A stretch of DNA of 64,000 nt. Origin: a bacterium (GTDB taxonomy: Bacteria > Verrucomicrobiota > Verrucomicrobiia > Limisphaerales > J093). A program made the position numbers and the translations under genes. The DNA lies in contig JAKANS010000007.1 in NCBI GenBank assembly GCA_021823625.1, positions 1 through 64,000 of the forward strand, in the 5' to 3' direction. The stretch's first letter is position 1. Each line of letters opens with the position of its first letter. Shown here in pieces: positions 1 to 64,000 of this stretch. The notes under the pieces were generated by a model. That model was given only the letters and a program-made list of their open reading frames with translations, made no database searches and was not told the origin of the DNA.

Positions 1-216
1 GCTCAGGGGCGGGGCTTGCGCCACCACGAATCTGAGTCAACGCATCGTCGGACGCCCCGTCCAACGCCCCGCCCCGGTAACCTTTAATTTGAGTCAACTC
101 GCTTGGGGAAAAGTTGTCCGCCGAAGAGAAGCGATTACAGATCGGATCGTCGTCGGCAAGGGGGAAATCGAAATCACCCTGTGTTGCCTACCTTCTACGA
201 AAGAACTGTCAAAAAG
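1..216. other. Non-coding stretch downstream of tRNA-Ser
   Basis: I see no credible gene here; the ORFs offered are shadows. The segment has a GC-rich inverted pair (GGGGCGGGG near base 7 and CCCCGCCCC near base 70). A short motif, TGAGTCAAC, occurs twice (near 33 and 98). It lies downstream of the minus-strand tRNA and could hold its terminator, but there is no clear hairpin followed by a T-tract. Confidence 0.5.
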
Positions 217-306
<90 letters not shown>

Positions 307-413
307 ACTCGTCGCCGGCCACCGCGATTGGCGACGGCAACTGCGGGGTACTATGGCTTCCAGTCGCCTTGCCGCAAGCGGATTTGCCGGCGCGGGAGGC
401 CGCTGGGGGAGGT

Positions 414-1520
414 TCACTCGATTGCGGGAGGCGAGAGGGCTTCGATACGCGCTTGCGTGGCGACCGCGGAGGCGCGCACCTTCGGCGAGTCGGAAACCGC
501 GAGGGCCCGCAAAGCGGGCAGGGCGTTCGTGGCGTGATCGGTCCAATCGCTGGTGCTGGCCAGCGCCTCCACGGCGGCCAGCCGGACAGATTCCTCCGGG
601 TCCCGCAAGGTTCCAACGATGGCCGCCACGGTCTGGCGACTCCACACCGTCGGTCCCGCCAGCACTTGAGCGGCGCCGGCGCGGATGACGGGATCGGGAT
701 TCTTCAGCAGCGCGATCACCTCCTTCAGCGCCGAGTAATCCCTCGCTGCGCTGCTTTTCAGAGCGGCGACGCCCGTCTCACGTGTTTCCAGCTTTGGACT
801 CTGCAGAAGCGTCGCCAGCGCGGGAATCACCGACGGTCCCATGCTGGCCAGTGCTTGGATTAGGTGCGCGCGGCGATGAAGCGGAACGTCCGGCAGCGCG
901 GCCACCAGGCCACCCACAGCCGGCACCGCCGCAGGACCGAGTTTAGCCAGAGCCGTGCACACGTAGCCGTAAGCGAGTTCGTTCGTCGTCTTGATCGCGG
1001 CCATCAAGGTCGGCAGCGCGGTTGGGCCGATGCGGCGCAAGGCGTCAACCGCCGCCTCGACCATGCGGGGATCCCGATCGCCGACGGAGTGCGCCAGAGC
1101 CGGAATCGCGCGCTCGGCCGCGGGGCCAAGCGTGCCCAGCGCGCGCGCGGCTTGCCAACGTCGGTCGATCGCCGTGCGCGGGCGCGCCCACTGCATGGAA
1201 AGCACCCAGAGTCGGCGTGGCAAAATTCGTTCCGCCGCCATCGCCATTCGGCCCAAAATGGAATCGCGCGCCTGCAAATGGGCGATCAGCGCCGGCACCG
1301 CGTTCGTGCCCATCGCGGCAATAGCCGTCTCGCGGACGTGCGACGGATCATCCGGCTCAGCCATCCAGGAAGCGAGGGACCGGCCCTGGTAGCTCGGTTC
1401 GGCCGGCCAGCGCAGGCGGTCTTGCAGGACGAGAAGGAGCAAAACCACCAGTACGCCGGCCGCGGCCAGAGCGAGCCAGCGAAGGCGGCTTTTGCGGGAG
1501 GCGTTTTGTTTGACGTTCAT
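414..1520 (-). CDS. Membrane-anchored HEAT-repeat protein
   Basis: A 368-residue protein with a basic N-terminus and one strong hydrophobic segment (about residues 14-33, LALAAAGVLVVLLLLVLQ), so it is probably anchored in the inner membrane with its body in the periplasm. After a GRSLASWMAE motif the rest is a solenoid of HEAT/PBS-lyase-like helical repeats (ALGTLGPAAERAIPAL, ALAKLGPAAVPAV). Such repeats are normally protein-binding scaffolds, and no catalytic motif is visible. It is the second gene of a pair, starting 45 bases after its upstream paralogue and sharing the same architecture and the Y-x-G-x-S-L-x-x-W motif. That suggests tandem duplication. The exact partner or role is unknown. 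Confidence 0.88.
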   Translation of the reverse strand: MNVKQNASRKSRLRWLALAAAGVLVVLLLLVLQDRLRWPAEPSYQGRSLASWMAEPDDPSHVRETAIAAMGTNAVPALIAHLQARDSILGRMAMAAERILPRRLWVLSMQWARPRTAIDRRWQAARALGTLGPAAERAIPALAHSVGDRDPRMVEAAVDALRRIGPTALPTLMAAIKTTNELAYGYVCTALAKLGPAAVPAVGGLVAALPDVPLHRRAHLIQALASMGPSVIPALATLLQSPKLETRETGVAALKSSAARDYSALKEVIALLKNPDPVIRAGAAQVLAGPTVWSRQTVAAIVGTLRDPEESVRLAAVEALASTSDWTDHATNALPALRALAVSDSPKVRASAVATQARIEALSPPAIE

Positions 1521-1565
1521 GGTTACCCGTTCGTTGGAAAGGAGACAGTTCGCCGGGCGGCCCGC

Positions 1566-2960
1566 TCAATCGCCGGCCGTGACCTCAGTGGGCAAACCGC
1601 TGGGGCGGCCGCGAATGCGCTCCCGCGCATCTCGGGCCGCCGACCGCGCGTGGCCGACCACCACGTCTTGAATCGTCGCGGTGTGGGCCAGTCGGGTGAG
1701 TTCTGGCATCGCGGCGGCGGCTCCCGGGCCGATGGCGGCGAGGGCGTTGGCGGCCGTCAACTGTTCCTCCGGATCGTCAGCGCGGAGCATGAGTGTGAGA
1801 CCTGGCACGGCGGGTGCGCCGGCGGCGCCCAAGCCGGTCAGCGCCACGGCCGCGTTCACACGCACGTCCGATTCGACGTTGGTGAGAAATGGTACCAGAC
1901 CGGGCACGGCCGCCGGTCCCATTTTGCCCAATGCCAGCGCCGCCATGCTCGGCGTGCGCGAAGGCCGGTGGCTCTGTTCGGTCTCCAGCATGGTCAACAA
2001 ACGCGGGATGGCGGCGCTCGCCGCGGGGCCCATTTCGCCCAGCGTGGCGGCGGCCTCCCAGCGGCGTTCCGGCTCCGAGAGCAACTCGCAGAGGATCGCG
2101 ACCGTCGCGTTCGTTTCCAGGCCGAGTTGGCGAAGCGCCCGCGTGGCTTCCAAACGTTCACCGGGCCGGTCGGACTTCGCCAGCGCGAGCAAATCGGGCG
2201 CCGCCGCGCGCGCCGCCGTCCCCAACGAGGCCAACGCTTTGGCGGCAAAACGTCGCTCGGCGTCCACCGGAGAGCGCAGGCGCGCGGCCACCGCGGCCAC
2301 GACCCGTGGATCGTCCCGACCGACCGCCGGCAACGCGCGCAGCACGTTCTCGCGTTGGTGGACATCGGAGTGCGCGAGCAGTCCGAGCAGCGGCGGAACC
2401 AGGTTCGTCCGCGCGGAACCGAAGGCCTTCTCCGCGTTGTCGCTGAGGAGGCTGGCCACGCCGTTGAGTGTGCGCCAGTCCGGGGCTTCAAGCACCCCGG
2501 CAATCGCGGGGATCGCGGGCGGGCCGATGCCGCGCAAGGCCTGGGCAGCGGGGTCGAGCCAGATTCGCCGGGCCAGCGCGGGCGCGGCAGGTGCCGCTTG
2601 CGGGCCGAGCCGCGCGAGTTCACCGGCGGCCGCGGCGGCCAGATCCTCGGCGCGGATCGGAGCCGCGCTTTTCGGCCAAAAGCGCCGCCGCAACCGCCAC
2701 CACGTCTCGCGGATGCGGCTGTCCTCCCCGTGCACCGCGCGGGTCAGTTCGGGCACCGCTTCCGGGCCGATGGTTTTAAGCGCCGCCTCGGCCGGCAGGC
2801 GGACGCGGTAGTCGTCGTTGGCCAGTGCCACCAGCCAATGCCGCAGCGAATGGCCGTGGTAGCGCGGGCCAGGGTCGGGCCACCAGGCGACGGCCAGGCC
2901 GGCGATGAGCACCAGGGCCATCGCGGCGGGCAGAAGCGTTTTGCGGGAAATGCGTTTCAC
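1566..2960 (-). CDS. Membrane-anchored HEAT-repeat protein (paralogue)
   Basis: A 464-residue protein with an N-terminal signal anchor (KRISRKTLLPAAMALVLIAGLAVAWW). It then carries the motif YHGHSLRHWLVAL and roughly ten HEAT-type repeats, many with the signature A-x-x-x-L-x-x-x-G-P-A-A. It is paralogous to the gene directly downstream (414-1520), which shares the anchor, the G-x-S-L-x-x-W motif and the repeat unit. The two are probably co-transcribed. HEAT solenoids of this type are abundant in Verrucomicrobiota and Planctomycetota and are presumed to be scaffolds. Nothing here identifies a ligand. Confidence 0.88.
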   Translation of the reverse strand: MKRISRKTLLPAAMALVLIAGLAVAWWPDPGPRYHGHSLRHWLVALANDDYRVRLPAEAALKTIGPEAVPELTRAVHGEDSRIRETWWRLRRRFWPKSAAPIRAEDLAAAAAGELARLGPQAAPAAPALARRIWLDPAAQALRGIGPPAIPAIAGVLEAPDWRTLNGVASLLSDNAEKAFGSARTNLVPPLLGLLAHSDVHQRENVLRALPAVGRDDPRVVAAVAARLRSPVDAERRFAAKALASLGTAARAAAPDLLALAKSDRPGERLEATRALRQLGLETNATVAILCELLSEPERRWEAAATLGEMGPAASAAIPRLLTMLETEQSHRPSRTPSMAALALGKMGPAAVPGLVPFLTNVESDVRVNAAVALTGLGAAGAPAVPGLTLMLRADDPEEQLTAANALAAIGPGAAAAMPELTRLAHTATIQDVVVGHARSAARDARERIRGRPSGLPTEVTAGD

Positions 2961-3071
2961 CGGACCGCCAACAAGTTAGCGCCACTCGCGGTCAGGGAAC
3001 AGCGGCAAAGGGCCATGTCCCGATTTCAATCTCGAAGTCGCAGTTGACCTGGTTCCGTCGCTGGGAACTTG

Positions 3072-3230
3072 CCCGCGAAACACGCAAAACACGCGAAACA
3101 TGCAAAAAAACCAAAGTATCGAACCGCTGTCTCCGCTGCGGTCATCGTTCACACCCGTTGGGTGAAGCCGGCGTTTCATCGCCGACCTTCACGGCCGGTT
3201 TGTTTTCGCGTGTTTGGCGTGTTTGGCGGG
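3072..3230. repeat. MITE-like foldback element
   Basis: Two arms of about 28 bp form an imperfect inverted repeat. The left arm begins CCCGCGAAACACGCAAAACA and the right arm reads TTCGCGTGTTTGGCGTGTTT followed by GGCGGG. They are separated by about 100 bp. The arms themselves are built from short repeats of (A)AACACGC. When translated, the left arm gives the PAKHAKHAKHAKK-type ORF that litters draft genomes; I do not regard it as a protein. There is no transposase inside, so this is at most a non-autonomous element or a transcriptional foldback structure in the gap before the FmdB gene. Confidence 0.6.
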
Positions 3231-3455
3231 AGATTCAATTGCAGCTTATCGGTTGAGATTGGTGGCCGCGCCGCGGCGGCGGCGGGCGGGTGCGGCAGAA
3301 CCGCCCCCACCAAAGCAGGACGCCACCCGGCAAAGCGCCGGATCGGGTGCCCGCGGTGGGTCGCACCCGTTCCGGGAAAACGCTTCGCCGTGGACTTCCA
3401 CGGTTGCAAAAGCCGTGGGCCGTGCTAAATCCACGGCTCGGTTGGAATCATAACT

Positions 3456-3797
3456 ATGCCGACGTACCAATACGTTTGCGCCAAGTGCGGACACGAATTC
3501 GAGCTCGTCCAGTCCATGAAGGACGACCCGCTGGCGACGTGCCCGAAGGATCGTTGCGCCCGCAAACCCTGGGCCAAAGGCAAGGTCAAGCGTCAGATGA
3601 GCGGGGGCGCCGGCCTCATTTTCAAGGGCAGCGGCTTTTACATCACCGACTACCGCAGCGAGGGCTACAAGCAGTCCGCGAAACAGGAGTCGGACAACGC
3701 CGCCCCCAAGAAGGACACCGGCACCAAGCCGGAGGCGAAACCCGCCGGCGGCGGCGGTTCGGCGGGCGGCGGGGGCGCCAAGCCGGCCAAGGAGTAA
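3456..3797 (+). CDS. FmdB-type zinc-ribbon protein
   Basis: A 113-residue cytosolic protein starting MPTYQYVCAKCGHEFE, the hallmark of the FmdB/CxxC_CXXC_SSSS family. The first CxxC is at residues 8-11 and the second metal site is CPKDRC rather than the usual CPxC. A conserved GSGFYITDYRS block follows, then a low-complexity tail rich in Gly, Lys and Ala. The family was named as a putative regulator of formamide metabolism, but most members have no known function. The next gene starts seven bases downstream and may be co-transcribed. Family call is firm; function is not. Confidence 0.9.
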   Translation: MPTYQYVCAKCGHEFELVQSMKDDPLATCPKDRCARKPWAKGKVKRQMSGGAGLIFKGSGFYITDYRSEGYKQSAKQESDNAAPKKDTGTKPEAKPAGGGGSAGGGGAKPAKE

Positions 3798-3803
3798 CCT
3801 GCC

Positions 3804-5222
3804 GTGCGCCTTACCGGCGGCATGCGGTTCGGTCTGGCTGCGTGGGCGGGGTGGCTCTCCGCGGTGGTGGGGTGGTGTTTGCCGGGGTTGGCGGCGTTGC
3901 CGGGCGCGAGCGATTGGGTGACGGTGTACAGCCGGTCGGGCCAGTTCATCGTTCACAGTCTGCATCCCACCGCGCCGAGCCTGGCCGTGGTGTCGCCGGC
4001 GAGCACCAGCAAATTGATCTGGCTCCAGCCGGACCCGCTGGCGGTTTCCGGCGAGCGCATCAAGGCGTCTTTGCTCGCTGAACTGGGCCTGCCCGATCGC
4101 TGGCGCGGCAAGATCCAACTGAACATCACGCCCCGGATCCGGCCCGTTCTGTTCCCGACGGCGGCGGCGGTGCGGTTCACCGACGGCTGGCAGTACTCGC
4201 TGCGGTTGCCCCAGGAAATCGAAGGCACCGCCCTGGTTCGCGGCCTCGTGCACGCGCTGTTGAGCGAACTGGCCGGCCGCACGCCCGGCCCGAACGCGCC
4301 GGAGATTCCGTTCTGGCTCGTCGAGGGCTTGACCGGCGAAATCCTTTCCCGCGTCGGCCCCGACCCGCTCGCGAAGCCGAACACGGTCACCGGCAAGTAC
4401 GGCAACGCGCTGGGCCTGCTGCAAGGCACGGCCAGCGATCGTCAGTTGGCCCGCGAAAGCCGCGAGTTCCTCGACCGCTTCACGTCCCGCCCGATCCTTT
4501 CCTTCGAGGAACTCAGCCTGCCGTCCAATGCACAACTCTCGGGTGCCGCGCTCGAACATTACCGGATGTGCTGCCAGGTTTTCTTCGCTTCGCTCCAGCG
4601 CCTGCCCGGCGGCCGGCAGGCACTCGTCGCGATGCTCGAACAACTGCCCCGGCACCTGAACTGGCAGACCGCTTTCCTTAGCGCCTTCCGATCCCAGTTC
4701 TCCGGGATGCTCGACGTCGAAAAATGGTGGGCGCTCACCACCCAACGGGTCACCGTTACGGCGAAAGGTTTCACCCTGTCGCCCGAGGCGGCCCTGCGCT
4801 GGCTCGCGGATTTGATCCAAATCACCGTCGAGGTCCAGGAGACTCGCGACGCCCCGCTGATCCGGCGCACGCTGACGCTTCAGACCGTGGTCACCGAATG
4901 GGATTTCGCCGGGCAACCGCCCGTGCTCTCGGAGCGCATCCGGCAACTGCGGGCGTTGGCGGGTGCGTTGCCGCCGGAGGTCAAACCGCTCGCCGCCGAG
5001 TACGCCAACACGCTGCAGGCGTACCTCGAACAGCGCGGGCGCGCGGGACTGCAGCCAACCTTGCCCGGGCTCGCGCAAGCGAACCTCTCCGACGCGTTGC
5101 GCACGGCCGTCAGCACCCTCGATGCGCTGGACCGGCGCCGGGACGAAATCTGGGCGCGGCTGCGCCAAAACGATCTCACGCGCGCGAACGCCGGCGAAGC
5201 ACCCTCCACGGCCAGGCGTTGA
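3804..5222 (+). CDS. Exported protein, possible degenerate gluzincin peptidase
   Basis: A 472-residue protein with a GTG start and a signal peptide (hydrophobic stretch from about residue 10, ending near LPGLAALPGA). I do not recognise a family with certainty. Around residues 150-180 it has LVHALLSELAGR followed about 20 residues later by PFWLVEGLTGEI. This resembles the HExxH...P-x-W-x-x-E-G-L-x-E arrangement of gluzincin metallopeptidases, except that the HExxH motif is degenerate (HALLS). If that reading is right it is an inactive peptidase-like protein. The C-terminal third is helical. It lies immediately after the FmdB gene and converges on trpF, leaving only 25 bases between stops. Confidence 0.7.
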   Translation: MRLTGGMRFGLAAWAGWLSAVVGWCLPGLAALPGASDWVTVYSRSGQFIVHSLHPTAPSLAVVSPASTSKLIWLQPDPLAVSGERIKASLLAELGLPDRWRGKIQLNITPRIRPVLFPTAAAVRFTDGWQYSLRLPQEIEGTALVRGLVHALLSELAGRTPGPNAPEIPFWLVEGLTGEILSRVGPDPLAKPNTVTGKYGNALGLLQGTASDRQLARESREFLDRFTSRPILSFEELSLPSNAQLSGAALEHYRMCCQVFFASLQRLPGGRQALVAMLEQLPRHLNWQTAFLSAFRSQFSGMLDVEKWWALTTQRVTVTAKGFTLSPEAALRWLADLIQITVEVQETRDAPLIRRTLTLQTVVTEWDFAGQPPVLSERIRQLRALAGALPPEVKPLAAEYANTLQAYLEQRGRAGLQPTLPGLAQANLSDALRTAVSTLDALDRRRDEIWARLRQNDLTRANAGEAPSTARR

Positions 5223-5247
5223 AGCGCTCGCGCCTCGTGGTCGTGGC

Positions 5248-5883
5248 TCAAACGCTCGGCGGCTGGATCGCCTTTTTCGCCGCGCTCACGAACGCGCCGA
5301 TCTTCGCCGGGTCTTTCCGGCCGGGAGCCGATTCCACGCCGCTTGAAACATCCACCGCGTACGGCCGCGCCTGCCGGATGGCCTCCACCACGTTTTCCGG
5401 CGTGAGCCCGCCGGCGAGCAGGATCGGCCGGCCGTACTGCGCGGTCTGGGCCGCCAGCGCCCAATTGAAACGCGCGCCCGTCCCGCCCAATTGGCCCGGC
5501 ACGAAGCTGTCCAGCAACCACGCCGCGGTGGCGTAGTCGCGGAGCCCGGCCAACGATTCCGGCCCGCTGATGCGGAACCCCTTGATCACCGGCAGCGCGA
5601 ACCGGCCGCAAAATTCCGGCGTCTCGCGACCGTGAAATTGCAGCGTGTCCAGCCGGCATTCCCTGGCCGTTTCGCGGATGAAGTCTTCCGTCGCATCCAC
5701 GAAGACGCCCACCTTGGCGATGAACGGCGGTAATGTGCGGCAAATTGCGGCCGCGTGGGTCACGGTCACCGCGCGCGGACTGCGCTCGTAAAACAGGAAG
5801 CCCAACGCATCCGCGCCGGCGACCACCGCCGCCAGTGCATCCTCGCGTCGCGTGATGCCGCAAATCTTCACCCGCACGTTCAT
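5248..5883 (-). CDS. trpF: Phosphoribosylanthranilate isomerase
   Basis: A 211-residue TIM-barrel enzyme of tryptophan biosynthesis that isomerises N-(5-phosphoribosyl)anthranilate to CdRP. I chose the ATG giving MNVRVKICGITRREDA, because the catalytic Cys in VKICGIT must lie close to the N-terminus; the longer ORF is an upstream read-through. Other family blocks are ADALGFLFYERSPRAV, the VGVFVDAT strand, LDTLQFHGRETPE and the phosphate-binding ILLAGGLTPENV. The catalytic Asp is in AVDVSSGVES. No other trp gene is adjacent. It is divergent from the PVC cytochrome gene. Confidence 0.95.
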   Translation of the reverse strand: MNVRVKICGITRREDALAAVVAGADALGFLFYERSPRAVTVTHAAAICRTLPPFIAKVGVFVDATEDFIRETARECRLDTLQFHGRETPEFCGRFALPVIKGFRISGPESLAGLRDYATAAWLLDSFVPGQLGGTGARFNWALAAQTAQYGRPILLAGGLTPENVVEAIRQARPYAVDVSSGVESAPGRKDPAKIGAFVSAAKKAIQPPSV

Positions 5884-5999
5884 GCCGTGGCTCTTCTGCC
5901 AGAACGGCGCGCGAAAGCCACGCGGTTTTTCGTGCCGTGCAACCCCGGTCGCAGCGGTTTGTACTTCCCTCACGGTCCGCCGCCGGGTAGGGAAGCGGC

Positions 6000-8999
6000 A
6001 TGTCTCATGCACGCCGTTACTGGGAAACGTGCGCCATCCTGCTGGCGCTCTCGCTGCGCGCCGCTGACTCCGCCGGTCCCGAGGCCGTCGCCAACGACCT
6101 CCCGCGCTTCCCGCCCGTCGCGGTCCAGGACGTGTTGCCGACCTTCAAAGTGCGGCCGGGCTTTCGGATCGAACTGGTCGCCAGCGAGCCGCTGGTGCGC
6201 GATCCCATCGAAATCTGCTTCGACGAAAACGGCCGGATGTTCGTCGTCGAAATGATCGATTACTCGGAGTTGCGCGACGCCCAGCCGCACCTGGGGCACG
6301 TGCAGATGCTCGAAGACACGGACGGCGACGGACGCTTCGATAAGAGCACTGTGTTCGCGGACGACCTTCCATGGCCGACCGGCCTGTGCTGCTGGAATGG
6401 CGGCATCTTCGTGGGCGCGACGCCGGATGTGTTCTACTTGAAAGACACCGACGGCGACGGCAAAGCGGACGTGCGCCGGCGCGTTCTTACCGGTTTTGCA
6501 ATCGACTACGCGCCGTACCGGACCAACCAGCTCAACATGCAGGCGATGTTCAACAGTTTTCGCTGGGGCCTGGACAACCGCATCCACGGCTGCACGGCAC
6601 CCAACGGCGGCGAGGTCACGTCGCCGCTCACGCCGGGTCGCGCGCCGGTGAACGTCCGCGGACGCGACTTCGCCTTCGACCCCCGCACGGACGTGCTCGA
6701 AACCGAGGCGGACGGTGGACAATACGGTTTGTGTTTCGACGACCGTGGCCGGCGGTACACGTGCAACAACAGCGACCACATCCGCGTGTTCATGTACGAA
6801 TCGCGTTACGCGGATCGCAACCCGTACTTCACCATGCCACCCGCGCTGGAAAGCATCGCCGTGGACGGCCCGGCGGCGGAGGTCTATCGCACCAGCCCGG
6901 AGGAACCGTGGCGGGTCTTGCGCACCAAATGGCGCGTCTCCGGCGCAGTGCCGGGGCCCATCGAGGGCGGTGGGAGGGCGAGCGGTTATTTCACCAGCGC
7001 CACCGGCATCACGATCTATCGCGGCGACGCCTGGCCGGAAGAATTCGTGGGCGACGCCTTCATTGCCGATTGCGGCAGCAACCTGGTTCACCGGAAAAAG
7101 GTGCGCGCGGACGGCGTCGCGTTGCGGGCCGAGCGACCGGCCGACGAGCGACGCACCGAGTTCCTCACCTCCACCGACACCTGGTTCCGGCCGGTGCAAG
7201 GCGCGAACGCGCCGGACGGGGCGCTGTACGTGATCGACATGTACCGCGAGATCGTCGAACACCCGTGGTCGCTGCCGCCCGGCATCAAGAAGTTCCTGGA
7301 CCTGAACAGCGGCAACGACCGCGGCCGGATTTACCGCATCGTGCCGGATGGCTTCAAACAACCGAAGCTCCCGCGGCTCGGCCAGGCCGGCACCGCAGAG
7401 CTCGTGAAAACATTGGAATCGCGCAACGCCTGGCATCGCGAGACTGCGGCGCGCCTGCTTTACGAGCGCCAGGACAAAGCAGCCGTGCCGGCGTTAGAAA
7501 CGCTGCTTCGCGAATCGCATTCGCCGCTCGGCCGGATGCACGCGCTGTATGTGCTTTCCGGGTTGGGCGCGCTCGCGCCGGAGCATCTGTTGACGGCGTT
7601 GAACGACGCCGACGACCGCGTCCGCGAACACGCCGTGCGACTCAAGGAAAAGTTTCTCGCCATGCCGGCGCCCGCGCCAACGTTGACCGAAAAGCTGCTG
7701 GCGCTGGCGGACGACCCAAGTCCCCAGGTGCGCTACCAACTCGCGTTCACGCTCGGCGAAACCCACGACCCGCGGCGCCTCGACGCCCTGGCCACCATCG
7801 CCCGGCGCGACGCCGCGGACCGGTGGACGCGCGCCGCGGTGCTGAGTTCGCTCGCGGAAGGACCGGTGGAGATGTTCGACCGTGTGACGGCTTGGTTCGC
7901 GCCGTACCGCACCGGTCCGGCGCCGGGCGAAGGCGAGTATGAATTTCTCCGCCAGCTTGTGGAGGTCATGGGCGCGCGAAACCGCACCAACGAAGTCGCC
8001 GCCGTGCTGGGCTTCGTGGCGAAGGCGGAGCCGGCGGTCGCCTTCACGCTGGTCCACGCGCTGGGCGAGGGTTTGCAGCGATCCCGCGGCAAGCTGGCCA
8101 CGGCGGATTTGCAGCCGCTCTTCGCCCGCGCGAACAGCCTGGCGAGCGATGCCGCCGCGGCCGAAACGACGCGCGTCCAAGCCGTCGAGTTGCTGGCGCT
8201 GACCAGCTACGCCGAATCCGGGGAGCGCCTGTTCGGTTTGCTCGACCAGACGCAGCCGCAAGCGGTGCAGTTGGCGGCGATCCGCACGTTGGGCCGGTTC
8301 AACGACGCCGTGGTCGGTCGCGAACTGGCGGCCCGCTGGACTTCGCTGACGCCGCGGTTGCGCGCCTCGGTGCTGCCGGTGCTCGTGGCGCGACCGGAGC
8401 GCGCGGCGGAATTGTTGACCGCGGTCGAGACCGGCGCCATCCGCAAGACCGACCTGACCTCGACGCAGATCGATTTTCTCATGAACCATCGTGACGCCCG
8501 AATCCGCCAGCGGGCGGTGAAGTTGTTGGCGGGACAAGTGACCACCGAGCGTCAGCAGATCATCGATGCGTTTCGGCCGGCGTTGGCCCTGCAAGGTGAC
8601 CCCGCGAGAGGCAAAACCCTTTTCGTTGAGCGGTGCTCGTCCTGCCATCGTTTGGGCGGCGAAGGCTACGCGCTGGGGCCGGACTTGGTGAGCGTGCGCA
8701 ACGCCGGCAGGGAGAAAATGCTCACGAGCATCGTCGATCCGAGTCGGGAGGTGTTGCCGCAATACCTGGCGTTCGAGATCGAGACCAAGGACGACGAAAG
8801 CCTGCTGGGCATTGTGGCCAACGAAACGGCCACGAGCGTCACGCTTCGCCAGGCTTACGGCAAGGAGACGGTGATTCTCCGCGCGAACATTGCGTCCATG
8901 CAAAGCCGCGGCAAATCGGTCATGCCCGATGATCTTCAAGCCGGGCTCACCCCGCAGGACATGGCGGATCTATTGGAGTTCGTCGGCACGGCACAGTGA
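6000..8999 (+). CDS. PVC-type dehydrogenase/HEAT/cytochrome c fusion
   Basis: A 999-residue exported protein typical of Planctomycetota and Verrucomicrobiota. After a short signal peptide, residues ~50-430 form a sugar (glucose/sorbosone)-dehydrogenase-like beta-propeller of the 'membrane-bound dehydrogenase' type (FRIELVASEPLVRDPIEICFDE, DTDGDGRFDKSTVFADDLPWPTGL). Residues ~440-850 are HEAT-like helical repeats. The C-terminal ~130 residues are a c-type cytochrome with the haem site CSSCH at 879-883, GEGYALGPDL just after it and an MPDDL segment whose Met could be the distal ligand. It probably oxidises a sugar-derived substrate in the periplasm and passes electrons to its own haem. The substrate is unknown. 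Confidence 0.93.
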   Translation: MSHARRYWETCAILLALSLRAADSAGPEAVANDLPRFPPVAVQDVLPTFKVRPGFRIELVASEPLVRDPIEICFDENGRMFVVEMIDYSELRDAQPHLGHVQMLEDTDGDGRFDKSTVFADDLPWPTGLCCWNGGIFVGATPDVFYLKDTDGDGKADVRRRVLTGFAIDYAPYRTNQLNMQAMFNSFRWGLDNRIHGCTAPNGGEVTSPLTPGRAPVNVRGRDFAFDPRTDVLETEADGGQYGLCFDDRGRRYTCNNSDHIRVFMYESRYADRNPYFTMPPALESIAVDGPAAEVYRTSPEEPWRVLRTKWRVSGAVPGPIEGGGRASGYFTSATGITIYRGDAWPEEFVGDAFIADCGSNLVHRKKVRADGVALRAERPADERRTEFLTSTDTWFRPVQGANAPDGALYVIDMYREIVEHPWSLPPGIKKFLDLNSGNDRGRIYRIVPDGFKQPKLPRLGQAGTAELVKTLESRNAWHRETAARLLYERQDKAAVPALETLLRESHSPLGRMHALYVLSGLGALAPEHLLTALNDADDRVREHAVRLKEKFLAMPAPAPTLTEKLLALADDPSPQVRYQLAFTLGETHDPRRLDALATIARRDAADRWTRAAVLSSLAEGPVEMFDRVTAWFAPYRTGPAPGEGEYEFLRQLVEVMGARNRTNEVAAVLGFVAKAEPAVAFTLVHALGEGLQRSRGKLATADLQPLFARANSLASDAAAAETTRVQAVELLALTSYAESGERLFGLLDQTQPQAVQLAAIRTLGRFNDAVVGRELAARWTSLTPRLRASVLPVLVARPERAAELLTAVETGAIRKTDLTSTQIDFLMNHRDARIRQRAVKLLAGQVTTERQQIIDAFRPALALQGDPARGKTLFVERCSSCHRLGGEGYALGPDLVSVRNAGREKMLTSIVDPSREVLPQYLAFEIETKDDESLLGIVANETATSVTLRQAYGKETVILRANIASMQSRGKSVMPDDLQAGLTPQDMADLLEFVGTAQ

Positions 9000-9071
9000 G
9001 GGCGGGCCAACGGCGTTTGGTGGAGCGAAAAGCGCGCGCGTTCCAGGCGGGTTGGACACCCGCGCTCCGGC

Positions 9072-12000
9072 TCACGGCGCTTCGGCTACGCGGAAGAAGC
9101 GGTGCGGATTGCCTTGCGCGTCCACGGCCACCGGCGTTTCACCCGTGAAAGCCCCAGGCAACGCCTGCCACGTGGCCATTCCCAGGTCATCCTTGAAATC
9201 GATCCGGTACCGTTTGCCGGGTTGCGCGTTCCAGAGCAATTCCACCTGGCCGCTCGTGACGTTGCGGCGGATCACCGCCAGCGGGTTGGAATCACCAGAC
9301 AGGATTTCCACCTTGAAGAGGTCCACCGCCTGGTTGTAATCGCCGGCCGCCAGATCCGGGGCATGACTCAGGAAGAACAGGCAGTTGCCATCGGCGCTGA
9401 AGAAAGGCTGGGTGGACCAGCCAGTACCCGGTTCTCCGCCCGGCGTGTGGCTGAGCAGCAGCATCTGACCGGTCTGCATGTCGCGGAGGAACACGTTCTT
9501 CACGCCCTTGGCCACGCCGGGCAGCAGGTTGCCGGCGAGGCTGGCAAACACGACGTAGCGGCCATCGGCGCTGATCGAAGCGAACTTCGAGTTGTCATCG
9601 GCCTCGCTGGCACCGTCGGTTGCGACGCTGACCAAGGCGGCCGTGCCAGTGTCCACGTCCGCACGCCAGACTTGGTTCAGGGCGCTGTTTCCACTGCCCG
9701 GCGAAGTCCAGACTACAAAGCGCCCATCGCTGTTGAGGGCTGGAGGGGCGAGTGTTCCCCGCAGCACCAAATTCGACAGCACGACCTCGTTTCGCAACCA
9801 ATCCGCCACCACCAGGGTGTTCGTGCCGATTGGCCCTGGGTAGGTGGTTGGGTGGAAGAAGGCCACCCGACTCCCGTCGGCGCTGAGCACCGGCATTTGC
9901 GCCGGGGCCGAGGAGGTCCAGAGGGCGGGGACCGCAGTGCCGCCAGCCGCCAGCCAGGCCGCCGGTTCATGGATCTCAACTCGGGCGTCGGTCTCGGGAG
10001 TCTTTGCGCTCAGGTTGAGTGCGACGTGTTTGCCGTCCCGAGAAAAGCTCGGGGCGTTCAGCAGCGTCCCCGGAATAATGGCCGAGAAGGCCCCGGTATT
10101 GGGATTCGCCAAGTACCAACGGTAGAAAGGGAGGGACTTGGCGTAGAAGCCGGCCAAGACGGCGCTTCCGTCCGGGCTGAGCCAGGCATCGTCCACGGCT
10201 GAGGCCGATGCCGGAACTGGATCCGCGCGCAAGACTCTGCGTTGCTCGGTGGCAATCGATTGGAGAAAAACATCGTCGAGGGCATTGGTGTCGCCGGTTA
10301 CCAGATTGGTGGCGGCGCTCACGAACAGCACCTGTTCGCCACCGGCACTCAGCGCAGGCGTCCGCGGGTGGCCGTTGGCGAGGTTGCCGTCCACACCTCC
10401 GCTCAGGAGTTGGCGCGAACCGGTCTGGGTATCGATCAGGTACACCTGCATGTGATTCGTATCGCCGGCCGGCGCGGATAGAAAAGCCGTCAATGCCACG
10501 TAACGACCATCCGCGCTGACGCCCTCCGGTCGCACGCCAATCCAACCACGCGTCGAGACCGACTCGCCGATCTGGGGCACCAGCCTGAGCGTGCTGGCCG
10601 TCTTCGTCCGCGTATCGAACAAGTGGATTGTGGTCGCTCCGGCGTCGTCCGGAGCGCTTAGCGCCAACCAGTCGCCATTCGGACTGAGCACTGTTGACGT
10701 GTCCGAGATGGACACTTCGCCCAGTTCGGCGATGAGTTGCAGCGTGCCGGCTTCGCGGTCGAACCAGTAGGCCCGCAGCGCTGGGTTGGTTGCGCCCGCG
10801 ACGAGGTTTTGGGCGGCGCTTAGAAAAGCGACGCCGCGGCCATCCGGGGCGATCAGGGCATTGCTTGCGTCAGCGTCGGCCGGGGCGCCGTCCGGCGCGG
10901 CACTGACCAGGCGCGTGGTTTCGGTCTGCGCATCATAGAGGTAAACCTGCGACGGGCCGTTCGTGCCGGCGGGGGTTGTCGTCGGTGAAGGATCGCCGGC
11001 CGGCCAGGGCGCTGAATAGGCCACGTACCGGCCATCGGCGCTGAGCACGGCGTTGTAGGCTGAAGCGGGGAAAATCTGCCGCGACGTGTCGTTTGTCCGC
11101 AGGCTCAAGAGGGTGGCTTTGCCTTGATCGGTGTCGTACAGAGTCAGGCCGTACAACTGGTTGGTGGAGCCGGCGAGGCTCACCTCACTCCGAAAGGCGA
11201 CGAATCGTCCGTTGGCGCTGATGGCGGGGGCGCTGTGGGTCGGGCGCCCTCCGGTGACAAGCTCGGGCGGCAGTTGCGCGGTGCAATTCACCCATTGGCC
11301 CGAGGTCAGGTCTTTCCAAGCCACCAAGTTCGAAACGCCGGCAGCCGCGCTCGCGGTCACAACCAGTTTCTCGGCGTCGGGCGTGGCGGCGAAACCGGTC
11401 AGCCGCCACCACGCGTTCAACGTGGTGGGAAGATTGGTGGTGAGGCATTCGGTGCGCGCCTCGGCGAGATCGCGACGGCAGACGTTCTCAATCGTCAGCA
11501 GCGGACTCGGCGTTCGAGCAGGAAGCGGACTGCGAAAGATCACAAACCGCCCGTCGGTGGAAATCTGGGTGGGCGATCCCGGCGTGGCGGAATCGAACAC
11601 CGCGTTTTCACTGCTGACGTTGACACTGACGAGCCAGTTTGTACCCGTCGCAAGGTCGCGGACAAAAACATCCCAGTCGGCGCGGAAAGTATCAGTGGCC
11701 ACCAAGTCGGAAGCGCGGCTTCGAAAAACGACCCGGCTGGCGTCCGCTGACATGCCACCGGCGAGGGACGCCCCATTTCCCGAACGTCCGCCCAAGGCGG
11801 CACTGACGAGCGTGAATTGGCTGGCGGTGCGGTCGAAAAGGAAAACGTCCGCCGCGGCGTTGAGGTCGTTGGTGACCCACCGATCGCTGGTGGAGGTGAA
11901 CAGCAACCACCGAGCGTCGTCCGAAATCGCGTTCAGGGTAGTGAGTTCAGGGCCCGGGACTGCCGCGGCAGCCGGCGTGGATGTGCCGAGCAACCTGGGA

Positions 12001-12074
12001 GTTGGATTGTCTGCCACGGCCAGAGTGGCGGCGAGGGCCGGAATCGTAGCCAGGATGAATCGAATGGCTTTCAT
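9072..12074 (-). CDS. Secreted TolB/PD40-like beta-propeller protein
   Basis: About 1000 residues. I start at the ATG giving MKAIRFILATIPALAATLAVA, a clear signal peptide, and not at the far upstream ORF start, which reads back through the pseudopilin gene. The body consists of many repeats of the form S-x-D-G-R-x-V-A-F-x-S followed by D-V-F-x-x-D-x-x-T-G-x-x-x-L-V-S, typical of PD40/TolB-like propeller blades. There are enough blades for two propellers. The last ~80 residues (QVELLWNAQPGKRYRIDFKDDLG) resemble a C-terminal beta domain common on Verrucomicrobial secreted proteins. It follows the pseudopilin gene by 29 bases on the same strand. Confidence 0.87.
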   Translation of the reverse strand: MKAIRFILATIPALAATLAVADNPTPRLLGTSTPAAAAVPGPELTTLNAISDDARWLLFTSTSDRWVTNDLNAAADVFLFDRTASQFTLVSAALGGRSGNGASLAGGMSADASRVVFRSRASDLVATDTFRADWDVFVRDLATGTNWLVSVNVSSENAVFDSATPGSPTQISTDGRFVIFRSPLPARTPSPLLTIENVCRRDLAEARTECLTTNLPTTLNAWWRLTGFAATPDAEKLVVTASAAAGVSNLVAWKDLTSGQWVNCTAQLPPELVTGGRPTHSAPAISANGRFVAFRSEVSLAGSTNQLYGLTLYDTDQGKATLLSLRTNDTSRQIFPASAYNAVLSADGRYVAYSAPWPAGDPSPTTTPAGTNGPSQVYLYDAQTETTRLVSAAPDGAPADADASNALIAPDGRGVAFLSAAQNLVAGATNPALRAYWFDREAGTLQLIAELGEVSISDTSTVLSPNGDWLALSAPDDAGATTIHLFDTRTKTASTLRLVPQIGESVSTRGWIGVRPEGVSADGRYVALTAFLSAPAGDTNHMQVYLIDTQTGSRQLLSGGVDGNLANGHPRTPALSAGGEQVLFVSAATNLVTGDTNALDDVFLQSIATEQRRVLRADPVPASASAVDDAWLSPDGSAVLAGFYAKSLPFYRWYLANPNTGAFSAIIPGTLLNAPSFSRDGKHVALNLSAKTPETDARVEIHEPAAWLAAGGTAVPALWTSSAPAQMPVLSADGSRVAFFHPTTYPGPIGTNTLVVADWLRNEVVLSNLVLRGTLAPPALNSDGRFVVWTSPGSGNSALNQVWRADVDTGTAALVSVATDGASEADDNSKFASISADGRYVVFASLAGNLLPGVAKGVKNVFLRDMQTGQMLLLSHTPGGEPGTGWSTQPFFSADGNCLFFLSHAPDLAAGDYNQAVDLFKVEILSGDSNPLAVIRRNVTSGQVELLWNAQPGKRYRIDFKDDLGMATWQALPGAFTGETPVAVDAQGNPHRFFRVAEAP

Positions 12075-12103
12075 AGTCGAAAGGTTTCCCAACGTCGCTG
12101 CAC

Positions 12104-12943
12104 TCAACGCTTCTTCTCGCCGACGTGCTCCAACAACCAGGTCAGGTCGGGATCGCCGGGCTGGGTGGAGGTATTGTTGGCGTACTGGAGGTTGACGGGA
12201 CGCAGCGTGGCGGCGCTCACCCAACGCCGCTGCTCCAAATGACCGTCGGCAAAGGTGAACCAGCAGGCGCCTTTGTGGAAGGAGCCGGGTAGGTCCACCC
12301 AATTCCGATCCGAGTTGGGCGCCCAAAACAACCCGTCGTTGATGCTGTCCGGGTGTTCTTCGAGGAACACAAACACTTGCTGGGGACTGGCTTTTCTGAA
12401 TTCCGAGAGCTTTCGGTAAATCAAATACGCCGAGTTTAGCGGTCCGGTGTTCTGGTTGCCCTCGCCCAAAAAGCAGTTCATGGCATAAGACCGGACGCGC
12501 GCGGTCCAGCCACGGGCGGTTTGCGCCGGACTGAGGTAATCGTCGGCCGGACATTTATACGTGCTGTGCATGAAGTCCGTCTGGAGATACGCCGTCAGCG
12601 AAGCGTACGGCTTGGCGAGGTAAAGTCGGTTGGTGTTATCGCTGGCAGTGCCCCAATCCAACCAACCCGTGACCCAGGGGCGCGCTTTCGGGTTTGCGCC
12701 GGGGACATATCCGCCGTGGTAATTGCCAGGGAGTTCGCCCTGCGTGTCCTCCGTGTACAACAACCACGCGGTCTGCAGTTGTCTCAGGTTGTCCATGCAG
12801 ACCAGGCTCGCGGTGGCGCTGGGATTGCCCCAGACCGGGCGGCTCACCACGGCGAGCACGACCAAGCTGGCGAGGAGGGTGAGCAGTTCAAGACGGGTGA
12901 AGCCGGCGTTTGACTTCCGGCGTCTGGGTGCATCCGGTTGCAT
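12104..12943 (-). CDS. Type II secretion-like pseudopilin (H-X9-DG-like)
   Basis: A 279-residue protein whose N-terminus, KSNAGFTRLELLTLLASLVVLAVVS, is a class III prepilin signal. Cleavage is expected between G and F, Glu is at +5 of the mature protein, and a hydrophobic helix follows. The central part (CMDNLRQLQTAWLLYTEDTQGELPGN) and the late ACWFTFADGHLEQRRW motif match the large families of PilE/PulG-like proteins that Verrucomicrobia and Planctomycetes carry in many copies. They are presumed to be surface-exported minor pseudopilins. It sits upstream of the propeller gene in an apparent two-gene operon; whether the two proteins interact is unknown. Confidence 0.9.
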   Translation of the reverse strand: MQPDAPRRRKSNAGFTRLELLTLLASLVVLAVVSRPVWGNPSATASLVCMDNLRQLQTAWLLYTEDTQGELPGNYHGGYVPGANPKARPWVTGWLDWGTASDNTNRLYLAKPYASLTAYLQTDFMHSTYKCPADDYLSPAQTARGWTARVRSYAMNCFLGEGNQNTGPLNSAYLIYRKLSEFRKASPQQVFVFLEEHPDSINDGLFWAPNSDRNWVDLPGSFHKGACWFTFADGHLEQRRWVSAATLRPVNLQYANNTSTQPGDPDLTWLLEHVGEKKR

Positions 12944-13162
12944 GGGAGTGTGCTTAGCAATGCCTGTGCCAGTTCTAAGAGCGCACGAACACCTGCGCGT
13001 AACTGCGGTTCGACCGCGGAACTTAGGATGCAGCCTTAACTAAAACTCCCCAGGGGTTCCGTTTTCGGCCGCTTTTGAGTTTCGGCTGAAGCCTGGATGC
13101 CAACCGCCGTCCGCGGCAGCCTTCGCTTGACCTCGCCCTCTCCTATTCAGCGAGGTACCAAA
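12944..13162. other. Intergenic region, no gene seen
   Basis: This interval separates the pseudopilin start from the terminator of the oxidoreductase gene; no ORF with plausible coding character is present. It includes the promoter region of the pseudopilin operon, though no confident -35/-10 pair could be picked out. A GGCTGAAGCCTGGATGCC segment near 13085 looks like the short GC-rich palindromic debris common between genes in this group. Confidence 0.4.
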
Positions 13163-13194
13163 CAAAAAGGCGCGAGCCTCGCGGCCCGCGCCTT
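13163..13194 (-). terminator. Rho-independent terminator of the 13.2-14.5 kb oxidoreductase
   Basis: On the minus strand, AAGGCGCG pairs perfectly with CGCGCCTT across a 12-base loop. CCTTTTTG then forms the U-tract immediately 3' of the stem. It starts 18 bases after the stop codon of the Gfo/Idh/MocA gene. Confidence 0.8.
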
Positions 13195-13211
13195 GTGAGA
13201 GGTTTCCGGCG

Positions 13212-14546
13212 TTAGGCTACCGGCACCATCGGCGGATTCTTGAAGATGTCGAACAAGCTGGGCATGGGCGGTTTCAACGTGCGGAAGTCGCCGAACTGCA
13301 TCTTGCTGGCATCTTGGTAAAGCTGTTCGGGTCCGTACATGAAACTGGAGTTGAGCACGGCATCCCATTCCACCCCGCTGCCGCTGTAGGCCGCCTCGCG
13401 TCCCATGATGGCGGTCAGCGTGCTGTCCGTCACGTTCTTGGTCTCGTTCAATTCTGTATTATTGACGATGGCGTTGATCAGATCCACGTGCTCGTTCACG
13501 TAGCCGTTATCCTTCTGGATGCCAGTGGGCCGCCACGCGCTGCCGCCTTTGGGCCGGATAAAGTTCCGCCCATCATTCATGTCCGCCACTCCCAGGCATC
13601 CTTGGACGTGCTCGCTGACGGAGGCCCACTTGCGGACGATCTGCCCGCAATAGCTGAACATCCGCACGCCGTTCTCGTACTCGAACTCGACGTCGAAATT
13701 GTCCCAAATCTCACCCGGCTTGTCTCCCAACTGCTGGCGTGAGCCCTGGCCCCAGCAACGCACCGGGTGCTGGTTGCCCATGATCCAGTTACAAACGTCG
13801 ATGTTGTGGACATGCTGCTCGCAGATGTGGTCGCCACAGAGCCAGATGTAGTGATACCAGTTGCGGATCTGTTGTTCGAGCGTGGTATTGCCTTGCAGGC
13901 CACGGTGCCAGATCGGACCGCCGTTCACCCAATAGGCGCGCAGGGCAGCGATGTCCCCGACCGCGCCGTCTTGAATCCGTTTCACAGTTTCGATGTAGCT
14001 CGGTCGATGGCGGCGTTGGGTGCCGGCGGCTACCTTCAACCCCTTCTGCTTCGCCAGCTCGCCTGCGGCATACATGATCCGGGCGCCCGGCCCATCGGTC
14101 GCCACCGGTTTCTCGGTGAAGACGTTTTTGCCAGCTTCGATGGCGGCCTTGAATTGAGGCGGTTTGAAACCGGGAGGGGTAGCGATGATGACGTAATTCA
14201 CGCCTGGAACTTCCAGCGCCTTCATGTAGGCGTCGAAACCGCTGAAACACTTGTCCTCCGGCACGCCGAAGTGCTCCGTGCCGCCCCGGGCCTTCTCGGG
14301 GAAGATATCGGCCACGGCTACGATCTTGCCTTCGACGCCCGTTTCCTTGACGGCTTGGCGGAAGTCTTCTCCCGCGCCACTGCCGCGTCCGCCCAGGCCG
14401 ATGATGATGGCGTTCATGGCCGGCTTCGCCTGGGCGAGCACGGACGGGAAATTCACCGCGGCCACAGCGCCGACCGCGGCGGAGGTTTTGAGGAAGCTAC
14501 GACGCGACCAAGGCGCCGTTCCGTTGGAGTTTGTTTGCTGAGTCAT
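13212..14546 (-). CDS. Tat-exported Gfo/Idh/MocA-family oxidoreductase
   Basis: A 444-residue NAD(P)-dependent sugar or polyol oxidoreductase. The start MTQQTNSNGT was chosen because it places a twin-arginine signal (SRRSFLKTSAAVGAVAAV) at about residue 14; the ORF upstream adds 19 unlikely residues. The Rossmann fold begins with MNAIIIGLGGRGSGAG, and the family EKP motif is in AGKNVFTEKPVA. The C-terminal domain contains the NGGPIWHR and HVHNIDVCNWIMGNQHP blocks of the Tat-exported bacterial branch. It probably acts on a periplasmic sugar derivative. A ThuA-like gene lies 88 bases upstream on the same strand, a frequent partnership in this phylum. Confidence 0.92.
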   Translation of the reverse strand: MTQQTNSNGTAPWSRRSFLKTSAAVGAVAAVNFPSVLAQAKPAMNAIIIGLGGRGSGAGEDFRQAVKETGVEGKIVAVADIFPEKARGGTEHFGVPEDKCFSGFDAYMKALEVPGVNYVIIATPPGFKPPQFKAAIEAGKNVFTEKPVATDGPGARIMYAAGELAKQKGLKVAAGTQRRHRPSYIETVKRIQDGAVGDIAALRAYWVNGGPIWHRGLQGNTTLEQQIRNWYHYIWLCGDHICEQHVHNIDVCNWIMGNQHPVRCWGQGSRQQLGDKPGEIWDNFDVEFEYENGVRMFSYCGQIVRKWASVSEHVQGCLGVADMNDGRNFIRPKGGSAWRPTGIQKDNGYVNEHVDLINAIVNNTELNETKNVTDSTLTAIMGREAAYSGSGVEWDAVLNSSFMYGPEQLYQDASKMQFGDFRTLKPPMPSLFDIFKNPPMVPVA

Positions 14547-14634
14547 AGTCAGGTTTTGCGAATGATGCTGCTTTTTGACGGCCCCCCGGATGAGTCCATT
14601 CAAGCCGGGAAAGCCTCCAAATCGGTCCGAGGGT

Positions 14635-15378
14635 TCACTGCACTTTGCCGGTGGCGGCCCACTCGGTGCCCCGAATCACCAGGGTGTGCACCGCCGGATT
14701 CGCCATGGCTTTCGCGTCGTGGCCAAAGGTGTGGTGGAAGACGTGGCCTTGCCCATAATCGAGCGTGAACGCGAGCGGCTCGGTCTTCTTGCTCCAATCC
14801 GAATCCGCCTGCACGAGCACGTGGATCGGCGCGTCGCCCTGAAGCTTGGCGTACAACTCGTCGTCCGCCTCGAAATCGGCAAGGCCCTGCGTGATCGGGC
14901 TGGTCTGGTCCACCACCTTCGCGGCGAACGGGCTCCGCGGCCCGTGCCCGGAAGTGCCCATGACCCAGACGCGGCCGCACAAAGCGCGGAATTCGGGCCA
15001 TTCCTTGAACGAGGCGCTGGCCAGGTGCGAAACCACGAAGCCTTTGCCATCTTTGACGAAGGCCGCCAGGTTGGCCTTGGCCTGGTCGGAAATCGTCGGC
15101 GTCTTGGCGTTGTACATGGCCAGGTAGATCGCGTCGTAACGTTTCAGGCTGGCGGCCGAGTCGAGGATGCCGGCGTCCTCACAGACCTTGACGTCGAATT
15201 TGCCGGAGCCTGCGAGTATGGCGCGCGTGGCGGCGGACACGGCGGCCCAATTGTGGGCGGGGGCGACGTCGTCTCCGGTAATCAGGAGAACCTGGATCTT
15301 CGGCGCTTCGGCGGCGCGGGTGGCGGGTGCGGCGGCCAGGCAGGTGACGAGGGCAAGGCCGAGAAGGAGAGAACGCAT
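14635..15378 (-). CDS. Exported ThuA-domain protein
   Basis: A 247-residue protein. I start at MRSLLLGLALVTCLAAAPATRAAE, a signal peptide, and reject the 91 upstream residues in the ORF, which run back over the rpmB promoter. The mature part is a glutamine-amidotransferase-like ThuA (trehalose utilisation) domain: KIQVLLITGDDVAPAHNW, YDAIYLAMYNAKTP, KGFVVSHLASASFKEWPEF and a late GQGHVFHHTFGHD. ThuA proteins are linked to disaccharide catabolism, often beside Gfo/Idh/MocA dehydrogenases as here. The catalytic role is not settled for the family. Confidence 0.9.
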   Translation of the reverse strand: MRSLLLGLALVTCLAAAPATRAAEAPKIQVLLITGDDVAPAHNWAAVSAATRAILAGSGKFDVKVCEDAGILDSAASLKRYDAIYLAMYNAKTPTISDQAKANLAAFVKDGKGFVVSHLASASFKEWPEFRALCGRVWVMGTSGHGPRSPFAAKVVDQTSPITQGLADFEADDELYAKLQGDAPIHVLVQADSDWSKKTEPLAFTLDYGQGHVFHHTFGHDAKAMANPAVHTLVIRGTEWAATGKVQ

Positions 15379-15535
15379 AGGCTGATGGCGATAAGCTTTT
15401 ATCACGGCGACGCCGCGATCATTCACGGCGCAGGAATCCGGGTCAAGCCGCATCGCCGCTCGCATTCTGGAAATGCGCGCTTGCACTGTTCTCCGCGGAA
15501 TGTTAACAAGCGCCCCTTTGTTCAATTGTTGACCT

Positions 15536-15808
15536 ATGGCGAAACGTTGTGAATTGACGGGCAAAGGCCCGATGAAGGGCAGCATCATCTGGCGCAGTGG
15601 CAAGCCCAAGAAGCTGGGCGGCATCGGCACGCACATCACCGCGATCACCAAGCGGCGCTTTCTGCCGAACTTGCAGCGCGTGAAGGCCCTCGTGGACGGC
15701 GAGGTGCGCTACATCCGCGTCTCCACTTGTGCGCTCAAGAAAGGCCTGGTCGTCAAGGCGCCGAAACGGACTTGGAAGGCGCCGGCGCCCGCCGCCAAAG
15801 CCGCCTGA
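15536..15808 (+). CDS. rpmB: 50S ribosomal protein L28
   Basis: A 90-residue basic protein starting MAKRCELTGKGPMKGSIIWRSG. It has the L28 signatures CELTGKGP near the start, RRFLPNLQRVKALVDGEVRYIRVSTCALKKGLV in the middle, and an alanine/lysine-rich tail. It is monocistronic here, divergent from the ThuA gene and followed by a strong terminator. Length is normal for the family. Confidence 0.97.
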   Translation: MAKRCELTGKGPMKGSIIWRSGKPKKLGGIGTHITAITKRRFLPNLQRVKALVDGEVRYIRVSTCALKKGLVVKAPKRTWKAPAPAAKAA

Positions 15809-15831
15809 CGCGGCAGCTTCTCCCCCTTTTC

Positions 15832-15866
15832 AAGGGCGGGGCCCGGCGCCTCGCCCTTTTCTTTTC
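15832..15866 (+). terminator. rpmB terminator
   Basis: AAGGGCG pairs with CGCCCTT around a GC-rich 13-base loop that can pair further (GGGCCCGGCGCC). TTTTCTTTTCC follows on the plus strand. It begins 24 bases after the rpmB stop codon. Confidence 0.8.
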
Positions 15867-15904
15867 CTTGGCTCAACGACGCCTGGGTCGCGAATCGCAG
15901 TGAC

Positions 15905-16049
15905 CTCTTCGAGCCGCTCTCGCGAACTTGGGGCGCAGCGCCGGCTTGCGGCTGGCCGGGCGGCCTCCACCTGCCCCAAGCCGGTCACAGACCGGCGCTC
16001 CATCCGGCCCGCCTCGTTGCGGTCTGTGAAATCGGCGGGCGGCCACGTC
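15905..16049. repeat. GC-rich foldback repeat, copy 1
   Basis: This intergenic block contains AAGCCGGTCACAGACCGGCG, a self-complementary stem, plus GCGCAGCGCCGGCTTG, CGCTCCATCCGG and TGTGAAATCGGCGGGCGG in order. The same elements in the same order and orientation occur at about 17848-17985 on the far side of the DUF1015 gene and cytochrome fragment. The elements look like REP-type units. Confidence 0.65.
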
Positions 16050-17264
16050 TCAAATCGCCAGGCAGAACATGGCGTCGCGGAGCTTGGGCTCGAACCAGGT
16101 GCTCTTCGGTGGCATGAGCCCGCCGCGGTCGGCGATCGCCATCAATTCCTCGATGCCGGTCGGGTGCAGCGCCAGCGCGCACGCGTAATCGCCGCCGTTC
16201 ACCAACCGCTCCAGTTCGCCCGGCCCCCGGATGCCGCCCACGAATCCAATGCGCTCGCTGGTCCGCGGGTTGTCGATGCCGAAGACCGGGCCGAGCACGT
16301 GGCGTTGTAGCAAGGCGACGTCCAGTTGCTCCGCCGGATCGTCGCTCCGCGTGAGCGCGGGCAAGAACCGCAACCGCCGCCAGCGCCCTGCCAGGTAAAG
16401 GCCCACCTCGTGCCGGCCGGCCGGCGCCCCCGCCCCGCCGTCTTCGATTTGAAACCCTTTTCCCAACCGCGCGAGCAGGGCCGCGGGCGAGTGGCCGTTC
16501 AGATCCTTCAACACGCGGTGGTAGGGCAGAATTTTCAGCGTGTCGTGGGCGAAGATGACGCTCAGAAAGCCGCCGCTGCCGCCGGTCCCGCCCCGCGCCT
16601 GGAAAACCCGCGCCGCGGCGGCGGACCGGTGGTGCCCGTCCGCGATGTAGAGTCGCGGCAGCGCCGCGAACTGCGCCTCCCAAAACGCGATCTCCTCCGC
16701 ATCGTCCACCGCCCAGCTCGAATGCCGCACCCCGTCCGGCGCGACGAAATCCACGTCCGGTGCTTTTGCGGTGCGCTCGCGGGTGAACGCCGCCAGGGCC
16801 GGCACCGCCCGGTAAAACAGGAACGCCGGGCCGGTTTGCGCGTTTAGCGTTTCGATGTGGCGCACGCGGTCGTCTTCCTTGTCGGGGCGCGTCAACTCGT
16901 GTTTGCGCACCACGCCGTCGAGGTACTCCCGGCAACTGGCCGCGCCCACGATGCCGGTCTGGCTGTGGTCACCCATGACCTGGCGATAAAGATAAAAAGC
17001 GGGACGCGGATCGGCCGCGAGCGCGCCCTGCGCGCGCAGGTTGTCCCACGCGAGCCGCGCCTGCGCGTACGTCTCCGGCGCGTGCGGACTCGCCCCGGGC
17101 AGGCGGTTGATTTCCGGCCGGCTGACGCGCAGGAAGCTGAGCGGGTTGTCCGCGGCGCGCCGGCGCGCCTCCGTTTCGGACATCACGTCGTAAGGCAGTT
17201 CGCAGATGCGGGCTGCCAGGTCGGGTCGGGGCCGCACCGCGGCGAAAGGTTTTACCGTGGCCAT
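16050..17264 (-). CDS. DUF1015 family protein, SerK-like free serine kinase
   Basis: A 404-residue cytosolic protein. The start MATVKPFAAVRPRPDLAARICELPYDVM was chosen because the family N-terminus reads I-x-P-F-x-A-x-R; the ORF's extra 16 residues are unlikely. Other family blocks are NPLSFLRVSRPE, RHIETLNAQTGPAFLFY, LYIADGHHRSAAAARV and PYHRVLKDLNG. Archaeal and some bacterial DUF1015 proteins phosphorylate free L-serine (SerK), and the D-G-H-H-R-x-A block belongs to that fold. Whether this one is a serine kinase is inference. The gene is monocistronic and flanked by two related foldback repeats. Confidence 0.85.
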   Translation of the reverse strand: MATVKPFAAVRPRPDLAARICELPYDVMSETEARRRAADNPLSFLRVSRPEINRLPGASPHAPETYAQARLAWDNLRAQGALAADPRPAFYLYRQVMGDHSQTGIVGAASCREYLDGVVRKHELTRPDKEDDRVRHIETLNAQTGPAFLFYRAVPALAAFTRERTAKAPDVDFVAPDGVRHSSWAVDDAEEIAFWEAQFAALPRLYIADGHHRSAAAARVFQARGGTGGSGGFLSVIFAHDTLKILPYHRVLKDLNGHSPAALLARLGKGFQIEDGGAGAPAGRHEVGLYLAGRWRRLRFLPALTRSDDPAEQLDVALLQRHVLGPVFGIDNPRTSERIGFVGGIRGPGELERLVNGGDYACALALHPTGIEELMAIADRGGLMPPKSTWFEPKLRDAMFCLAI

Positions 17265-17386
17265 GATCGGGGGCGCGAAGATAGGCGCGCCTCCGCCGGA
17301 GCGGAAAGCCAAATCTGACCGCCCGACCGCCTGGCAACGTCGATCCCGCCGAGCCGGCCGCGCACCTGGATTCGCTGCTCGCCGAA

Positions 17387-17830
17387 TTGAAGCCGCTTGG
17401 CGGCGACGTGCGCCGCGGGCAGGCGGTGTTCAACCGCCAGAAGACCGCGTGTTCAACCTGCCACGCGATGGGTTATTGGGGCGGCAAGGTCGGTCCCGAC
17501 CTCACGAGCATTGGCCAGATTCGGACCGAGCGCGATTTGCTGGAAGCGGTCGTCTATCCGAGCGCGAGCTTTGTGCGCAGCTTCGAACCGGTGATCGTCG
17601 ATATCAGGGACAACGAGGAATACAGCGGGGGCGTCGCCAACGACACGACCGACGAGTTGGCGCTCATCACCGGCGCGGACACCAAGGCGCGGGTGGCCAG
17701 GAAGGACATCGCCGAAATGCGGCCGGGCACCGTCTCGGTCATGCCGTCCGGGTTGGCCGACCAGTTCTCGAAGCAGGAACTGGCGGACCTGCTGACCTTC
17801 CTGAAAAACACCCAGTGGGGCGCGCCGTAA
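17387..17830 (+). CDS. c-type cytochrome domain protein, probably a truncated remnant
   Basis: The 147-residue frame (TTG start) holds a complete C-terminal cytochrome c module of the PVC type: haem site CSTCH in TACSTCHAMGYWGG, then VGPDLTSIG, and a late MPSGLADQFSKQELADLLTFL. No start with a signal peptide exists. The reading frame stays open upstream to about 17285 (NLTARPPGNVDPAEPAAHLDSLL) and runs into the divergent DUF1015 promoter. Haem attachment needs export, so without a signal peptide this is most likely the 3' end of a lost dehydrogenase/cytochrome fusion like the one at 6000-8999. Confidence 0.6.
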   Translation: MKPLGGDVRRGQAVFNRQKTACSTCHAMGYWGGKVGPDLTSIGQIRTERDLLEAVVYPSASFVRSFEPVIVDIRDNEEYSGGVANDTTDELALITGADTKARVARKDIAEMRPGTVSVMPSGLADQFSKQELADLLTFLKNTQWGAP

Positions 17831-17847
17831 AAGCGGCTGGACCTGGC

Positions 17848-17985
17848 CCGGATATTTCACAAACTTCCGGCGGAGCGCCGACTTGGAGTCGGCTTTGCGG
17901 CTTGGGCACGCCAGAAGCCGGTTGCAAACCGGCGCTCCACCCCGTTGGGATTTCGAGCGGTGTGTGAAATATGCGGGCTGGACGT
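17848..17985. repeat. GC-rich foldback repeat, copy 2
   Basis: The outer arms CCCGGATATTTCACA and TGTGAAATATGCGGG are inverted relative to each other. Inside lie GGCGGAGCGCCGACTTGGAGTCGGC and GCCGGTTGCAAACCGGCGCTCC, each able to form its own stem. The order and sequence match copy 1 at 15905-16049. Together they bracket the DUF1015 gene and the cytochrome fragment as direct repeats. Confidence 0.7.
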
Positions 17986-18111
17986 TGCCGCAAAGCCTTC
18001 CGGACTGACCGCCCAGCACCCCGAACTCGACCGCGGTTCTCGGTTGGCGCCGAAGCCTCAAAACTCCCGACGCGGTGGCATTCGGCCGAATCCCAGCGCG
18101 GACACTGCCTG

Positions 18112-18143
18112 CAACCTTTTGTTGCCTATGCAACAAAAGGTTG
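18112..18143. repeat. Perfect 14-bp stem-loop
   Basis: CAACCTTTTGTTGC and GCAACAAAAGGTTG are exact inverted repeats around the tetraloop CTAT. It lies 84 bases downstream of the pdxH stop codon. No T-tract follows on either strand, so it is not a classical terminator, although it could protect the 3' end of pdxH mRNA or be a dispersed palindromic element. Confidence 0.8.
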
Positions 18144-18226
18144 TCGCCGGGGTGCAGGCGCCGGTTCGTTCGTTGTCCACTTCGCTCGAAATTCTGTGCT
18201 GCGGATCAGGAGTTCCGAGCCTCGGA

Positions 18227-18865
18227 CTAGGGCGCCAGCCGGTCGATCTGCCAGCCGCCTTCCGGCTTGGGCGTGTAGCGGAAGCGGTCGTGCAGGCGGC
18301 TGCGGCGGCCCTGCCAGAACTCGAAGTCGCGCGGCACCACGCGGTACCCGCCCCAAAACGACGGCAGCGGCACCTGGCCTTCGCGGAACTTCCGCTTCAT
18401 CTCCGCCCACTTCGCCTCCAGCAACGAGCGCGTGGTGATGACGCTGCTTTGCGGCGACGCCCAGGCCGCGAGCTGGCTGCCGAACGGTCGCGTCACGAAA
18501 TAAGCCACCACTTCCGAGGTCGGAATCCGCGTCGCGGCGCCGTCGATGGCGACCTGGCGTTGCAGCGCCAGCCAGGGAAAGAGCAGCGCGACGCTCGCGT
18601 TTTCGCTCAATTGCCGGGCTTTGCGGCTCTCGAGGTTGGTGAAGAAAACGAAGCCGGACGGATCCCATTTCTTGAGCAGCACGGTGCGCAGCGTGGGGCG
18701 GCCGTCCGCGCCCACCGTGGCCAGGCTCATTGCGTTCGGCTCGATCATCCCGCTCTGGCACGCCTCGCGAAACCAGACCGCGAATTGAGCGAACGGGTCC
18801 GGCTGCAAGTCGCGGCGATGGAGTTCGTCGCGGGTGTAATCCTGCCGCATGTCTCCGATGTTCAT
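18227..18865 (-). CDS. pdxH: Pyridoxamine 5'-phosphate oxidase
   Basis: A 212-residue FMN enzyme that oxidises pyridoxamine or pyridoxine 5'-phosphate to PLP. I start at MNIGDMRQDYTRDEL, which matches the family N-terminus (M-R-x-x-Y); the extra 14 residues of the ORF are rejected. Recognisable blocks are NAMSLATVGADGRPTLRTVLLKKWD, GFVFFTNLESRKARQL, the FMN-site WASPQSSVI and the C-terminal PSFWGGYRVVPRDFEFWQGRRSRLHDRFRY with LAP at the end. Length and motifs are normal. It appears monocistronic. Confidence 0.96.
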   Translation of the reverse strand: MNIGDMRQDYTRDELHRRDLQPDPFAQFAVWFREACQSGMIEPNAMSLATVGADGRPTLRTVLLKKWDPSGFVFFTNLESRKARQLSENASVALLFPWLALQRQVAIDGAATRIPTSEVVAYFVTRPFGSQLAAWASPQSSVITTRSLLEAKWAEMKRKFREGQVPLPSFWGGYRVVPRDFEFWQGRRSRLHDRFRYTPKPEGGWQIDRLAP

Positions 18866-18967
18866 GGCGCTCGCAAATGGCGTGGAGAGTCCCCAGAAGC
18901 CCGCCAAACCGCAAGGCCGGGTTTGGCCCGGGCGTTGGGCCCGCTCGGGTTTCGGGTTTCGGACTTC

Positions 18968-19325
18968 AGGGCGGCGCTAAACTAAAGTCCGGCCGATGGC
19001 AGTCAGAACCCGGACTCGCCCTCACCCTAACCTTCTCCCCCAGGAGAGGAACCCGCGGATCGCCCCGAAACCCGAAATCCGAAACCCGAGTTCCGAGCTC
19101 CGAGAATGGCTCGATCCGCGGGGCGGCGGCTCCGCTGGGGGGCGCTGTGGATTCGGGACTGCGGACTGCGGATCGCTTTCGGCATTCGGTCTTCGGGTTT
19201 CGGATTGGGAAGGGACCGTACCGACTTTAGCGCGGCCCTGGGCGAACCGGCTCCTGTCACTCAACATCCTGACTGTCTTGGCCTTATCTGCGTTCAGCGG
19301 CGTCCCTCGGCGGTTTCCAGGTTCA
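18968..19325 (+). repeat. Direct repeat copy A flanking the pilin gene
   Basis: A block of about 350 bp, closely related to 20114-20520. Shared runs include GTCCGGCCGATGGCAG, CGCCCTCACCCTAACC, GAATGGCTCGATCCGCGGGG, TTCGGGTTTCGGATTGGGAA and ACTTTAGCGCGGCCCTG. Similarity fades and then resumes at CCTCGGCGGTTTCCAGGTTCA. Copy A also has tandem CCCGAAATCCGAAA units. No ORF here looks coding. Confidence 0.9.
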
Positions 19326-19409
19326 CCCCCCACCCCCGGCGGCATACCGCCCGGAGGGGGCAGCGGGCCTACAGGATTCCAGGTAAGTAATATTTCGTAA
19401 TAAAAACGC

Positions 19410-19438
19410 TTGCACACCTCGAGGGGAACTGCTACAAG
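19410..19438 (+). promoter_or_regulatory. Candidate sigma-70 promoter of the pilin gene
   Basis: TTGCAC and TACAAG are separated by exactly 17 bases in an AT-richer island, ~70 bases upstream of the pilin ATG. The -10 matches four of six consensus bases and the -35 three. This is a visual call only. Confidence 0.4.
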
Positions 19439-19506
19439 TACGGCTGTCTTTCCGATTGGAAAAGACAAGACGAAACAAAAAACGAAACAAAAAAACGGAA
19501 AAGCAC

Positions 19507-19995
19507 ATGAAAAACCTGAGAAATGACCTCATCGCGCTCGCACTGATCGCTACCGGGCTGACGAGTCTGGCCGCTACGACGGGGTCGATCACCCCCAGTG
19601 GAACGGTGGCCGTGAGCACCTCGATCACAGTGACGTCGCAAACGGGATTCAACACTCTGGACATCGCCAGCGGGGTGACGGATACGGTGATTGCCATCGT
19701 GAACGAAAAGTGTAATAAAAAGACCGGCTACACCGTCACGCTCGAAAGCGAAAATGCTGTCGGCGCTCAAGCCAAACTGAATGGGACGGGAGACAACACC
19801 GACACGGTGAACTACTCGATGGAGTATGACGGTGCCGCCGTAACTCTGAGCGGTGGAGAAGCGACCGTAACCAGCGCCACTGCGAAGACAGGCGGGAGTG
19901 GGGTGAACAAGAACTTGTCCGTCACGATTTCGTCGACTTGGGTCAACGCGGATACCTACAGCGACACGTTGACCCTGACGATTGCCGCCAACTAG
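19507..19995 (+). CDS. Spore-coat-U-like major pilin of an archaic chaperone-usher pilus
   Basis: A 162-residue exported protein. The ATG giving MKNLRNDLIALALIATGLTSLAA supplies a clean signal peptide; the longer ORF adds a lysine-rich stretch upstream. The mature part is all-beta and rich in Thr, Ser and Gly, with TGSITPSGTVAVSTSITVTS at the start and YSDTLTLTIAAN at the C-terminus. That ending, with alternating hydrophobic residues, matches the SCPU/CsuA-type pilin fold, in which the N-terminal strand complements the next subunit. It is followed by chaperone, usher and tip genes. GC content is visibly lower than its neighbours, and it sits between two ~350-bp direct repeats. Confidence 0.78.
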   Translation: MKNLRNDLIALALIATGLTSLAATTGSITPSGTVAVSTSITVTSQTGFNTLDIASGVTDTVIAIVNEKCNKKTGYTVTLESENAVGAQAKLNGTGDNTDTVNYSMEYDGAAVTLSGGEATVTSATAKTGGSGVNKNLSVTISSTWVNADTYSDTLTLTIAAN

Positions 19996-20113
19996 CGGGG
20001 TCGGCTTTCGGGCCAAGAAGCGCCGCGCGCCACCGGAGCCGGGTCGGGGCCGATGGACGCCGAGGGGAAAGGGTTTGCCGGCGCGGGTGGGTTTCACCCG
20101 CGGGGTGAATCGG

Positions 20114-20520
20114 CAGGGCGGTGCTAAGTCCGGCCGATGGCAGGGAGAACCCGGGCTCGCCCTCACCCTAACCCTCTCCCCCAAGAGAGGGAACCGCGGG
20201 CCGCCGCGAAATCCGAAATCCGAAATCCGAGAATGGCTCGATCCGCGGGGCGGCGGCTCCGCTGGGGAAGCTGTGGATTCGGGACTGCGGATTGCTTTCG
20301 GCTTTCGGTCTTCGGGTTTCGGATTGGGAAGGGACCGAACCGACTTTAGCGCGGCCCTGGCGAACCGGCGAACCGGCCCTTGGCACTCAAAAATCCGGCA
20401 CTCAAAAATCTTGATTGTCCGGGTCGGCTCTGCGTTCATCGGTGCGACCGAGAAAAAGCAGCTTCTAAAAAAAGAACTTGTCTGACCCCATACCCGCCCC
20501 TCGGCGGTTTTCAGGTTCAA
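20114..20520 (+). repeat. Direct repeat copy B flanking the pilin gene
   Basis: The partner of the 18968-19325 block in the same orientation. It has lost about 20 bases in the CCGAAATCC tandem tract and gained a short duplication (GGCGAACCGGCGAACCGGCC and two GGCACTCAAAAATC units). The match ends in TCGGCGGTTTTCAGGTTCA just before the chaperone start codon. It contains no convincing gene. Confidence 0.9.
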
Positions 20521-20525
20521 AAATC

Positions 20526-21245
20526 ATGCGTATTCCTTGTCTGTGGCGGTTGATTCTGGGACTGGGTTTCGCCACGACGGTCGCCGGCGCGTTTACGCTG
20601 GTCCCCATGTCCGTGACGTTCGCTCCGAAGGGAAAGGGGGTCGCGCAGACTTTCCGGGTGGCCAACGAGTCCTCCAACCGGGTGGCGTTTGAAATCCGGG
20701 TGCTCACCTGGGATCTGGACGCGGACGGGAAGGAAACGAATTCGCCGGCCGCCGGCCTCTTCACCGTGTTTCCGCCGCAGGGGGCCATCGCCCCCGGCAA
20801 AAGTCAGATGGTGCGCGTGGTGTGGCGCGGCCCGTCCAATCCCGAGGGCGAGCGGGCGTTCCGGCTGGTCGCCGAGGAGTTGCCGGTCAACTTCACGCCG
20901 GAGACGAACAAGGTCCAAATCAAGTTCCAGTTGCGCTACGTGGCCGCCGTCTATGTGCGGCCGCCGAAGGCCCGGCCCACCCTCGAGGCCACCGCCTTTA
21001 CCCGGTCCGGCCCCCACACCTGGCTCCTGACCGTGGTCAATTCGGGCCAGGCCCATCAAAACCTCGTGGACCCGACGCTGACCCTCACCGACGCGGCCGG
21101 CCGAAGCCGGGAGGTGGCCGCGGAGGTCCTGCGTCCCCTCGCCGGGGCAAACGTGCTGGCCGGGCACACGCGGCGGTTTGTCCTGACGTTGCCCGCCGAC
21201 TTCAGCGAACCCAGCTACCGGGCGCGCTTGACCGCCCACGAATGA
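20526..21245 (+). CDS. Periplasmic pilus-assembly chaperone (PapD/CsuC-like)
   Basis: A 239-residue exported chaperone. The start MRIPCLWRLILGLGFATTVAGAF provides a signal peptide. The first Ig-like domain has AFTLVPMSVTFAPKGKGVAQTFRVANESSNRVAFEIRVLTWD and the F-V-F-P-P-Q-G-A-I-A-P-G-K-S-Q-M-V-R-V-V-W-R segment that forms the G1 donor strand and its following turn. The middle RAFRLVAEELPV block is the usual family signature. The chaperone completes the pilin fold in the periplasm by donor-strand complementation. Its stop overlaps the usher start (ATGA), so the two are translationally coupled. Confidence 0.9.
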   Translation: MRIPCLWRLILGLGFATTVAGAFTLVPMSVTFAPKGKGVAQTFRVANESSNRVAFEIRVLTWDLDADGKETNSPAAGLFTVFPPQGAIAPGKSQMVRVVWRGPSNPEGERAFRLVAEELPVNFTPETNKVQIKFQLRYVAAVYVRPPKARPTLEATAFTRSGPHTWLLTVVNSGQAHQNLVDPTLTLTDAAGRSREVAAEVLRPLAGANVLAGHTRRFVLTLPADFSEPSYRARLTAHE

Positions 21246-23629
21246 GCCATGTCTGGCGCGTCTTGATTGTGTTTTTCCTGTCGATGATGGCGCCGGCCGA
21301 GGCGGCGGTGCAGACCCTGCCCCTGCCCGTCACGTTGAACGGGCAGGATCTGGGCGAGGTCAACGCCCGTCTCGGCGACACGGACCTCGTGGCGGTGGAC
21401 CTTCGGCCGGTGCGTGGGCGGTTGGCCGAGGTGCTCGCCCCGGACTGGTTCGGGAAACTGCCCGACCCCAACCGCGTCTGGGTCAGCCCCGCGCAACTCG
21501 AGGCCGCCGGCGTGCGCGTGCGGTTCGATTTTTCGAATCTGGCCCTGCATTTGAGCGTTCCGCCGGCGGAACGGCGGCCGGAAACGTGGCACCTCATCGG
21601 CACCCCGGCGGTGCAGGCGAACCGCCCCGTGCCGCCGAGCGAGTTCTCGGCTTACCTGAACGTGCGCGGGGGCGTGGACTACCGGGAGGGCCGCCGCTTC
21701 ACGACGTCGGGTTTCGCCGAGCCCCAGGTCGCGTTCGAAAACGCCTTCAATCTGCGCGGCTGGGTGCTGGAAAACGAGACGGCGGTCAATCCCGCGCCCG
21801 ACAAGCCCTGGGAGAAACGCGACACGCGGCTGGTGTGGGACCAGCCGGAGCACCGCCGGCGCTGGACCTTGGGCGACCTCCAGTACCCCGTGACCGGCTT
21901 CCAGGGATTCATTCCGATGGCCGGCTTGTCCCTGTCCCGGGAGAACCGGCTCCAGCCTTACCGGGTCACCAGCCCGCTGGGGCAAACCGCCTTCCAACTC
22001 CAGGAAGATTCCCAGGTGGAAATCCTCGTCAACGGGCACCTGGTCCAGACCCGGCAACTGAAGGCCGGGCCCCATCGGATCAGCGATTTTCCACTGACGG
22101 GCGGCGCCAACGACGTGGTCCTGCGCCTCACCGACCCGGTGGGGCGCGTGGAGTACATCAACGCCACCTTCTATTACGATCCGGGCCTGCTCAAGGGCGG
22201 CGAAACGGAATTCAACTACGCGGTCGGCCTGCCGAGCCGCCCGCAACCGGACACGCCCGCGTACGAATACAAGTCCGCCCCGGCCGCCAGCGCCTTCTAT
22301 CGTTGGGGGTTCACCGACACCCTCACCGCCGGGTTCAACGGCCAGGCCACGCCCGACGCCCAGCAGGCCGGCGCCGAAGTGGTGCTCAACACGCCCGTGG
22401 GCGTGTTCGCCGCGGATTCGGCCTTCACGCGCAACCGCGGTCTGGGCCTGGGCCACGCCGAACGGTTGCAGTATCGGTATTACGCCCCGGCGGACAGCGT
22501 CTTCGCCAATGCCGTGGCGAGCCTCGCGGTCCGCCATGCCAGCGACCGCCACGGCTTCGCCGACCCGTTCTCTTTTTCCCCTCCCTCGCGGGGCGAAACC
22601 TGGGATTGGCAGGGGCGGTATTCGCAGCGCCTCGGCGAGCACTTCAGCGCCGGCCTGGCGTACGGCGAGCAACTCCAGCGGGGCGCCACCCAACTGCGGT
22701 CCTACAGCGTGACCGGCGGGTACCGGTGGCGGCAGTTCAGCGCCGACCTCACGCTGCAACATCAAGCGGGCCCGGCCCAGGCCGCGGCGTGGGCCGGCTT
22801 TCTCTCTGTCACCCTCAATCTGGGCCGGGGCATCCAGGCCTATGCCCGCCACGATACCACCCTTCACAGCACGCGCACCGAGCTGCAATACACCCCCCCC
22901 GGCAACGTGGAAAGCTTCAGCGGCATGCTGGGGGTGCAGACCACGGCGGACGCCCAGGGCGTTTATGGCAACGGGCGTTACTTCGGCCGGCGGGCCGAAC
23001 TCCTGCTCAGCCAGGATTTCCAGAGCACCGGCGAAGGCCGCACCAGCTTGCGTTGGGGCACCGCGCTGGTCTATGCGGGCGGAGCATTCGGGGTTTCCCG
23101 ACCGGTGGTGGACTCCTTCGCCCTGGTCGAGAGCACCGGCAGTCTCCACGCGGAGGGCGGGGTGGGGGTGTACCCCCAAGCCGGGCGGTATGCCGCGCAG
23201 GAAAGCTGGCTCGGCCCGGCCGTCCTGCCGGAGTTGACCGGGTATTACAACACCCCGGTGCGGGTCGAACCCCGGCAGCCCGACGCCGAGTTCGACCCGC
23301 AAGAGGGCGACCTCCTGCTCCAGCCCACCTACCGCAGCGGCACCCTCGTTCGCCTGGGCCACGCCTCCTCCGCCAACGTCACGCTGACGCTGCTGTGGGC
23401 CGACGGGAAACCCGCGGCCCTGCAGACGGGCACGGTGACGGCGGCGAACGGCGCCCCGGTGGAGTTCATCACCGATCGCGAGGGTCTGGCTTATCTGCAC
23501 GGGCTGCCCGCCGGCCCCTGCCAGGGAACGCTGGACAACCATCCGGAGGCTCCTTTCACCCTCGCCATCCCCACGGACAAGAACATCGACGTCAACCTCG
23601 GCCCCGTTCGGATCCCCACCACGGAGTAA
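21242..23629 (+). CDS. Outer-membrane pilus usher (FimD/CsuD-like)
   Basis: A 795-residue usher. Its real start is the ATG overlapping the chaperone stop, giving MSHVWRVLIVFFLSMMAPAEAA, a signal peptide; the ORF track extends it wrongly upstream. Blocks of the family are RLVWDQPEHRRRWTLGDLQYPVTGFQGF, the plug-region LVNGHLVQTRQLKAGPHRISDFPLTGGANDVVLRLTDPVGR, EFNYAVGLPS, and the C-terminal PTYRSGTLVRLGHASSANVTLTLLWADGKPA. It would form the outer-membrane pore through which pilins are secreted and assembled. It lies between the chaperone and tip genes in a single operon. Confidence 0.93.
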   Translation: MSHVWRVLIVFFLSMMAPAEAAVQTLPLPVTLNGQDLGEVNARLGDTDLVAVDLRPVRGRLAEVLAPDWFGKLPDPNRVWVSPAQLEAAGVRVRFDFSNLALHLSVPPAERRPETWHLIGTPAVQANRPVPPSEFSAYLNVRGGVDYREGRRFTTSGFAEPQVAFENAFNLRGWVLENETAVNPAPDKPWEKRDTRLVWDQPEHRRRWTLGDLQYPVTGFQGFIPMAGLSLSRENRLQPYRVTSPLGQTAFQLQEDSQVEILVNGHLVQTRQLKAGPHRISDFPLTGGANDVVLRLTDPVGRVEYINATFYYDPGLLKGGETEFNYAVGLPSRPQPDTPAYEYKSAPAASAFYRWGFTDTLTAGFNGQATPDAQQAGAEVVLNTPVGVFAADSAFTRNRGLGLGHAERLQYRYYAPADSVFANAVASLAVRHASDRHGFADPFSFSPPSRGETWDWQGRYSQRLGEHFSAGLAYGEQLQRGATQLRSYSVTGGYRWRQFSADLTLQHQAGPAQAAAWAGFLSVTLNLGRGIQAYARHDTTLHSTRTELQYTPPGNVESFSGMLGVQTTADAQGVYGNGRYFGRRAELLLSQDFQSTGEGRTSLRWGTALVYAGGAFGVSRPVVDSFALVESTGSLHAEGGVGVYPQAGRYAAQESWLGPAVLPELTGYYNTPVRVEPRQPDAEFDPQEGDLLLQPTYRSGTLVRLGHASSANVTLTLLWADGKPAALQTGTVTAANGAPVEFITDREGLAYLHGLPAGPCQGTLDNHPEAPFTLAIPTDKNIDVNLGPVRIPTTE

Positions 23630-23631
23630 CC

Positions 23632-24543
23632 ATGCGCCATTTCCTTTTTCGCCTGCTCCTGCTCGGCACGGCGCTCGACGGCGCCCTCGCCCAATACGCG
23701 CTGCAAATCGGCAACGTGGCCTGGCCCGGCGGCTACCGTTGCTTTTCGGGTACCGAGTATCCGAACACGGTCAACTTCACCCTCGCCAAGACGGAGAACG
23801 GCAGCCGGGCTTACGCCGTCACCGCCGGGCCTTCCACCACCACGGGCAACTTCAATCGCCAACTGAGTTCCGGCCTCAACCGCCTCAACTACCAGCTCTA
23901 CCCCGCCAACGCCCGGAGTTTCATCCTTAAAGCGCCCCCCAGCGCCACCGCCAACGAGGTCATTTCAGGCCGCAGCCACGCACAGGCCGGCACCGGCATT
24001 CCGCTCTCCTTCCTCTTCTGCATCCCGCCCGGTCAGATCGTTTTCCCGGGAACCTATACCGACTCGATTACGGTCAGCGTTTACCGCAACTACAATGACC
24101 CGGGCAATCCGATGAACTCGCGCACGATCACCCTCAGCGCCGTGGTCATACCGGAGGCCGTCCTCGCGGTCGTGCCCCGCGGCTCGGGCTTCAGCGACAG
24201 CACCAGCCAGAACCTCAACTTCGGCACCCTCACCCAGGGTCAGCGCCTGGGTTGCGATCTGCTGGTGCGCCGGAACACCGGCTGCAACCTCACCTTCAGT
24301 TCCCTCAACAACGGCGTGCTGAAGGCCATCCCCACGCCGACCACCGACCAGGTGCCCTACGTCTGCACCGTGAACGGCACCCGGCTCAACCTGGCCACCC
24401 GGCGCCAGATCAGTCTGCCCGCCGGGCTTTCCTCGTCGGCGGACGGCGAGCGCCTCCCGATCGATATCACCATCGGCAACCTGGCCGACGCAGCGGCCGG
24501 AGATTACCAGGATCAAATCGTCATCGCCGTCGTGGCGAACTGA
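23632..24543 (+). CDS. Two-domain spore-coat-U tip protein (CsuE-like)
   Basis: A 303-residue exported protein starting two bases after the usher stop, with signal peptide MRHFLFRLLLLGTALDGALA. It has two all-beta SCPU-type domains. The first includes SRAYAVTAGPSTTTGNF and TYTDSITVSVYRNY; the second includes QNLNFGTLTQGQRLGCDLLVRRNTGCNLTFSS and ends AAAGDYQDQIVIAVVAN. Paired cysteines are present in both. This two-domain layout and last position in the operon match CsuE, the tip adhesin of archaic pili that binds hydrophobic surfaces. The adhesive role is inferred from that analogy. Confidence 0.82.
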   Translation: MRHFLFRLLLLGTALDGALAQYALQIGNVAWPGGYRCFSGTEYPNTVNFTLAKTENGSRAYAVTAGPSTTTGNFNRQLSSGLNRLNYQLYPANARSFILKAPPSATANEVISGRSHAQAGTGIPLSFLFCIPPGQIVFPGTYTDSITVSVYRNYNDPGNPMNSRTITLSAVVIPEAVLAVVPRGSGFSDSTSQNLNFGTLTQGQRLGCDLLVRRNTGCNLTFSSLNNGVLKAIPTPTTDQVPYVCTVNGTRLNLATRRQISLPAGLSSSADGERLPIDITIGNLADAAAGDYQDQIVIAVVAN

Positions 24544-24807
24544 GCGGCGGCGGCCGGCGCTCCCCTTCGGCTGGCGCGCCGGCATTCCCGGAAACCGGGG
24601 CGAACCGATCGGGCGTTGGAAACCCGGTAAGGAGGCACAACACAGCCGGCACTGCCCGCGGAATCCCGGTTCCCGTCGATGCCCCTCGGGATTTTGAATG
24701 TCAGGGATCCCGTGCCGCGCTGGCGGACCTGCCCGCGCTGCCAGGGACCGGCGGTGCCGGGCGCCAGACTTGACCCTGCGTCGCCCCGCCGTTTACATCC
24801 CCGGCGC
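24544..24807. other. Intergenic region after the pilus operon
   Basis: No gene seen. A GC-rich imperfect inverted repeat, GCCGGCGC...GCGCGCCGGC near 24554-24584, follows the tip gene and may help end the pilus transcript, but it lacks a T-tract. Confidence 0.35.
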
Positions 24808-25521
24808 ATGAACACCCGCCTACGCTTCCTAACCCTGGCCCTGCTGGCCGTCTCCGCCTTCTCGGGGCCCACGCGCGCCGCGGACAACACGCTCACTGAC
24901 GCCGAGAAGGCCGGCGGCTGGAAGCCGCTGTTCGACGGCCACTCCACCTCCGGTTGGCGCAACTTCAAGAAGGCGACTTTTCCCACCAAGGGGTGGGTGG
25001 TCGAGGACGGTTGCCTCAAACACACGCTCAAAGGCGGCGGCGGCGACATCATCACCGATGCCAGCTTCGACGACTTCGAATTGAGCTTCGAGTGGCGGCT
25101 CGCGCCTGACGGCAACAGCGGCGTGAAGTATTTCATCACCGAGAACCGCAACAGCGCCCTCGGCCATGAATACCAACTCGTCACCGCGAACGATCCCGAA
25201 GCCTCGGAGCAGCCCACCAAACACGTCACCGCGAGCTTCTACGACGTGCTGCCGACGCGGATGTCGATCAAGTTGCGCCCCGCCGGGCAGTTCAACGAAT
25301 CGCGCATTCTGGTCCGCGGCAACCACGTCGAGCACTGGCTGAACGGCGAGAAAACGCTCGCATACGAGCTGGGCAGCGCGGAGGTGAAGGCCGCGGTGGC
25401 GAAGAGCAAGTTTAAGAACTTGGCCGGCTTCGGTGAAAAACTCCGCGGCCACCTCCTGCTCCAAGACCACGGCGGCGAGGTGTGGTTCCGCAATCTGAAG
25501 ATCCGCGTGCCGCAGTCGTAG
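24808..25521 (+). CDS. Secreted DUF1080 (3-keto-disaccharide hydrolase-like) protein
   Basis: A 237-residue protein with signal peptide MNTRLRFLTLALLAVSAFSGPTRAA, chosen as the first ATG that provides one. The mature protein is a concanavalin-like beta-sandwich of the DUF1080 family: TDAEKAGGWKPLFDGHSTSGWRNF, VVEDGCLKHTLKGGGGDIITDASFDDFELSFEWRLAPDGNSGVKYFITE and a final HGGEVWFRNLKIRVPQ. Members are placed among 3-keto-disaccharide hydrolases and usually accompany Gfo/Idh/MocA oxidoreductases, as here. The two may act in sequence on an oxidised disaccharide in the periplasm. Confidence 0.92.
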   Translation: MNTRLRFLTLALLAVSAFSGPTRAADNTLTDAEKAGGWKPLFDGHSTSGWRNFKKATFPTKGWVVEDGCLKHTLKGGGGDIITDASFDDFELSFEWRLAPDGNSGVKYFITENRNSALGHEYQLVTANDPEASEQPTKHVTASFYDVLPTRMSIKLRPAGQFNESRILVRGNHVEHWLNGEKTLAYELGSAEVKAAVAKSKFKNLAGFGEKLRGHLLLQDHGGEVWFRNLKIRVPQS

Positions 25522-25715
25522 GCGTGCGGACGGGTCCACCGGGCAGCGGCCTGCTTGCCCACTCCTTGTTTCCTGCGGCATCGGCCCGCCGGGACACCGC
25601 CAAAGACTTGCGAGAGGCTTGGAGTTCCGTGCGCCGCTTGCTAACGTCCGCCGCGGTGCCCGCCAGTCGCGGGCCCGACTTGGACTCGATCGAAACAAAC
25701 TCGAAAGACATTACC

Positions 25716-26843
25716 GTGAATTCGCAACTTCCCCGTCGTGATTTTCTGAAGACCACCGCCGTCGCCGGTGCCGCGCTGGCCGCCGCACCCGCGCGCTTGT
25801 TTGCCGCCGATGCGCCCCAGCTCACGCTCGCCTTCCTGGGCTGCGCCCACATCCACACGCCGAGCTTCATTGACCTGCTCAAGCGCCGCCCCGAAGTGCG
25901 CGTGAAGACGGTCTGGGACCATGATGCCACGCGTGCCGGCCAGCGCGCGGCCCAGCTCGGCGCCCAGGCCACGACGAACCTCAAGGACGTGTTGGACGAC
26001 CCGGAGGTGAAGGCCGTGGTGATCTGCTCGGAGACCAACCGCCATCCCGCACTGATCGCCGGCGCGGCCAGGGCGAAGAAACACCTGTTCGCCGAGAAAC
26101 CGCTCGGCATCACCGGCAAGGAGAGTTACGCGATGGCGGCCGAGATCGAGAAGGCCGGCCGGCTGTTCACCACCGGCTACTTCATGCGCACCGATCCGAA
26201 GCACCTTTTCCTCAAGGAACAGATCGCCAGCGGCGCTTTCGGCAAGCTCACCCGCCTGAGCGCCTGGAACGTGCACAGCGGCTCGCTTGGCGGTTGGTTC
26301 GACGACAAGCCGGACGACATCGCCAACAACTGGCGCTGGATGGCCGACCCCAAGCAGTCGGGCGTGGGCGCGTTCGGCGACCTCGGCACGCACTCGCTGG
26401 ACATCCTGATGTGGTTGATGGGCGACGTGGAATCCGCCACCGCGGACATCAAGGTCGTCACCGGCCGGTATGGCGATTGCGACGAAATGGGCCAGGGCCT
26501 GATCCGTTTCGAAAACGGAGTCAACGCCACCCTCACCGCCGGCTGGGTGGACATCGCCAATCCGATCACACTCCTGATCGCCGGCACGGAAGGCCAGGCC
26601 TGGATCCTCAACGACCAGCTCTATTTCCTGAGCCGGAAGGTGGACGGTGCCAATGGCAAGGAGCCTTGGACCAAGCTGCCGGCGGCACCGCCGCTGCCGC
26701 TGAACCAGTTTGTCAACGCCGTCGAGGGGCAGACCGGCCAACCGCTCGTCACGCCGCACGAGGCCGCCGCCCGCGTCGCCGCGATGGAAGCGATGTACAA
26801 AGGCTGCCAGGAAAGCAAGTGGGTGAAGCCGGTGCACGGCTGA
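25716..26843 (+). CDS. Tat-exported Gfo/Idh/MocA-family oxidoreductase
   Basis: A 375-residue enzyme with a GTG start, giving MNSQLPRRDFLKTTAVAGAALAAAPARLFAAD, a twin-arginine signal; the longer ORF runs back over the DUF1080 gene. The Rossmann part has LTLAFLGCAHIHTPSF (a variant nucleotide loop) and the EKP motif in KKHLFAEKPLGI. The C-terminal domain includes GVGAFGDLGTHSLDILMWLMGD, whose G-x-x-x-D-x-x-x-H-x-x-D-x-x-x-W pattern carries the likely catalytic Asp/His pair. It is probably a periplasmic sugar oxidoreductase partnered with the DUF1080 protein 194 bases upstream. Confidence 0.92.
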   Translation: MNSQLPRRDFLKTTAVAGAALAAAPARLFAADAPQLTLAFLGCAHIHTPSFIDLLKRRPEVRVKTVWDHDATRAGQRAAQLGAQATTNLKDVLDDPEVKAVVICSETNRHPALIAGAARAKKHLFAEKPLGITGKESYAMAAEIEKAGRLFTTGYFMRTDPKHLFLKEQIASGAFGKLTRLSAWNVHSGSLGGWFDDKPDDIANNWRWMADPKQSGVGAFGDLGTHSLDILMWLMGDVESATADIKVVTGRYGDCDEMGQGLIRFENGVNATLTAGWVDIANPITLLIAGTEGQAWILNDQLYFLSRKVDGANGKEPWTKLPAAPPLPLNQFVNAVEGQTGQPLVTPHEAAARVAAMEAMYKGCQESKWVKPVHG

Positions 26844-26945
26844 ACCGCGCAGACGCCCGCGAACGTCCGGTGCGTTCGGACCCGTCCTGCGGGCGCGAAC
26901 GCGCTGGTCGGGTCGGCTTACCCGGCACTCGCCCGCATTCAACCG

Positions 26946-27536
26946 ATGAACGTCTCGCTCGTCCTCGGCCATCCGACGCCCGGCAGTTTCAACCACGCCA
27001 TCGCCGACACGGCGGCCGACACGCTCCAAGCGCTCGGCCACGCGGTGTGGTTTCACGACCTGTACGCGGAAGGTTTCGATCCGCTCTTCACTGCCGCCGA
27101 AGTCAACCGCGACGCCGCGTTGCCTCCGGCCCTTGCGCGGCAGGTCGAGGAGGTCGGCGCCGCCGATGGTTTGATCGTGGTCCACCCGAACTATTGGAGC
27201 CGGCCGCCGGCGATCGTTTGCGGCTGGGTGGACCGCGTGCTGCGCGCTGGCCGGGCGTACAATTTTGTGCCGGACGGTCAGGGCGGTGCCAGGCCGGTGG
27301 GCCTGCTCAAGGCGCGGGTCGGCCTGGTCTTCAACACGGCCAACACGCCGCAGGAAAAAGAGGAGGCGCTCTTCGGTGACCCGCTGGAGGTGCATTGGCG
27401 CCAAGTCGTCTTTGGTTTGTGCGGTGTGCCGACCGTCTTCCGCCGCAACTTCAGTCCGGTAATCGTCAGCACGCCCGAGCAACGTCGCGCCTGGCTGGAA
27501 GAGGTTGCCGCGGCGGTAAAGCAGCATTTCGGCTGA
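26946..27536 (+). CDS. Flavodoxin-fold NAD(P)H:quinone oxidoreductase
   Basis: A 196-residue cytosolic flavoprotein of the NQO1/KefF/MdaB fold. Visible blocks are the FMN phosphate loop region MNVSLVLGHPTPGSFNHAIADTAADTLQALGHAVWFHDLYAEGFDPL, then IVVHPNYWSRPPAIVCGWVDRVLRAGRAYNF around the flavin, and LVFNTANTPQEKE. The family reduces quinones or other electrophiles by two electrons using NAD(P)H. Monocistronic. The specific substrate cannot be told from the sequence. Confidence 0.88.
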   Translation: MNVSLVLGHPTPGSFNHAIADTAADTLQALGHAVWFHDLYAEGFDPLFTAAEVNRDAALPPALARQVEEVGAADGLIVVHPNYWSRPPAIVCGWVDRVLRAGRAYNFVPDGQGGARPVGLLKARVGLVFNTANTPQEKEEALFGDPLEVHWRQVVFGLCGVPTVFRRNFSPVIVSTPEQRRAWLEEVAAAVKQHFG

Positions 27537-27738
27537 GGCCGGCGCAAGAAGAGTCAGCTCACGCCCTGCCTGGCCCAAAGCGAAACTCCGGCGAGGGTGT
27601 CGGGCTATTTCGACAGCCCTGACTGCAATCCGCGGTCGTCGTTGCGAACCGCCTCCGCGGTGAACTGACGCGGCAACGTGGCTGGGAGGGCGCACCAGAT
27701 CTGCGCCAGATCAGGTTTGGCTGGCGGCTGCCGGCGAT

Positions 27739-28440
27739 TCAACTTGTTCGTCCCTGCGGGCTTGCCCAACGCAGCCGGGCCTGGCTGACGAGTCGGTCCG
27801 CCAGGCGGGTCGGCTCGGGCAGCCGGTGGTTGTCGCAGGCGGCCAGCACCAATGCGCACGCGGAATCGAGGTCCATCCGATGCCCCACGCTGACGAACAG
27901 CGGTTTCGTGCGCTCGCGTGTTCGCAGCACGGCGCCGACGCACTCCTCGCCGATCGTCAGCGGCTCGCGGTTGCCTTTGTCCACTCCCGGCATCGCAGAG
28001 TCGCCGACCAGCCGGCTTTTGGCGCAGCCGATCGCCGGCAAGTCACAGACCACGCCCAGGTGGCAGGCAATCCCAAACCGCCGCGGATGCGCGAGGCCCT
28101 GGCCGTCGCACATCAACACGTCCGGGCGGTGGCGCAACTTTCGCAGCGCGGCCAGCAACGCCGGCGCTTCGCGGAAGGAGAGCAGGCCCGGCACGTACGG
28201 GAAACGCAGCGGGCGGGCGGCGAGCGTTTGCTCGATCACGTCGAGCGAAGCCAGGTCCAGCAGCACCGCCGCGGCGAGACATTGTTGGCCATCAGGCGGG
28301 AACGCGGCATCGAGACCGGCGACAAACCGCAGTTCCCTGGCTGGCGGCGCCTGGACGACTCGGGCGGCGAGCCGCCGCTGGACTGCCACCGCCGCCCGCG
28401 GACTCAGGCTCCACCGATGGGGAACGCGCGGAATCTTCAT
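27739..28440 (-). CDS. nfi: Endonuclease V
   Basis: A 233-residue deoxyinosine 3'-endonuclease. The start MKIPRVPHRWSLSPRAA is the ATG after which homology begins; the ORF upstream covers the propeller gene in another frame. Catalytic motifs of the Nfi family are all visible: FVAGLDAAF (first Asp), YVPGLLSFREAP (Glu), and DVLMCDGQGLAHPRRFGIACHLGV (second Asp). A following DLPAIGCAKSRLVG block is also typical. It is the last gene of a run of minus-strand genes, 56 bases after the propeller stop, and may be transcribed with it. Confidence 0.95.
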   Translation of the reverse strand: MKIPRVPHRWSLSPRAAVAVQRRLAARVVQAPPARELRFVAGLDAAFPPDGQQCLAAAVLLDLASLDVIEQTLAARPLRFPYVPGLLSFREAPALLAALRKLRHRPDVLMCDGQGLAHPRRFGIACHLGVVCDLPAIGCAKSRLVGDSAMPGVDKGNREPLTIGEECVGAVLRTRERTKPLFVSVGHRMDLDSACALVLAACDNHRLPEPTRLADRLVSQARLRWASPQGRTS

Positions 28441-28496
28441 GGTCGTCAGCCCGGCGCCCAACGCGGCGAATGCCCGCAGCGGGCTGGAGCAGCCGG

Positions 28497-30674
28497 TCAC
28501 TGCGGTTCGGCCACCGTGCGGAAGAATTCGCCTTGGGCGGGGGCGAGGTTCGTGCGTTGCAGCCAGAAATCGAGGTCGGGACTCCCCAGCGTGAACGAGC
28601 GGATCGATTGCCAGGATTCCAAGTCCGCCGAGGACTCGAGCCGGAACGACTGGTCCACCAAGCCCCGAAACGAAAACTGGTCCGCAGTCAGAGCGCCGCA
28701 GTCGGCGTGGGAGTACGCCGTGATGGCGACCGGCGTGGTGGCGACCAGCAGAGCGCGCAAAATGACGTCTTCCACGCCGACCGCGAGCAACTGCCCCGGC
28801 CGCGACGCCAGGCCGTACAGCGATTTGCCGGTGATGAGGCTCAGCGGCACCCAATCCACCGCGTTCGTGCTGCTGAGCACCGTGCCTTGCGTGCCGCACA
28901 CAAAATAGCGACCGTCCGCGAAGGTGGCGTCGGTCAGCCAGGCGTCCGTGCCGCTGGTGGCCCGCGACCAAGTCACGCCGTCCGGGCTGGTCAGGATCAA
29001 ACCGTTCTGGCCCACCGCCACGAGCAAACCGTTGAGCCGGCGGACCCGGTAAACCCAGTCGGTGGTGCCCGAATCGCGGGCGGACCAGTTCACGGCATCG
29101 GGACTGGTAAAGATCGCGCCCGCGGCACCGGTGGCCACGAAGCCCGAATCGAGTGCGACCACCGAACTGAGGTTGGGCTGGCTGGCGATGCTGCGGGTGG
29201 TCCAGGTCGCCCCGTTGGTGGTGGTCAAAACGGTCCCGGCATCGCCGACCACCACCACCAAGCCGTCTCGCTCGCAAACGCCCTGCAACGTGTTGGCCGT
29301 GGGCGACGGCACCACCGGCGTCCAAACCAAGCCCAGCAAATCGAGCGTGTTGGTCACCGTCACCGAGTTGGTCGTCCACGCGCAATTGGTGAAGGTCCCG
29401 ACCTCATTTGTGGTGACCAGGTTGGTGAGCGCGCGCGGGCTGTACATCAGGCTGCCGTCGCTGCCGGCGGCGACCACCAGGTTGGTGGACCCGCCGATCC
29501 CGAGAAACACCGCGTTCGTGAGCGCGTCGGGCACATACTCGCTGTGCCAGGCAATGCCGTCCGGGCTGGTCAGCACGGTTGCGCGATCGCCCACCGCGAT
29601 GGATTGGTCGGGCAGGTTGAGGACCTCCCAAAGCCAGTCCCGCGACGAGTCGTCCTCGGCGAACCAGAGCGTGCTCTTGATCGAATTGGTGGTGAAGGAC
29701 TCCACCGCCAGGCCCGTTTGGCCGGCCACCACGAACCGTTCCCCGTCCCACACCGCCGCGTAGTACGACCAGACGGGTGCCGGCACCAGGCTGCCGCTGC
29801 CGAGTTGGTCGCTCCATGCGCTCTGCCCGGCCGCCTTCAGCAAAAGCGCGCTGTTGCCGGCGACCAGGCGCGTCCCGTTCCCCACTGCGAACCCGTACAG
29901 GCTGTTCGTCACGCCAGTCGGCTCGCTCTGCCAGTTGGTGCCTTGACTCACACTGGAGAGCAAATTGCCTGCGTCCCCGGTGGCAAAGAAAACGCCGCCG
30001 GAATAGGCGACCCGGTTCAACGCCACCGTGACTCCGCTCGAACGCTTGTCCCATTGCAGGCCGTCCGTGCTGGTGCCGATCAAGCCGTTCTCCCCCACCG
30101 CCACGAACGTGCCGCCGCCGTAAGCGACGCTCCGCAGCCAATCGCTGAACGGGAGGTTCGCGACGCGCTGCCAGGCCAGGCCGTCGGTGCTCCGGTAAAT
30201 CGCGGCGTTGTCGCCCACCGCCACCAGCACGGCATCCGAGGCCGCAACCCCTTCGAGCCAATCCGCGGTGGGCGAATCCAGCGCGGCCGCCTCGAAAGCA
30301 CCCGTCGCGGACTCGCGCAGAATCGTGCCCGCCTCGCCGGTGATGACGGCCCGGTCGCCAAAGAAGGTGATTGCCCGCAGCGCGGAGTCCACGCCGCTGG
30401 CCAGCGAAGTCCAGTTGACCCGGTCCGAACTGACGTAAATCTGACCGTGGTCCGTCACCTCCCAGTAACGGCCGTTGTGGAAGGCCAGGTCATAGACGTT
30501 GTTGCCGTGCGGCGACGGATTGGACCAACGCCAGGGCAGCGGGGCGGCTTGGGCGACCGCGGTGGCGGCGGATGCCAGGAGACACCCGGCGAGTGCCAGC
30601 CCGGTAAAGTCCGCAGCCCAGCCGTGGGCGTGTGCGTTTGGCTTCAAACAACGCATGGGATGCCGTTTATTCAT
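28497..30674 (-). CDS. Secreted BNR/Ycf48-like beta-propeller protein
   Basis: A 725-residue exported protein. Residues ~20-45 form a signal region (TGLALAGCLLASAATAVAQA; a Cys in GCLLAS could even be a lipobox, uncertain). The rest is a series of repeats of the type DRVNWTSLASGVDSALRAITFFGDRAVITGEAGTILRES, with W-x-x-x-x-S-x-x-x-x-L-x-x-V-A-x-G-x-x-x-F-V-A-V-G-x-x-G. These are sialidase-like or Ycf48-like blades with no sialidase catalytic residues evident. A short tail (FSFRGLVDQSFRLESSADLESWQ) resembles the domain on other secreted proteins here. It begins nine bases after the kinase gene, so it is probably in the same operon. Confidence 0.88.
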   Translation of the reverse strand: MNKRHPMRCLKPNAHAHGWAADFTGLALAGCLLASAATAVAQAAPLPWRWSNPSPHGNNVYDLAFHNGRYWEVTDHGQIYVSSDRVNWTSLASGVDSALRAITFFGDRAVITGEAGTILRESATGAFEAAALDSPTADWLEGVAASDAVLVAVGDNAAIYRSTDGLAWQRVANLPFSDWLRSVAYGGGTFVAVGENGLIGTSTDGLQWDKRSSGVTVALNRVAYSGGVFFATGDAGNLLSSVSQGTNWQSEPTGVTNSLYGFAVGNGTRLVAGNSALLLKAAGQSAWSDQLGSGSLVPAPVWSYYAAVWDGERFVVAGQTGLAVESFTTNSIKSTLWFAEDDSSRDWLWEVLNLPDQSIAVGDRATVLTSPDGIAWHSEYVPDALTNAVFLGIGGSTNLVVAAGSDGSLMYSPRALTNLVTTNEVGTFTNCAWTTNSVTVTNTLDLLGLVWTPVVPSPTANTLQGVCERDGLVVVVGDAGTVLTTTNGATWTTRSIASQPNLSSVVALDSGFVATGAAGAIFTSPDAVNWSARDSGTTDWVYRVRRLNGLLVAVGQNGLILTSPDGVTWSRATSGTDAWLTDATFADGRYFVCGTQGTVLSSTNAVDWVPLSLITGKSLYGLASRPGQLLAVGVEDVILRALLVATTPVAITAYSHADCGALTADQFSFRGLVDQSFRLESSADLESWQSIRSFTLGSPDLDFWLQRTNLAPAQGEFFRTVAEPQ

Positions 30675-30683
30675 CGGATCAAT

Positions 30684-32096
30684 TCAGGTCAACGTTGGAG
30701 TACGAGGCAGGCGCAGGCGAAAAGTAGTGCCGGCGGGCGAAGTGGAGACCAAGGTCAGCTCCACCCCCAAATGGCTGGCCAGTTGACGGCTGATCGCCAG
30801 CCCGATGCCGGAGCCGCCTTCCTTGGACGAACGAACCGGCTCGAACAGGCGGGCGCGGACCGGCTCGGGGATGCCGCTGCCGCGATCGCCCACCTCCGCC
30901 ACCAAGTCGCTCGGTGTGGCGGCCAGACGCAGCGTGACCATGCCGTTGGGCGGGCTGGCTTCGACCGCGTTTTGCACCAGGTTGGCGAGGATCAAGCGCA
31001 GCAGGCCCGCCTCGCGGTTGTCCACGGTGGCTTCGCCCTCGAAACTCAACTCCACGCGCACGCCCCGGCCTTCGGCGAGGGTGCGCGTATGCGCGGCGAC
31101 CTGCCCGCCGAGTTCCGCCAGCGACACCGAGAACGAGGCCGCCTCCTCCCGATCGTGGAGCACTTCGACCACTTGCTGAATCAAGCTGGTCATCCGGCGG
31201 GTGGCGGCCAGGGCTTCGCGCCATTCCTCGCCGTCGCCCGCCAGAGTGCCTTCCTGCCGCGCGGCCACGAACGATTGCAGCCCGGCCACCGGGTTTTTGA
31301 GACTGTGGATGAGGTGAGCCGTGACGGCTCCGAGGGCGTTGATTTTCGCGGCGTTGGCGAGCTCCTGGTTCGCGCGCTGCAGGTCCGCGGTGCGGGCGGC
31401 GAGCAGCCGATTGGCCCGCTCCAACCGGCGGAAGGCCCAGGCCGAACCAACGATGACCAGTCCGGCGCCGACGCCAAACACCAGTCCGCCTTGCAGATTC
31501 AAGCGGCGGTCCAGCAAGGCGAATTCACGCTCGGCGGTAACCCCTTCCAGTAGAAACTGGGCAATCCCCAGCAGCTTGGTCTGGCCCGGCAAGTGCAGCG
31601 GCACATCGATCTCGACCCACGACAGCGTGCCGGGTGCTGGGTGCGCCGGATCCGGCAGAACCAGGAACAACGCTTGCCGGGGCTGGGCGGAATGGAACCG
31701 GGTGAGCGATTGCTGCTGCCGCAACCGATCCAGCGCGACCGCGTCCAGGGTGGTCTCTTTCACTTCGGTGGGCACGCCGGCGATGAACCCTCCCTGCGAG
31801 CTGAACAGCCGCGCCCCGATCATGTTGGTCAGGCTGGCGATGTTCAGCAGCACCTGGTATTGGGCGGCCGGCTCGCCCAGGTCGAACAAAGGATCAGCCT
31901 GGCGCGCCTCAGTTTGGGCGCGCAGCGCGAGGGCGTTGAGGATCTCGGCGTCGCGGCCGAGGATCTGCGCACGCATCTGCGTCCCGAGCTCGAGGCGCCC
32001 CCACAGCACGGCGGCCGCGAGGGCGGTCAGCGCCGACGCAATCGCCCAGCCGCCGTAGCGGCGCCCATTCGGACGTTGGGTCGCAAGCGGGTTCAT
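30684..32096 (-). CDS. Membrane sensor histidine kinase
   Basis: A 470-residue kinase. One membrane helix near residues 17-33 and another near 205-223 enclose a ~170-residue periplasmic sensor that I cannot assign. The dimerisation/phosphoacceptor helix reads ALGAVTAHLIHSLKNPVAGL, with the phosphorylated His at about residue 264. The HATPase domain shows the N-box LILANLVQNAVEA, G1 EVGDRGSGIPEP and G2 EGGSGIGLAIS. It overlaps the beta-barrel gene by four bases (ATGA) and is followed closely by the propeller. Its natural partner is the NtrC-type regulator encoded ~2 kb upstream on the same strand. Confidence 0.93.
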   Translation of the reverse strand: MNPLATQRPNGRRYGGWAIASALTALAAAVLWGRLELGTQMRAQILGRDAEILNALALRAQTEARQADPLFDLGEPAAQYQVLLNIASLTNMIGARLFSSQGGFIAGVPTEVKETTLDAVALDRLRQQQSLTRFHSAQPRQALFLVLPDPAHPAPGTLSWVEIDVPLHLPGQTKLLGIAQFLLEGVTAEREFALLDRRLNLQGGLVFGVGAGLVIVGSAWAFRRLERANRLLAARTADLQRANQELANAAKINALGAVTAHLIHSLKNPVAGLQSFVAARQEGTLAGDGEEWREALAATRRMTSLIQQVVEVLHDREEAASFSVSLAELGGQVAAHTRTLAEGRGVRVELSFEGEATVDNREAGLLRLILANLVQNAVEASPPNGMVTLRLAATPSDLVAEVGDRGSGIPEPVRARLFEPVRSSKEGGSGIGLAISRQLASHLGVELTLVSTSPAGTTFRLRLPRTPTLT

Positions 32097-33277
32097 AATT
32101 CGAGTTCCACGCCCGCGGTTACGGTGTTCGCATCGTAGTCGGCGCTGGGCGCGTTATCGAATGCGGATTCGCGGTCGTACTGGGCGAAGGCGACCAGTTT
32201 TCGCCAGAGCCGGTACTCCCCGCGCACCGTCACGTCCAGATCGGTCTTGCGGCGGAACGCCGACTCCGGACCGTCGGATCGCTGGATTGAATAATCGTAC
32301 CCATAACCGCGGACCTCGGCCCAGACTTTCCAACGTTCGGCACGGTAACCCGCCCGGACGCCGACGAGGGGCCGGAGGTTGTCGAAGTAGCCGCCGCCGT
32401 TGTCTTCGGTCCAGCGAAGCCCGAGCCGAAGCTGCGAACTCCAGCGGCGCTGGGCGCCCCAAGCGAACTTGGAGCGGAACTCCAGTTCGTGGAGGTCGAA
32501 TTCAAGATTGCCGGGCAGTTCCAGTCCGTCCGCGTCGAGGGGCGCCCGGTCGTCGTACCAGCGACGCGTGAACCGGTAGCCCAGCGAACAATCGCTGCCG
32601 GCGGCCAGCGTCTTGGCGAGCTTCACATTCGGCCCAAGTTCCCAGTAATCGTCCAACGGCGCCGAGAAGAGCTGTCGGCTCCCGTCCAACGTGGCTTCCA
32701 GTTTCCAGTTTCGTCCCAGGCTGACCGCCGCCGACGGCGTCAAGGTCAGCGTGCTTCCCTTGGCGGTGACGGTGGACAACTCGGCCTCGGTGGCCGACAC
32801 GTCGAAGACTTGGTTCATGAACACGTACTGCCCGGCAAGTCCGCCAGTCCAACCGGCGCCTAAGTCGCGCTTCACCTCCGCCCGCGCCAACGCCAGGCTC
32901 TCGGGATCCGTCTGGGGAGCGCCGAGGAAATGGGTGTAATCCGCCGAGGCGAAGATCGACACTCCCGTTCCGTCCAGGGGCAGCCGGTTGAGCATGAAAT
33001 CGCCGCCGCCACTGAGAAAGGCCGCCGCGACCGGATTGACCGAGCTGAGCTGGACGTTGTCGCGGTAACCGGTCGCCGCGCGCAGGCTTGCCGCGGTGCT
33101 CCAAGGCGACGGCACGGCTTCTTCGATCAACGCGGCCAAAGCTTTTTCGTCCGGGCCCAGGTCTTTTCCAGCGCTTTCGGTCTCGCCTGCCAGGCCGGTG
33201 GCGCACGCCGCCAGGACACAGCAGACCAAGCCGGTGCAACGCGGGCGGAGACCTTGGCGGCGGGTGGCGGATCTCAT
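32093..33277 (-). CDS. Predicted outer-membrane beta-barrel protein
   Basis: A 394-residue exported protein of unknown specific function. The N-terminus has a signal sequence with CTGLVCCVLAACATGLAGE, which could also be read as a lipoprotein signal. The mature part is a run of alternating-polarity strands with many Trp, Tyr and Arg at strand ends (SLRAATGYRDNVQLSS, GVRAGYRAERWKVWAEVRGYGYDYS), ending YDANTVTAGVELEL. A C-terminal strand of that kind is typical of an outer-membrane barrel, though the last residue is Leu rather than Phe. Coupling to the kinase gene by ATGA overlap suggests it takes part in sensing. Confidence 0.78.
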   Translation of the reverse strand: MRSATRRQGLRPRCTGLVCCVLAACATGLAGETESAGKDLGPDEKALAALIEEAVPSPWSTAASLRAATGYRDNVQLSSVNPVAAAFLSGGGDFMLNRLPLDGTGVSIFASADYTHFLGAPQTDPESLALARAEVKRDLGAGWTGGLAGQYVFMNQVFDVSATEAELSTVTAKGSTLTLTPSAAVSLGRNWKLEATLDGSRQLFSAPLDDYWELGPNVKLAKTLAAGSDCSLGYRFTRRWYDDRAPLDADGLELPGNLEFDLHELEFRSKFAWGAQRRWSSQLRLGLRWTEDNGGGYFDNLRPLVGVRAGYRAERWKVWAEVRGYGYDYSIQRSDGPESAFRRKTDLDVTVRGEYRLWRKLVAFAQYDRESAFDNAPSADYDANTVTAGVELEL

Positions 33278-33406
33278 TCGAGGTTCGGTGACCCGTTATC
33301 TGGCAAAGCCGGCCGCCTCGTGCAAGCAGGTACTGATGCGGGACCCAATCCCCACGAACCTCTTCGTGCCGGTCACGCCGTGGCCCAGGCAGTCCACCGG
33401 CGCTTC

Positions 33407-33447
33407 ACGGGAAACAGCGCAGGCGACCCGTTTCCGAATCGCCTGCG
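33407..33447 (-). terminator. Probable terminator of the coiled-coil gene
   Basis: CGCAGGCGA and TCGCCTGCG form a nine-base-pair stem around a 12-base loop, about 50 bases after the coiled-coil gene's stop. The trailing minus-strand sequence CTGTTTCCC is only weakly U-rich, so termination may be partial. Confidence 0.5.
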
Positions 33448-33496
33448 TCCAACTCTTATCAACCAGTCGAACCCCCAAGTCTTCCCCCCTTGGAAA

Positions 33497-33931
33497 CTAG
33501 TCTCCCTTGCCGTGTTGGCCCTTGGCCTTTTCCTTGGCCGCGTCGATCAGATCCTTGCGGCTGGGGAGGTTCTTAGCCAGCTCCTGGAGCCGCTCGCGGA
33601 TCTGCTCGCGCAGCTTTTCACGCTCCTGCTTCTGATCCGCGAGCAATTGGCGCATCTGCTCGCGCAACTGCTCGCGCTCTGCCGCCGTGGCTTCGCTCAT
33701 TTGATGGGCGAGTTTCTTGAATTCCTGAACCTTGGCCTGGTGGTCGGCCCGGAATTGCTCGATGAGTTTCTTGATGTCGTCCGGGAGCGCAGGCTTTGCC
33801 GGCTTCTCCGGATGCGTGGGCTTCTGTGGATCGGGGTTCTGCCCATTGCCGGGATCTGCCGCGAACGCCGGCGTGGCCATCAGCGCCACGGTCGCCACCG
33901 CCGCCCCCATCAGTGATTTGAACGTCTTCAT
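33497..33931 (-). CDS. Secreted Lys/Glu-rich coiled-coil protein
   Basis: A 144-residue protein beginning MKTFKSLMGAAVATVALMATPAFAAD, a textbook signal peptide. The ORF's upstream extension covers the promoter and is rejected. After a Pro-rich linker (NPDPQKPTHPEKPAKPALP), residues ~50-130 are a highly charged helix with heptad character (REQLREQMRQLLADQKQEREKLREQIRERLQELAK). No enzyme motif is present. It might be a periplasmic or surface stress or structural protein. Directly upstream are a sigma-54-type promoter and two palindromes next to the NtrC-like regulator gene, so this looks like the regulated target. Confidence 0.85.
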   Translation of the reverse strand: MKTFKSLMGAAVATVALMATPAFAADPGNGQNPDPQKPTHPEKPAKPALPDDIKKLIEQFRADHQAKVQEFKKLAHQMSEATAAEREQLREQMRQLLADQKQEREKLREQIRERLQELAKNLPSRKDLIDAAKEKAKGQHGKGD

Positions 33932-34000
33932 AATAATTGGTCTTGTTCGGTTTGCTTCTGAGCGGCTTTTCATGCGGTCGCTCAACGCCGTCATCGTCTC

Positions 34001-34015
34001 GCAGGCAACGTGCCA
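34001..34015 (-). promoter_or_regulatory. Sigma-54 (-24/-12) promoter
   Basis: On the minus strand the sequence is TGGCACGTTGCCTGC. This has a perfect -24 block (TGGCAC) and GG and GC dinucleotides exactly ten bases apart; the -12 block is CTGC rather than TTGC. Transcription would start near 33989, ~58 bases before the coiled-coil protein's ATG. A sigma-54 activator gene lies just upstream. Confidence 0.72.
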
Positions 34016-34102
34016 GGTTTCGTGAGCCGACCCCAACGTATTCTGGATAAACAGGTTGAAATTCGGAATGGCGATTTTCAACGGACCGAACAGGAGATCA
34101 AT

Positions 34103-34120
34103 CTGGGGATAAGTCCCCAG
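34103..34120. promoter_or_regulatory. Palindromic activator site 1 (UAS)
   Basis: CTGGGGATAAGTCCCCAG is a perfect inverted repeat with seven-base arms around TAAG. Its centre lies about 122 bp upstream of the start predicted for the sigma-54 promoter, a normal distance for an NtrC-type enhancer site. Confidence 0.7.
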
Positions 34121-34145
34121 CCTCGGCGCCGTCCAAGAGGACGAA

Positions 34146-34163
34146 CTGGGGATTATTCCCCAC
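34146..34163. promoter_or_regulatory. Palindromic activator site 2 (UAS)
   Basis: CTGGGGATTATTCCCCAC repeats the arms of site 1 with a single change. Its centre is 43 bp from that of site 1, about four helical turns, so both sites face the same side of the DNA. It overlaps the last codons and stop codon of the regulator gene. Confidence 0.7.
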
Positions 34164-35568
34164 TCCGAGCGTCTTCCCGGCCGGTGAGCCGGTGGCGGAC
34201 GACGTCGCGGCTCACGCCCAAGAAGCGGGCCGCGGCCGAGACGTTGCCGTTGGCCTGGGCCAGGGCGTGCTGAACGAGCTGATCGATGGCCTCCTCGAGC
34301 GAGAAGCCGTTTTCGGGGAACTGGAATCGTCCGTTGAACCACTCGCTCGCCAGCGGGGAGCCCGGTTCCGTCTCGATCCCGGTCAGACGTTCAAGGTGCG
34401 TGAACGCGAGCGGCCCTTCCTCGAAGACCATTGCCCGCTCGATTTCGTGCGCCAGTTCGCGGACGTTTCCCGGCCAGGGCCAGAGTTGCAGCCGACGCTG
34501 GCCGGCTTCGCTGATTGGCCGGGGCGGCAGGCGGTGTCGCCGCGAGACGCGTTTGAGCAAGGTCTCAGCCAGCGGCACGATGTCCTCCGGGCGCGCTCGC
34601 AGCGGTGGGAGATGCAGGCGAAACAGATCGAGGCGGTGATACAAATCTTCCCGAAACTGGCCGGCGGCAACCAGTTGCTTCAAGTCGCGATTCGACGCCG
34701 CGATTACCCGCACGTCCACCGGCAGGGACTTGTTGCCGCCCAAACGGCGGATCTTGCCGTCTTCGATGACGGTCAGCACCTTCGCCTGCACGGCCAGCGA
34801 CAGGCTCGCCAACTCGTCCAGAAACAGCGTTCCGCCGTTGGCCGCCTCGAACAGGCCGATGCGGGCCGACCGCGCATCGGTGAAGGCGCCGCGCTCGTGG
34901 CCGAAAAGCTCGGACTCCGCCAGCGATTCCGGCAGCGCCGGGCAATTGACTTCCACCAACGGCTGGTCGGCGCGCGGTCCGTGCTCGTGCAGCCACCGGG
35001 CGATGGTGGTCTTGCCGGTGCCGGTCTCGCCTTGAATGAGAACCGGCGGCAGGCGTGTCTCCATGCGGCGGTCGGCCGCCAGGATCTTTTCCAACTGTCC
35101 GCGCAGCGGCGCGAGCGCCGGGCCAAAGAAGAACTCGTCCTCCGCCAGCGCGGCATCCTGACGGCGATGCTGTTCCAGCCGGCGGTCGCGACGGTCGCGG
35201 CGGACCTGGCCGAAGACCAGCAGCAACTCGCCGAGCTCGAACGGCTTGGTCAAGTAACTCAGCGCGCCCAATTGCATCGCCTCGACCGCGCCAGCCACGC
35301 CGCCCTCAGCCGTCATCACCACCACGCCGCAATTCTGGGAAAAGGCGCCTTCGCGGAGCAAGTCGGTGCCCAAGCCGTCCGGGAGATTGACATCCAGGAG
35401 CGCAAAGTCGAACGGCATCAGTCCGATGGACTGGCGCGCGGAGGCTAGATCCGCGACGGCGGTCACATCCGCTCCCTGGCGTTCGAGGAAGGCCGCCACG
35501 CGCCGCCGCAGCAGCGGCTCGTCTTCGACGATCAACACCGACGTGTCAGTCAGGAGAGAGGTTTGCAT
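34153..35568 (-). CDS. NtrC-family sigma-54-dependent response regulator
   Basis: A 471-residue activator with the standard three domains. The receiver (residues ~8-122) has the acidic pair in VEDEP, the phospho-acceptor Asp59 in LLDVNLPDG, a Thr in VVVMTAEGG and the Lys in YLTKPFE. The AAA+ domain has Walker A GETGTGKT (180-187), loop GAFTDA (227-232) in place of GAFTGA, and Walker B GGTLFLDE (245-252). A Fis-type helix-turn-helix ends the protein (GNVSAAARFLGVSRDVVRHRL). I start at MQTSLLTDTSVLIVEDE. GAFTDA is a tolerated variant, so sigma-54 contact is still likely. Its probable kinase is encoded at 30684-32096. Confidence 0.94.
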   Translation of the reverse strand: MQTSLLTDTSVLIVEDEPLLRRRVAAFLERQGADVTAVADLASARQSIGLMPFDFALLDVNLPDGLGTDLLREGAFSQNCGVVVMTAEGGVAGAVEAMQLGALSYLTKPFELGELLLVFGQVRRDRRDRRLEQHRRQDAALAEDEFFFGPALAPLRGQLEKILAADRRMETRLPPVLIQGETGTGKTTIARWLHEHGPRADQPLVEVNCPALPESLAESELFGHERGAFTDARSARIGLFEAANGGTLFLDELASLSLAVQAKVLTVIEDGKIRRLGGNKSLPVDVRVIAASNRDLKQLVAAGQFREDLYHRLDLFRLHLPPLRARPEDIVPLAETLLKRVSRRHRLPPRPISEAGQRRLQLWPWPGNVRELAHEIERAMVFEEGPLAFTHLERLTGIETEPGSPLASEWFNGRFQFPENGFSLEEAIDQLVQHALAQANGNVSAAARFLGVSRDVVRHRLTGREDARSGE

Positions 35569-35777
35569 GGTAGCCCGAAGGCTCGCGGTCACCCGCCAAC
35601 GAAGCGGGGCCGGCTCTTTCAAACCGCATTCCGCCCCGGCCTGGCAAGCAAGAAGCGTTGCCGTGTGTTCGCCGTTGACTTGTCCGGTTTCCAGCCGCGG
35701 AGGCGGCCCGGAACCGTAACGGCTTCGCGCAGCCACTTTCGGCTTGCGAACGGATTAGAAACCGACATAAGGAACGC

Positions 35778-37340
35778 ATGAGCAACCAAGACGCGCAAAT
35801 CTCAAGCGCACTACCTGGCTATATTACGGGCGCCACCCCGAACCCGGCGGCGAACCGCGCCCCGTGGTACAAGAACACCGCCCCGACTTACGCGGGCATC
35901 TTCCTCTGGTTCGTATTCTGGCAGGACGCCGTTCTTTCCAATGACAAGGGGGGCGGGCTTTCGCACGGCATTGGCATGGCCCTTTTGGGGTTGATCATCG
36001 CTGCGGTGATCTGCCATTTCCTCTTTTACCTCGTGCCCGGCATGTTGGGCATGAAGACCGGGCTGCCGCTGTACATTGTTGGCACTTCCACGTTCGGCGC
36101 CGCCGGGGGCTTCATTTTACCCGGCTTTTTGATGGGCTTGCTGCAATTCGGGTGGTTGGGTGTGAACGCGTACTTCTCCTCCCTGCTGCTGGCGCCAACC
36201 TTGCATGTGAAGGCGGAAATCTTGATGGTAATCTGGGGCGCGCTGGCGGCCTTCGTCGGTCTCAAAGGCATTCAGTATGTGGCGAAGGTGGCCACTTACC
36301 TGCCGCTGATTCCCATCGCCGTGCTGCTCATCATGCTGTTCAAAACTGTTGGCGGACTGGGAAGCTTCGATGCCCAGAAACTGGCGGATACCCACTCCGC
36401 CTTGGCCGGCTACGCCAACCCACCGCTGGCGGGTTTCAGCACGGAGGCGCTGATCAATGGCGGGGTGCTGGGCCTGTTGATCACTTACGTGGTCGGCTTT
36501 TTTGCCACCGCCGGGGCGGCGGGCGTGGACTTCGGCACCAACAGCCGCGACGCGCGGGACGTGCGGATGGGCGGTCTGGTGGGGGTGGCGCTGGCGATCG
36601 TGCTCACGGCGGGCATTTCCACGCTGATCGTGGCCGGCGCGCACGGCTCCAAGGAATACGGCCCGAAGATCGAGGCTGCCGCGGAAGCGGCGGTGGAAAA
36701 GGCCGTGCAAGCGATCGACGACAAGGCGCCGGAGTTGAAGAAGGCCGGCAAGACGGACGATGACATCGACAAAATGAAGGAAACCGCCCAAACCCAGGCC
36801 GCGTCCGAAGCCATGCTGCGGTCCACCAGCCTGCTCAGCGTGGTATTGGGCGAAAAGGCCGCGGGCATTTTGATGTTCCTGCTGGCGCTGGCCGCGTTCC
36901 CGCCGGCCTGCTTCTCGTCCTTCATCGCGGCGAACAGCTTCAAGACCACCTTGCCCAAAGTGAACCCGTTCATCTCGGTCGGCATCGGGGCGGCCGTCAG
37001 CATCATCCTCGCCGTGACCGGCACGGTGGCCAGCGCCATCGGGGTGTTCGTGATCATCGGTGCCTCGTTTGGCCCGATCTGCGGCGCGATGCTGGTCGAT
37101 TATTGGCTGGCCGGCAAAAAGTGGAGCGGCCCGCGCGCGGGCTTCAACCCCGCCGGCTGGATCGCGTGGGCCTTGGGCTTCTGCGTGGGCATTTTCAAGA
37201 CGCTCACCGGTTACGACATGCCGGCGGCGCCGGTCGCGGCGTTCGTCGTCGGCGCGGTCGTGTACTTCATCTGCATGAAGATCGGTTTGGCGTCGAAGGT
37301 CGTGCCGTTGCCGGCGGCGAACCAGCCGAGTAACGCCTGA
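35778..37340 (+). CDS. NCS1-family nucleobase:cation symporter-like permease
   Basis: A 520-residue inner-membrane protein with about 12 hydrophobic segments. N-terminal NRAPWYKNTAPTYAGIFLWFVFWQD and GTSTFGAAGGFILPGFLMGLLQFGWLGVNAYFSS match the substrate-site helices of the purine-cytosine permease (NCS1) family. A late helix block GASFGPICGAMLVDYWLAGKKW is also typical. Substrate is probably a purine, pyrimidine or related compound, with proton or sodium coupling. Unusually, residues ~287-352 form a hydrophilic, Lys/Glu/Asp-rich helical insert. The gene has its own terminator and no obvious metabolic partner nearby. Confidence 0.87.
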   Translation: MSNQDAQISSALPGYITGATPNPAANRAPWYKNTAPTYAGIFLWFVFWQDAVLSNDKGGGLSHGIGMALLGLIIAAVICHFLFYLVPGMLGMKTGLPLYIVGTSTFGAAGGFILPGFLMGLLQFGWLGVNAYFSSLLLAPTLHVKAEILMVIWGALAAFVGLKGIQYVAKVATYLPLIPIAVLLIMLFKTVGGLGSFDAQKLADTHSALAGYANPPLAGFSTEALINGGVLGLLITYVVGFFATAGAAGVDFGTNSRDARDVRMGGLVGVALAIVLTAGISTLIVAGAHGSKEYGPKIEAAAEAAVEKAVQAIDDKAPELKKAGKTDDDIDKMKETAQTQAASEAMLRSTSLLSVVLGEKAAGILMFLLALAAFPPACFSSFIAANSFKTTLPKVNPFISVGIGAAVSIILAVTGTVASAIGVFVIIGASFGPICGAMLVDYWLAGKKWSGPRAGFNPAGWIAWALGFCVGIFKTLTGYDMPAAPVAAFVVGAVVYFICMKIGLASKVVPLPAANQPSNA

Positions 37341-37363
37341 GTCAGCCAACCTCCCAGTTTCGC

Positions 37364-37393
37364 AAGGCGGCCCGCCCGGCCGCCTTTCTTTTT
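37364..37393 (+). terminator. Terminator between permease and methyltransferase genes
   Basis: AAGGCGGCC and GGCCGCCTT form a nine-base-pair stem with a CGCCC loop, followed by TCTTTTTCCC on the plus strand. It lies between convergent genes and may serve both. Confidence 0.85.
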
Positions 37394-37405
37394 CCCGTCG
37401 TTGCG

Positions 37406-38170
37406 CTACGAGTTCCGCCTGGCCACGACAAAGGCATTGAACATCGCGTAGCGGGTGGGCGTGAGGTTTAGCACGAAATCCACCAGTGGGTTCACGTACC
37501 GGTCGGTGCATTCGACTCGTTCCACCGTGCAGCCGGCGCGCTGCAGGAAGAACGCGATTTCCAGCCCGTTGGTCTTCACGATCGCGTCGTCGTCCGGCTG
37601 GAACGGTTCGCGGGCGATGGGTTCCATGCGGTCGAAGCGCACCGCGTCCGGCGCGGCCCGCATCTGCCGGCGCTTGGCCAGGACGCGGCGGAGGTTTCGC
37701 CATTTGTTGGCGAAGCCGCGCATCGTGGGATGGTAATCGCGCCAGCCCAGCGCGCGAAAAAAGTTTGGGCTCGAAATCAGCACCCGCCCGCCCGGCTCCG
37801 TCACGCGCACCAACTCAACGACGAACGCCTCCGGCGCTTCGACGTGTTCGAGTACGTTGAGTGCGCCCACACTCGCGAAATGCCGGTCCGGAAACGGCAA
37901 CTTCCGGCCGTCGTACAACTCACAGTTCAAGCCGAACTGCCGCGCCTTGGCGACGTTCGGCTCGGACACCTCGACGCCGTGCGCGGCGAAGCCGGCGTCC
38001 TGCAGGCGTTTCACCACCTGGCCGACGCCGCAGCCCACGTCCAAGACACGTGCGCCGGGGCGCTCCGGCTTGAGCGTGTCGGCGTACTTGGCGTAAAAGC
38101 CTTCGTCCCAGTTGGCGAGGAACTCGGCATACGCCTCGTTGTGACGATAATAAGATTCCTGGTGACCCAT
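37406..38170 (-). CDS. Class I SAM-dependent methyltransferase
   Basis: A 254-residue cytosolic protein. Motif I is VLDVGCGVGQVVKRL (residues ~43-57), the acidic end of strand 2 is in AHGVEVSE, and post-motif blocks are FASVGALNVLEHVEAPEAFV and EPGGRVLISSPNFFRALGWRDYHP. This is the Methyltransf_11/23 type common in cell-envelope and O-antigen loci. The late DYHPTMRGFANKWRNLRRVL stretch resembles sugar or lipid methyltransferases, but the substrate cannot be assigned. It converges with the permease gene and is not in an operon with the rfb cluster ~2.5 kb away. Confidence 0.87.
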   Translation of the reverse strand: MGHQESYYRHNEAYAEFLANWDEGFYAKYADTLKPERPGARVLDVGCGVGQVVKRLQDAGFAAHGVEVSEPNVAKARQFGLNCELYDGRKLPFPDRHFASVGALNVLEHVEAPEAFVVELVRVTEPGGRVLISSPNFFRALGWRDYHPTMRGFANKWRNLRRVLAKRRQMRAAPDAVRFDRMEPIAREPFQPDDDAIVKTNGLEIAFFLQRAGCTVERVECTDRYVNPLVDFVLNLTPTRYAMFNAFVVARRNS

Positions 38171-38253
38171 GCGCTTCGGCTCGGGAGCCTAGCAGCCCGC
38201 CTTTGGAAACGCCACCCGGCATACCTTGCCCCGCCAGAACGCCAAAGAAGCCG

Positions 38254-38281
38254 TTGACAGGGCGTCCGCTTTGGTTACCGT
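38254..38281 (+). promoter_or_regulatory. Candidate rpsT promoter
   Basis: A perfect -35 TTGACA is followed after 16 bases by TACCGT, a weak -10, 25 bases before the rpsT ATG. Visual call only. Confidence 0.45.
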
Positions 38282-38306
38282 TCCCGGCTCTTAGCGAGAT
38301 CAAGTT

Positions 38307-38570
38307 ATGCCGAACACCGCATCAGCCGAGCGACGCACGCGCAGCAGCGCCCGCCGGGCCGAACGCAACCAGAGCGCCAAGTCCCGCATCAAAACGCTCG
38401 AACGGAATTACCTTCAAGCCGTGACGGCGAAGGACAAGAGCACCGCGTCGGTGGCCTTGCGCGCCGTTTCTTCCGCTTTGGACAAGGCGGCCAAGACGCG
38501 CATCGTCCACCGCGCCACGGCCAACCGGAAGAAATCCCGGCTGGCGGTCAAGCTGGCGGCATTGGCGTAG
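38307..38570 (+). CDS. rpsT: 30S ribosomal protein S20
   Basis: An 87-residue, very basic all-helical protein: MPNTASAERRTRSSARRAERNQSAKSRIKTLERNYLQAV, with DKAAKTRIVHRATANRKKSRLAVKLAAL at the end. The I-H-x-x-x-A-x-x-x-K-S-R-L block is the S20 C-terminal signature, and length is normal. Single gene with a strong terminator directly after it. Confidence 0.96.
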   Translation: MPNTASAERRTRSSARRAERNQSAKSRIKTLERNYLQAVTAKDKSTASVALRAVSSALDKAAKTRIVHRATANRKKSRLAVKLAALA

Positions 38571-38592
38571 TTTCCTCCCGTTTTTTCTGAAG

Positions 38593-38620
38593 GGCGTCCC
38601 CATCGGACGCCTTTTTCTTT
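38593..38620 (+). terminator. rpsT terminator
   Basis: GGCGTCC and GGACGCC pair around CCATC, followed by TTTTTCTTTT. It begins 23 bases past the rpsT stop and is a classical intrinsic terminator. Confidence 0.88.
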
Positions 38621-38684
38621 TCCGGCGCGAAGCAGCCCCGCGGATCGTCACCAGGCGAATTCCCCGACACTTGGCGGCGCAACT

Positions 38685-40517
38685 TCACCGGCCTGCCCGC
38701 AGGCGCGCCACAGCGCGTTTGACCCCCCAACCGCTGCGCTCCAACGCGGCGGTGGCCAGGTTCGCGTCAGCCCCCGTCAGCGTCCGAACGATGCGGACCG
38801 CGCGGTCGCGCAACTTGGCGTTGGACGGCCGCACCTCCACCATCAGGTTCTCGACCACCTTGCCCAACCGCACCATCGCGAGCGTGGTCAGGAGGTTGAG
38901 CAGCAGTTTCGTGGCGGTGCCGGCCTTCAACCGCGTCGAGCCGGTCAGCACTTCAGGGCCGATCCGCGGGGCGAGCACAACGGCCGGCCGGGTGCCGCGC
39001 GGGAATCTCAAATTCGGGTTGAAGCAAAGCAAAACGGTCTTCGCGCCCACGTTTCGGGCCGCCTGGAACGCGCCCCAAACGAACGGGGTGCGACCGCTGG
39101 CCGCGATCCCGACGACGACGTCCCGTCGTGTGATGCCGCGAAATTCGAGGGCCTGCCGGCCCGCCTCGCCATCATCCTCGGCGCCTTCGAGCGAAGACCA
39201 CAAAGCCGGGTGGCCGCCGGCGACGATCCCTTGCACCATCTCGGGCGGCACGCTGAACGTCGGCGGGCATTCGCTCGCATCCAAAACCCCGAGCCGGCCG
39301 CTCGTGCCGGCACCGACATAGAACAGCCGCCCGCCACGGCGGAACGCGGCAACCACCAACCGGACCGCGCGTTCGATGTGGACCTGCTCGCGCCGCAAAG
39401 CGCGCGGCAGTCTGGCGTCTTCGCTCAACATGAGCCGGATCGCCTCGCCGAGCGGCATTCGGTCCAGGTGAGTGGAGCGCGGGTTGCGTTCCTCGGTTGG
39501 CGAAGGTGCGGTGGCGGCGGGGATGAGAATGTCCGCCGGTGGCGACGGCCCAACGACGCGGCGCGCCGGCTCCAACTTCCTGGCTAACGCGACCGCGCCC
39601 CAGACTCCGTCGCGCGGCAAAATCCGGAAAACCGCCTGCGGCCAGCGTGCCTGTAGCCGACGCTTCACCGCCGCCGCGAACCTTGGCTGGTGGCGAAACG
39701 TGCCGCCGGTGCCGAAAAACTCCACGCGAACGCCAATTTTGACCAGGCGCCCGGCGCAGGCCGCAGCGTGGGTAGCCAACGTGTCCGCCGCGTGCGCGAT
39801 GATCGTGGTGGCGAGCCGGTCGCCGGTCTGCGCCGCGGCGAAGACTTCAACCGCCAACGCCGCAATCTCGGCCTTGCTCGCGGCGTGTAGCCAGGTGACC
39901 AGGTCGTTCGGTTCGTTGAGTTGCAGTGCGCGCAGGCAGCGTTGTCCGAGCCGCGGCCACGCGCCGTTGCGATCGTACTCGCCGACCACCGTCCGCAACG
40001 CGCCAAGCGCAATGTCGTACCCGCTGCCCTGGTCGCCAAGCAAATGGCCCCAGCCCCCGACCTTCGCGGTCAGTCCGGCGGCGTTGCGACCGTAACAGCA
40101 CGAGCCGGTGCCGCTGATGACGATCACGCGGGCAGCAGGCGCGGGCGAAGCCGAGTCTTCCGCGGCGGCCAGGGCGGTTTCCAAGTCGTTGCCAACCCAG
40201 CAGGGCACGTCCGGCCAGGCAAGCGCAGCGGCGGCGCGGATGCGTTTTCGGTCGCTGGCTTCGCGGGCGCCGGCCAGGCCGACGCCGACGGCGCCGGGGT
40301 GCGGAAAGCGTTGCGCAATCTGCCGCAAGACCGCGCGCAGTTGGGCATCGGTGAGGAGCCGCAGGTTCGCCGGGCCGGTTTCGAAGCGATCGAGCGCGCG
40401 GTCGGTGGCATCGGCCAGCAGGGCCACGGTGCGGGTGCCGCCCGCCTCGATGCCGAGGACGGTTCGGGTCAAACTGGGGGCGGAAGCGGGCTTCCGGACG
40501 CGGATGGAGCCAACCAT
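38685..40517 (-). CDS. murQ: BadF/NagK-type sugar kinase fused to MurNAc-6-P etherase
   Basis: A 610-residue two-enzyme fusion. Residues ~18-310 are an ASKHA sugar kinase of the BadF/BadG or N-acetylglucosamine kinase type: phosphate loop VLGIEAGGTRTVALL, VIVISGTGSCCYGRN, GGWGHLLGDQGSGYDIA. Residues ~345-610 are MurQ: RRGGRLFYVGAGTSGRLGVLDASECPPTFSVPPEMVQGIVAGG, GEAGRQALEFRGITRRDVVVGIAASGRTPFVWGA, and LKAGTATKLLLNLLTTLAMVRLGKVVENLM. MurQ cleaves the lactyl ether of MurNAc-6-P to GlcNAc-6-P and D-lactate, so the kinase half probably phosphorylates MurNAc or GlcNAc from recycled cell wall. The gene stands alone. Confidence 0.93.
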   Translation of the reverse strand: MVGSIRVRKPASAPSLTRTVLGIEAGGTRTVALLADATDRALDRFETGPANLRLLTDAQLRAVLRQIAQRFPHPGAVGVGLAGAREASDRKRIRAAAALAWPDVPCWVGNDLETALAAAEDSASPAPAARVIVISGTGSCCYGRNAAGLTAKVGGWGHLLGDQGSGYDIALGALRTVVGEYDRNGAWPRLGQRCLRALQLNEPNDLVTWLHAASKAEIAALAVEVFAAAQTGDRLATTIIAHAADTLATHAAACAGRLVKIGVRVEFFGTGGTFRHQPRFAAAVKRRLQARWPQAVFRILPRDGVWGAVALARKLEPARRVVGPSPPADILIPAATAPSPTEERNPRSTHLDRMPLGEAIRLMLSEDARLPRALRREQVHIERAVRLVVAAFRRGGRLFYVGAGTSGRLGVLDASECPPTFSVPPEMVQGIVAGGHPALWSSLEGAEDDGEAGRQALEFRGITRRDVVVGIAASGRTPFVWGAFQAARNVGAKTVLLCFNPNLRFPRGTRPAVVLAPRIGPEVLTGSTRLKAGTATKLLLNLLTTLAMVRLGKVVENLMVEVRPSNAKLRDRAVRIVRTLTGADANLATAALERSGWGVKRAVARLRAGR

Positions 40518-40584
40518 CGCGGCTGAAATTGAGCCGTGACGGCACGCGCGTCAACGGCGCCGTCCGCGGCGATCGGGGTTGCGT

Positions 40585-40613
40585 TTGACACACATCCGGG
40601 TGCTTTGCAGACT
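40585..40613 (+). promoter_or_regulatory. Candidate promoter of the rfb operon
   Basis: TTGACA (perfect -35) and CAGACT (3/6 match to -10) are separated by 17 bases, ~28 bases upstream of the rfbF start. It would drive the whole nucleotide-sugar operon. Confidence 0.42.
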
Positions 40614-40641
40614 CCGCAGCGGCTCGCCCGCGAGCCGTCTT

Positions 40642-41415
40642 ATGCAAGTTGTCATTCTCTGTGGCGGTCAGGGAACCCGCCTCCGCGAGGAAACCGAGTT
40701 CCGCCCCAAGCCGATGGTTCCGGTGGGGGGGCGTCCGATTTTGTGGCACATCATGAAGTTCTACGCCACGCACGGGCACAAGGATTTCATCCTGTGTCTT
40801 GGCTACAAGGGCGAGATGATCAAGGACTATTTCCGCAACTACCAGTGGAACACCAGCGATGTCACGCTGCGGTTGGGGCGCCAACCCAAAACGACTTACC
40901 ATACCAGCCATGACGAGGAGGATTGGACGGTAACCTTGCTGGACACCGGTCAGACCACGCAAACCGGCGGGCGGCTCAAACGGGCGCTGCCGTACGTCCG
41001 CGAGAACACCTTCCTCCTCACGTACGGCGACGGCCTCACCGACAGCAACGTCAACGACTCCGTCGCGTTTCACCAGCGGCACGGCAAGATCGTCACCTTG
41101 ACGGCCGTTCGCCCGCCGGGTCGCTTCGGCGAACTGGCCCTGAAGGGTACGGCGGTCGTCGGCTTCCAGGAAAAACCGAGGCACCAATTCAGCTACATCA
41201 ACGGCGGGTTCTTCGTCCTGAACAAACAGGTGGGGGACTACATCGCCGGCGACGACATGCCCTTCGAGTTGGATCCACTGGTCCGGCTGGCGGCGGAAGG
41301 CCAGGTGGAAGCCTTCCAGCACGACCGGTTCTGGCAGTGCATGGACACGTACCGCGAAACGCAGCTCCTGAACGAACTCTGGACCTCCGGCCGCGCGCCG
41401 TGGAAGATTTGGTAA
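40642..41415 (+). CDS. rfbF: Glucose-1-phosphate cytidylyltransferase
   Basis: A 257-residue nucleotidyltransferase making CDP-glucose from CTP and glucose-1-phosphate. I start at MQVVILCGGQGTRLREETEFRPKPMVPVGGRPILWHIM; this places the signature L-C-G-G-x-G-T-R-L at residues ~6-14 and the K-P-M sugar-phosphate motif just after. Family-specific blocks include YATHGHKDFILCLGYKGEMIKDYF, LTYGDGLTDSNV (metal-binding) and SYINGGFFVLNKQV. It opens the cluster and commits carbon to the CDP-dideoxyhexose route with the next three genes. Confidence 0.96.
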   Translation: MQVVILCGGQGTRLREETEFRPKPMVPVGGRPILWHIMKFYATHGHKDFILCLGYKGEMIKDYFRNYQWNTSDVTLRLGRQPKTTYHTSHDEEDWTVTLLDTGQTTQTGGRLKRALPYVRENTFLLTYGDGLTDSNVNDSVAFHQRHGKIVTLTAVRPPGRFGELALKGTAVVGFQEKPRHQFSYINGGFFVLNKQVGDYIAGDDMPFELDPLVRLAAEGQVEAFQHDRFWQCMDTYRETQLLNELWTSGRAPWKIW

Positions 41416-41490
41416 GAGACAGACCGGTGGGAGCGGTGGCGACGCGGCTTTGAACTTGTCGCCTGTGCGCCCGTCCGCCATTTTTCGCGT

Positions 41491-42666
41491 GTGTCCTTGG
41501 AAAACGCCAGGCTGGCTGTTGACACCGAACCGTTTGCCGCGAGCTATCGCGGCCGGCGGGTCTTGGTGACCGGCCATACCGGCTTCAAAGGCGCCTGGCT
41601 CGCCGAATGGTTGCTCGCGCTCGGCGCGGAGGTGACCGGTCTCAGCCTCGATCCGACGACGAAACCGGCACTGTTCGACCAGCTCGGACTGGCCGGGCGA
41701 TTGCACGACCGGCGGGCTGATTTACGGGATGCCGGGGCGGTCCGCGAAGTGATCGCGCGGGCGCAACCGGACTACATTTTCCACCTGGCTGCCCAAGCCA
41801 TCGTGCGCGAATCCTACGAGCGGCCGGAAGACACCTTTGCCGTCAACGTCCAAGGCACCGCGAACCTGCTGGGAGCGTTGCGTGGTTGCGCGCGGCCGTG
41901 CGCCGTGGTGTGCGTCACCAGCGACAAGTGCTACGAGAACCGGGGCTGGGTCTTCGGCTACCGCGAGGAAGATCCGCTGGGCGGCCACGATCCGTACAGC
42001 GCCAGCAAGGGCGCAGCGGAAATCGTGATCGCCTCGATGCGCCGCTCGTTCTTCGCCGAAGGCCCCGTGCGGGTGGCAAGCGCGCGCGCGGGCAACGTGA
42101 TCGGCGGGGGCGATTGGGCCAAGGACCGCATCGTGCCCGACAGCGTGCGCGCCCTGGCTCGCGGCGAACCCATCCCGGTTCGCAACCCGCGGTCCACGCG
42201 ACCCTGGCAGCACGTCCTCGAGCCGTTGTCCGGGTACCTCTGGCTGGGCGCGTTGCTGCGACGACCCGAGCTCCGGTCGTTGAAGCCGGAAGCAATCGCC
42301 AGCGCGTTCAATTTCGGGCCCGACGCGGATGCGAACCGCACCGTGGGCGAGGTGGTGGGCGAGATTCTCCGACATTGGCCGGGACGCTGGGAGGACCGAA
42401 GCGATCCCCAAGCGCCGTACGAAGCCAGCTTGTTGCAGCTCGCCACCGACAAGGCCCGCGCCGTCCTGGGCTGGTCGCCGGTCTGGGGGTTCCGCGAAGC
42501 CGTGGCCGCCACCGTGAGTTGGTATCGCCGGGCCGAAACCAACCCCGCCGAGACGAACCTCCAAGATTTGACCGCCGGACAAATCGCGGCTTACACCGCC
42601 CAGGCCCGCACGCTCGGCTTGCCTTGGGCGCTCCCCGCGCGGGACACCGCCACCAAAACCCCATGA
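41491..42666 (+). CDS. rfbG: CDP-glucose 4,6-dehydratase
   Basis: A 391-residue extended short-chain dehydrogenase with a GTG start. The NAD loop is VLVTGHTGFKGAWL (G-x-x-G-x-x-G); the catalytic Tyr/Lys is in DPYSASKGAAE, and Thr/Asp/Lys in VVCVTSDKCYENRGWVFGYREEDPLGGHDPYS, the family-specific active-site loop. It converts CDP-glucose to CDP-4-keto-6-deoxyglucose. Its C-terminus is slightly longer than usual. The stop overlaps the next start (ATGA). Confidence 0.95.
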   Translation: MSLENARLAVDTEPFAASYRGRRVLVTGHTGFKGAWLAEWLLALGAEVTGLSLDPTTKPALFDQLGLAGRLHDRRADLRDAGAVREVIARAQPDYIFHLAAQAIVRESYERPEDTFAVNVQGTANLLGALRGCARPCAVVCVTSDKCYENRGWVFGYREEDPLGGHDPYSASKGAAEIVIASMRRSFFAEGPVRVASARAGNVIGGGDWAKDRIVPDSVRALARGEPIPVRNPRSTRPWQHVLEPLSGYLWLGALLRRPELRSLKPEAIASAFNFGPDADANRTVGEVVGEILRHWPGRWEDRSDPQAPYEASLLQLATDKARAVLGWSPVWGFREAVAATVSWYRRAETNPAETNLQDLTAGQIAAYTAQARTLGLPWALPARDTATKTP

Positions 42667-43982
42667 GCGACCGACGCACTTTACGCCGCCAGATTCTCGA
42701 TCTCGTTCGCGAATACCACGCCGCCGAACCGCGCCGGCCATTCCGCCCCGGCGAGGACGCCGTGCGCTATGCCGGGCGGTACTTCGACGCGAGCGAACTG
42801 GTTTCGCTGGTGGATTCCTCGCTGGATTTCTGGCTGACGGCCGGACGTTATGCCGAGGAATTCGAGGCCGGTTTGGCCGCTTACCTCGGCGTCGAGAACG
42901 CGATCCTGGTCAACTCCGGTTCGTCCGCGAACCTGGTCGCCTTTTCCACGCTGACCTCGCCGCGGCTGAAGGAACGGCAGGTCAAACCCGGCGACGAAGT
43001 CATCACCGTCGCGGCCGGTTTTCCCACCACGGTCAACCCCATCATCCAAAACCGCGCCGTGCCGGTGTTCGTGGACGTCGAACTCGGAACGTACGTGCCG
43101 GCGCTGGAAAAGATCGAGGCGGCTCGCGGTCCGAAGACGAAGGCGGTCATGATCGCGCACACGATGGGCGTGCCGTACGCGGTGCGGGAACTGCGCGCGT
43201 GGTGCGACCGGCACGGTTTGTGGCTCATCGAGGATAATTGCGATGCGCTGGGCAGCCGCTACAGCGGCCAGCTCACCGCCACGTTCGGCGACCTTGCCAC
43301 GTTCAGTTTCTATCCTGCGCACCACATCACGATGGGCGAAGGCGGAGCCGTCGTGGCCGCCAACGACGACCTGGCCCGGATCGCGCGCAGTTTCCGCGAC
43401 TGGGGTCGCGACTGCTACTGCGCCGGCGGCGAGAACAACACGTGCGGAAAGCGGTTTGGCCAGCAATTCGGCACCCTGCCCTTCGGCTACGACCACAAGT
43501 ACGTCTATTCGCACATCGGCTACAACCTGAAGGTCACGGACATGCAGGCGGCCATCGGCGTCGCCCAACTGGCCAAGGTGGAGGAGTTCGTCGCGGCGCG
43601 GAAACGCAATCACGCCGCCCTGGCCGCGGGGCTGAAGCAGCACGAGCCGCACCTGATCCTCCACACGGCGTCGGCGAAGGCCGATCCGTCGTGGTTCGGC
43701 TTCGTCATCACCGTGCGGCCGGAAGCGCCGTTCACCCGCGCCGACCTGGTCAACGCCTTGGAGACCGCGCGCATCGAGACGCGGAATCTGTTTTGCGGCA
43801 ACCTGCTCCGACACCCCGCCTACGCGGGGATCGAGCATCGCGTGGCTGGCCTGCTGACCAACAGCGACGTCATCACGACCAACACCTTCTTCATCGGCGT
43901 TTATCCGGGACTCACGGAGGAAATGATCCGGCACGTGCTGGGAACGGTCGATGGATTCATCGCCAGCAAGACTGCCCGATGA
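42663..43982 (+). CDS. rfbH: CDP-4-keto-6-deoxyglucose 3-dehydrase (E1)
   Basis: A 439-residue [2Fe-2S]/PMP enzyme that removes the C3 hydroxyl of CDP-4-keto-6-deoxyglucose together with an E3 reductase. It has the aminotransferase fold, but the PLP lysine is replaced by histidine in FYPAHHITMGEGG (His220/221), as in E1. The cluster ligands fit the E1 spacing exactly: Cys193 (EDNCDALGS), Cys251 and Cys253 (CYC), and Cys261 (TCGKRF), i.e. C-X57-C-X1-C-X7-C. All diagnostic features are therefore intact. It is coupled to rfbG and to the following reductase by ATGA overlaps. Confidence 0.97.
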   Translation: MSDRRTLRRQILDLVREYHAAEPRRPFRPGEDAVRYAGRYFDASELVSLVDSSLDFWLTAGRYAEEFEAGLAAYLGVENAILVNSGSSANLVAFSTLTSPRLKERQVKPGDEVITVAAGFPTTVNPIIQNRAVPVFVDVELGTYVPALEKIEAARGPKTKAVMIAHTMGVPYAVRELRAWCDRHGLWLIEDNCDALGSRYSGQLTATFGDLATFSFYPAHHITMGEGGAVVAANDDLARIARSFRDWGRDCYCAGGENNTCGKRFGQQFGTLPFGYDHKYVYSHIGYNLKVTDMQAAIGVAQLAKVEEFVAARKRNHAALAAGLKQHEPHLILHTASAKADPSWFGFVITVRPEAPFTRADLVNALETARIETRNLFCGNLLRHPAYAGIEHRVAGLLTNSDVITTNTFFIGVYPGLTEEMIRHVLGTVDGFIASKTAR

Positions 43983-44731
43983 GCATGCCGCGCAAGATCC
44001 GGTGCACGGTGGCCGCCATCGCAGACCACGGCGGGCGCGTGTACACGGTCGATCTCACGCCCACCAGTGCTGTGCCGGCGTTTCGCCCGGGCCAATTTCT
44101 GCACCTCACGGTGGACGAGTACGACCCGAGCGGTTTTTGGCCCGAGTCGCGGGTTTTTTCGATCGCCAGCTCGCCGCGCGAACGGAACCGGCTGCGCATC
44201 TGCTACGCGGTCAAAGGGCGTTACACCACCCGCATGGAGCAGACGCTCAAGGTGGGGAGCGAAGTCTGGGTGAAGTTGCCCTACGGCGACTTCGTGATCG
44301 ACGGCGCGGGCGACGCGGTGCTGATCGCGGGCGGCACGGGCATCAGCGCGTTCACCGCGTTCCTCGAGGCCCTGTCGCCAGAAACAACCAGCAAGGTCAC
44401 GCTGGTCTATGGCGCGCGGACGCCGGCATTGCTTTTGTTTCAGGAAATGATCCTGGACCGGCTCGCGCGCGTGCCAGCCTTCGATCTGGTCTTGTTCACG
44501 GAGGTGGCGGCTGCGGGTTTCTCGCAACGGATGGCCGGCTTGCCCCGCGTCCCGCATTGCCTGGCTGGCCGCATTGCATTGGAGCCGCTCTGGCCCCCCG
44601 CTTCCGACTTCTGCACTCCGAACTCCGTTTTCCACCTCTCCGGCCCGCCGGTTATGTTGAAATCTCTAACGACCGACCTGCTGGCGCGAGGGATTGAGCC
44701 GGGGCGTGTTCGGACGGATGCGTGGGAATGA
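43979..44731 (+). CDS. E3-like FAD/NAD(P)H reductase lacking a ferredoxin domain
   Basis: A 250-residue flavin reductase. The start ATG overlaps the rfbH stop. An N-terminal FAD-binding barrel is seen in PAFRPGQFLHLTVD and SRVFSIASSP (the R-x-Y-S flavin motif, here R-V-F-S). A pyridine-nucleotide domain follows with VLIAGGTGISAFTAFLEAL and HLSGPPVMLKSL. Position suggests it is the E3 partner reducing E1. Known E3 proteins (AscD, RfbI/DdhD) are ~330 residues and start with a plant-type [2Fe-2S] domain; no such cysteine cluster is present. Electrons may go straight from FAD to E1 or via a ferredoxin encoded elsewhere. Confidence 0.85.
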   Translation: MSMPRKIRCTVAAIADHGGRVYTVDLTPTSAVPAFRPGQFLHLTVDEYDPSGFWPESRVFSIASSPRERNRLRICYAVKGRYTTRMEQTLKVGSEVWVKLPYGDFVIDGAGDAVLIAGGTGISAFTAFLEALSPETTSKVTLVYGARTPALLLFQEMILDRLARVPAFDLVLFTEVAAAGFSQRMAGLPRVPHCLAGRIALEPLWPPASDFCTPNSVFHLSGPPVMLKSLTTDLLARGIEPGRVRTDAWE

Positions 44732-44744
44732 ATCTCTCCCGGAC

Positions 44745-45416
44745 ATGAAAACCACGGAGAACCGAATCTTCATCGTGGGAGCCTCGGGGCACGGCTCGGT
44801 GGCCGCTGATGCCGCCCGGCACGCGGGGCGGGAAGTGGTTGGCTTCCTGGACTCCTTCAAACCAACCGGTCAGGTCGTGCGCGGGATTCCAATCCTTGGC
44901 CACCCAGACAACCTGGCTGACCTGCTGAAACGCCATGACGTCCGCCGCCTCTTTCTCGGCATCAGCGACAACTGGACCCGACAGCAGGTGGCGGCGAAAC
45001 TACGGGCGGCCGTTCCGGACTTCGAACTCACGAGCATCCTTCATCCGCAGAGTGTCGTCGCCACGGATGTCGTTCTTGGCCCGGGTACGCTTGTCTTGGC
45101 GGGGGCGATCATCAATACTGGCTGTTTGATCGCCGAGAACTGCATCGTCAATACCAAGGCTTCGCTGGACCACGACGGCGAAATGCGGTCCTGCGCCAGC
45201 CTGCTGCCCGGCGTCACCACTGGTGGCAACTGCGTTATCGGCGAATGTGCCTGCGTGTGCGTTGGCGCGATCCTCTCGCACAAAGTTTCGATTGGCGATC
45301 ACGCGGTGGTGGGCGCCGGCGCGGTGGTGCTCCACGATGTGCCGCCTTGCTCCCTCGCCTATGGTGTGCCGGCCCGGGTCGTTCGCAGCCGGCAGCCGGG
45401 AGAGCGTCACTTTTGA
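44745..45416 (+). CDS. NeuD-type sugar O/N-acyltransferase
   Basis: A 223-residue left-handed beta-helix enzyme. The ATG at the start of MKTTENRIFIVGASGHGSVAADAARHAG was chosen; the ORF's earlier start overlaps the reductase gene. An N-terminal Rossmann-like part (IFIVGASGHG) is typical of the NeuD/PglD family. It is followed by hexapeptide repeats (VVLGPGTLVLAGAIINTGCLIAENCIVNTKASLDHD) containing the catalytic His, and by VSIGDHAVVGAGAVVLHDVPP. These enzymes use acetyl-CoA or another acyl-CoA to modify an amino or hydroxyl group on a nucleotide sugar. It would act after the aminotransferases in the same operon. Confidence 0.88.
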   Translation: MKTTENRIFIVGASGHGSVAADAARHAGREVVGFLDSFKPTGQVVRGIPILGHPDNLADLLKRHDVRRLFLGISDNWTRQQVAAKLRAAVPDFELTSILHPQSVVATDVVLGPGTLVLAGAIINTGCLIAENCIVNTKASLDHDGEMRSCASLLPGVTTGGNCVIGECACVCVGAILSHKVSIGDHAVVGAGAVVLHDVPPCSLAYGVPARVVRSRQPGERHF

Positions 45417-45418
45417 AT

Positions 45419-46522
45419 ATGCGCCCGAAAATCAACTACGCCGGTCCGTGGATCACCGCCCACGAAGTGGAGGCAGTGAAGGAGGCCGTGCAAAACGGCT
45501 TCTACCAAAACTACCGGGTTCATGCCAAACAACTGGAAGAGCGCCTGTGCCAGTTCCTCGGAGTGAAACATGCCCTCGCCACGAACTCGGGAACCGCCGC
45601 CATTCACCTGGCCGTCGCCGCCGCCGGCATCAAACCGCGGGATGAAGTCATCACGACCGACAGCAGTTGTGTCGCCTCCGCCATCCCCATCGTTTACGTC
45701 GGCGCCACCGCGGTCTGTGTGGACGTGGATCCGGACACGTGGTGCCTCTCACCGGAAGCCGTGCGCAAAGCCATCACCCCGCGAACCAAGGCGATCCTCG
45801 TCGTGCATTGGAACGGTCACCCGGCCGCGATGGACGAACTCATGGTCATTGCCCGCGAACACGACCTGAAGGTCATCGAGGACGCCGCCCCGGCGCTGGG
45901 CGCGGAATACAAGGGACGGAAGGTCGGGACGATCGGCGCGGCGGGCTGCTTCAGCTTTCAGGGGGCGAAGGTGGCCATCGGCGGCCAGGGCGGCGCGCTG
46001 GTGACCGACGATCCCAAGCTGTTCGAAATGGCGGGCATTCTCGCGAGTTACGGCCGCACCGATTCGGCGAGGCAGTATTGGTCCGACTACGTGGGGTTCA
46101 ATTACACGATGCCCAACCTGCCGGCGGCCCTGGCCCATGCCCAGCTTGGCCGCATTGATGAACTGGTGGCGAAAAAGCGGGAAATCTGGCGGTGGTATTG
46201 CGCGGGGCTGGCGGACTTTGACCGCGTCAAGTTGATTCACGAGGCGCCCGGCACACAGAGCACCTATTGCTACCCGCCGATGCTGATTGGCGACTCGGTC
46301 CAGCGCACCCGCGAGGAAATTCTGGCCGAGTTGCGCAAGGACAACATTGACGCCCGCCCTGCGCAGCCGCGGGTCAGCCTTATGCCAATGTTCCAAAACC
46401 GTTTCCCCAACCCGGAAAGCGCGAAAGTGGAGGCTCGAGGCGTTCTCCTGCCCGGCGCGTTCAACGTCACGCGTGAAGATATCGCCTTCGTCTGCCAGCG
46501 TCTCCGGGAGGCCGTAAAGTGA
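45419..46522 (+). CDS. DegT/DnrJ/EryC1/StrS sugar aminotransferase
   Basis: A 367-residue PLP enzyme with the start MRPKINYAGPWITAHEVEAVKEAVQNGFY. Typical blocks are ATNSGTAAIHLAVAAAGI, DVDPDTWCLSPEAV, VIEDAAPALGAEYKGRKVGT and the PLP lysine in CFSFQGAKVAIGGQGGALVTDD. In contrast to rfbH the Lys is present, so this is a real transaminase. It probably transfers an amino group from glutamate to a keto sugar, such as the 4-keto group left by RfbG/RfbH. It overlaps the following fusion gene by four bases, and its catalytic part is related to that gene. Confidence 0.93.
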   Translation: MRPKINYAGPWITAHEVEAVKEAVQNGFYQNYRVHAKQLEERLCQFLGVKHALATNSGTAAIHLAVAAAGIKPRDEVITTDSSCVASAIPIVYVGATAVCVDVDPDTWCLSPEAVRKAITPRTKAILVVHWNGHPAAMDELMVIAREHDLKVIEDAAPALGAEYKGRKVGTIGAAGCFSFQGAKVAIGGQGGALVTDDPKLFEMAGILASYGRTDSARQYWSDYVGFNYTMPNLPAALAHAQLGRIDELVAKKREIWRWYCAGLADFDRVKLIHEAPGTQSTYCYPPMLIGDSVQRTREEILAELRKDNIDARPAQPRVSLMPMFQNRFPNPESAKVEARGVLLPGAFNVTREDIAFVCQRLREAVK

Positions 46523-48201
46523 TTTCTGCAATGAACACACGCCGTTCTCGCACATACCAAGACACCATTACGCAGGAGTTCGCCTTTCTGAAGGCGACCG
46601 CGAAACTGGAGGACCTTTTCGCGAAGGGACTGGACCTCCCCGCCAGCGCCGGCATGGTCGTGCCGCTGGCGAAGCTGCATGCCGACGATCCGGATCTGCC
46701 CGGGGAGATTGCCGCGTGGAATGCGGCCGGCAGTTCGCCGCTGCCGGGTGCGGCGACAGAGCCCGCCGCGGCCAAGGCCTGGTTCGAATCGCTACTTGCC
46801 GCCGCGGATCGGTTGGGTTTCCTCGTGCTCGACAAGCATGGCCGCCGGACCGGGATCATAGCCTTCACTCGCGGCTTCGGAGACAATCTGGAGTTGGAGT
46901 TGGGCGTTGTCGCTGGCCATTCTGGGCTGGCGGAAGCGGTGAATGCTGTCTGCCGTTGGGCGGCGAACACACTCTGGCCAGAGTGCATCATTGTCCGCGC
47001 CGGAGCTCCAAGCGAGTTTTTAACCGGTGCCGGCTTCTTCTTGGGCGAACGTGGCACTCTGGTATTCCGTCCCGGCGCCGGGAAGGCGGGTCAGACGACC
47101 ATCCTCACCGCGGGGCCAAGCATCTCCGCCCGCGAGGCGAGTTACGCCCACCAGGCCACCAAGTATGGTTGGAACCACCAGTGGAATCGCTACCTCGCCG
47201 CGTTCGAGAAGCAATGCGCGGAGTACATCGGTGTGCCCCACGCCATCGCCACGTCTAGTTGCACCGGCGCACTGCACATCGCGCTGGCGGCGCTGGGCAT
47301 TGGGCCGGGAGACGAGGTCATCGTCCCGGACACCACGTGGGTGGCGACCGCCAACGCGGTGCTTTACGTCGGCGCGACGCCGGTGTTCGCCGACATTGAC
47401 CTCGACAGTTGGTGCCTCGATCCGGCGTCGTTCGAGGCCCAAATTACCTCCCGCACCAAGGCCGTCATGCCAGTCCATTTGTACGGGCATCCCTGCGACA
47501 TGGACCCCATCCTGGCCATCGCGCGCCAGCACGGCTTGTTCGTTGTGGAGGATGCCGCACCTTCGATCGGAGCCGAATACAAAGGAAGGCGGACCGGTTC
47601 GTTTGGCGACTTTGCGTGCTTCAGTTTTCAGGGAGCGAAACTCGCGGTGACCGGCGAAGGCGGCATGTTGCTGACGCGCGATCCGAAGCTTCATGAAAAG
47701 GCCTATTCGATTTGGGACCAGGGCAGGAAGCCAGGCACATTCTGGATCCAATCCAACGGCGTGAAGTACAAGATGGCCAACCCGCTCGCTGCCATCGGGC
47801 TGGGCCAGTTGGAGCGGAACGACGCGATGGTCGAAGCCAAGCGCCGGGTTTTCTCCTGGTATGCGGAGGGTCTCGCCGGTGTGCCGCACATTGTTCTCAA
47901 TCGGGAGCAATCCTGGGCGCGCAGCATTTACTGGATGAGCAGCCTCCGGCTCGACGAGGCGGCGCCGGCCACGCGCGACGAATTGCGCGACCAGCTCAGG
48001 AAACGGAACGTGGACACGCGCTCCGTCTTCCCGGCCATCTCGCAATACCCGATCTGGCCGCTGAAACAATCACCCGCACCCGTGGCCCGGCGCGTGGGCG
48101 ACCAGGCCATCAACCTGCCCAGTGGCGTCTGCCTGACCCGCGACGAGGTGGACTACGTCTGCTGCTGCATCCGCCAAGTGCTCGCGGGCAAGGCCGCCTG
48201 A
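46519..48201 (+). CDS. GNAT-like domain fused to DegT/DnrJ aminotransferase
   Basis: A 560-residue fusion. Residues ~15-190 look like a GNAT acyltransferase: FLVLDKHGRRTGIIAFTRGFGDNLELELGVVAGHSGLAEAVNAVCRWAANTLWPECIIVRAGAPSEFLTGAGFF follows the beta-beta-alpha layout. The fold assignment is by pattern only. Residues ~205-560 are a second DegT family transaminase: ATSSCTGALHIALAALGI, VVEDAAPSIGAEYKGRRTGSFGDFACFSFQGAKLAVTGEGGMLLT with the PLP lysine. The partner gene upstream is a related single-domain enzyme. A fused enzyme could aminate and then N-acylate the same sugar. No frameshift separates the domains. Confidence 0.85.
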   Translation: MISAMNTRRSRTYQDTITQEFAFLKATAKLEDLFAKGLDLPASAGMVVPLAKLHADDPDLPGEIAAWNAAGSSPLPGAATEPAAAKAWFESLLAAADRLGFLVLDKHGRRTGIIAFTRGFGDNLELELGVVAGHSGLAEAVNAVCRWAANTLWPECIIVRAGAPSEFLTGAGFFLGERGTLVFRPGAGKAGQTTILTAGPSISAREASYAHQATKYGWNHQWNRYLAAFEKQCAEYIGVPHAIATSSCTGALHIALAALGIGPGDEVIVPDTTWVATANAVLYVGATPVFADIDLDSWCLDPASFEAQITSRTKAVMPVHLYGHPCDMDPILAIARQHGLFVVEDAAPSIGAEYKGRRTGSFGDFACFSFQGAKLAVTGEGGMLLTRDPKLHEKAYSIWDQGRKPGTFWIQSNGVKYKMANPLAAIGLGQLERNDAMVEAKRRVFSWYAEGLAGVPHIVLNREQSWARSIYWMSSLRLDEAAPATRDELRDQLRKRNVDTRSVFPAISQYPIWPLKQSPAPVARRVGDQAINLPSGVCLTRDEVDYVCCCIRQVLAGKAA

Positions 48202-49017
48202 ATGGACCGAATGTCCAGCGTCGAACTGGCCCGCCAGGCGCGCTGTCATGCGCTGCAGATGGTGGCGCGCGCCCGCGCCTCCCACGTCGGCGGCGCCCTT
48301 TCGATGGCCGACCTGCTGGGGGTGCTTTACACCGACATCCTCCGCTTCCGGCCCGACGATCCCGCCTGGCCGGAGCGCGATCGATTCCTGCTGAGCAAAG
48401 GACACTCCTGCACCTCGCTCTACGCGACGTTGGCCCTGCGCGGGTGCTTTCCCGTCGCCGAACTCGAAACTTACGGGGCCGATGGCTCGCGGCTCATGTC
48501 GCACATCAGCCACAAGGTGCCCGGCGTCGAATTCTCCACGGGTTCCTTGGGCCATGCGCTGCCATTTGGTCTGGGCATGGCACTGGCCGCCCGGCGCCGC
48601 GGGCTGTCCCACCGCGTGTTTGTCCTCGTCAGCGATGGCGAACTTGATGAAGGCTCGAACTGGGAGGCGCTCCTCCTGGCGCCGCAACATCGGCTGGACA
48701 ACCTGGTGGTGCTCGTGGATTACAACAAAATCCAGAGTCTCGGCTCGGTGGCCGAGGTGGCTGAACTCGGGCCTCTCGTGGAAAAACTCCGCGCCTTCCG
48801 CTGGGCGGTGCGCGAGCTCGACGGCCACAACCATGACGAAATCCGCGCCGCTCTGGACACGTTGCCGTGGGAACGCGGCCGGCCAAACTGCCTGGTGGCC
48901 CACACCGTCAAAGGCAAGGGCGTGGAATTCATGGAGAACCGCCTTGAATGGCATTACCGGTCGCCGGACGCGACGCAACTGGCAGCCGCGTTAGCCGGGC
49001 TGGGAGGGGCCCCGTGA
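48202..49017 (+). CDS. Transketolase-like N-terminal subunit
   Basis: A 271-residue thiamine-diphosphate-binding subunit. The ATG is directly behind the previous stop. The ThDP/Mg motif is GDGELDEGSNWEA-like (VSDGELDEGSNWEALLLAPQHRLDNLVVLVDYNKIQSLG), and KGHSCTSLYATLALRG, SHISHKVPGVEFSTGSLGHALPFGLGMALAARR and AHTVKGKGVEFME are the usual transketolase-A blocks. Together with the next gene it forms a split transketolase. A housekeeping pentose-phosphate role is unlikely from its place in a sugar-nucleotide operon; a C2-transfer to a keto sugar is possible. The stop overlaps the next start (GTGA). Confidence 0.93.
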   Translation: MDRMSSVELARQARCHALQMVARARASHVGGALSMADLLGVLYTDILRFRPDDPAWPERDRFLLSKGHSCTSLYATLALRGCFPVAELETYGADGSRLMSHISHKVPGVEFSTGSLGHALPFGLGMALAARRRGLSHRVFVLVSDGELDEGSNWEALLLAPQHRLDNLVVLVDYNKIQSLGSVAEVAELGPLVEKLRAFRWAVRELDGHNHDEIRAALDTLPWERGRPNCLVAHTVKGKGVEFMENRLEWHYRSPDATQLAAALAGLGGAP

Positions 49018-49916
49018 GAACCGCCTTCATCCGAGAACTCATCGCGCAGGCGCGCGAGCATCCGGATATTTTTCTCGTCGTCGGCGACCTGGGTTATTCC
49101 GTGGTTGAGCCGTTTGCACAGGAATTTCCTGACCGGTTTCTCAACGCGGGCGTGGCCGAACAAAACATGACGGGCGTCGCCGCCGGCCTGGCGTCCGAAG
49201 GCTACCACGTCTTCACCTACTCGATCGCGAATTTTCCGACGCTGCGTTGCCTCGAGCAAATTCGCAACGACATCTGTTACCACGGCGTGCCGGTGACCGT
49301 GGTTTCGGTGGGGGCTGGCTTGTCTTATGGCAATCTCGGCTATTCGCATCACGCCGTCCAGGACCTGGGCATCCTCCGCACGTTTGGCGAGTTGACGATT
49401 CACTCGCCCGCCGATCCCGGTGAGGCCCGCGAATCTGTGCGCTGGCTGACCCGCAATCCCGGTCCCTCCTATCTGCGCCTGGGCAAGGCGGGCGAGCCTG
49501 ACCTGTATCCGGCACAGCCGCTTGGCCCGCGCCCCAACGTGGTCCATCCGGGAACCGCCGATGTCGCGATTGCCGCGACCGGTTCCGTGCTTAAATGCGC
49601 GTTGGAAGCCGCGGCGTTCCTGCGATGTGACGGTCTGGATCCGGCGGTGCTTTCCTGTCCTTGGCTCCAACCGCTGGGCACTGAGTTTGCCGCCGTTTTC
49701 CAGGCGTATCGCCGCGTCCTGACCGTCGAGGAACACGTGGCCAGCGGCGGCTTGGGCTCGCTCATGAAGGAGTTGCTGCCGCGTTCGGTGGCGGTGGAGA
49801 GCCTGACGATTCCGCTCCCGGTCACACGCATGGTTGGCTCCCAGTCGTTTCTTCGCCGCGAGGCGGGGCTGGACGGCCCGGCGATTGCCGCGGCCTTGAA
49901 GCGCTTGGCGACCTGA
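49014..49916 (+). CDS. Transketolase-like C-terminal subunit
   Basis: A 300-residue partner of the preceding gene, with a GTG start (RTAFIRELIAQAREHPDIFLVVGDLGYSVVEPFAQEFPDRFLNAGVAEQNMTGVAAGLASEG). The catalytic Glu that activates ThDP is in AGVAEQNM. Further blocks are SVGAGLSYGNLGYSHHAVQDLGILRTF and VLTVEEHVASGGLGS of the transketolase C-terminal domain. As in DXS-like and split bacterial transketolases, the two subunits should form an alpha2-beta2 enzyme. It overlaps the flippase gene by one base, so the whole operon appears to be one translational train. Confidence 0.93.
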   Translation: MRTAFIRELIAQAREHPDIFLVVGDLGYSVVEPFAQEFPDRFLNAGVAEQNMTGVAAGLASEGYHVFTYSIANFPTLRCLEQIRNDICYHGVPVTVVSVGAGLSYGNLGYSHHAVQDLGILRTFGELTIHSPADPGEARESVRWLTRNPGPSYLRLGKAGEPDLYPAQPLGPRPNVVHPGTADVAIAATGSVLKCALEAAAFLRCDGLDPAVLSCPWLQPLGTEFAAVFQAYRRVLTVEEHVASGGLGSLMKELLPRSVAVESLTIPLPVTRMVGSQSFLRREAGLDGPAIAAALKRLAT

Positions 49917-51253
49917 TGCAAGCCCTGATCCAGCGGGCGCGGACCTGGGTGGGATTGGATCGAGCCATCCTTTTCAACCTGGTGGGGCGGGTCTGGTCCC
50001 TCCTCTCCGGGCCGGTCACCCTGTTCCTGGTTGGCACCCGGCTCAGCGAGTCGGAAATAGGCCTCTTCTACAATTTCTTCGGCATTCTCAGTCTCCAGGT
50101 CTTCCTTGAACTGGGGCTCGGCCAGTGCCTCGTGCAGTTTGCCAGCCACGAGTTCGCGCATCTGCGCTTCCGGGCGGATGGCACGTTGGAAGGCGAGGCG
50201 TCCGCGCGGGACCGATTGCTGGCCATGGCCCGGCTGGCGCTCAACTGGTATGCCGTCCTGGCCGGGTTGTTGATCCTCCTGGTCGGAGGGGGCGGTCATT
50301 GGTTCCTGTCCCGACAGGCACTGGGCGGTGCGGTTTGGGTGGGGCCCTGGTGGGCGCTGATCGTGGTGGCGGCCTTCAATCTGATGACGCAACCGCTGTG
50401 GTTCATGTTGGAAGGCTGCAACCAGGTGGTCTTCGTCAATGGCTATCGTACGTTCGCGCAAATCGCGACCGGGCTGGCGATGTGGACCACCATTCTTCTG
50501 GGCGGGCGGCTGGCAGCAAACGCTTCGGGGATGGCTGGGGCCGTCGTGGTGAGCCTGAGCCTGTTATTGATCCAGCGCCGCTCCTTCCTTCGCCAGGTTT
50601 TGGGCCATTCGGCCCGCGGAGCCACGGCACTGCTTCGCGAAATATGGCCTTTCCAATGGCGCATGGCGCTGAGTTCCGCCAGTGGATACCTGATTTTCAG
50701 CCTGTTCACGCCTGCCATCACCTGGCTCTACGGCCTGGAGGTCGGCGGCCGGATGGGCATGACCTGGCAACTGGCGAGCGCCTTGAGCATGGCCGCATCG
50801 GCTTGGGTGAGCACGAAGGCGCCCCGTTACGGCATGCTGATCAGCCAGCGGCGGTTTGCCGAATTGGACGCGCTCGCCCGCCAGGTCATGATCCGGGTGG
50901 TGTCGCTCGGCGTGATCGGTGCTGTGGTCATGGTGGCGGGGGTGGCCTGGCTCAAGGCGCATTTCGCCTTTGGGCAGCGCTTCCTGGACCTGCCCTCGGT
51001 GGCCTTCCTGGCGCTCGCCACCGTGTCGAACCTGGTCATGGTTTCCCAGGCCTTCTACCTCCGGGCGCACAAGCGGGAACCGTTTGTCTGGACGGCGGTC
51101 GCCGACGGCCTCCTCGTCGCCCTCGGCGTGGCCACCTTGGGTCGCGCTTATGGACCGCGCGGCGCCTGCCTGGCCTACGCGATCATTCAGACCGCGCTGC
51201 TCCCTTTCTCGACGCTGATTTTCCGCACCTGCCGGTGCCGGTGGCACGCTTAG
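49916..51253 (+). CDS. Wzx-like polysaccharide flippase
   Basis: A 445-residue inner-membrane protein with about 12 hydrophobic helices and an early amphipathic segment, starting MQALIQRARTWVGLDRAILFNLVGRVWSLLSGPVTLFLVGTRLSESEIGLFYNFFGILSLQVFLELGLGQCLVQFASHE. That N-terminal layout is typical of the Wzx/MATE-like (MVF) transporters that flip lipid-linked oligosaccharides. Family sequence conservation is low, so the call rests on topology and on its place at the end of a sugar operon. The loss of intact glycosyltransferases downstream leaves its substrate open. Confidence 0.8.
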   Translation: MQALIQRARTWVGLDRAILFNLVGRVWSLLSGPVTLFLVGTRLSESEIGLFYNFFGILSLQVFLELGLGQCLVQFASHEFAHLRFRADGTLEGEASARDRLLAMARLALNWYAVLAGLLILLVGGGGHWFLSRQALGGAVWVGPWWALIVVAAFNLMTQPLWFMLEGCNQVVFVNGYRTFAQIATGLAMWTTILLGGRLAANASGMAGAVVVSLSLLLIQRRSFLRQVLGHSARGATALLREIWPFQWRMALSSASGYLIFSLFTPAITWLYGLEVGGRMGMTWQLASALSMAASAWVSTKAPRYGMLISQRRFAELDALARQVMIRVVSLGVIGAVVMVAGVAWLKAHFAFGQRFLDLPSVAFLALATVSNLVMVSQAFYLRAHKREPFVWTAVADGLLVALGVATLGRAYGPRGACLAYAIIQTALLPFSTLIFRTCRCRWHA

Positions 51254-51345
51254 AGCGATCTTTGCGGGTACGCACCGATTCAGGGAAGCCAAGGCTGAAC
51301 TGGCGTCGGCAAACGCGGAGAGTCTGTCTGAGAAACAGCCGGGTT

Positions 51346-51704
51346 GTGCCTGAAATCACGGTCATCGTGCCAACCGTCACCGGCCCGGAGATGCTGCGCA
51401 CAGCTCTCCAGACGGTGGCCCGGCAATCCGCGCGAGATTGGATCGAATGCGTCATTGTGTCTGAAAACGGTGGCGGCAACAGTTCCTCGTCAAGCTGAAG
51501 CTCCCGCACCTATGCTTTCATTGTCTCCGCGTGACGCATGTGAATCGGGTCCGGCGAGTCGGGATCCCTAGGGAGGCGGTCATGCGATTGGCAAATCACG
51601 CCTCGGAGTTGGTCCATCGGATCTACCAGCGGGAGCGCGTCGAGGGCGTCGTCAAGTGGCGGGATGCCATGCGCTTTCCCCGTTGGCATGTGGCGTCAAA
51701 GTGA
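51346..51704 (+). pseudogene. Truncated, frameshifted family-2 glycosyltransferase remnant
   Basis: The first 50 codons read VPEITVIVPTVTGPEMLRTALQTVARQSARDWIECVIVSENGGG, the normal N-terminus of a GT2 (GT-A) glycosyltransferase, then hit a stop after a serine run. Another frame continues with a different coherent sequence (RRVGIPREAVMRLANHASELVHRIYQRERVEGVVKWRDAMRFPRWHV) to a stop at 51702-51704. A functional GT2 is ~250-330 residues, so most of the domain is missing. This looks like a scar left by a deletion at the end of the polysaccharide cluster. Confidence 0.65.
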
Positions 51705-51801
51705 CCAGGGGCGATTCGACGGAATTTGCTCGTGCCGGCAGTGGTTCTCGAACGATTATTGAGCAGTCACCCGGCGAGAACCAGAACCGCTGACCAAGCC
51801 T

Positions 51802-54543
51802 ATGTTCAAGCGCATTGCCCTGCACCCTGTCATTCCACACCTGAGGGCCTGGTGCCTAGGACTGGCGTTCGGGCTCGGCGTGGCCGCTTCCGGTCTGGCT
51901 GAGGATACCAACCTCGTCTTCAACGGCTCGTTTGAATCCAGCCGACCCAGCTCAGACGCGCCCGACGGCTGGTCGGCGGCCGGCAACCCCGCCGTGAAGC
52001 AGCGGTTGGTCTTGGACGCCGGTCGCGACGGCCAGCCCTGTGCCAAGCTTGAATGCACCGAGTTTGCCGGCGACGGACCCGATTTCCACGCGATGATCTG
52101 TCAGTCCGGCCACGTGAGCGTGCGCCGTGGCCAGTGGTATCGGCTGGCGTTTTGGGCGAAAGGGCAAGGCATCAAAGGCGGCGCGGTCGAAGTGGCGCTC
52201 AACAACACCGATCCATGGGAGAATGCCGGCCTGGCCGACGCGTTCCGGACTGGCGCACGCTGGGAGCGGTTCGAGATGCTTTTTCGAGCCGACCGCGATT
52301 TACCTGCCGCCACGAGCCGGCTCCAGTTCTGGTTCAAGGACACCGGCACGCTCTGGCTCGACGACGTGGAACTCACCGAGTCGGCGGAAGGCCAGCAGTG
52401 GTTCCCGCAAATCGTCACCGCGGGGGTGAAGAACTTCGTGCCGAACAGCAGCTTCGAGTGCGGCCCGGCGGGCTGGGGCAGCTACACTTGGGGGCTGGGT
52501 GGCTGGGCGGGAAATCTGTACCGGCTCGAAGGGGAACTCGACGGGGCCGTCGCCCAGCACGGCCAGCATTCGCTGAAGATCGCGCTCAACCCGGCGACGC
52601 TGCCGGTGTTCTGGTTCGATTACTACGAGCCGGTTCGCCAGCCGGTCCGCCGCGTGCTCGTGGCCAATCGCGGCTGGTTCCGCGTGAAACCCGGCGAGCG
52701 ACTCACGCTGTCCGCCTTCCTGCGCGCCGACGCCGACGCGGTGACTGCGCAACTCGCCGCCGTGGAACCCGGTGAGCCCGTCGATCGAAAGGCCGTGACC
52801 GTCGGCCGCGACTGGACGCGGCAGGAATTCAGCTTCGTCCCGTCGCAGCCGTTTGTGTTCATCGCGGTGGGCCTGGATCTGGAGGCTTCCCGACTCGACG
52901 CGGCGACCCTCTGGGTGGATGCGATCCAGTTGGAACGCGGCGCGCAGGCCACGGCCTACCAACCGCGACAGCCTGTCGAGTCGTTTCTCGAAACCGGCCA
53001 GGTGGGCAACATCTTCACAAACGCGGCGCAAGGCGCCGCGTTCACGGTGCGCGCCTTCAACGACACGGACGCGCCGGCGGAGGTCCGGGGTCAATTCGCG
53101 TTGACGAACTTCTTCGACCAACGCGCCTTCACGAGTGAGCCAGAGATGAAGCTCGCGGCGCACGCCAGCGGCAGCCTCGCCTTGCGGAATGTGGTTCCGA
53201 ATCGGCTCGGCTTCTTCCAGGCAAGCTGGGCCGCGGGCACGGGCGCCAACTCGCTCCGCTGCGCGATCGTCGAACCCGCCGATCCGCTGCTGGCCGATTC
53301 GCCGCTGGGTTTCAATCACGCCTACTCATGGGACTTTCTCGTCCGCCTGGCGCGGGAAGCCGGCATCGTCTGGTGGCGCGATTGGTCGGCCAAGTGGCAG
53401 ACCGTCGAACCGGAGAAAGGCCGGTTCGACTGGGCGGTTGCGGACCCGCAAATCCAGCGGGTGCTCGCGCTCAATAGCCAGGTGGAAGTGCTGCTGCCAT
53501 TCCCGTCCACCACGTGGTCCACTTCCGCACGTGCCGAGGAAGTGGCGCAAGCGGCCGGCGCCGACAGTTACCTCCGCACGCGGCTGCCGCTGGCCTGTGC
53601 CCCGAAGGACTTGAGCGACTTCGGCCGCTATGCCGCCGAAACCGTCCGCCACTATCGCCGCGAGTCACCGCGGAGCGTCACGCATTTCCAGATCCTCAAC
53701 GAGCCGGTCTATACCGATTACGCGTTGCCGCAGAAGTTCGGCTACACGCTGGACGATTACCTGCGGCTGGTGGAGGTCGCGTACCGCGCGATCAAGGCGG
53801 CCGATCCGCAGGCGGTGGTCGTCGGGGGCCTCAGCGCGAACCTGGAATCCGGCTGGACCCGCGACTTCGTGAAGCGGGGCGGGCTCCAGTTCGTGGATGT
53901 GTTCGACCTTCACAACTACGATCCTGCCCGGCCCGCCGAGAGTTTTGAAGACGCGTTCCGTTCGCTCGAAGACCTCATGCGCGCCCACGGCGGCCCCAAG
54001 CCGGTGTGGATCACCGAATGGGGCTGCTACGCCGACGACGATCCGCCCTGCGTCCCGGTGGCGGTCGGGGACGCGACGATGAATCGCTGCCGCTGGCCCA
54101 GCGAGCGCGCGGCCACCGAGCACATCGTGAAATTCACCGCGGTGGCCTTCGCCCACGGCGTGCGGAAGATCTTCTTCCACGCCGGCACCTGCGGGCCGAT
54201 CAACGGGGTGGACGCGGGCGGAGTACTGTTCGAGTATGGCGGGGCACCGCGGCGGATGTACGCCGGCGTCGCCGCGCTGACGAAGCTGCTGGGCGTGCCG
54301 GAAGCCTGCGAGCGCATCGTGAACCGCGATGGCACCAGCGCCTACTGCTTCCGGACCGGCGGCCGGACACTTGCCCTCGCCTGGCGGACCGGCGAAGGGA
54401 GCAAACCGCTGAAACCCGTTGAGGGCATCACCGTGCGCGACCTCATGGGCAACCCGATCGAGGTGAACGCCGCTGTCTTGAGCGAAACGCCGATCTACCT
54501 GCTCGGCACCAGCGCGGACGGGGTGGAACGCGCTCTGCCGTGA
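51802..54543 (+). CDS. Secreted clan-A glycoside hydrolase with carbohydrate-binding domains
   Basis: A 913-residue exported enzyme. Signal peptide at residues ~10-33 (LRAWCLGLAFGLGVAASGLA). Residues ~36-190 and ~215-385 look like two CBM4/9-like jelly-rolls (NLVFNGSFESSRPSSDAPDGW, LWLDDVELTES; NFVPNSSFECGPAGWG, LWVDAIQLERG). Residues ~495-850 are a TIM barrel of the GH39/GH5 kind, with the acid/base Glu634 in QILNEPVYTD and the nucleophile Glu739 in WITEWGCY. Substrate is probably a plant or algal polysaccharide; the exact family is uncertain. A second secreted carbohydrase gene follows eight bases later. Confidence 0.85.
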   Translation: MFKRIALHPVIPHLRAWCLGLAFGLGVAASGLAEDTNLVFNGSFESSRPSSDAPDGWSAAGNPAVKQRLVLDAGRDGQPCAKLECTEFAGDGPDFHAMICQSGHVSVRRGQWYRLAFWAKGQGIKGGAVEVALNNTDPWENAGLADAFRTGARWERFEMLFRADRDLPAATSRLQFWFKDTGTLWLDDVELTESAEGQQWFPQIVTAGVKNFVPNSSFECGPAGWGSYTWGLGGWAGNLYRLEGELDGAVAQHGQHSLKIALNPATLPVFWFDYYEPVRQPVRRVLVANRGWFRVKPGERLTLSAFLRADADAVTAQLAAVEPGEPVDRKAVTVGRDWTRQEFSFVPSQPFVFIAVGLDLEASRLDAATLWVDAIQLERGAQATAYQPRQPVESFLETGQVGNIFTNAAQGAAFTVRAFNDTDAPAEVRGQFALTNFFDQRAFTSEPEMKLAAHASGSLALRNVVPNRLGFFQASWAAGTGANSLRCAIVEPADPLLADSPLGFNHAYSWDFLVRLAREAGIVWWRDWSAKWQTVEPEKGRFDWAVADPQIQRVLALNSQVEVLLPFPSTTWSTSARAEEVAQAAGADSYLRTRLPLACAPKDLSDFGRYAAETVRHYRRESPRSVTHFQILNEPVYTDYALPQKFGYTLDDYLRLVEVAYRAIKAADPQAVVVGGLSANLESGWTRDFVKRGGLQFVDVFDLHNYDPARPAESFEDAFRSLEDLMRAHGGPKPVWITEWGCYADDDPPCVPVAVGDATMNRCRWPSERAATEHIVKFTAVAFAHGVRKIFFHAGTCGPINGVDAGGVLFEYGGAPRRMYAGVAALTKLLGVPEACERIVNRDGTSAYCFRTGGRTLALAWRTGEGSKPLKPVEGITVRDLMGNPIEVNAAVLSETPIYLLGTSADGVERALP

Positions 54544-54551
54544 TCCCAATC

Positions 54552-56066
54552 ATGAAAAACGTTTTTGCCAAACGCTGGTCCGCGATTCCAGTTGCGCTGC
54601 TCGCGTTCTGCGTGCCGGTAGGCCACCCAGCGCAGGGCGCCGCGCCCGTGACGACCTGGGCTGCGCCGCCGGGCGAGACGCTATGCGAGGACTACGCGCT
54701 CCGGGTCAACGGACAGCCGGTGCCGGTTTACTCCTGCCGGGTGTCGGCCGTGCCGTTCGACCAGGTGTGGCCCGGATACCAACGCCCCGCCGACCAGACT
54801 GAGCTCGCGGGGTTCGCCCAGTGGGGCATGTCAGGCCCGGTGTCGGTGGAGATCACCTCGCAGCGGCCGTTCACCAACGTCGTCGTCCGGCCGGGCTCGC
54901 GCGAGGTCCGTCCCACCGTGAGCGGTCGGGCCATCACGTTCGCCCTCGCGAAGTCCGGGCAGGTGACCGTCGAACTGGACGGTCCGCATCACGCGCTGCA
55001 CCTGTTCGCCGATCCGCCGGAAGTCGGCGCCCCCAGGGGCGACGAAGCCGGGGTGCGGTACTTTGGACCGGGCGTTCATCGGCCGGGCAAGATCCAGCTT
55101 AAGAGCGGTGAGACGCTCTACCTCGCCGGCGGAGCGGTGGTCTATACCGCGGTCGAGGCGCGCGGGGCGACGGGCGTGCGGATTCTGGGCCGCGGGGTCA
55201 TCGATACGAGCGAGTACGACCGGGACAAAGGCGGCGGCTGTATCCGGTTGACCGACTGTTCGGACGTTAAGATTGAAGGCGTGATCCTGCGCGACCCGGA
55301 CGTCTGGTGTCTCAGCGCGTTCGGCTGCCGGAACCTCGAGATCGCCAACGTCAAGCTCGTCGGACTGTGGCGCTACAACGCCGACGGCATCGACATCTGT
55401 AACAGCCAGCACGTCGTCATCCGCAACTCCTTCGTGCGCGCTTTCGACGACGCCATCGTACTCAAGGGGTTGAACTGGGGTAAGGGCGGCTTCCAGGAGA
55501 GGCCGGTGCGAAACGTGCGCGTTCACGACCTGGTGGTGTGGTGTGACTGGGGCCGGGCGCTGGAAATCGGGGCCGAGACGTCAGCGCCCGAGATTGCCGA
55601 CGTTCGGTTCCAGGACTGCGACATCATCCGGACGACGCACATTGCCATGGACATCCAGTGCGGCGACCGGGCGCTGGTTCGCGACATCCGGTATGAGAAC
55701 ATCCGGGTCGAGATCGACGACGTCTGTCCCGCTCCGCGCATGCAGGGCAGCCGCGACGAGCGGTACGTGGAGAACCCCCACGATAAGTACCTGCCGAATC
55801 TGCTGGTGATCGTGATCGGCCAGAACCCCTACTCGCAGGATGCCGAGCGCGGCAACGTCCGCGACGTCGCCTACTCCGACGTGTCCGTCACAGGGAAACG
55901 CGCTCCACGATCCTGCTTCAACGGTCTCGACTCCCAGCACACGGTCCAGCGGGTCACCATTGACAACCTGCGGCTGAGCGGCAAGCCCGCAAACAGTGCG
56001 GCTGACGCCAACCTGTCGGTGGGCAAGTACGTGAGCGACGTTCTTTTCGGCAAGGCCGCGGAGTAA
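54552..56066 (+). CDS. Secreted right-handed beta-helix protein, GH28-like
   Basis: A 504-residue exported protein. I take the ATG giving MKNVFAKRWSAIPVALLAFCVPVGHPAQGA (signal peptide) over the GTG four codons upstream that overlaps the previous stop. The centre is a parallel beta-helix: GARGATGVRILGRGVIDTSEYDRDKGGGCIRLTDCSDVKIEGVILRDP, WRYNADGIDICNSQHVVIRNSFVRAFDDAIVLKG. The NADGID and DDAIVLK motifs line up with the catalytic Asp residues of polygalacturonases (GH28 N-x-D and D-D). It probably acts with the hydrolase just upstream. An epimerase or lyase of the same fold is possible. Confidence 0.85.
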   Translation: MKNVFAKRWSAIPVALLAFCVPVGHPAQGAAPVTTWAAPPGETLCEDYALRVNGQPVPVYSCRVSAVPFDQVWPGYQRPADQTELAGFAQWGMSGPVSVEITSQRPFTNVVVRPGSREVRPTVSGRAITFALAKSGQVTVELDGPHHALHLFADPPEVGAPRGDEAGVRYFGPGVHRPGKIQLKSGETLYLAGGAVVYTAVEARGATGVRILGRGVIDTSEYDRDKGGGCIRLTDCSDVKIEGVILRDPDVWCLSAFGCRNLEIANVKLVGLWRYNADGIDICNSQHVVIRNSFVRAFDDAIVLKGLNWGKGGFQERPVRNVRVHDLVVWCDWGRALEIGAETSAPEIADVRFQDCDIIRTTHIAMDIQCGDRALVRDIRYENIRVEIDDVCPAPRMQGSRDERYVENPHDKYLPNLLVIVIGQNPYSQDAERGNVRDVAYSDVSVTGKRAPRSCFNGLDSQHTVQRVTIDNLRLSGKPANSAADANLSVGKYVSDVLFGKAAE

Positions 56067-56249
56067 CGGCCGCGGCGCTGACGGCCGCCCTGCCGTCTGC
56101 CCAGCCCGGCGGCGGGACTGCGTCCCTCTTGTCATCGAGTTCGGTGAATGCGACGAGGGCTTGAGGAACGGGTAAGGTGCTTCTTCGACGTGCATGATGG
56201 GTATCAGCCATAGTGGGGAATCTCCAACTTGCCAGCCACAAAGTAGAGC

Positions 56250-56457
56250 ATGGCGATCTGATACTCGGCGGAATGTAGATGTTGAGCTTCTCGACGACTT
56301 TGACCTCGAAGTGCGCCCAAGGCAGGTCATCGCAGACCACGTCCGGCGAGTCCGGTGAGCCGCTCAACTGCTGCCCGCGCCGCGCCCGGTAACCGTTCGC
56401 CCGCAACTCGTCGCGCCGCTGGCACTCGCCCCTGGCTCCCTTTGCCCGGCTGTTCAT
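56250..56457 (-). pseudogene. Truncated Hjc-like PD-(D/E)XK resolvase
   Basis: The N-terminus (MNSRAKGARGECQRRDELRANGYRARRGQQLSGSPDSPDVVCDDLPWAHFEVKVVEKLNIY) matches small phage/plasmid-type Holliday junction resolvases: G-A-x-G-E at the start, Asp in SPDVV and E-x-K in FEVK. The family continues for another ~45 residues, but here homology stops after LNIY and the frame runs on with non-family sequence to 55954. It is therefore a 3'-truncated remnant. It follows an XRE regulator on the same strand and lies close to the initiator tRNA, the usual place for integrated elements. Confidence 0.6.
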
Positions 56458-56581
56458 TGCCAGCCTCCTTCGAGGCGCTGTTGTTGCACACCAGCGACGT
56501 TTCGCTCAACCGGCGCCGCGCGCCCTCGGGCCGGAAGCGCATGAGTCGTTCGTTGGGGTTGGCCGTGCTCATGGTGCCGCC

Positions 56582-56776
56582 TCAGCGGTCGAAGATTTCA
56601 AACGCCGGCTTCTGCAAGACCTCCGCGATCCGGTGCTTGGTGTCGCCATCAGGCCGGGCGCGGCCTGTTTCCAGCCGGGAGATGTCGATCTCCTTGCAAC
56701 CGACCTTGTCCGCGAGTTGAAGCTGGGTGAGGCCCTGGGGCACCGGCGTCGCCTTCAGTCTGTAATTCGATGCCAT
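56582..56776 (-). CDS. Small XRE-family DNA-binding regulator
   Basis: A 64-residue helix-turn-helix protein; I use the ATG giving MASNYRLKATPVPQGLTQLQLADKVGCKEIDISRLETGRARPDGDTKHRIAEVLQKPAFEIFDR. The HTH (LTQLQLADKVGCKEIDISRLETGRARP) is a complete Cro/CI-type motif, and IAEVLQKPAFEIF is the following helix of the family. A short ORF of 81 codons (56327-56572) and the truncated resolvase follow on the same strand. It is probably the remaining control gene of an integrated element. Confidence 0.8.
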   Translation of the reverse strand: MASNYRLKATPVPQGLTQLQLADKVGCKEIDISRLETGRARPDGDTKHRIAEVLQKPAFEIFDR

Positions 56777-57037
56777 GTCGTGCGATTTCGACCGTGGCAA
56801 GACCACCTCGCCACTTCACCGGACATGGGGTGACAAAACCTGTCACCAATGAAAAACGTTCCGGTGGTGTGTGGGATCTGTGGGGCAAACCGAAGCTCCA
56901 ACCCGTCAGGCTATAGCCTGAAGAGCGAATGTGTGGGAATGCGTGGTAGGATGTGTGGTAAACTGTCCACAGTTTTCCAGGCTGTCCGCCTAGTTCCACC
57001 GAGGAACCTCCAACACGCTGCAAACGCAAAGAAGCCA
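56777..57037. other. Gap between XRE gene and initiator tRNA terminator
   Basis: I see no convincing gene. The stretch around 56925-56975 is rich in GTGTGG/TGTGG repeats (GTGTGGGAATGCGTGGTAGG, GTGTGGTAAACTGTCCACAG). It holds a short dyad, TGTCCACAG. It presumably contains the XRE promoter and possibly an attachment-site remnant. Confidence 0.35.
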
Positions 57038-57071
57038 ATAAAAATGGCCCTGAGACGGGGGTCTCAGGGCC
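57038..57071 (-). terminator. Terminator of the initiator tRNA
   Basis: On the minus strand, GGCCCTGAGAC and GTCTCAGGGCC form a perfect 11-base-pair stem with a four-base loop. ATTTTTATT follows. It begins seven bases past the tRNA CCA end. Confidence 0.9.
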
Positions 57072-57077
57072 GAAAAT

Positions 57078-57689
<612 letters not shown>

Positions 57690-57693
57690 ATAA

Positions 57694-57948
57694 ATTGAAT
57701 TCGGCCGCGCCGCCGCTTACCATGTTTGGTTCGGCAAGACCTCCACCGCCTCGCTCGCCATTGGTGCGACCGTCGCGCTCCTGGGCCGGGCGCAATGGCC
57801 GCTTCGGGTGGGACTCATCCTCGCCATCGTGGCGTGCCTCGAGGAGATCGCCATTACGTTTACCGTCAAGGAAAGCCGTTCCAAGGTCCGCTCGTGGTGG
57901 CACGCGCGGCGGCTCGGTGCATCCGGCGGCCGGGAACCTGAAGATTGA
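57694..57948 (+). pseudogene. C-terminal fragment of a CDP-alcohol phosphatidyltransferase
   Basis: A frame not in the ORF track reads GRAAAYHVWFGKTSTASLAIGATVALLGRAQWPLRVGLILAIVACLEEIAITFTVKESRSKVRSWWHARR and stops at TGA. Two hydrophobic helices, the acidic CLEEIAIT pair and a basic tail resemble the C-terminus of CDP-OH phosphatidyltransferases of phospholipid synthesis. The catalytic D-G-x2-A-R-x8-G-x3-D-x3-D motif would lie upstream and is missing; a stop codon is immediately before. It starts at the same point where the GH116 fragment ends. Confidence 0.6.
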
Positions 57949-58207
57949 AACCGCGCGGTCTGAAGAGCCGGCAATGCCCCGCGCCTCGAAATGGTGAATC
58001 GGTCGCACCGCCCAGCTTTCGTTCAAACGAATGAACAGGCCTTGCGGTCGGGATCGCTACCCCGGTTCGGAATAAGCCTGACCGCTTCGGGGAGGTGGCG
58101 GTTCGCTGTATCTCAACGCGAAACGCTGTCAGGCTGTTGGCGTTGACGCGTAACTCGGCCCGGAAAACTGAGTTGCAGTCCGGCGTGGCCTCCCGCCACA
58201 CTCGCCC
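57949..58207. other. Intergenic region before the comM-like gene
   Basis: No gene seen; the ORFs offered are antisense or out-of-frame shadows. The segment must hold the promoter of the comM-like gene, but no clear -35/-10 pair stands out. Confidence 0.35.
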
Positions 58208-59734
58208 ATGCTTGCCAGGGTCTGCTCCGCCGCGGTCAACGGCATCGAGGCTTACCCCGTGGAGGTCGAGGTCAACGCCGGCTGGGGCGACACGTTGGTC
58301 GTGATCGTCGGCCTGCCGGACGCCGCGGTGAAAGAGTCCCGCGACCGCGTCAGCACGGCGCTCACCAACTCGGGGTTCAAGTTTCCGATGGGCCGCACCA
58401 CCATCAACCTCGCCCCCGCCGACGTGCGCAAGGAGGGTCCCAGCTTCGACCTGCCCATCGCCGTCGGCATGGTGGCCGCGAGCGAACAGATGAACGGCGA
58501 TCAACTCGATAATTTCCTCATCGTCGGTGAACTTGCCCTCACCGGCGCGGTACGCTCGGTGAAAGGCGTGCTGCCGGTTGCGCTGCGGGCCAAAGCCGAG
58601 GGCAAGGCCGGCGTGCTCGTGCCTGCCGACAACGCCGCTGAGGCGGCGGTCGTGGCCGGGCTGAACGTCATTCCCGTCGCGAATCTGCGCGAGGCGGTGA
58701 GTTTCCTCGAAGGCGAAACCGCGATCGCGCCCACACGGGTGGACGTGGCCGCGCTGTTCGAGTTGCCGGCCGATGACGATCTGGATTTCGCGGATGTGAA
58801 GGGCCAGGAGTCGGTGAAGCGCGCACTCGAAATCGCCGCCGCCGGCGGACACAACGTGCTTTTGATCGGACCGCCCGGCACCGGCAAGTCGATGCTGGCC
58901 AAACGGCTGCCCACCATTCTGCCGCCGCTCACCCTCGAAGAAGCACTCGAAACCACGAAGATTCACAGCATCGTCGGCCTGCTCAAACCAGGCCAGGCGC
59001 TGGTCACGCAACGGCCGTTCCGCTCGCCACACCACACCGCCAGCGATGCCGGACTGCTCGGCGGCAACATTAACCCGACGCCCGGCGAGATTTCACTGGC
59101 CCACCACGGCGTCCTGTTCCTCGATGAACTGCCGGAGTTCAAGCGCAGTGTGCTCGAAACAATGCGTCAGCCGCTGGAAGACGGTCACGTGACCATTTCG
59201 CGCGCCGCCGGCACGATGACCTTCCCGTCACAATTCATGCTGGTGGCCGCGATGAATCCGACGCCGGACGGGAAAATGCCCGGCGAATCGCGCTGCTCGC
59301 CGCGTGAAATCCAGAGCTACCTGGGCCGCATCTCCGGGCCGTTGCTGGACCGGATCGACCTCCACGTCGAGGTGCCGCCGGTGAAGTTTCGCGAGATCAC
59401 CGCCGAGCGGACGGGAGAGCCGTCCGCCCAGATTCGCGCGCGGGTCATTGCCGCCCGGCGCCGCCAGCAGGAGCGGTTTCGCGCGCGCGCGCGCGTGACT
59501 TGCAACGCCCGCATGGGGACACGCGAACTGAAAGCCTTCTGCGCCCTGGACGAACCAACCTTGGAGATGCTCAAGGCAGCGATGGCCGACCTGAGCCTGA
59601 CCGCCCGCGCGTACGACCGCATCCTCAAGGTTTCACGGACGATTGCCGACCTCGCGGGCAGCGAGCGGATCACTGCCGAACACGTCGCCGAGGCCATCCA
59701 ACTCCGCTCCCTCGACCGGCAAATTTGGGGCTGA
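58208..59734 (+). CDS. comM: YifB/ComM-family AAA+ ATPase (Mg-chelatase-like)
   Basis: A 508-residue cytosolic protein. The first ~175 residues are the ChlI-like S5-fold domain (MLARVCSAAVNGIEAYPVEVEVNAGWGDTLVVIVGLPDAAVKESRDRV; FSFDLPIAVG-type PSFDLPIAVGMVAAS). The AAA+ part has Walker A HNVLLIGPPGTGKSMLA, the sensor-type FRSPHHTASDAGLLGG, Walker B GVLFLDELPEF, and the FQLVAAMNP-like FMLVAAMNPTPDG. It ends with the winged C-terminal helices (SLTARAYDRILKVSRTIADLAGSERITAEHVAEAIQLRSLDR). In other bacteria ComM is a branch-migration helicase for natural transformation. It is the only clearly intact gene between 56 and 63 kb. Confidence 0.95.
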   Translation: MLARVCSAAVNGIEAYPVEVEVNAGWGDTLVVIVGLPDAAVKESRDRVSTALTNSGFKFPMGRTTINLAPADVRKEGPSFDLPIAVGMVAASEQMNGDQLDNFLIVGELALTGAVRSVKGVLPVALRAKAEGKAGVLVPADNAAEAAVVAGLNVIPVANLREAVSFLEGETAIAPTRVDVAALFELPADDDLDFADVKGQESVKRALEIAAAGGHNVLLIGPPGTGKSMLAKRLPTILPPLTLEEALETTKIHSIVGLLKPGQALVTQRPFRSPHHTASDAGLLGGNINPTPGEISLAHHGVLFLDELPEFKRSVLETMRQPLEDGHVTISRAAGTMTFPSQFMLVAAMNPTPDGKMPGESRCSPREIQSYLGRISGPLLDRIDLHVEVPPVKFREITAERTGEPSAQIRARVIAARRRQQERFRARARVTCNARMGTRELKAFCALDEPTLEMLKAAMADLSLTARAYDRILKVSRTIADLAGSERITAEHVAEAIQLRSLDRQIWG

Positions 59735-59918
59735 CCAGGGGCTGACCACGGCCAGCCGGCGCGATTGCCCCGCCCCAGATCCCCGCCTCAAGACCGAACT
59801 CACCCGGCGCAAACCTCCCGCCGCGGTGTGACGGCACCACGCTGGCGTGCCCATGTCTCGTCCCGATTGGCGGGAGCTGTAAAGGATTCAATGTGGATAA
59901 TGATGACAAGGAGCATAA
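59735..59918. other. Gap between comM-like gene and parvulin remnant
   Basis: No gene seen. An in-frame stop at 59916-59918 ends any upstream extension of the parvulin frame, so its missing N-terminus is not hidden here. Confidence 0.4.
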
Positions 59919-60719
59919 CTAACCGATCGCCAGGCGGTGCTGGACGACATGGTGCGGACGGAGGCGCTCTACGCGAAGGCAGTCCAGGCCGGCTACGATC
60001 GCAACGAGCATTTGCTCCAACGCTTCAAGCGTCTGGTCGTGGACCAGTACCAGCAGGATCAACTCGGCAATGCTGGCAACCTCCCCGCCCCGAGAGAGGA
60101 ATCGATACAGCAATACTACCCAGGCTCATTGGGGCGAGTTCACCCAGCCGCCGCAGGTGCGGCCGGCGCTGATCCGGGTACACGTGCCCGCCCGGGTGAC
60201 GCCGGAAAAAAGGGCGGAGGGGCAGGCCAGGATGGCCGAAATCCGCCAACAAGCCGTCGCACTCCCCCATCCATGGAAGTGGCCTTCGGGGAACTCGCGC
60301 GGCTGCACTCGGAAGATCAGCCGACGCGCTACCGGGGCGGCGATTGCGGTTGGGTGTCGCGGGACCGGCCGATCTTCCGCTGGCCGCCCAAGGTGCTGGA
60401 CGCGATGTTCGCCCTCCAAACGCCCGGCGAACTCAGCCCCGTGATCGAAGCTGAGGACGGCTGCTACCTGATCAAATTGATCGATGCGAAACCCGCGCAG
60501 ATCACGGCTCTGGGCGAGGTGCGCGAGGCCATCGAAAAGCGACTGACGCAGCAGGCTGTCGAACAACGGCAGGCCGATTTCAACCGCGAAGCGCTCGCGG
60601 GCCTGCGCGTGGAACTGCACCCGGATTTGTTGGAGAAGATCACGCGCCGCCGACCGTTGCCCGCAACGGTGCCGAGCCCCCGGCCACCATGTCGGCGCGG
60701 TGAAACCGAATTCTATCCT
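59919..60719 (+). pseudogene. Frameshifted PpiC/SurA-type parvulin isomerase
   Basis: The N-terminal helix part reads LTDRQAVLDDMVRTEALYAKAVQAGYDRNEHLLQRFKRLVVDQYQQDQL...ESIQQYY. The sense then moves to another frame (TQAHWGEFTQPPQVRPALIRVHVPARVTPEKRAEGQARMAEIRQQAVALP) near 60118 and back near 60262 to SMEVAFGELARLHSEDQPTRYRGGDCGWVSRD...EDGCYLIKLIDAKPA. The last section is a clear PpiC domain (F-x-x-L-A-x-x-H-S-E-D; G-G-D-x-G-W). The signal peptide is missing, and the expected stop is in a third frame. This was a periplasmic peptidyl-prolyl isomerase, now at least triply damaged, unless these are assembly errors. Confidence 0.8.
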
Positions 60720-61880
60720 ATGAAAAGACCATCCAGCCTGGTGTTGCCCGCAAGTCCGCGGCCCAAAGGTGATTCGGCCGGGGCTGACCCTGCCGATCCG
60801 AGGCGACTGGGGATGCCGCGTCGATCTCGAGCCTTGGCCTGCCTGTTCATCGGCACTCTTATGATGGTTGGTGCGATGCCCGGGCGTTCACTGGCCAGCC
60901 AGTTGGCGACGCAGACGTTCACCCTGCATCCGGGCTGGAACGCGATTTACCTGGAAGTGGCGCCCGAAAACTCTGCGACCAGTGCGGTCTTCGACGGGAT
61001 TCCGGTGGACAGCGTGTGGACCTTCCAGGCGCAGCTCTCGGCCGTCCAGTTCATCCAGGATCCCAAGGAGCCGGTGTGGGACAAAAGCCGGTGGGCGGTG
61101 TATGTGCCCACCAACCGGGTCGAGTCTTTCCAAAACAACCTCTTCAGTGTGCAGGCGAACCGGGCTTATCTCGTCAATCTGAGCGGCGCGTCACCGGCGA
61201 CCTTGAGTGTCACCGGGCGGCCCTCGCTGCGCCGATCGGATTGGGTGCCGAACGCCTATAATCTGTGCGGCTTCCCGGTGGATCCCGCCGCGCTACCGAC
61301 ATTCCTTGCCTTCTTCGGGCCGTCGCCCGCGCATTACGACCGCGCAGCCGGCCGCCTGCAGCCCATCTACCGCTGAGCGGCTCGGGCGAGTGGAACCTGG
61401 TCAACCCGGGCGACACGATGCAGACCGGCGAGGCTTACTGGGTTTACACGCAGGGACCTTCCGATTACCAGGCGCCGCTGGGCGTGCAAGTCGATACGGG
61501 GAACGGGCTGGACTTCGGGGTCGAAGTGGGAACCTTGAACCTGAAACTCAGCAACCTCACTGGGGCAACCAAGTTCGTGGCGGTCCAGAATTTGATTTCG
61601 CCTGCCGACAACGCGTTGTCGTACTCCCAGTTCAATCCCACGAACGGCATCCAGTGATCGCACCTGCTCACCAACCCGCCGGCGCCTTACTCCCTCTCGG
61701 TGGGGCCGGGCGAGGAAGTGACGATGCGATTGGGGGTGCGGCGCGGCGACTTTGTGGGGGATCTTTACGAGACGCTGCTGGAAGTGACCGACGGCGAAGG
61801 CAGCCGCGTTGCGGTTCCCGTCTCGGCCGCCAAGGTCGTGGAGGGCGTGTTGCCGACGCTGCAGCGTCTGCGCGGCGCCT
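60720..61880 (+). pseudogene. Disrupted secreted protein of unknown function
   Basis: It starts MKRPSSLVL, with a membrane/signal segment at about residues 40-60 (ALACLFIGTLMMVGAMPGRSLA), then a beta-rich body (ATQTFTLHPGWNAIYLEVAPENSATSAVFDGIPVDSVWTFQAQLS; TPFNLCGFPVDP-like NAYNLCGFPVDP). The frame breaks at about 61370 and resumes with SGSGEWNLVNPGDTMQTGEAYWVYTQGPSDYQ. A TGA at 61655 sits where the frame otherwise continues (IQ-stop-SHLLTNPPAPYSLSVGPGEE). The sense fades out at ~61870, where opposite-strand coding begins. Secreted Verrucomicrobial proteins with this GWN-L-I start are often large surface proteins; no function is known. Confidence 0.7.
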
Positions 61881-62610
61881 CGCGGCGCGCTGGCGCGCTC
61901 AAATCGCAGTCCCGCCGCCCGATGCCGACCGCTCCCTGGCCGCCGAACGCCTCGGTGACGATCAGCGGATGGTAGGCCTCTTCGAGTAGTTCGGCGGAGG
62001 GAAAGTTCTTGGAGGGCACCACAACTCGATCGGGACGCAGACCGTAACGCACAAAGCCGACGCGGCGCGGGTCGGGCGAGGCCTGACGATCCGCCTGATC
62101 CGTGGACATCCACTTCCCGTCGAGCTTCGCCCAAAGGCGCTCGCCGAAGGCCGAGATGAACTGCGGGGCGTCCACGAGGTGAAAGCACGACTGGGTTGAC
62201 AACTTGCGCAGCGGCTCGCTCGAGGTGTTGCGAAACGCATGGGCAATCCAGAGCGCATGGTTCTCCGCATCCGGAGTCAGCGTCGAGGTCAGTTCGAAGC
62301 GCTCTGTCCGCAGCCGCCAGGCGAGCGCCCCGTTGGTTCCGACCACCCATTGCTGAGTCCGCTCGTTCCCCGTGAAGTTGCTCTACACGACCTTGTCTTC
62401 CGCATACACCGTCTCAGGCAGCCAGAGACAGAACCAGTTGCCGGGCCAGTCGCGGTGCTCAATCGTCAGCGTGGTGACCGGGCGGAGTCGGTGGATGTCA
62501 TAGGAGCGGTTCACTGCTCGGATGGTGAACACCTCGTTTTGGTGGAGAACCGGATGTGCGCGGAGTGGATCCGCTGCCGCGGCATCCAGCGGCTTGACCT
62601 TGAGGTTTTT
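61880..62610 (-). pseudogene. Interrupted minus-strand gene of unknown function
   Basis: A coherent protein runs from the frameshift point of the DUF1080 gene: DPLRAHPVLHQNEVFTIRAVNRSYDIHRLRPVTTLTIEHRDWPGNWFCLWLPETVYAEDKVV, then a TAG at 62383-62385, then in the same frame SNFTGNERTQQWVVGTNGALAWRLRTERFELTSTLTPDAENHALWIAHAFRNTS and on to YHPLIVTEAFGGQGAVGIG. The TAG sits where a Trp codon (TGG) would be one base away. I do not recognise the family; the sequence looks like a sugar-active or beta-sandwich domain. The C-terminus is lost at the ~61870 junction. Confidence 0.55.
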
Positions 62611-63299
62611 GAATAGACCACGCTTTCCGCGTCGTGCGCTTGCAGGGCGAACGTGCCGCGCGACAGCTTCCGTTCGGAGAACCACGGCGGGTGGCGGACG
62701 ACGAATCCTTCCGGCTCCGTCCAGTCCACCACGGTCTGGCCGTCCATCTTGATGACCACCCGCTTGCCGCGCACGATGACGCGCAGATGGAACCACTCAT
62801 CGTCCCGCACCAGCGCTTCGGTGACATCCGCCACGGCGTAGAGGCTCCCCGTCTTGCGCTTTTCCTGCTTGGTGTTGTTGACCTGAATCTCAAAGCCTTT
62901 CTGCGGCCAGGCGTTCGCCACGAACTCCGTGTGGAAATAGATGCCGCTGTTGGAATCAGGTTCGGTCCTGACGTCGGCCTGGAACTCGAAGTCGGTGAAT
63001 GAGGCGTGGCCGTCCGAGCCGGCGTAGAACAGATGGCATTGGGGATGCGGAGCCTGCCCCTCGATCGCCGTGCCGCGGGCGTGGGCGACGATCATGCCCT
63101 CGCGGACGGAGAACGACGCGGGGTCTTCGCTGGCCTTCCAGCCGGCCAAGCTCTGGCCATCAAAGAGCAGCCTCCAGCCGGCTTGCTTCTCCGCATCGGT
63201 GAGGGTGTTCGGCTCGGCGGCGCCCGCCATCAACGACGCGCTCATGACAATGCCGCAGCAGACGCCAGTCAGTATGAGGTGGGTGAATTTCATTTTCAT
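62511..63299 (-). pseudogene. DUF1080 protein with a one-base frameshift near its end
   Basis: The start overlaps the previous gene's stop (ATGA) and gives signal peptide MKMKFTHLILTGVCCGIVMSASLMAGAAE. Next come the DUF1080 blocks TDAEKQAGWRLLFDGQSLAGWKASEDPASFSVREGMIVAHARG, DFEFQADVRTEPDSNSGIYFHTEF, FEIQVNNTKQEKRKTGSLYAV and SRGTFALQAHDAESVVY. The family should now read FKNLKVKPL; the DNA has TATTCAAAAACC where TATTTCAAAAACC would keep the frame, so one T is missing at ~62612. Most of the domain is intact, and the damage affects only the last strand, so it may be recent or a sequencing error. Confidence 0.85.
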
Positions 63300-64000
63300 G
63301 GTTCTTGTTTCTTGGTTGCGATGTAAAGCACCGCGTCGCCGGCGAAGGGAGCTTTGAACTGGCGTTTGGCCCCGCCAGCGGTGGCTTCGCCGGACGTGAT
63401 CGTGCCTTTAACCGGATGCATCCACTCGACGGTCAGCGGCCCCTTGACCGCCCCAAGGTCCACCGTCACCGCCCCGCCGTCGGGCAGATACACCAGATAC
63501 TCCTTTCGAGGGTTGGCCAGGCAGTAACCGGAACTTGCCAGCTCATTGCGCGGCGTCGTCGCGGCCAGGTTCATCCGCTCGGCATAACGCAGCGCGTAGC
63601 CCAGGTTGCGCCGCGTGTCTTCCGCATCCATGGTGCGAGGCAGCCAGGGCGACTGATCCGGGTAGTAGTCCATCCAGATCGGGTTGTAGCCCCGCAGAAA
63701 GCTCTTCCACACCCAGTCCCTGCCGCCGCCTTCACCCCAGATATGGTCGGTGTCGAGGATCACGACCTTCTTGCCGTCCGTAGCGGGCGGGTCGGTCTTG
63801 AAGGGGCTGGGGTCACGCGTGTCGCCCGTCGAACCCGGCGAAATCCAGTCGGCGGGGCTGTCGGTCATCACGCCGTTGTCGCTTTTCGTGTAGCCCGTCA
63901 TGCCGATGGGATGCTGCTGGGGCTTGCCCCTTTCGTATTCCTTGACGTACCGAATCATGTGGTACTGCCATTCCTTGGAGAAGTCGAAGTTGCTCTCGTT
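63296..64000 (-). CDS. Glycoside hydrolase with C-terminal beta domain, partial
   Basis: The gene continues beyond the window edge; only ~234 residues are visible (NESNFDFSKEWQYHMIRYVKEYERGKPQQHPIGMTGYTK... onward). The N-terminal visible part belongs to a TIM-barrel enzyme (NESNFDFSKEWQ is an acid/base-type N-E block; VVILDTDHIWGEGGGRDWVWKSFLRGYNPIWMDYY comes late in the barrel). The end is a small beta-sandwich (YLVYLPDGGAVTVDLGAVKGPLTVEWMHPVKG) like the putative collagen-binding C-terminal domain on DUF4038/GH140-type hydrolases. It is translationally coupled to the DUF1080 gene downstream. Exact family is uncertain. Confidence 0.75.
   Translation of the reverse strand, partial: NESNFDFSKEWQYHMIRYVKEYERGKPQQHPIGMTGYTKSDNGVMTDSPADWISPGSTGDTRDPSPFKTDPPATDGKKVVILDTDHIWGEGGGRDWVWKSFLRGYNPIWMDYYPDQSPWLPRTMDAEDTRRNLGYALRYAERMNLAATTPRNELASSGYCLANPRKEYLVYLPDGGAVTVDLGAVKGPLTVEWMHPVKGTITSGEATAGGAKRQFKAPFAGDAVLYIATKKQEP

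Follow-up and report, generated by a model that had tools for sequence, protein, structure and literature searches.

Analysis of a Limisphaerales genome (Verrucomicrobiota; GenBank assembly GCA_021823625.1) identified an operon that probably makes a C4-branched amino octose, activated by CDP and destined for a surface polysaccharide, a reading that we place at a probability of about 0.58. The window comprises the whole 64,000-nucleotide stretch analysed (contig JAKANS010000007.1, positions 1 to 64,000, forward strand), and ten tightly packed + strand genes occupy positions 40642-51253. Adjacent genes overlap by 1-4 bp or are separated by gaps of ≤13 bp, with the exception of a 75-bp gap 3′ of rfbF, and the set therefore reads as a single operon. 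All genes named in an earlier sequence-only reading of this DNA are present, with the following coordinates:

40642..41415, + strand: rfbF, glucose-1-phosphate cytidylyltransferase (TIGR02623, 357.9 bits; cut-off 300)
41491..42666, + strand: rfbG, CDP-glucose 4,6-dehydratase (TIGR02622, 453.4 bits; cut-off 278)
42663..43982, + strand: rfbH, CDP-4-keto-6-deoxyglucose 3-dehydrase, E1 (NF011936, 680 bits; cut-off 423)
43979..44731, + strand: E3-like FAD/NAD reductase with no 2Fe-2S domain (PF00175; best NCBIfam flavin reductase match below cut-off)
44745..45416, + strand: NeuD/PglD-type hexapeptide acetyltransferase (TIGR03570, 185.8 bits; cut-off 161)
45419..46522, + strand: DegT aminotransferase 1, catalytic Lys in an SFQGAK motif (PF01041, 342.6 bits)
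46519..47076, + strand: GNAT-fold N-terminal domain of aminotransferase 2 (AlphaFold2 and Foldseek)
47077..48201, + strand: DegT aminotransferase 2 domain (PF01041, 374 bits)
48202..49017, + strand: TKN, ThDP-binding subunit of a split transketolase (PF00456, 145 bits)
49014..49916, + strand: TKC, pyrimidine and C-terminal subunit of the split transketolase (PF02779, PF02780)
49916..51253, + strand: Wzx-like O-unit flippase (NF041503, 70.5 bits, short of the 300-bit family cut-off)

In the proposed route, RfbF and RfbG would generate CDP-4-keto-6-deoxyglucose, from which RfbH and the reductase would remove the 3-hydroxyl. The split transketolase would then move a hydroxyacetyl group, a two-carbon ketol, from a donor onto the C4 ketone, creating a tertiary alcohol that bears a CO-CH2OH branch. 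Most relatives would reduce the branch ketone with an SDR; in the window, aminotransferase 2 would convert it to an amine, which may be N-acylated by the GNAT domain of the same enzyme or, because that domain looks degenerate in the window, by the NeuD-like enzyme as an alternative. The predicted sugar, 3,6-dideoxy-4-C-(1-acylamino-2-hydroxyethyl)hexose, would leave the cell through the flippase. We infer each reaction from the transketolase onwards from the observed gene content, residue pattern, clade and context; context supports the branching step at C4 well and amination of the branch moderately.

RfbF and RfbG both exceed NCBIfam equivalog cut-offs, and a genome search at E ≤ 1e-60 returned no second rfbG. 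RfbH contains the His220 motif SFYPAHHITMGEGG along with Cys193, Cys251, Cys253 and Cys261; by the residue positions of the Yersinia enzyme, we take His220 to stand in the place of the PLP lysine and the cysteines to be the 2Fe-2S site. The E3-like reductase has relatives at 62% in the collinear loci L009 and L011 and contains four scattered cysteines only, with no plant-type 2Fe-2S domain, and a genome search found no E3 of the 2Fe-2S type. The profile scores bear out the claim of the sequence-only reading that the operon encodes RfbF, RfbG, RfbH and an E3-like reductase, the last in a form lacking the 2Fe-2S domain. A gene and domain survey also agrees that the operon encodes no 4-reductase or epimerase of the kind that ends the abequose, paratose, tyvelose or ascarylose routes, and no YerE, a decarboxylase-superfamily ThDP enzyme; the lone ThDP enzyme there is of the transketolase type. 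Genome probes with the two SDR types that accompany the transketolase pair elsewhere returned only distant matches (at most 30% identity). This absence of a close copy makes completion of a standard 3,6-dideoxyhexose outside the operon, a refuting condition named in the sequence-only reading, less probable to a degree, since there are further SDRs and completeness of the assembly stands at 91%.

The transketolase is split over two genes that retain the PP, Pyr and C-terminal domains (Pfam). The window pair keeps the equivalents of His26, His66, His100, His261, His473, Glu411 and Asp155 (E. coli numbering), and in TKC the phosphate/acceptor residues His461, Asp469 and Arg520 are replaced by Gly, Leu and Lys. 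Similarity to TKC was the criterion by which we gathered 80 homologous loci, spread over about eight phyla, and they therefore do not sample split transketolases at random. In an alignment of these loci the catalytic and ketol-binding residues, histidines included, are invariant (80/80), and the phosphate-site replacements recur as Gly for His461 (80/80), Leu or Met for Asp469 (78/80) and Lys for Arg520 (77/80). A separate full-length transketolase encoded in the same genome keeps His461, Asp469 and Arg520, and the pair therefore does not fit the refuting case named in the sequence-only reading, a sole transketolase of pentose-phosphate type. The residue pattern alone was rejected as a mark of CDP-sugar transketolases, as it also occurs in split transketolases beside non-CDP dehydratases.

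Many bacteria unrelated to one another have this enzyme pair beside these sugar genes. With the gene content of GC-rich loci scored by tblastn using representatives, 75 of the 80 loci with the pair carry rfbF, rfbG or rfbH, and in at least 10 loci the fetched stretch shows rfbF and rfbG but no detected rfbH or C-methyltransferase. Judged by gene content, C4 remains a ketone in every variant among the 80 loci. One clade unites 78 of 81 rows (the window plus the 80 loci; SH-aLRT 100), and the pair thus falls in a clade tied to rfbF, rfbG and rfbH, a placement that the sequence-only reading had proposed as a check. A literature search, with most subscription journals outside its reach, found nothing on point concerning transketolases in CDP-sugar clusters.

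Gene exchange beside the pair suggests how the branch is finished. Of the 68 loci that lack aminotransferase 2, 65 have an SDR near the transketolase; of the 12 that carry it, none does (Fisher p 7.6e-12, a test that ignores relatedness of the loci). This trait shows 9 label changes on the tree, and restriction to well-supported branches leaves four independent pairs (sign test p 0.25). The 12 loci carry aminotransferase 2 orthologues at 61-74% identity, which adjoin TKN or a TylF gene preceding it. Cultivable carriers include Chromobacterium sphagni and C. subtsugae for the aminotransferase type, and Sphingobium chlorophenolicum and Aquitalea pelogenes for the SDR type. Paenibacillus has a fusion of the SDR with TKN within an rfbF-rfbG cluster. 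Exchange of SDR and aminotransferase suggests that the branch ketone, rather than C4, is aminated, and narrows the 'and/or' in the earlier prediction of an aminated, acylated and/or C2-branched dideoxy sugar. That general prediction survived tests aimed at refuting it, whereas a precise structure is unsupported.

Pfam matches, TIGR03570 and a GNAT fold agree with the earlier assignment of two DegT aminotransferases, acyltransferase functions and a two-subunit transketolase. Both aminotransferases have the catalytic lysine in an SF..GAK motif. The N terminus of aminotransferase 2 was assigned to the GNAT fold with AlphaFold2 (pLDDT 83.1) and Foldseek (E 1.4e-6 to GNAT acetyltransferases). In an alignment of 13 sequences the GNAT cofactor loop is conserved in most relatives and is shortened or altered in the window and three loci (L019, L022 and L036), and the window domain, judged from its sequence, looks to have a degenerate loop. 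The NeuD-like protein combines PglD_N with hexapeptide repeats.

The proposed route can do without aminotransferase 1 and NeuD, and a second sugar could account for them. A single pool of CDP-4-keto-3,6-dideoxyglucose would feed both the transketolase and aminotransferase 2, giving the branched amino sugar, and aminotransferase 1 and NeuD, giving an unbranched CDP-4-acetamido-3,4,6-trideoxyhexose. This division of labour is unlikely on balance, if well short of negligible. Under it each aminotransferase would have a substrate, and NeuD-like enzymes usually acetylate the amine produced by a partner DegT enzyme; aminotransferase 1 and NeuD adjoin each other in the window and in L022, and in the collinear L009 and L011 neither of them separates E3 from the GNAT-aminotransferase. 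However, the operon has no gene set for a second sugar, the two aminotransferases are paralogues with 41% identity that could equally have similar substrates, and L073 encodes aminotransferase 1 with neither aminotransferase 2 nor a nearby SDR, as if it took the branch role. Among 289 genomes of the phylum, a search for aminotransferase 1 at E ≤ 1e-90 recovered the window's own copy only.

It is less probable still that C4 is the site of amination, so that the aminotransferases yield aminated and acylated CDP-dideoxyhexoses, with the transketolase only supplying a precursor or serving another sugar of the same polysaccharide. DegT enzymes commonly aminate C4 ketones, and among solved structures aminotransferase 1 is best matched by perosamine synthases, but the pair is tied to rfbF/rfbG over about eight phyla, including in clusters without aminotransferase 2. 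The Paenibacillus fusion, the replaced sugar-phosphate acceptor residues and the separate transketolase in the genome likewise argue against this reading. Finally, it is very improbable that the pair is an ordinary pentose-phosphate enzyme located in the operon by chance: although the closest solved structures of TKN and TKC are those of the split transketolase from Carboxydothermus hydrogenoformans (6yaj, 6yak), which has the same two-gene layout, the TKC of that enzyme keeps the His461, Asp469 and Arg520 equivalents in our alignment, and the residues, the second transketolase and a family bound to CDP-sugar clusters speak against a housekeeping role.

The proposed branched amino octose has a near parallel in yersiniose A, made by RfbF, RfbG, RfbH, E3, YerE and a reductase, which shares the CDP-4-keto-3,6-dideoxyglucose intermediate and in which a ThDP enzyme also places a two-carbon branch at C4 to form a tertiary alcohol (PMC12247030). 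Pyruvate is the source of the acetyl group added by YerE, a decarboxylase-superfamily enzyme, whereas the split transketolase would add hydroxyacetyl; the branch is reduced in yersiniose A and is predicted to be aminated here. The miharamycin and amipurimycin clusters resemble the window by description only, in that both encode a transketolase in two genes for which hydroxyacetyl transfer to a keto sugar has been proposed; all 13 sequences in a 2025 review come from streptomycetes and have an antibiotic role, and the function is a proposal even for miharamycin, the review giving no in vitro assay of these enzymes (PMC12247030). By contrast, the window family occupies polysaccharide clusters of the CDP-hexose kind in Verrucomicrobiota, Pseudomonadota, Acidobacteriota and other groups, and our literature search found no in vitro assay for it. 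Two-subunit ThDP enzymes also branch deoxy keto sugars in aldgamycin, avilamycin (AviB1/B2) and kibdelomycin, where the kibdelomycin branch ketone is transaminated (PMC12247030), but these are of the α-keto acid dehydrogenase type, another ThDP superfamily, and use pyruvate as donor for antibiotic sugars. The wps-2 exopolysaccharide cluster of Actinoplanes missouriensis, likened by description only, has TKN, TKC, two DegT aminotransferases, a GNAT domain and Wzx, and also Wzy; its paper does not use the term CDP, and the cluster section names no rfbF, rfbG or rfbH (PMC13390465).

A broader reading, to which we give even odds, is that about eight phyla use a dedicated split-transketolase clade for C4-hydroxyacetyl branched CDP-sugars with exchangeable finishing modules. 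An SDR would yield a diol branch and a GNAT-aminotransferase an acylamino branch, the window making 4-C-(1-acylamino-2-hydroxyethyl)-3,6-dideoxyhexose; our literature search, again with most subscription journals outside it, found no described member of this surface-sugar class. In the 2025 review, which covers ThDP enzymes that branch ketones, transketolases figure as untested proposals from streptomycete antibiotic clusters only and lipopolysaccharide branching is credited to YerE-like enzymes; in antibiotic sugars, the review reports, branch ketones installed by ThDP enzymes undergo reduction or transamination (PMC12247030). The suggestion of novelty in the sequence-only reading accordingly holds for the use of this enzyme in CDP-sugar clusters but not for ThDP ketone branching or branch transamination, which have precedents (PMC12247030). 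If correct, our reading would add to the ketone-branching field a large family with modified acceptor-site residues, found in dozens of CDP-hexose clusters across some eight phyla, reveal a second solution to the task of YerE in yersiniose, and provide test enzymes for functionalised tertiary alcohols and predicted branched surface sugars for structural chemists.

Several observations count against the route, namely the residue pattern in some non-CDP split transketolases, the apparently degenerate GNAT loop, the truncation of the glycosyltransferase at the operon end, and L022, which encodes aminotransferase 2 along with an SDR 6 kb away. Beyond what the sequence-only reading described, the analysis adds the GNAT fold of the aminotransferase 2 N terminus, the Wzx-like flippase, which is 50-51% identical to its counterparts in L009 and L011, and a truncated glycosyltransferase fragment 3′ of the flippase at the operon end.

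The operon (40642–51253) comprises ten genes, all on the forward strand and arranged head to tail. Neighbours overlap by 1–4 bp or are separated by no more than 13 bp, the one larger gap being the 75 bp after rfbF. Its genes include:

43979–44731, forward: E3-like reductase
44745–45416, forward: NeuD/PglD-type hexapeptide acetyltransferase (NeuD)
45419–46522, forward: DegT aminotransferase 1
46519–48201, forward: DegT aminotransferase 2, with an N-terminal domain
49916–51253, forward: Wzx-like flippase

RfbF, RfbG, RfbH and the NeuD-like protein exceed curated NCBIfam cut-offs, and RfbH contains the His220 motif and all four E1-dehydrase cysteines, whose roles we presume from the Yersinia enzyme. 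The sequence-only reading had proposed a two-subunit transketolase-like ThDP enzyme, and a complete transketolase domain set is indeed split over a ThDP-binding subunit (TKN) and a pyrimidine plus C-terminal subunit (TKC). The N-terminal domain of aminotransferase 2 matches the GNAT family weakly in Pfam and adopts a GNAT fold in structure prediction (AlphaFold2 pLDDT 83; Foldseek E = 1.4e-6). The reductase following RfbH has FAD and NAD motifs and lacks a 2Fe-2S domain; it has relatives in loci L009, L011, L134 and L073, and a full E3 with this domain sits upstream of rfbF in many Pseudomonadota clusters. FAD electrons may pass directly to the RfbH cluster.

The operon pair is distinct from housekeeping transketolases. 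In E. coli TktA numbering, TKN keeps His26, His66, His100 and His261 and TKC keeps Glu411 and His473, but TKC carries Gly, Leu and Lys at positions 461, 469 and 520, where the other transketolase of the genome keeps His461, Asp469 and Arg520. In TktA, positions 461 and 520 bind the sugar phosphate, 469 contacts a sugar hydroxyl, and 473 and 100 hold the ketol. Across 80 related loci the catalytic residues are unvarying, and position 461 is Gly in 80/80, 469 is Leu or Met in 78/80 and 520 is Lys in 77/80. The pair is not the sole transketolase: the genome encodes a further, full-length one, together with a DXS and enzymes reading as 2-oxoglutarate dehydrogenase and pyruvate dehydrogenase E1. 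The replaced residues, this second transketolase and the gene context make a housekeeping role for the pair very unlikely. Its nearest solved structure is the split transketolase of Carboxydothermus, whose C-terminal subunit, unlike TKC, retains the usual residues at all three positions by alignment.

Similar gene sets recur in other genomes, as the earlier reading had proposed to check. Among the 80 loci, which a search of the GTDB collection selected by TKC similarity, 75 contain rfbF, rfbG or rfbH within the fetched stretch, and four of the remaining five are stretches of at most 12.2 kb. They span Verrucomicrobiota, Pseudomonadota, Acidobacteriota, Bacteroidota, Actinomycetota and other phyla; related, publicly annotated sets lie on two plasmids, one of Paenibacillus and one of Methylovirgula. 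Other split transketolases of the window's phylum are mostly unlinked to RfbG (sample of 106 genomes). In a quick-search tree with SH-aLRT support, the main transketolase clade does not include three rows from Acidobacteriota and Chloroflexota. rfbH occurs in 54 loci and a sugar C-methyltransferase in 11, the two together in one; in at least ten clusters, rfbF and rfbG are present without either gene. Because the C4 ketone made by RfbG stays available in every variant, we infer that C4 is the natural site of ketol transfer. Judged from genes, the route is shared with yersiniose up to the CDP-4-keto sugar, whereupon YerE acts in yersiniose and the transketolase would act here.

The plainest reading of the neighbouring genes is that an SDR, the reductase type near the pair in most loci, reduces the branch ketone, and that aminotransferase 2 takes its place. 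In the interval from 5.5 kb upstream of TKC to 6.5 kb downstream, 65/68 loci without window-type aminotransferase 2 contain an SDR, and 0/12 with it do (Fisher p = 7.6e-12; L022, of the latter type, has one 6.1 kb upstream). Aminotransferase 2 loci are dispersed on the transketolase tree, with nine label changes on the best tree; well-supported branches alone give four independent pairs (sign test p = 0.25, not significant), so the exclusion is strong in numbers and less so when tested along the tree. A Paenibacillus plasmid gene (L111:7097-9004), inside an rfbF–rfbG cluster, encodes an SDR of the same set fused to TKN in a single 635-residue protein, which links this SDR's reaction to that of the transketolase. 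In antibiotic sugars, ThDP-installed branches are reported to undergo either reduction or transamination (PMC12247030).

All 12 aminotransferase 2 orthologues have an N-terminal domain homologous to the GNAT-fold domain of the window. Its cofactor loop is kept in most and is shorter or changed in the window, L019, L022 and L036. NeuD and aminotransferase 1 occur together only in the window and L022, suggesting from gene content that NeuD may have replaced the GNAT domain in acylation in these two; L019 and L036 have no NeuD match despite their altered loops. In L009 and L011, the nearest relatives with a collinear gene order, neither gene lies between reductase and GNAT-aminotransferase, and a TylF-like methyltransferase precedes TKN instead. 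Aminotransferase 1 has relatives in L022 (67%) and L073 (51%), both in clusters with the same transketolase type; among 289 genomes of the phylum, only the window's own copy was found (E ≤ 1e-90).

Our literature search, incomplete in coverage, found no paper placing a transketolase in a CDP-hexose pathway. In a 2025 review, the only transketolases described as accepting ketones come from antibiotic clusters of streptomycetes, and none of the 13 split-gene sequences had been assayed (PMC12247030). In an Actinoplanes exopolysaccharide cluster, TKN and TKC occur with two DegT genes and a GNAT domain; the paper's section on this cluster proposes no sugar (PMC13390465). The residue pattern of the pair is also seen in split transketolases that adjoin other dehydratases and nucleotidyltransferases, so it marks a group of enzymes extending beyond CDP-sugar clusters, and this group may use different nucleotide keto sugars as substrates. 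Split transketolases in several relatives (L139–L146) show the pattern as Gly461, Leu or Asn469 and Lys520; some adjoin a nucleotidyltransferase and an SDR resembling a 4,6-dehydratase, neither of CDP type, and these may be enzymes that branch other nucleotide sugars. Split transketolases next to an RfbH-like DegT protein (28–31% identity; L105–L107) differ in pattern, with Gly461 and Ser469, and are a possible further specialised group.

Directly past the flippase, a GT2-like glycosyltransferase starts and ends early (51253–51500), and collinearity with L009 and L011 stops at the flippase; the polysaccharide cluster therefore appears broken off. Farther downstream lie a 913-residue protein with no Pfam match at E ≤ 1e-5 (51802–54543) and a glycoside hydrolase family 28-like protein (54540–56066). 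On the opposite strand, a BadF-type ATPase/kinase domain fused to a SIS domain (38685–40517) adjoins the operon.
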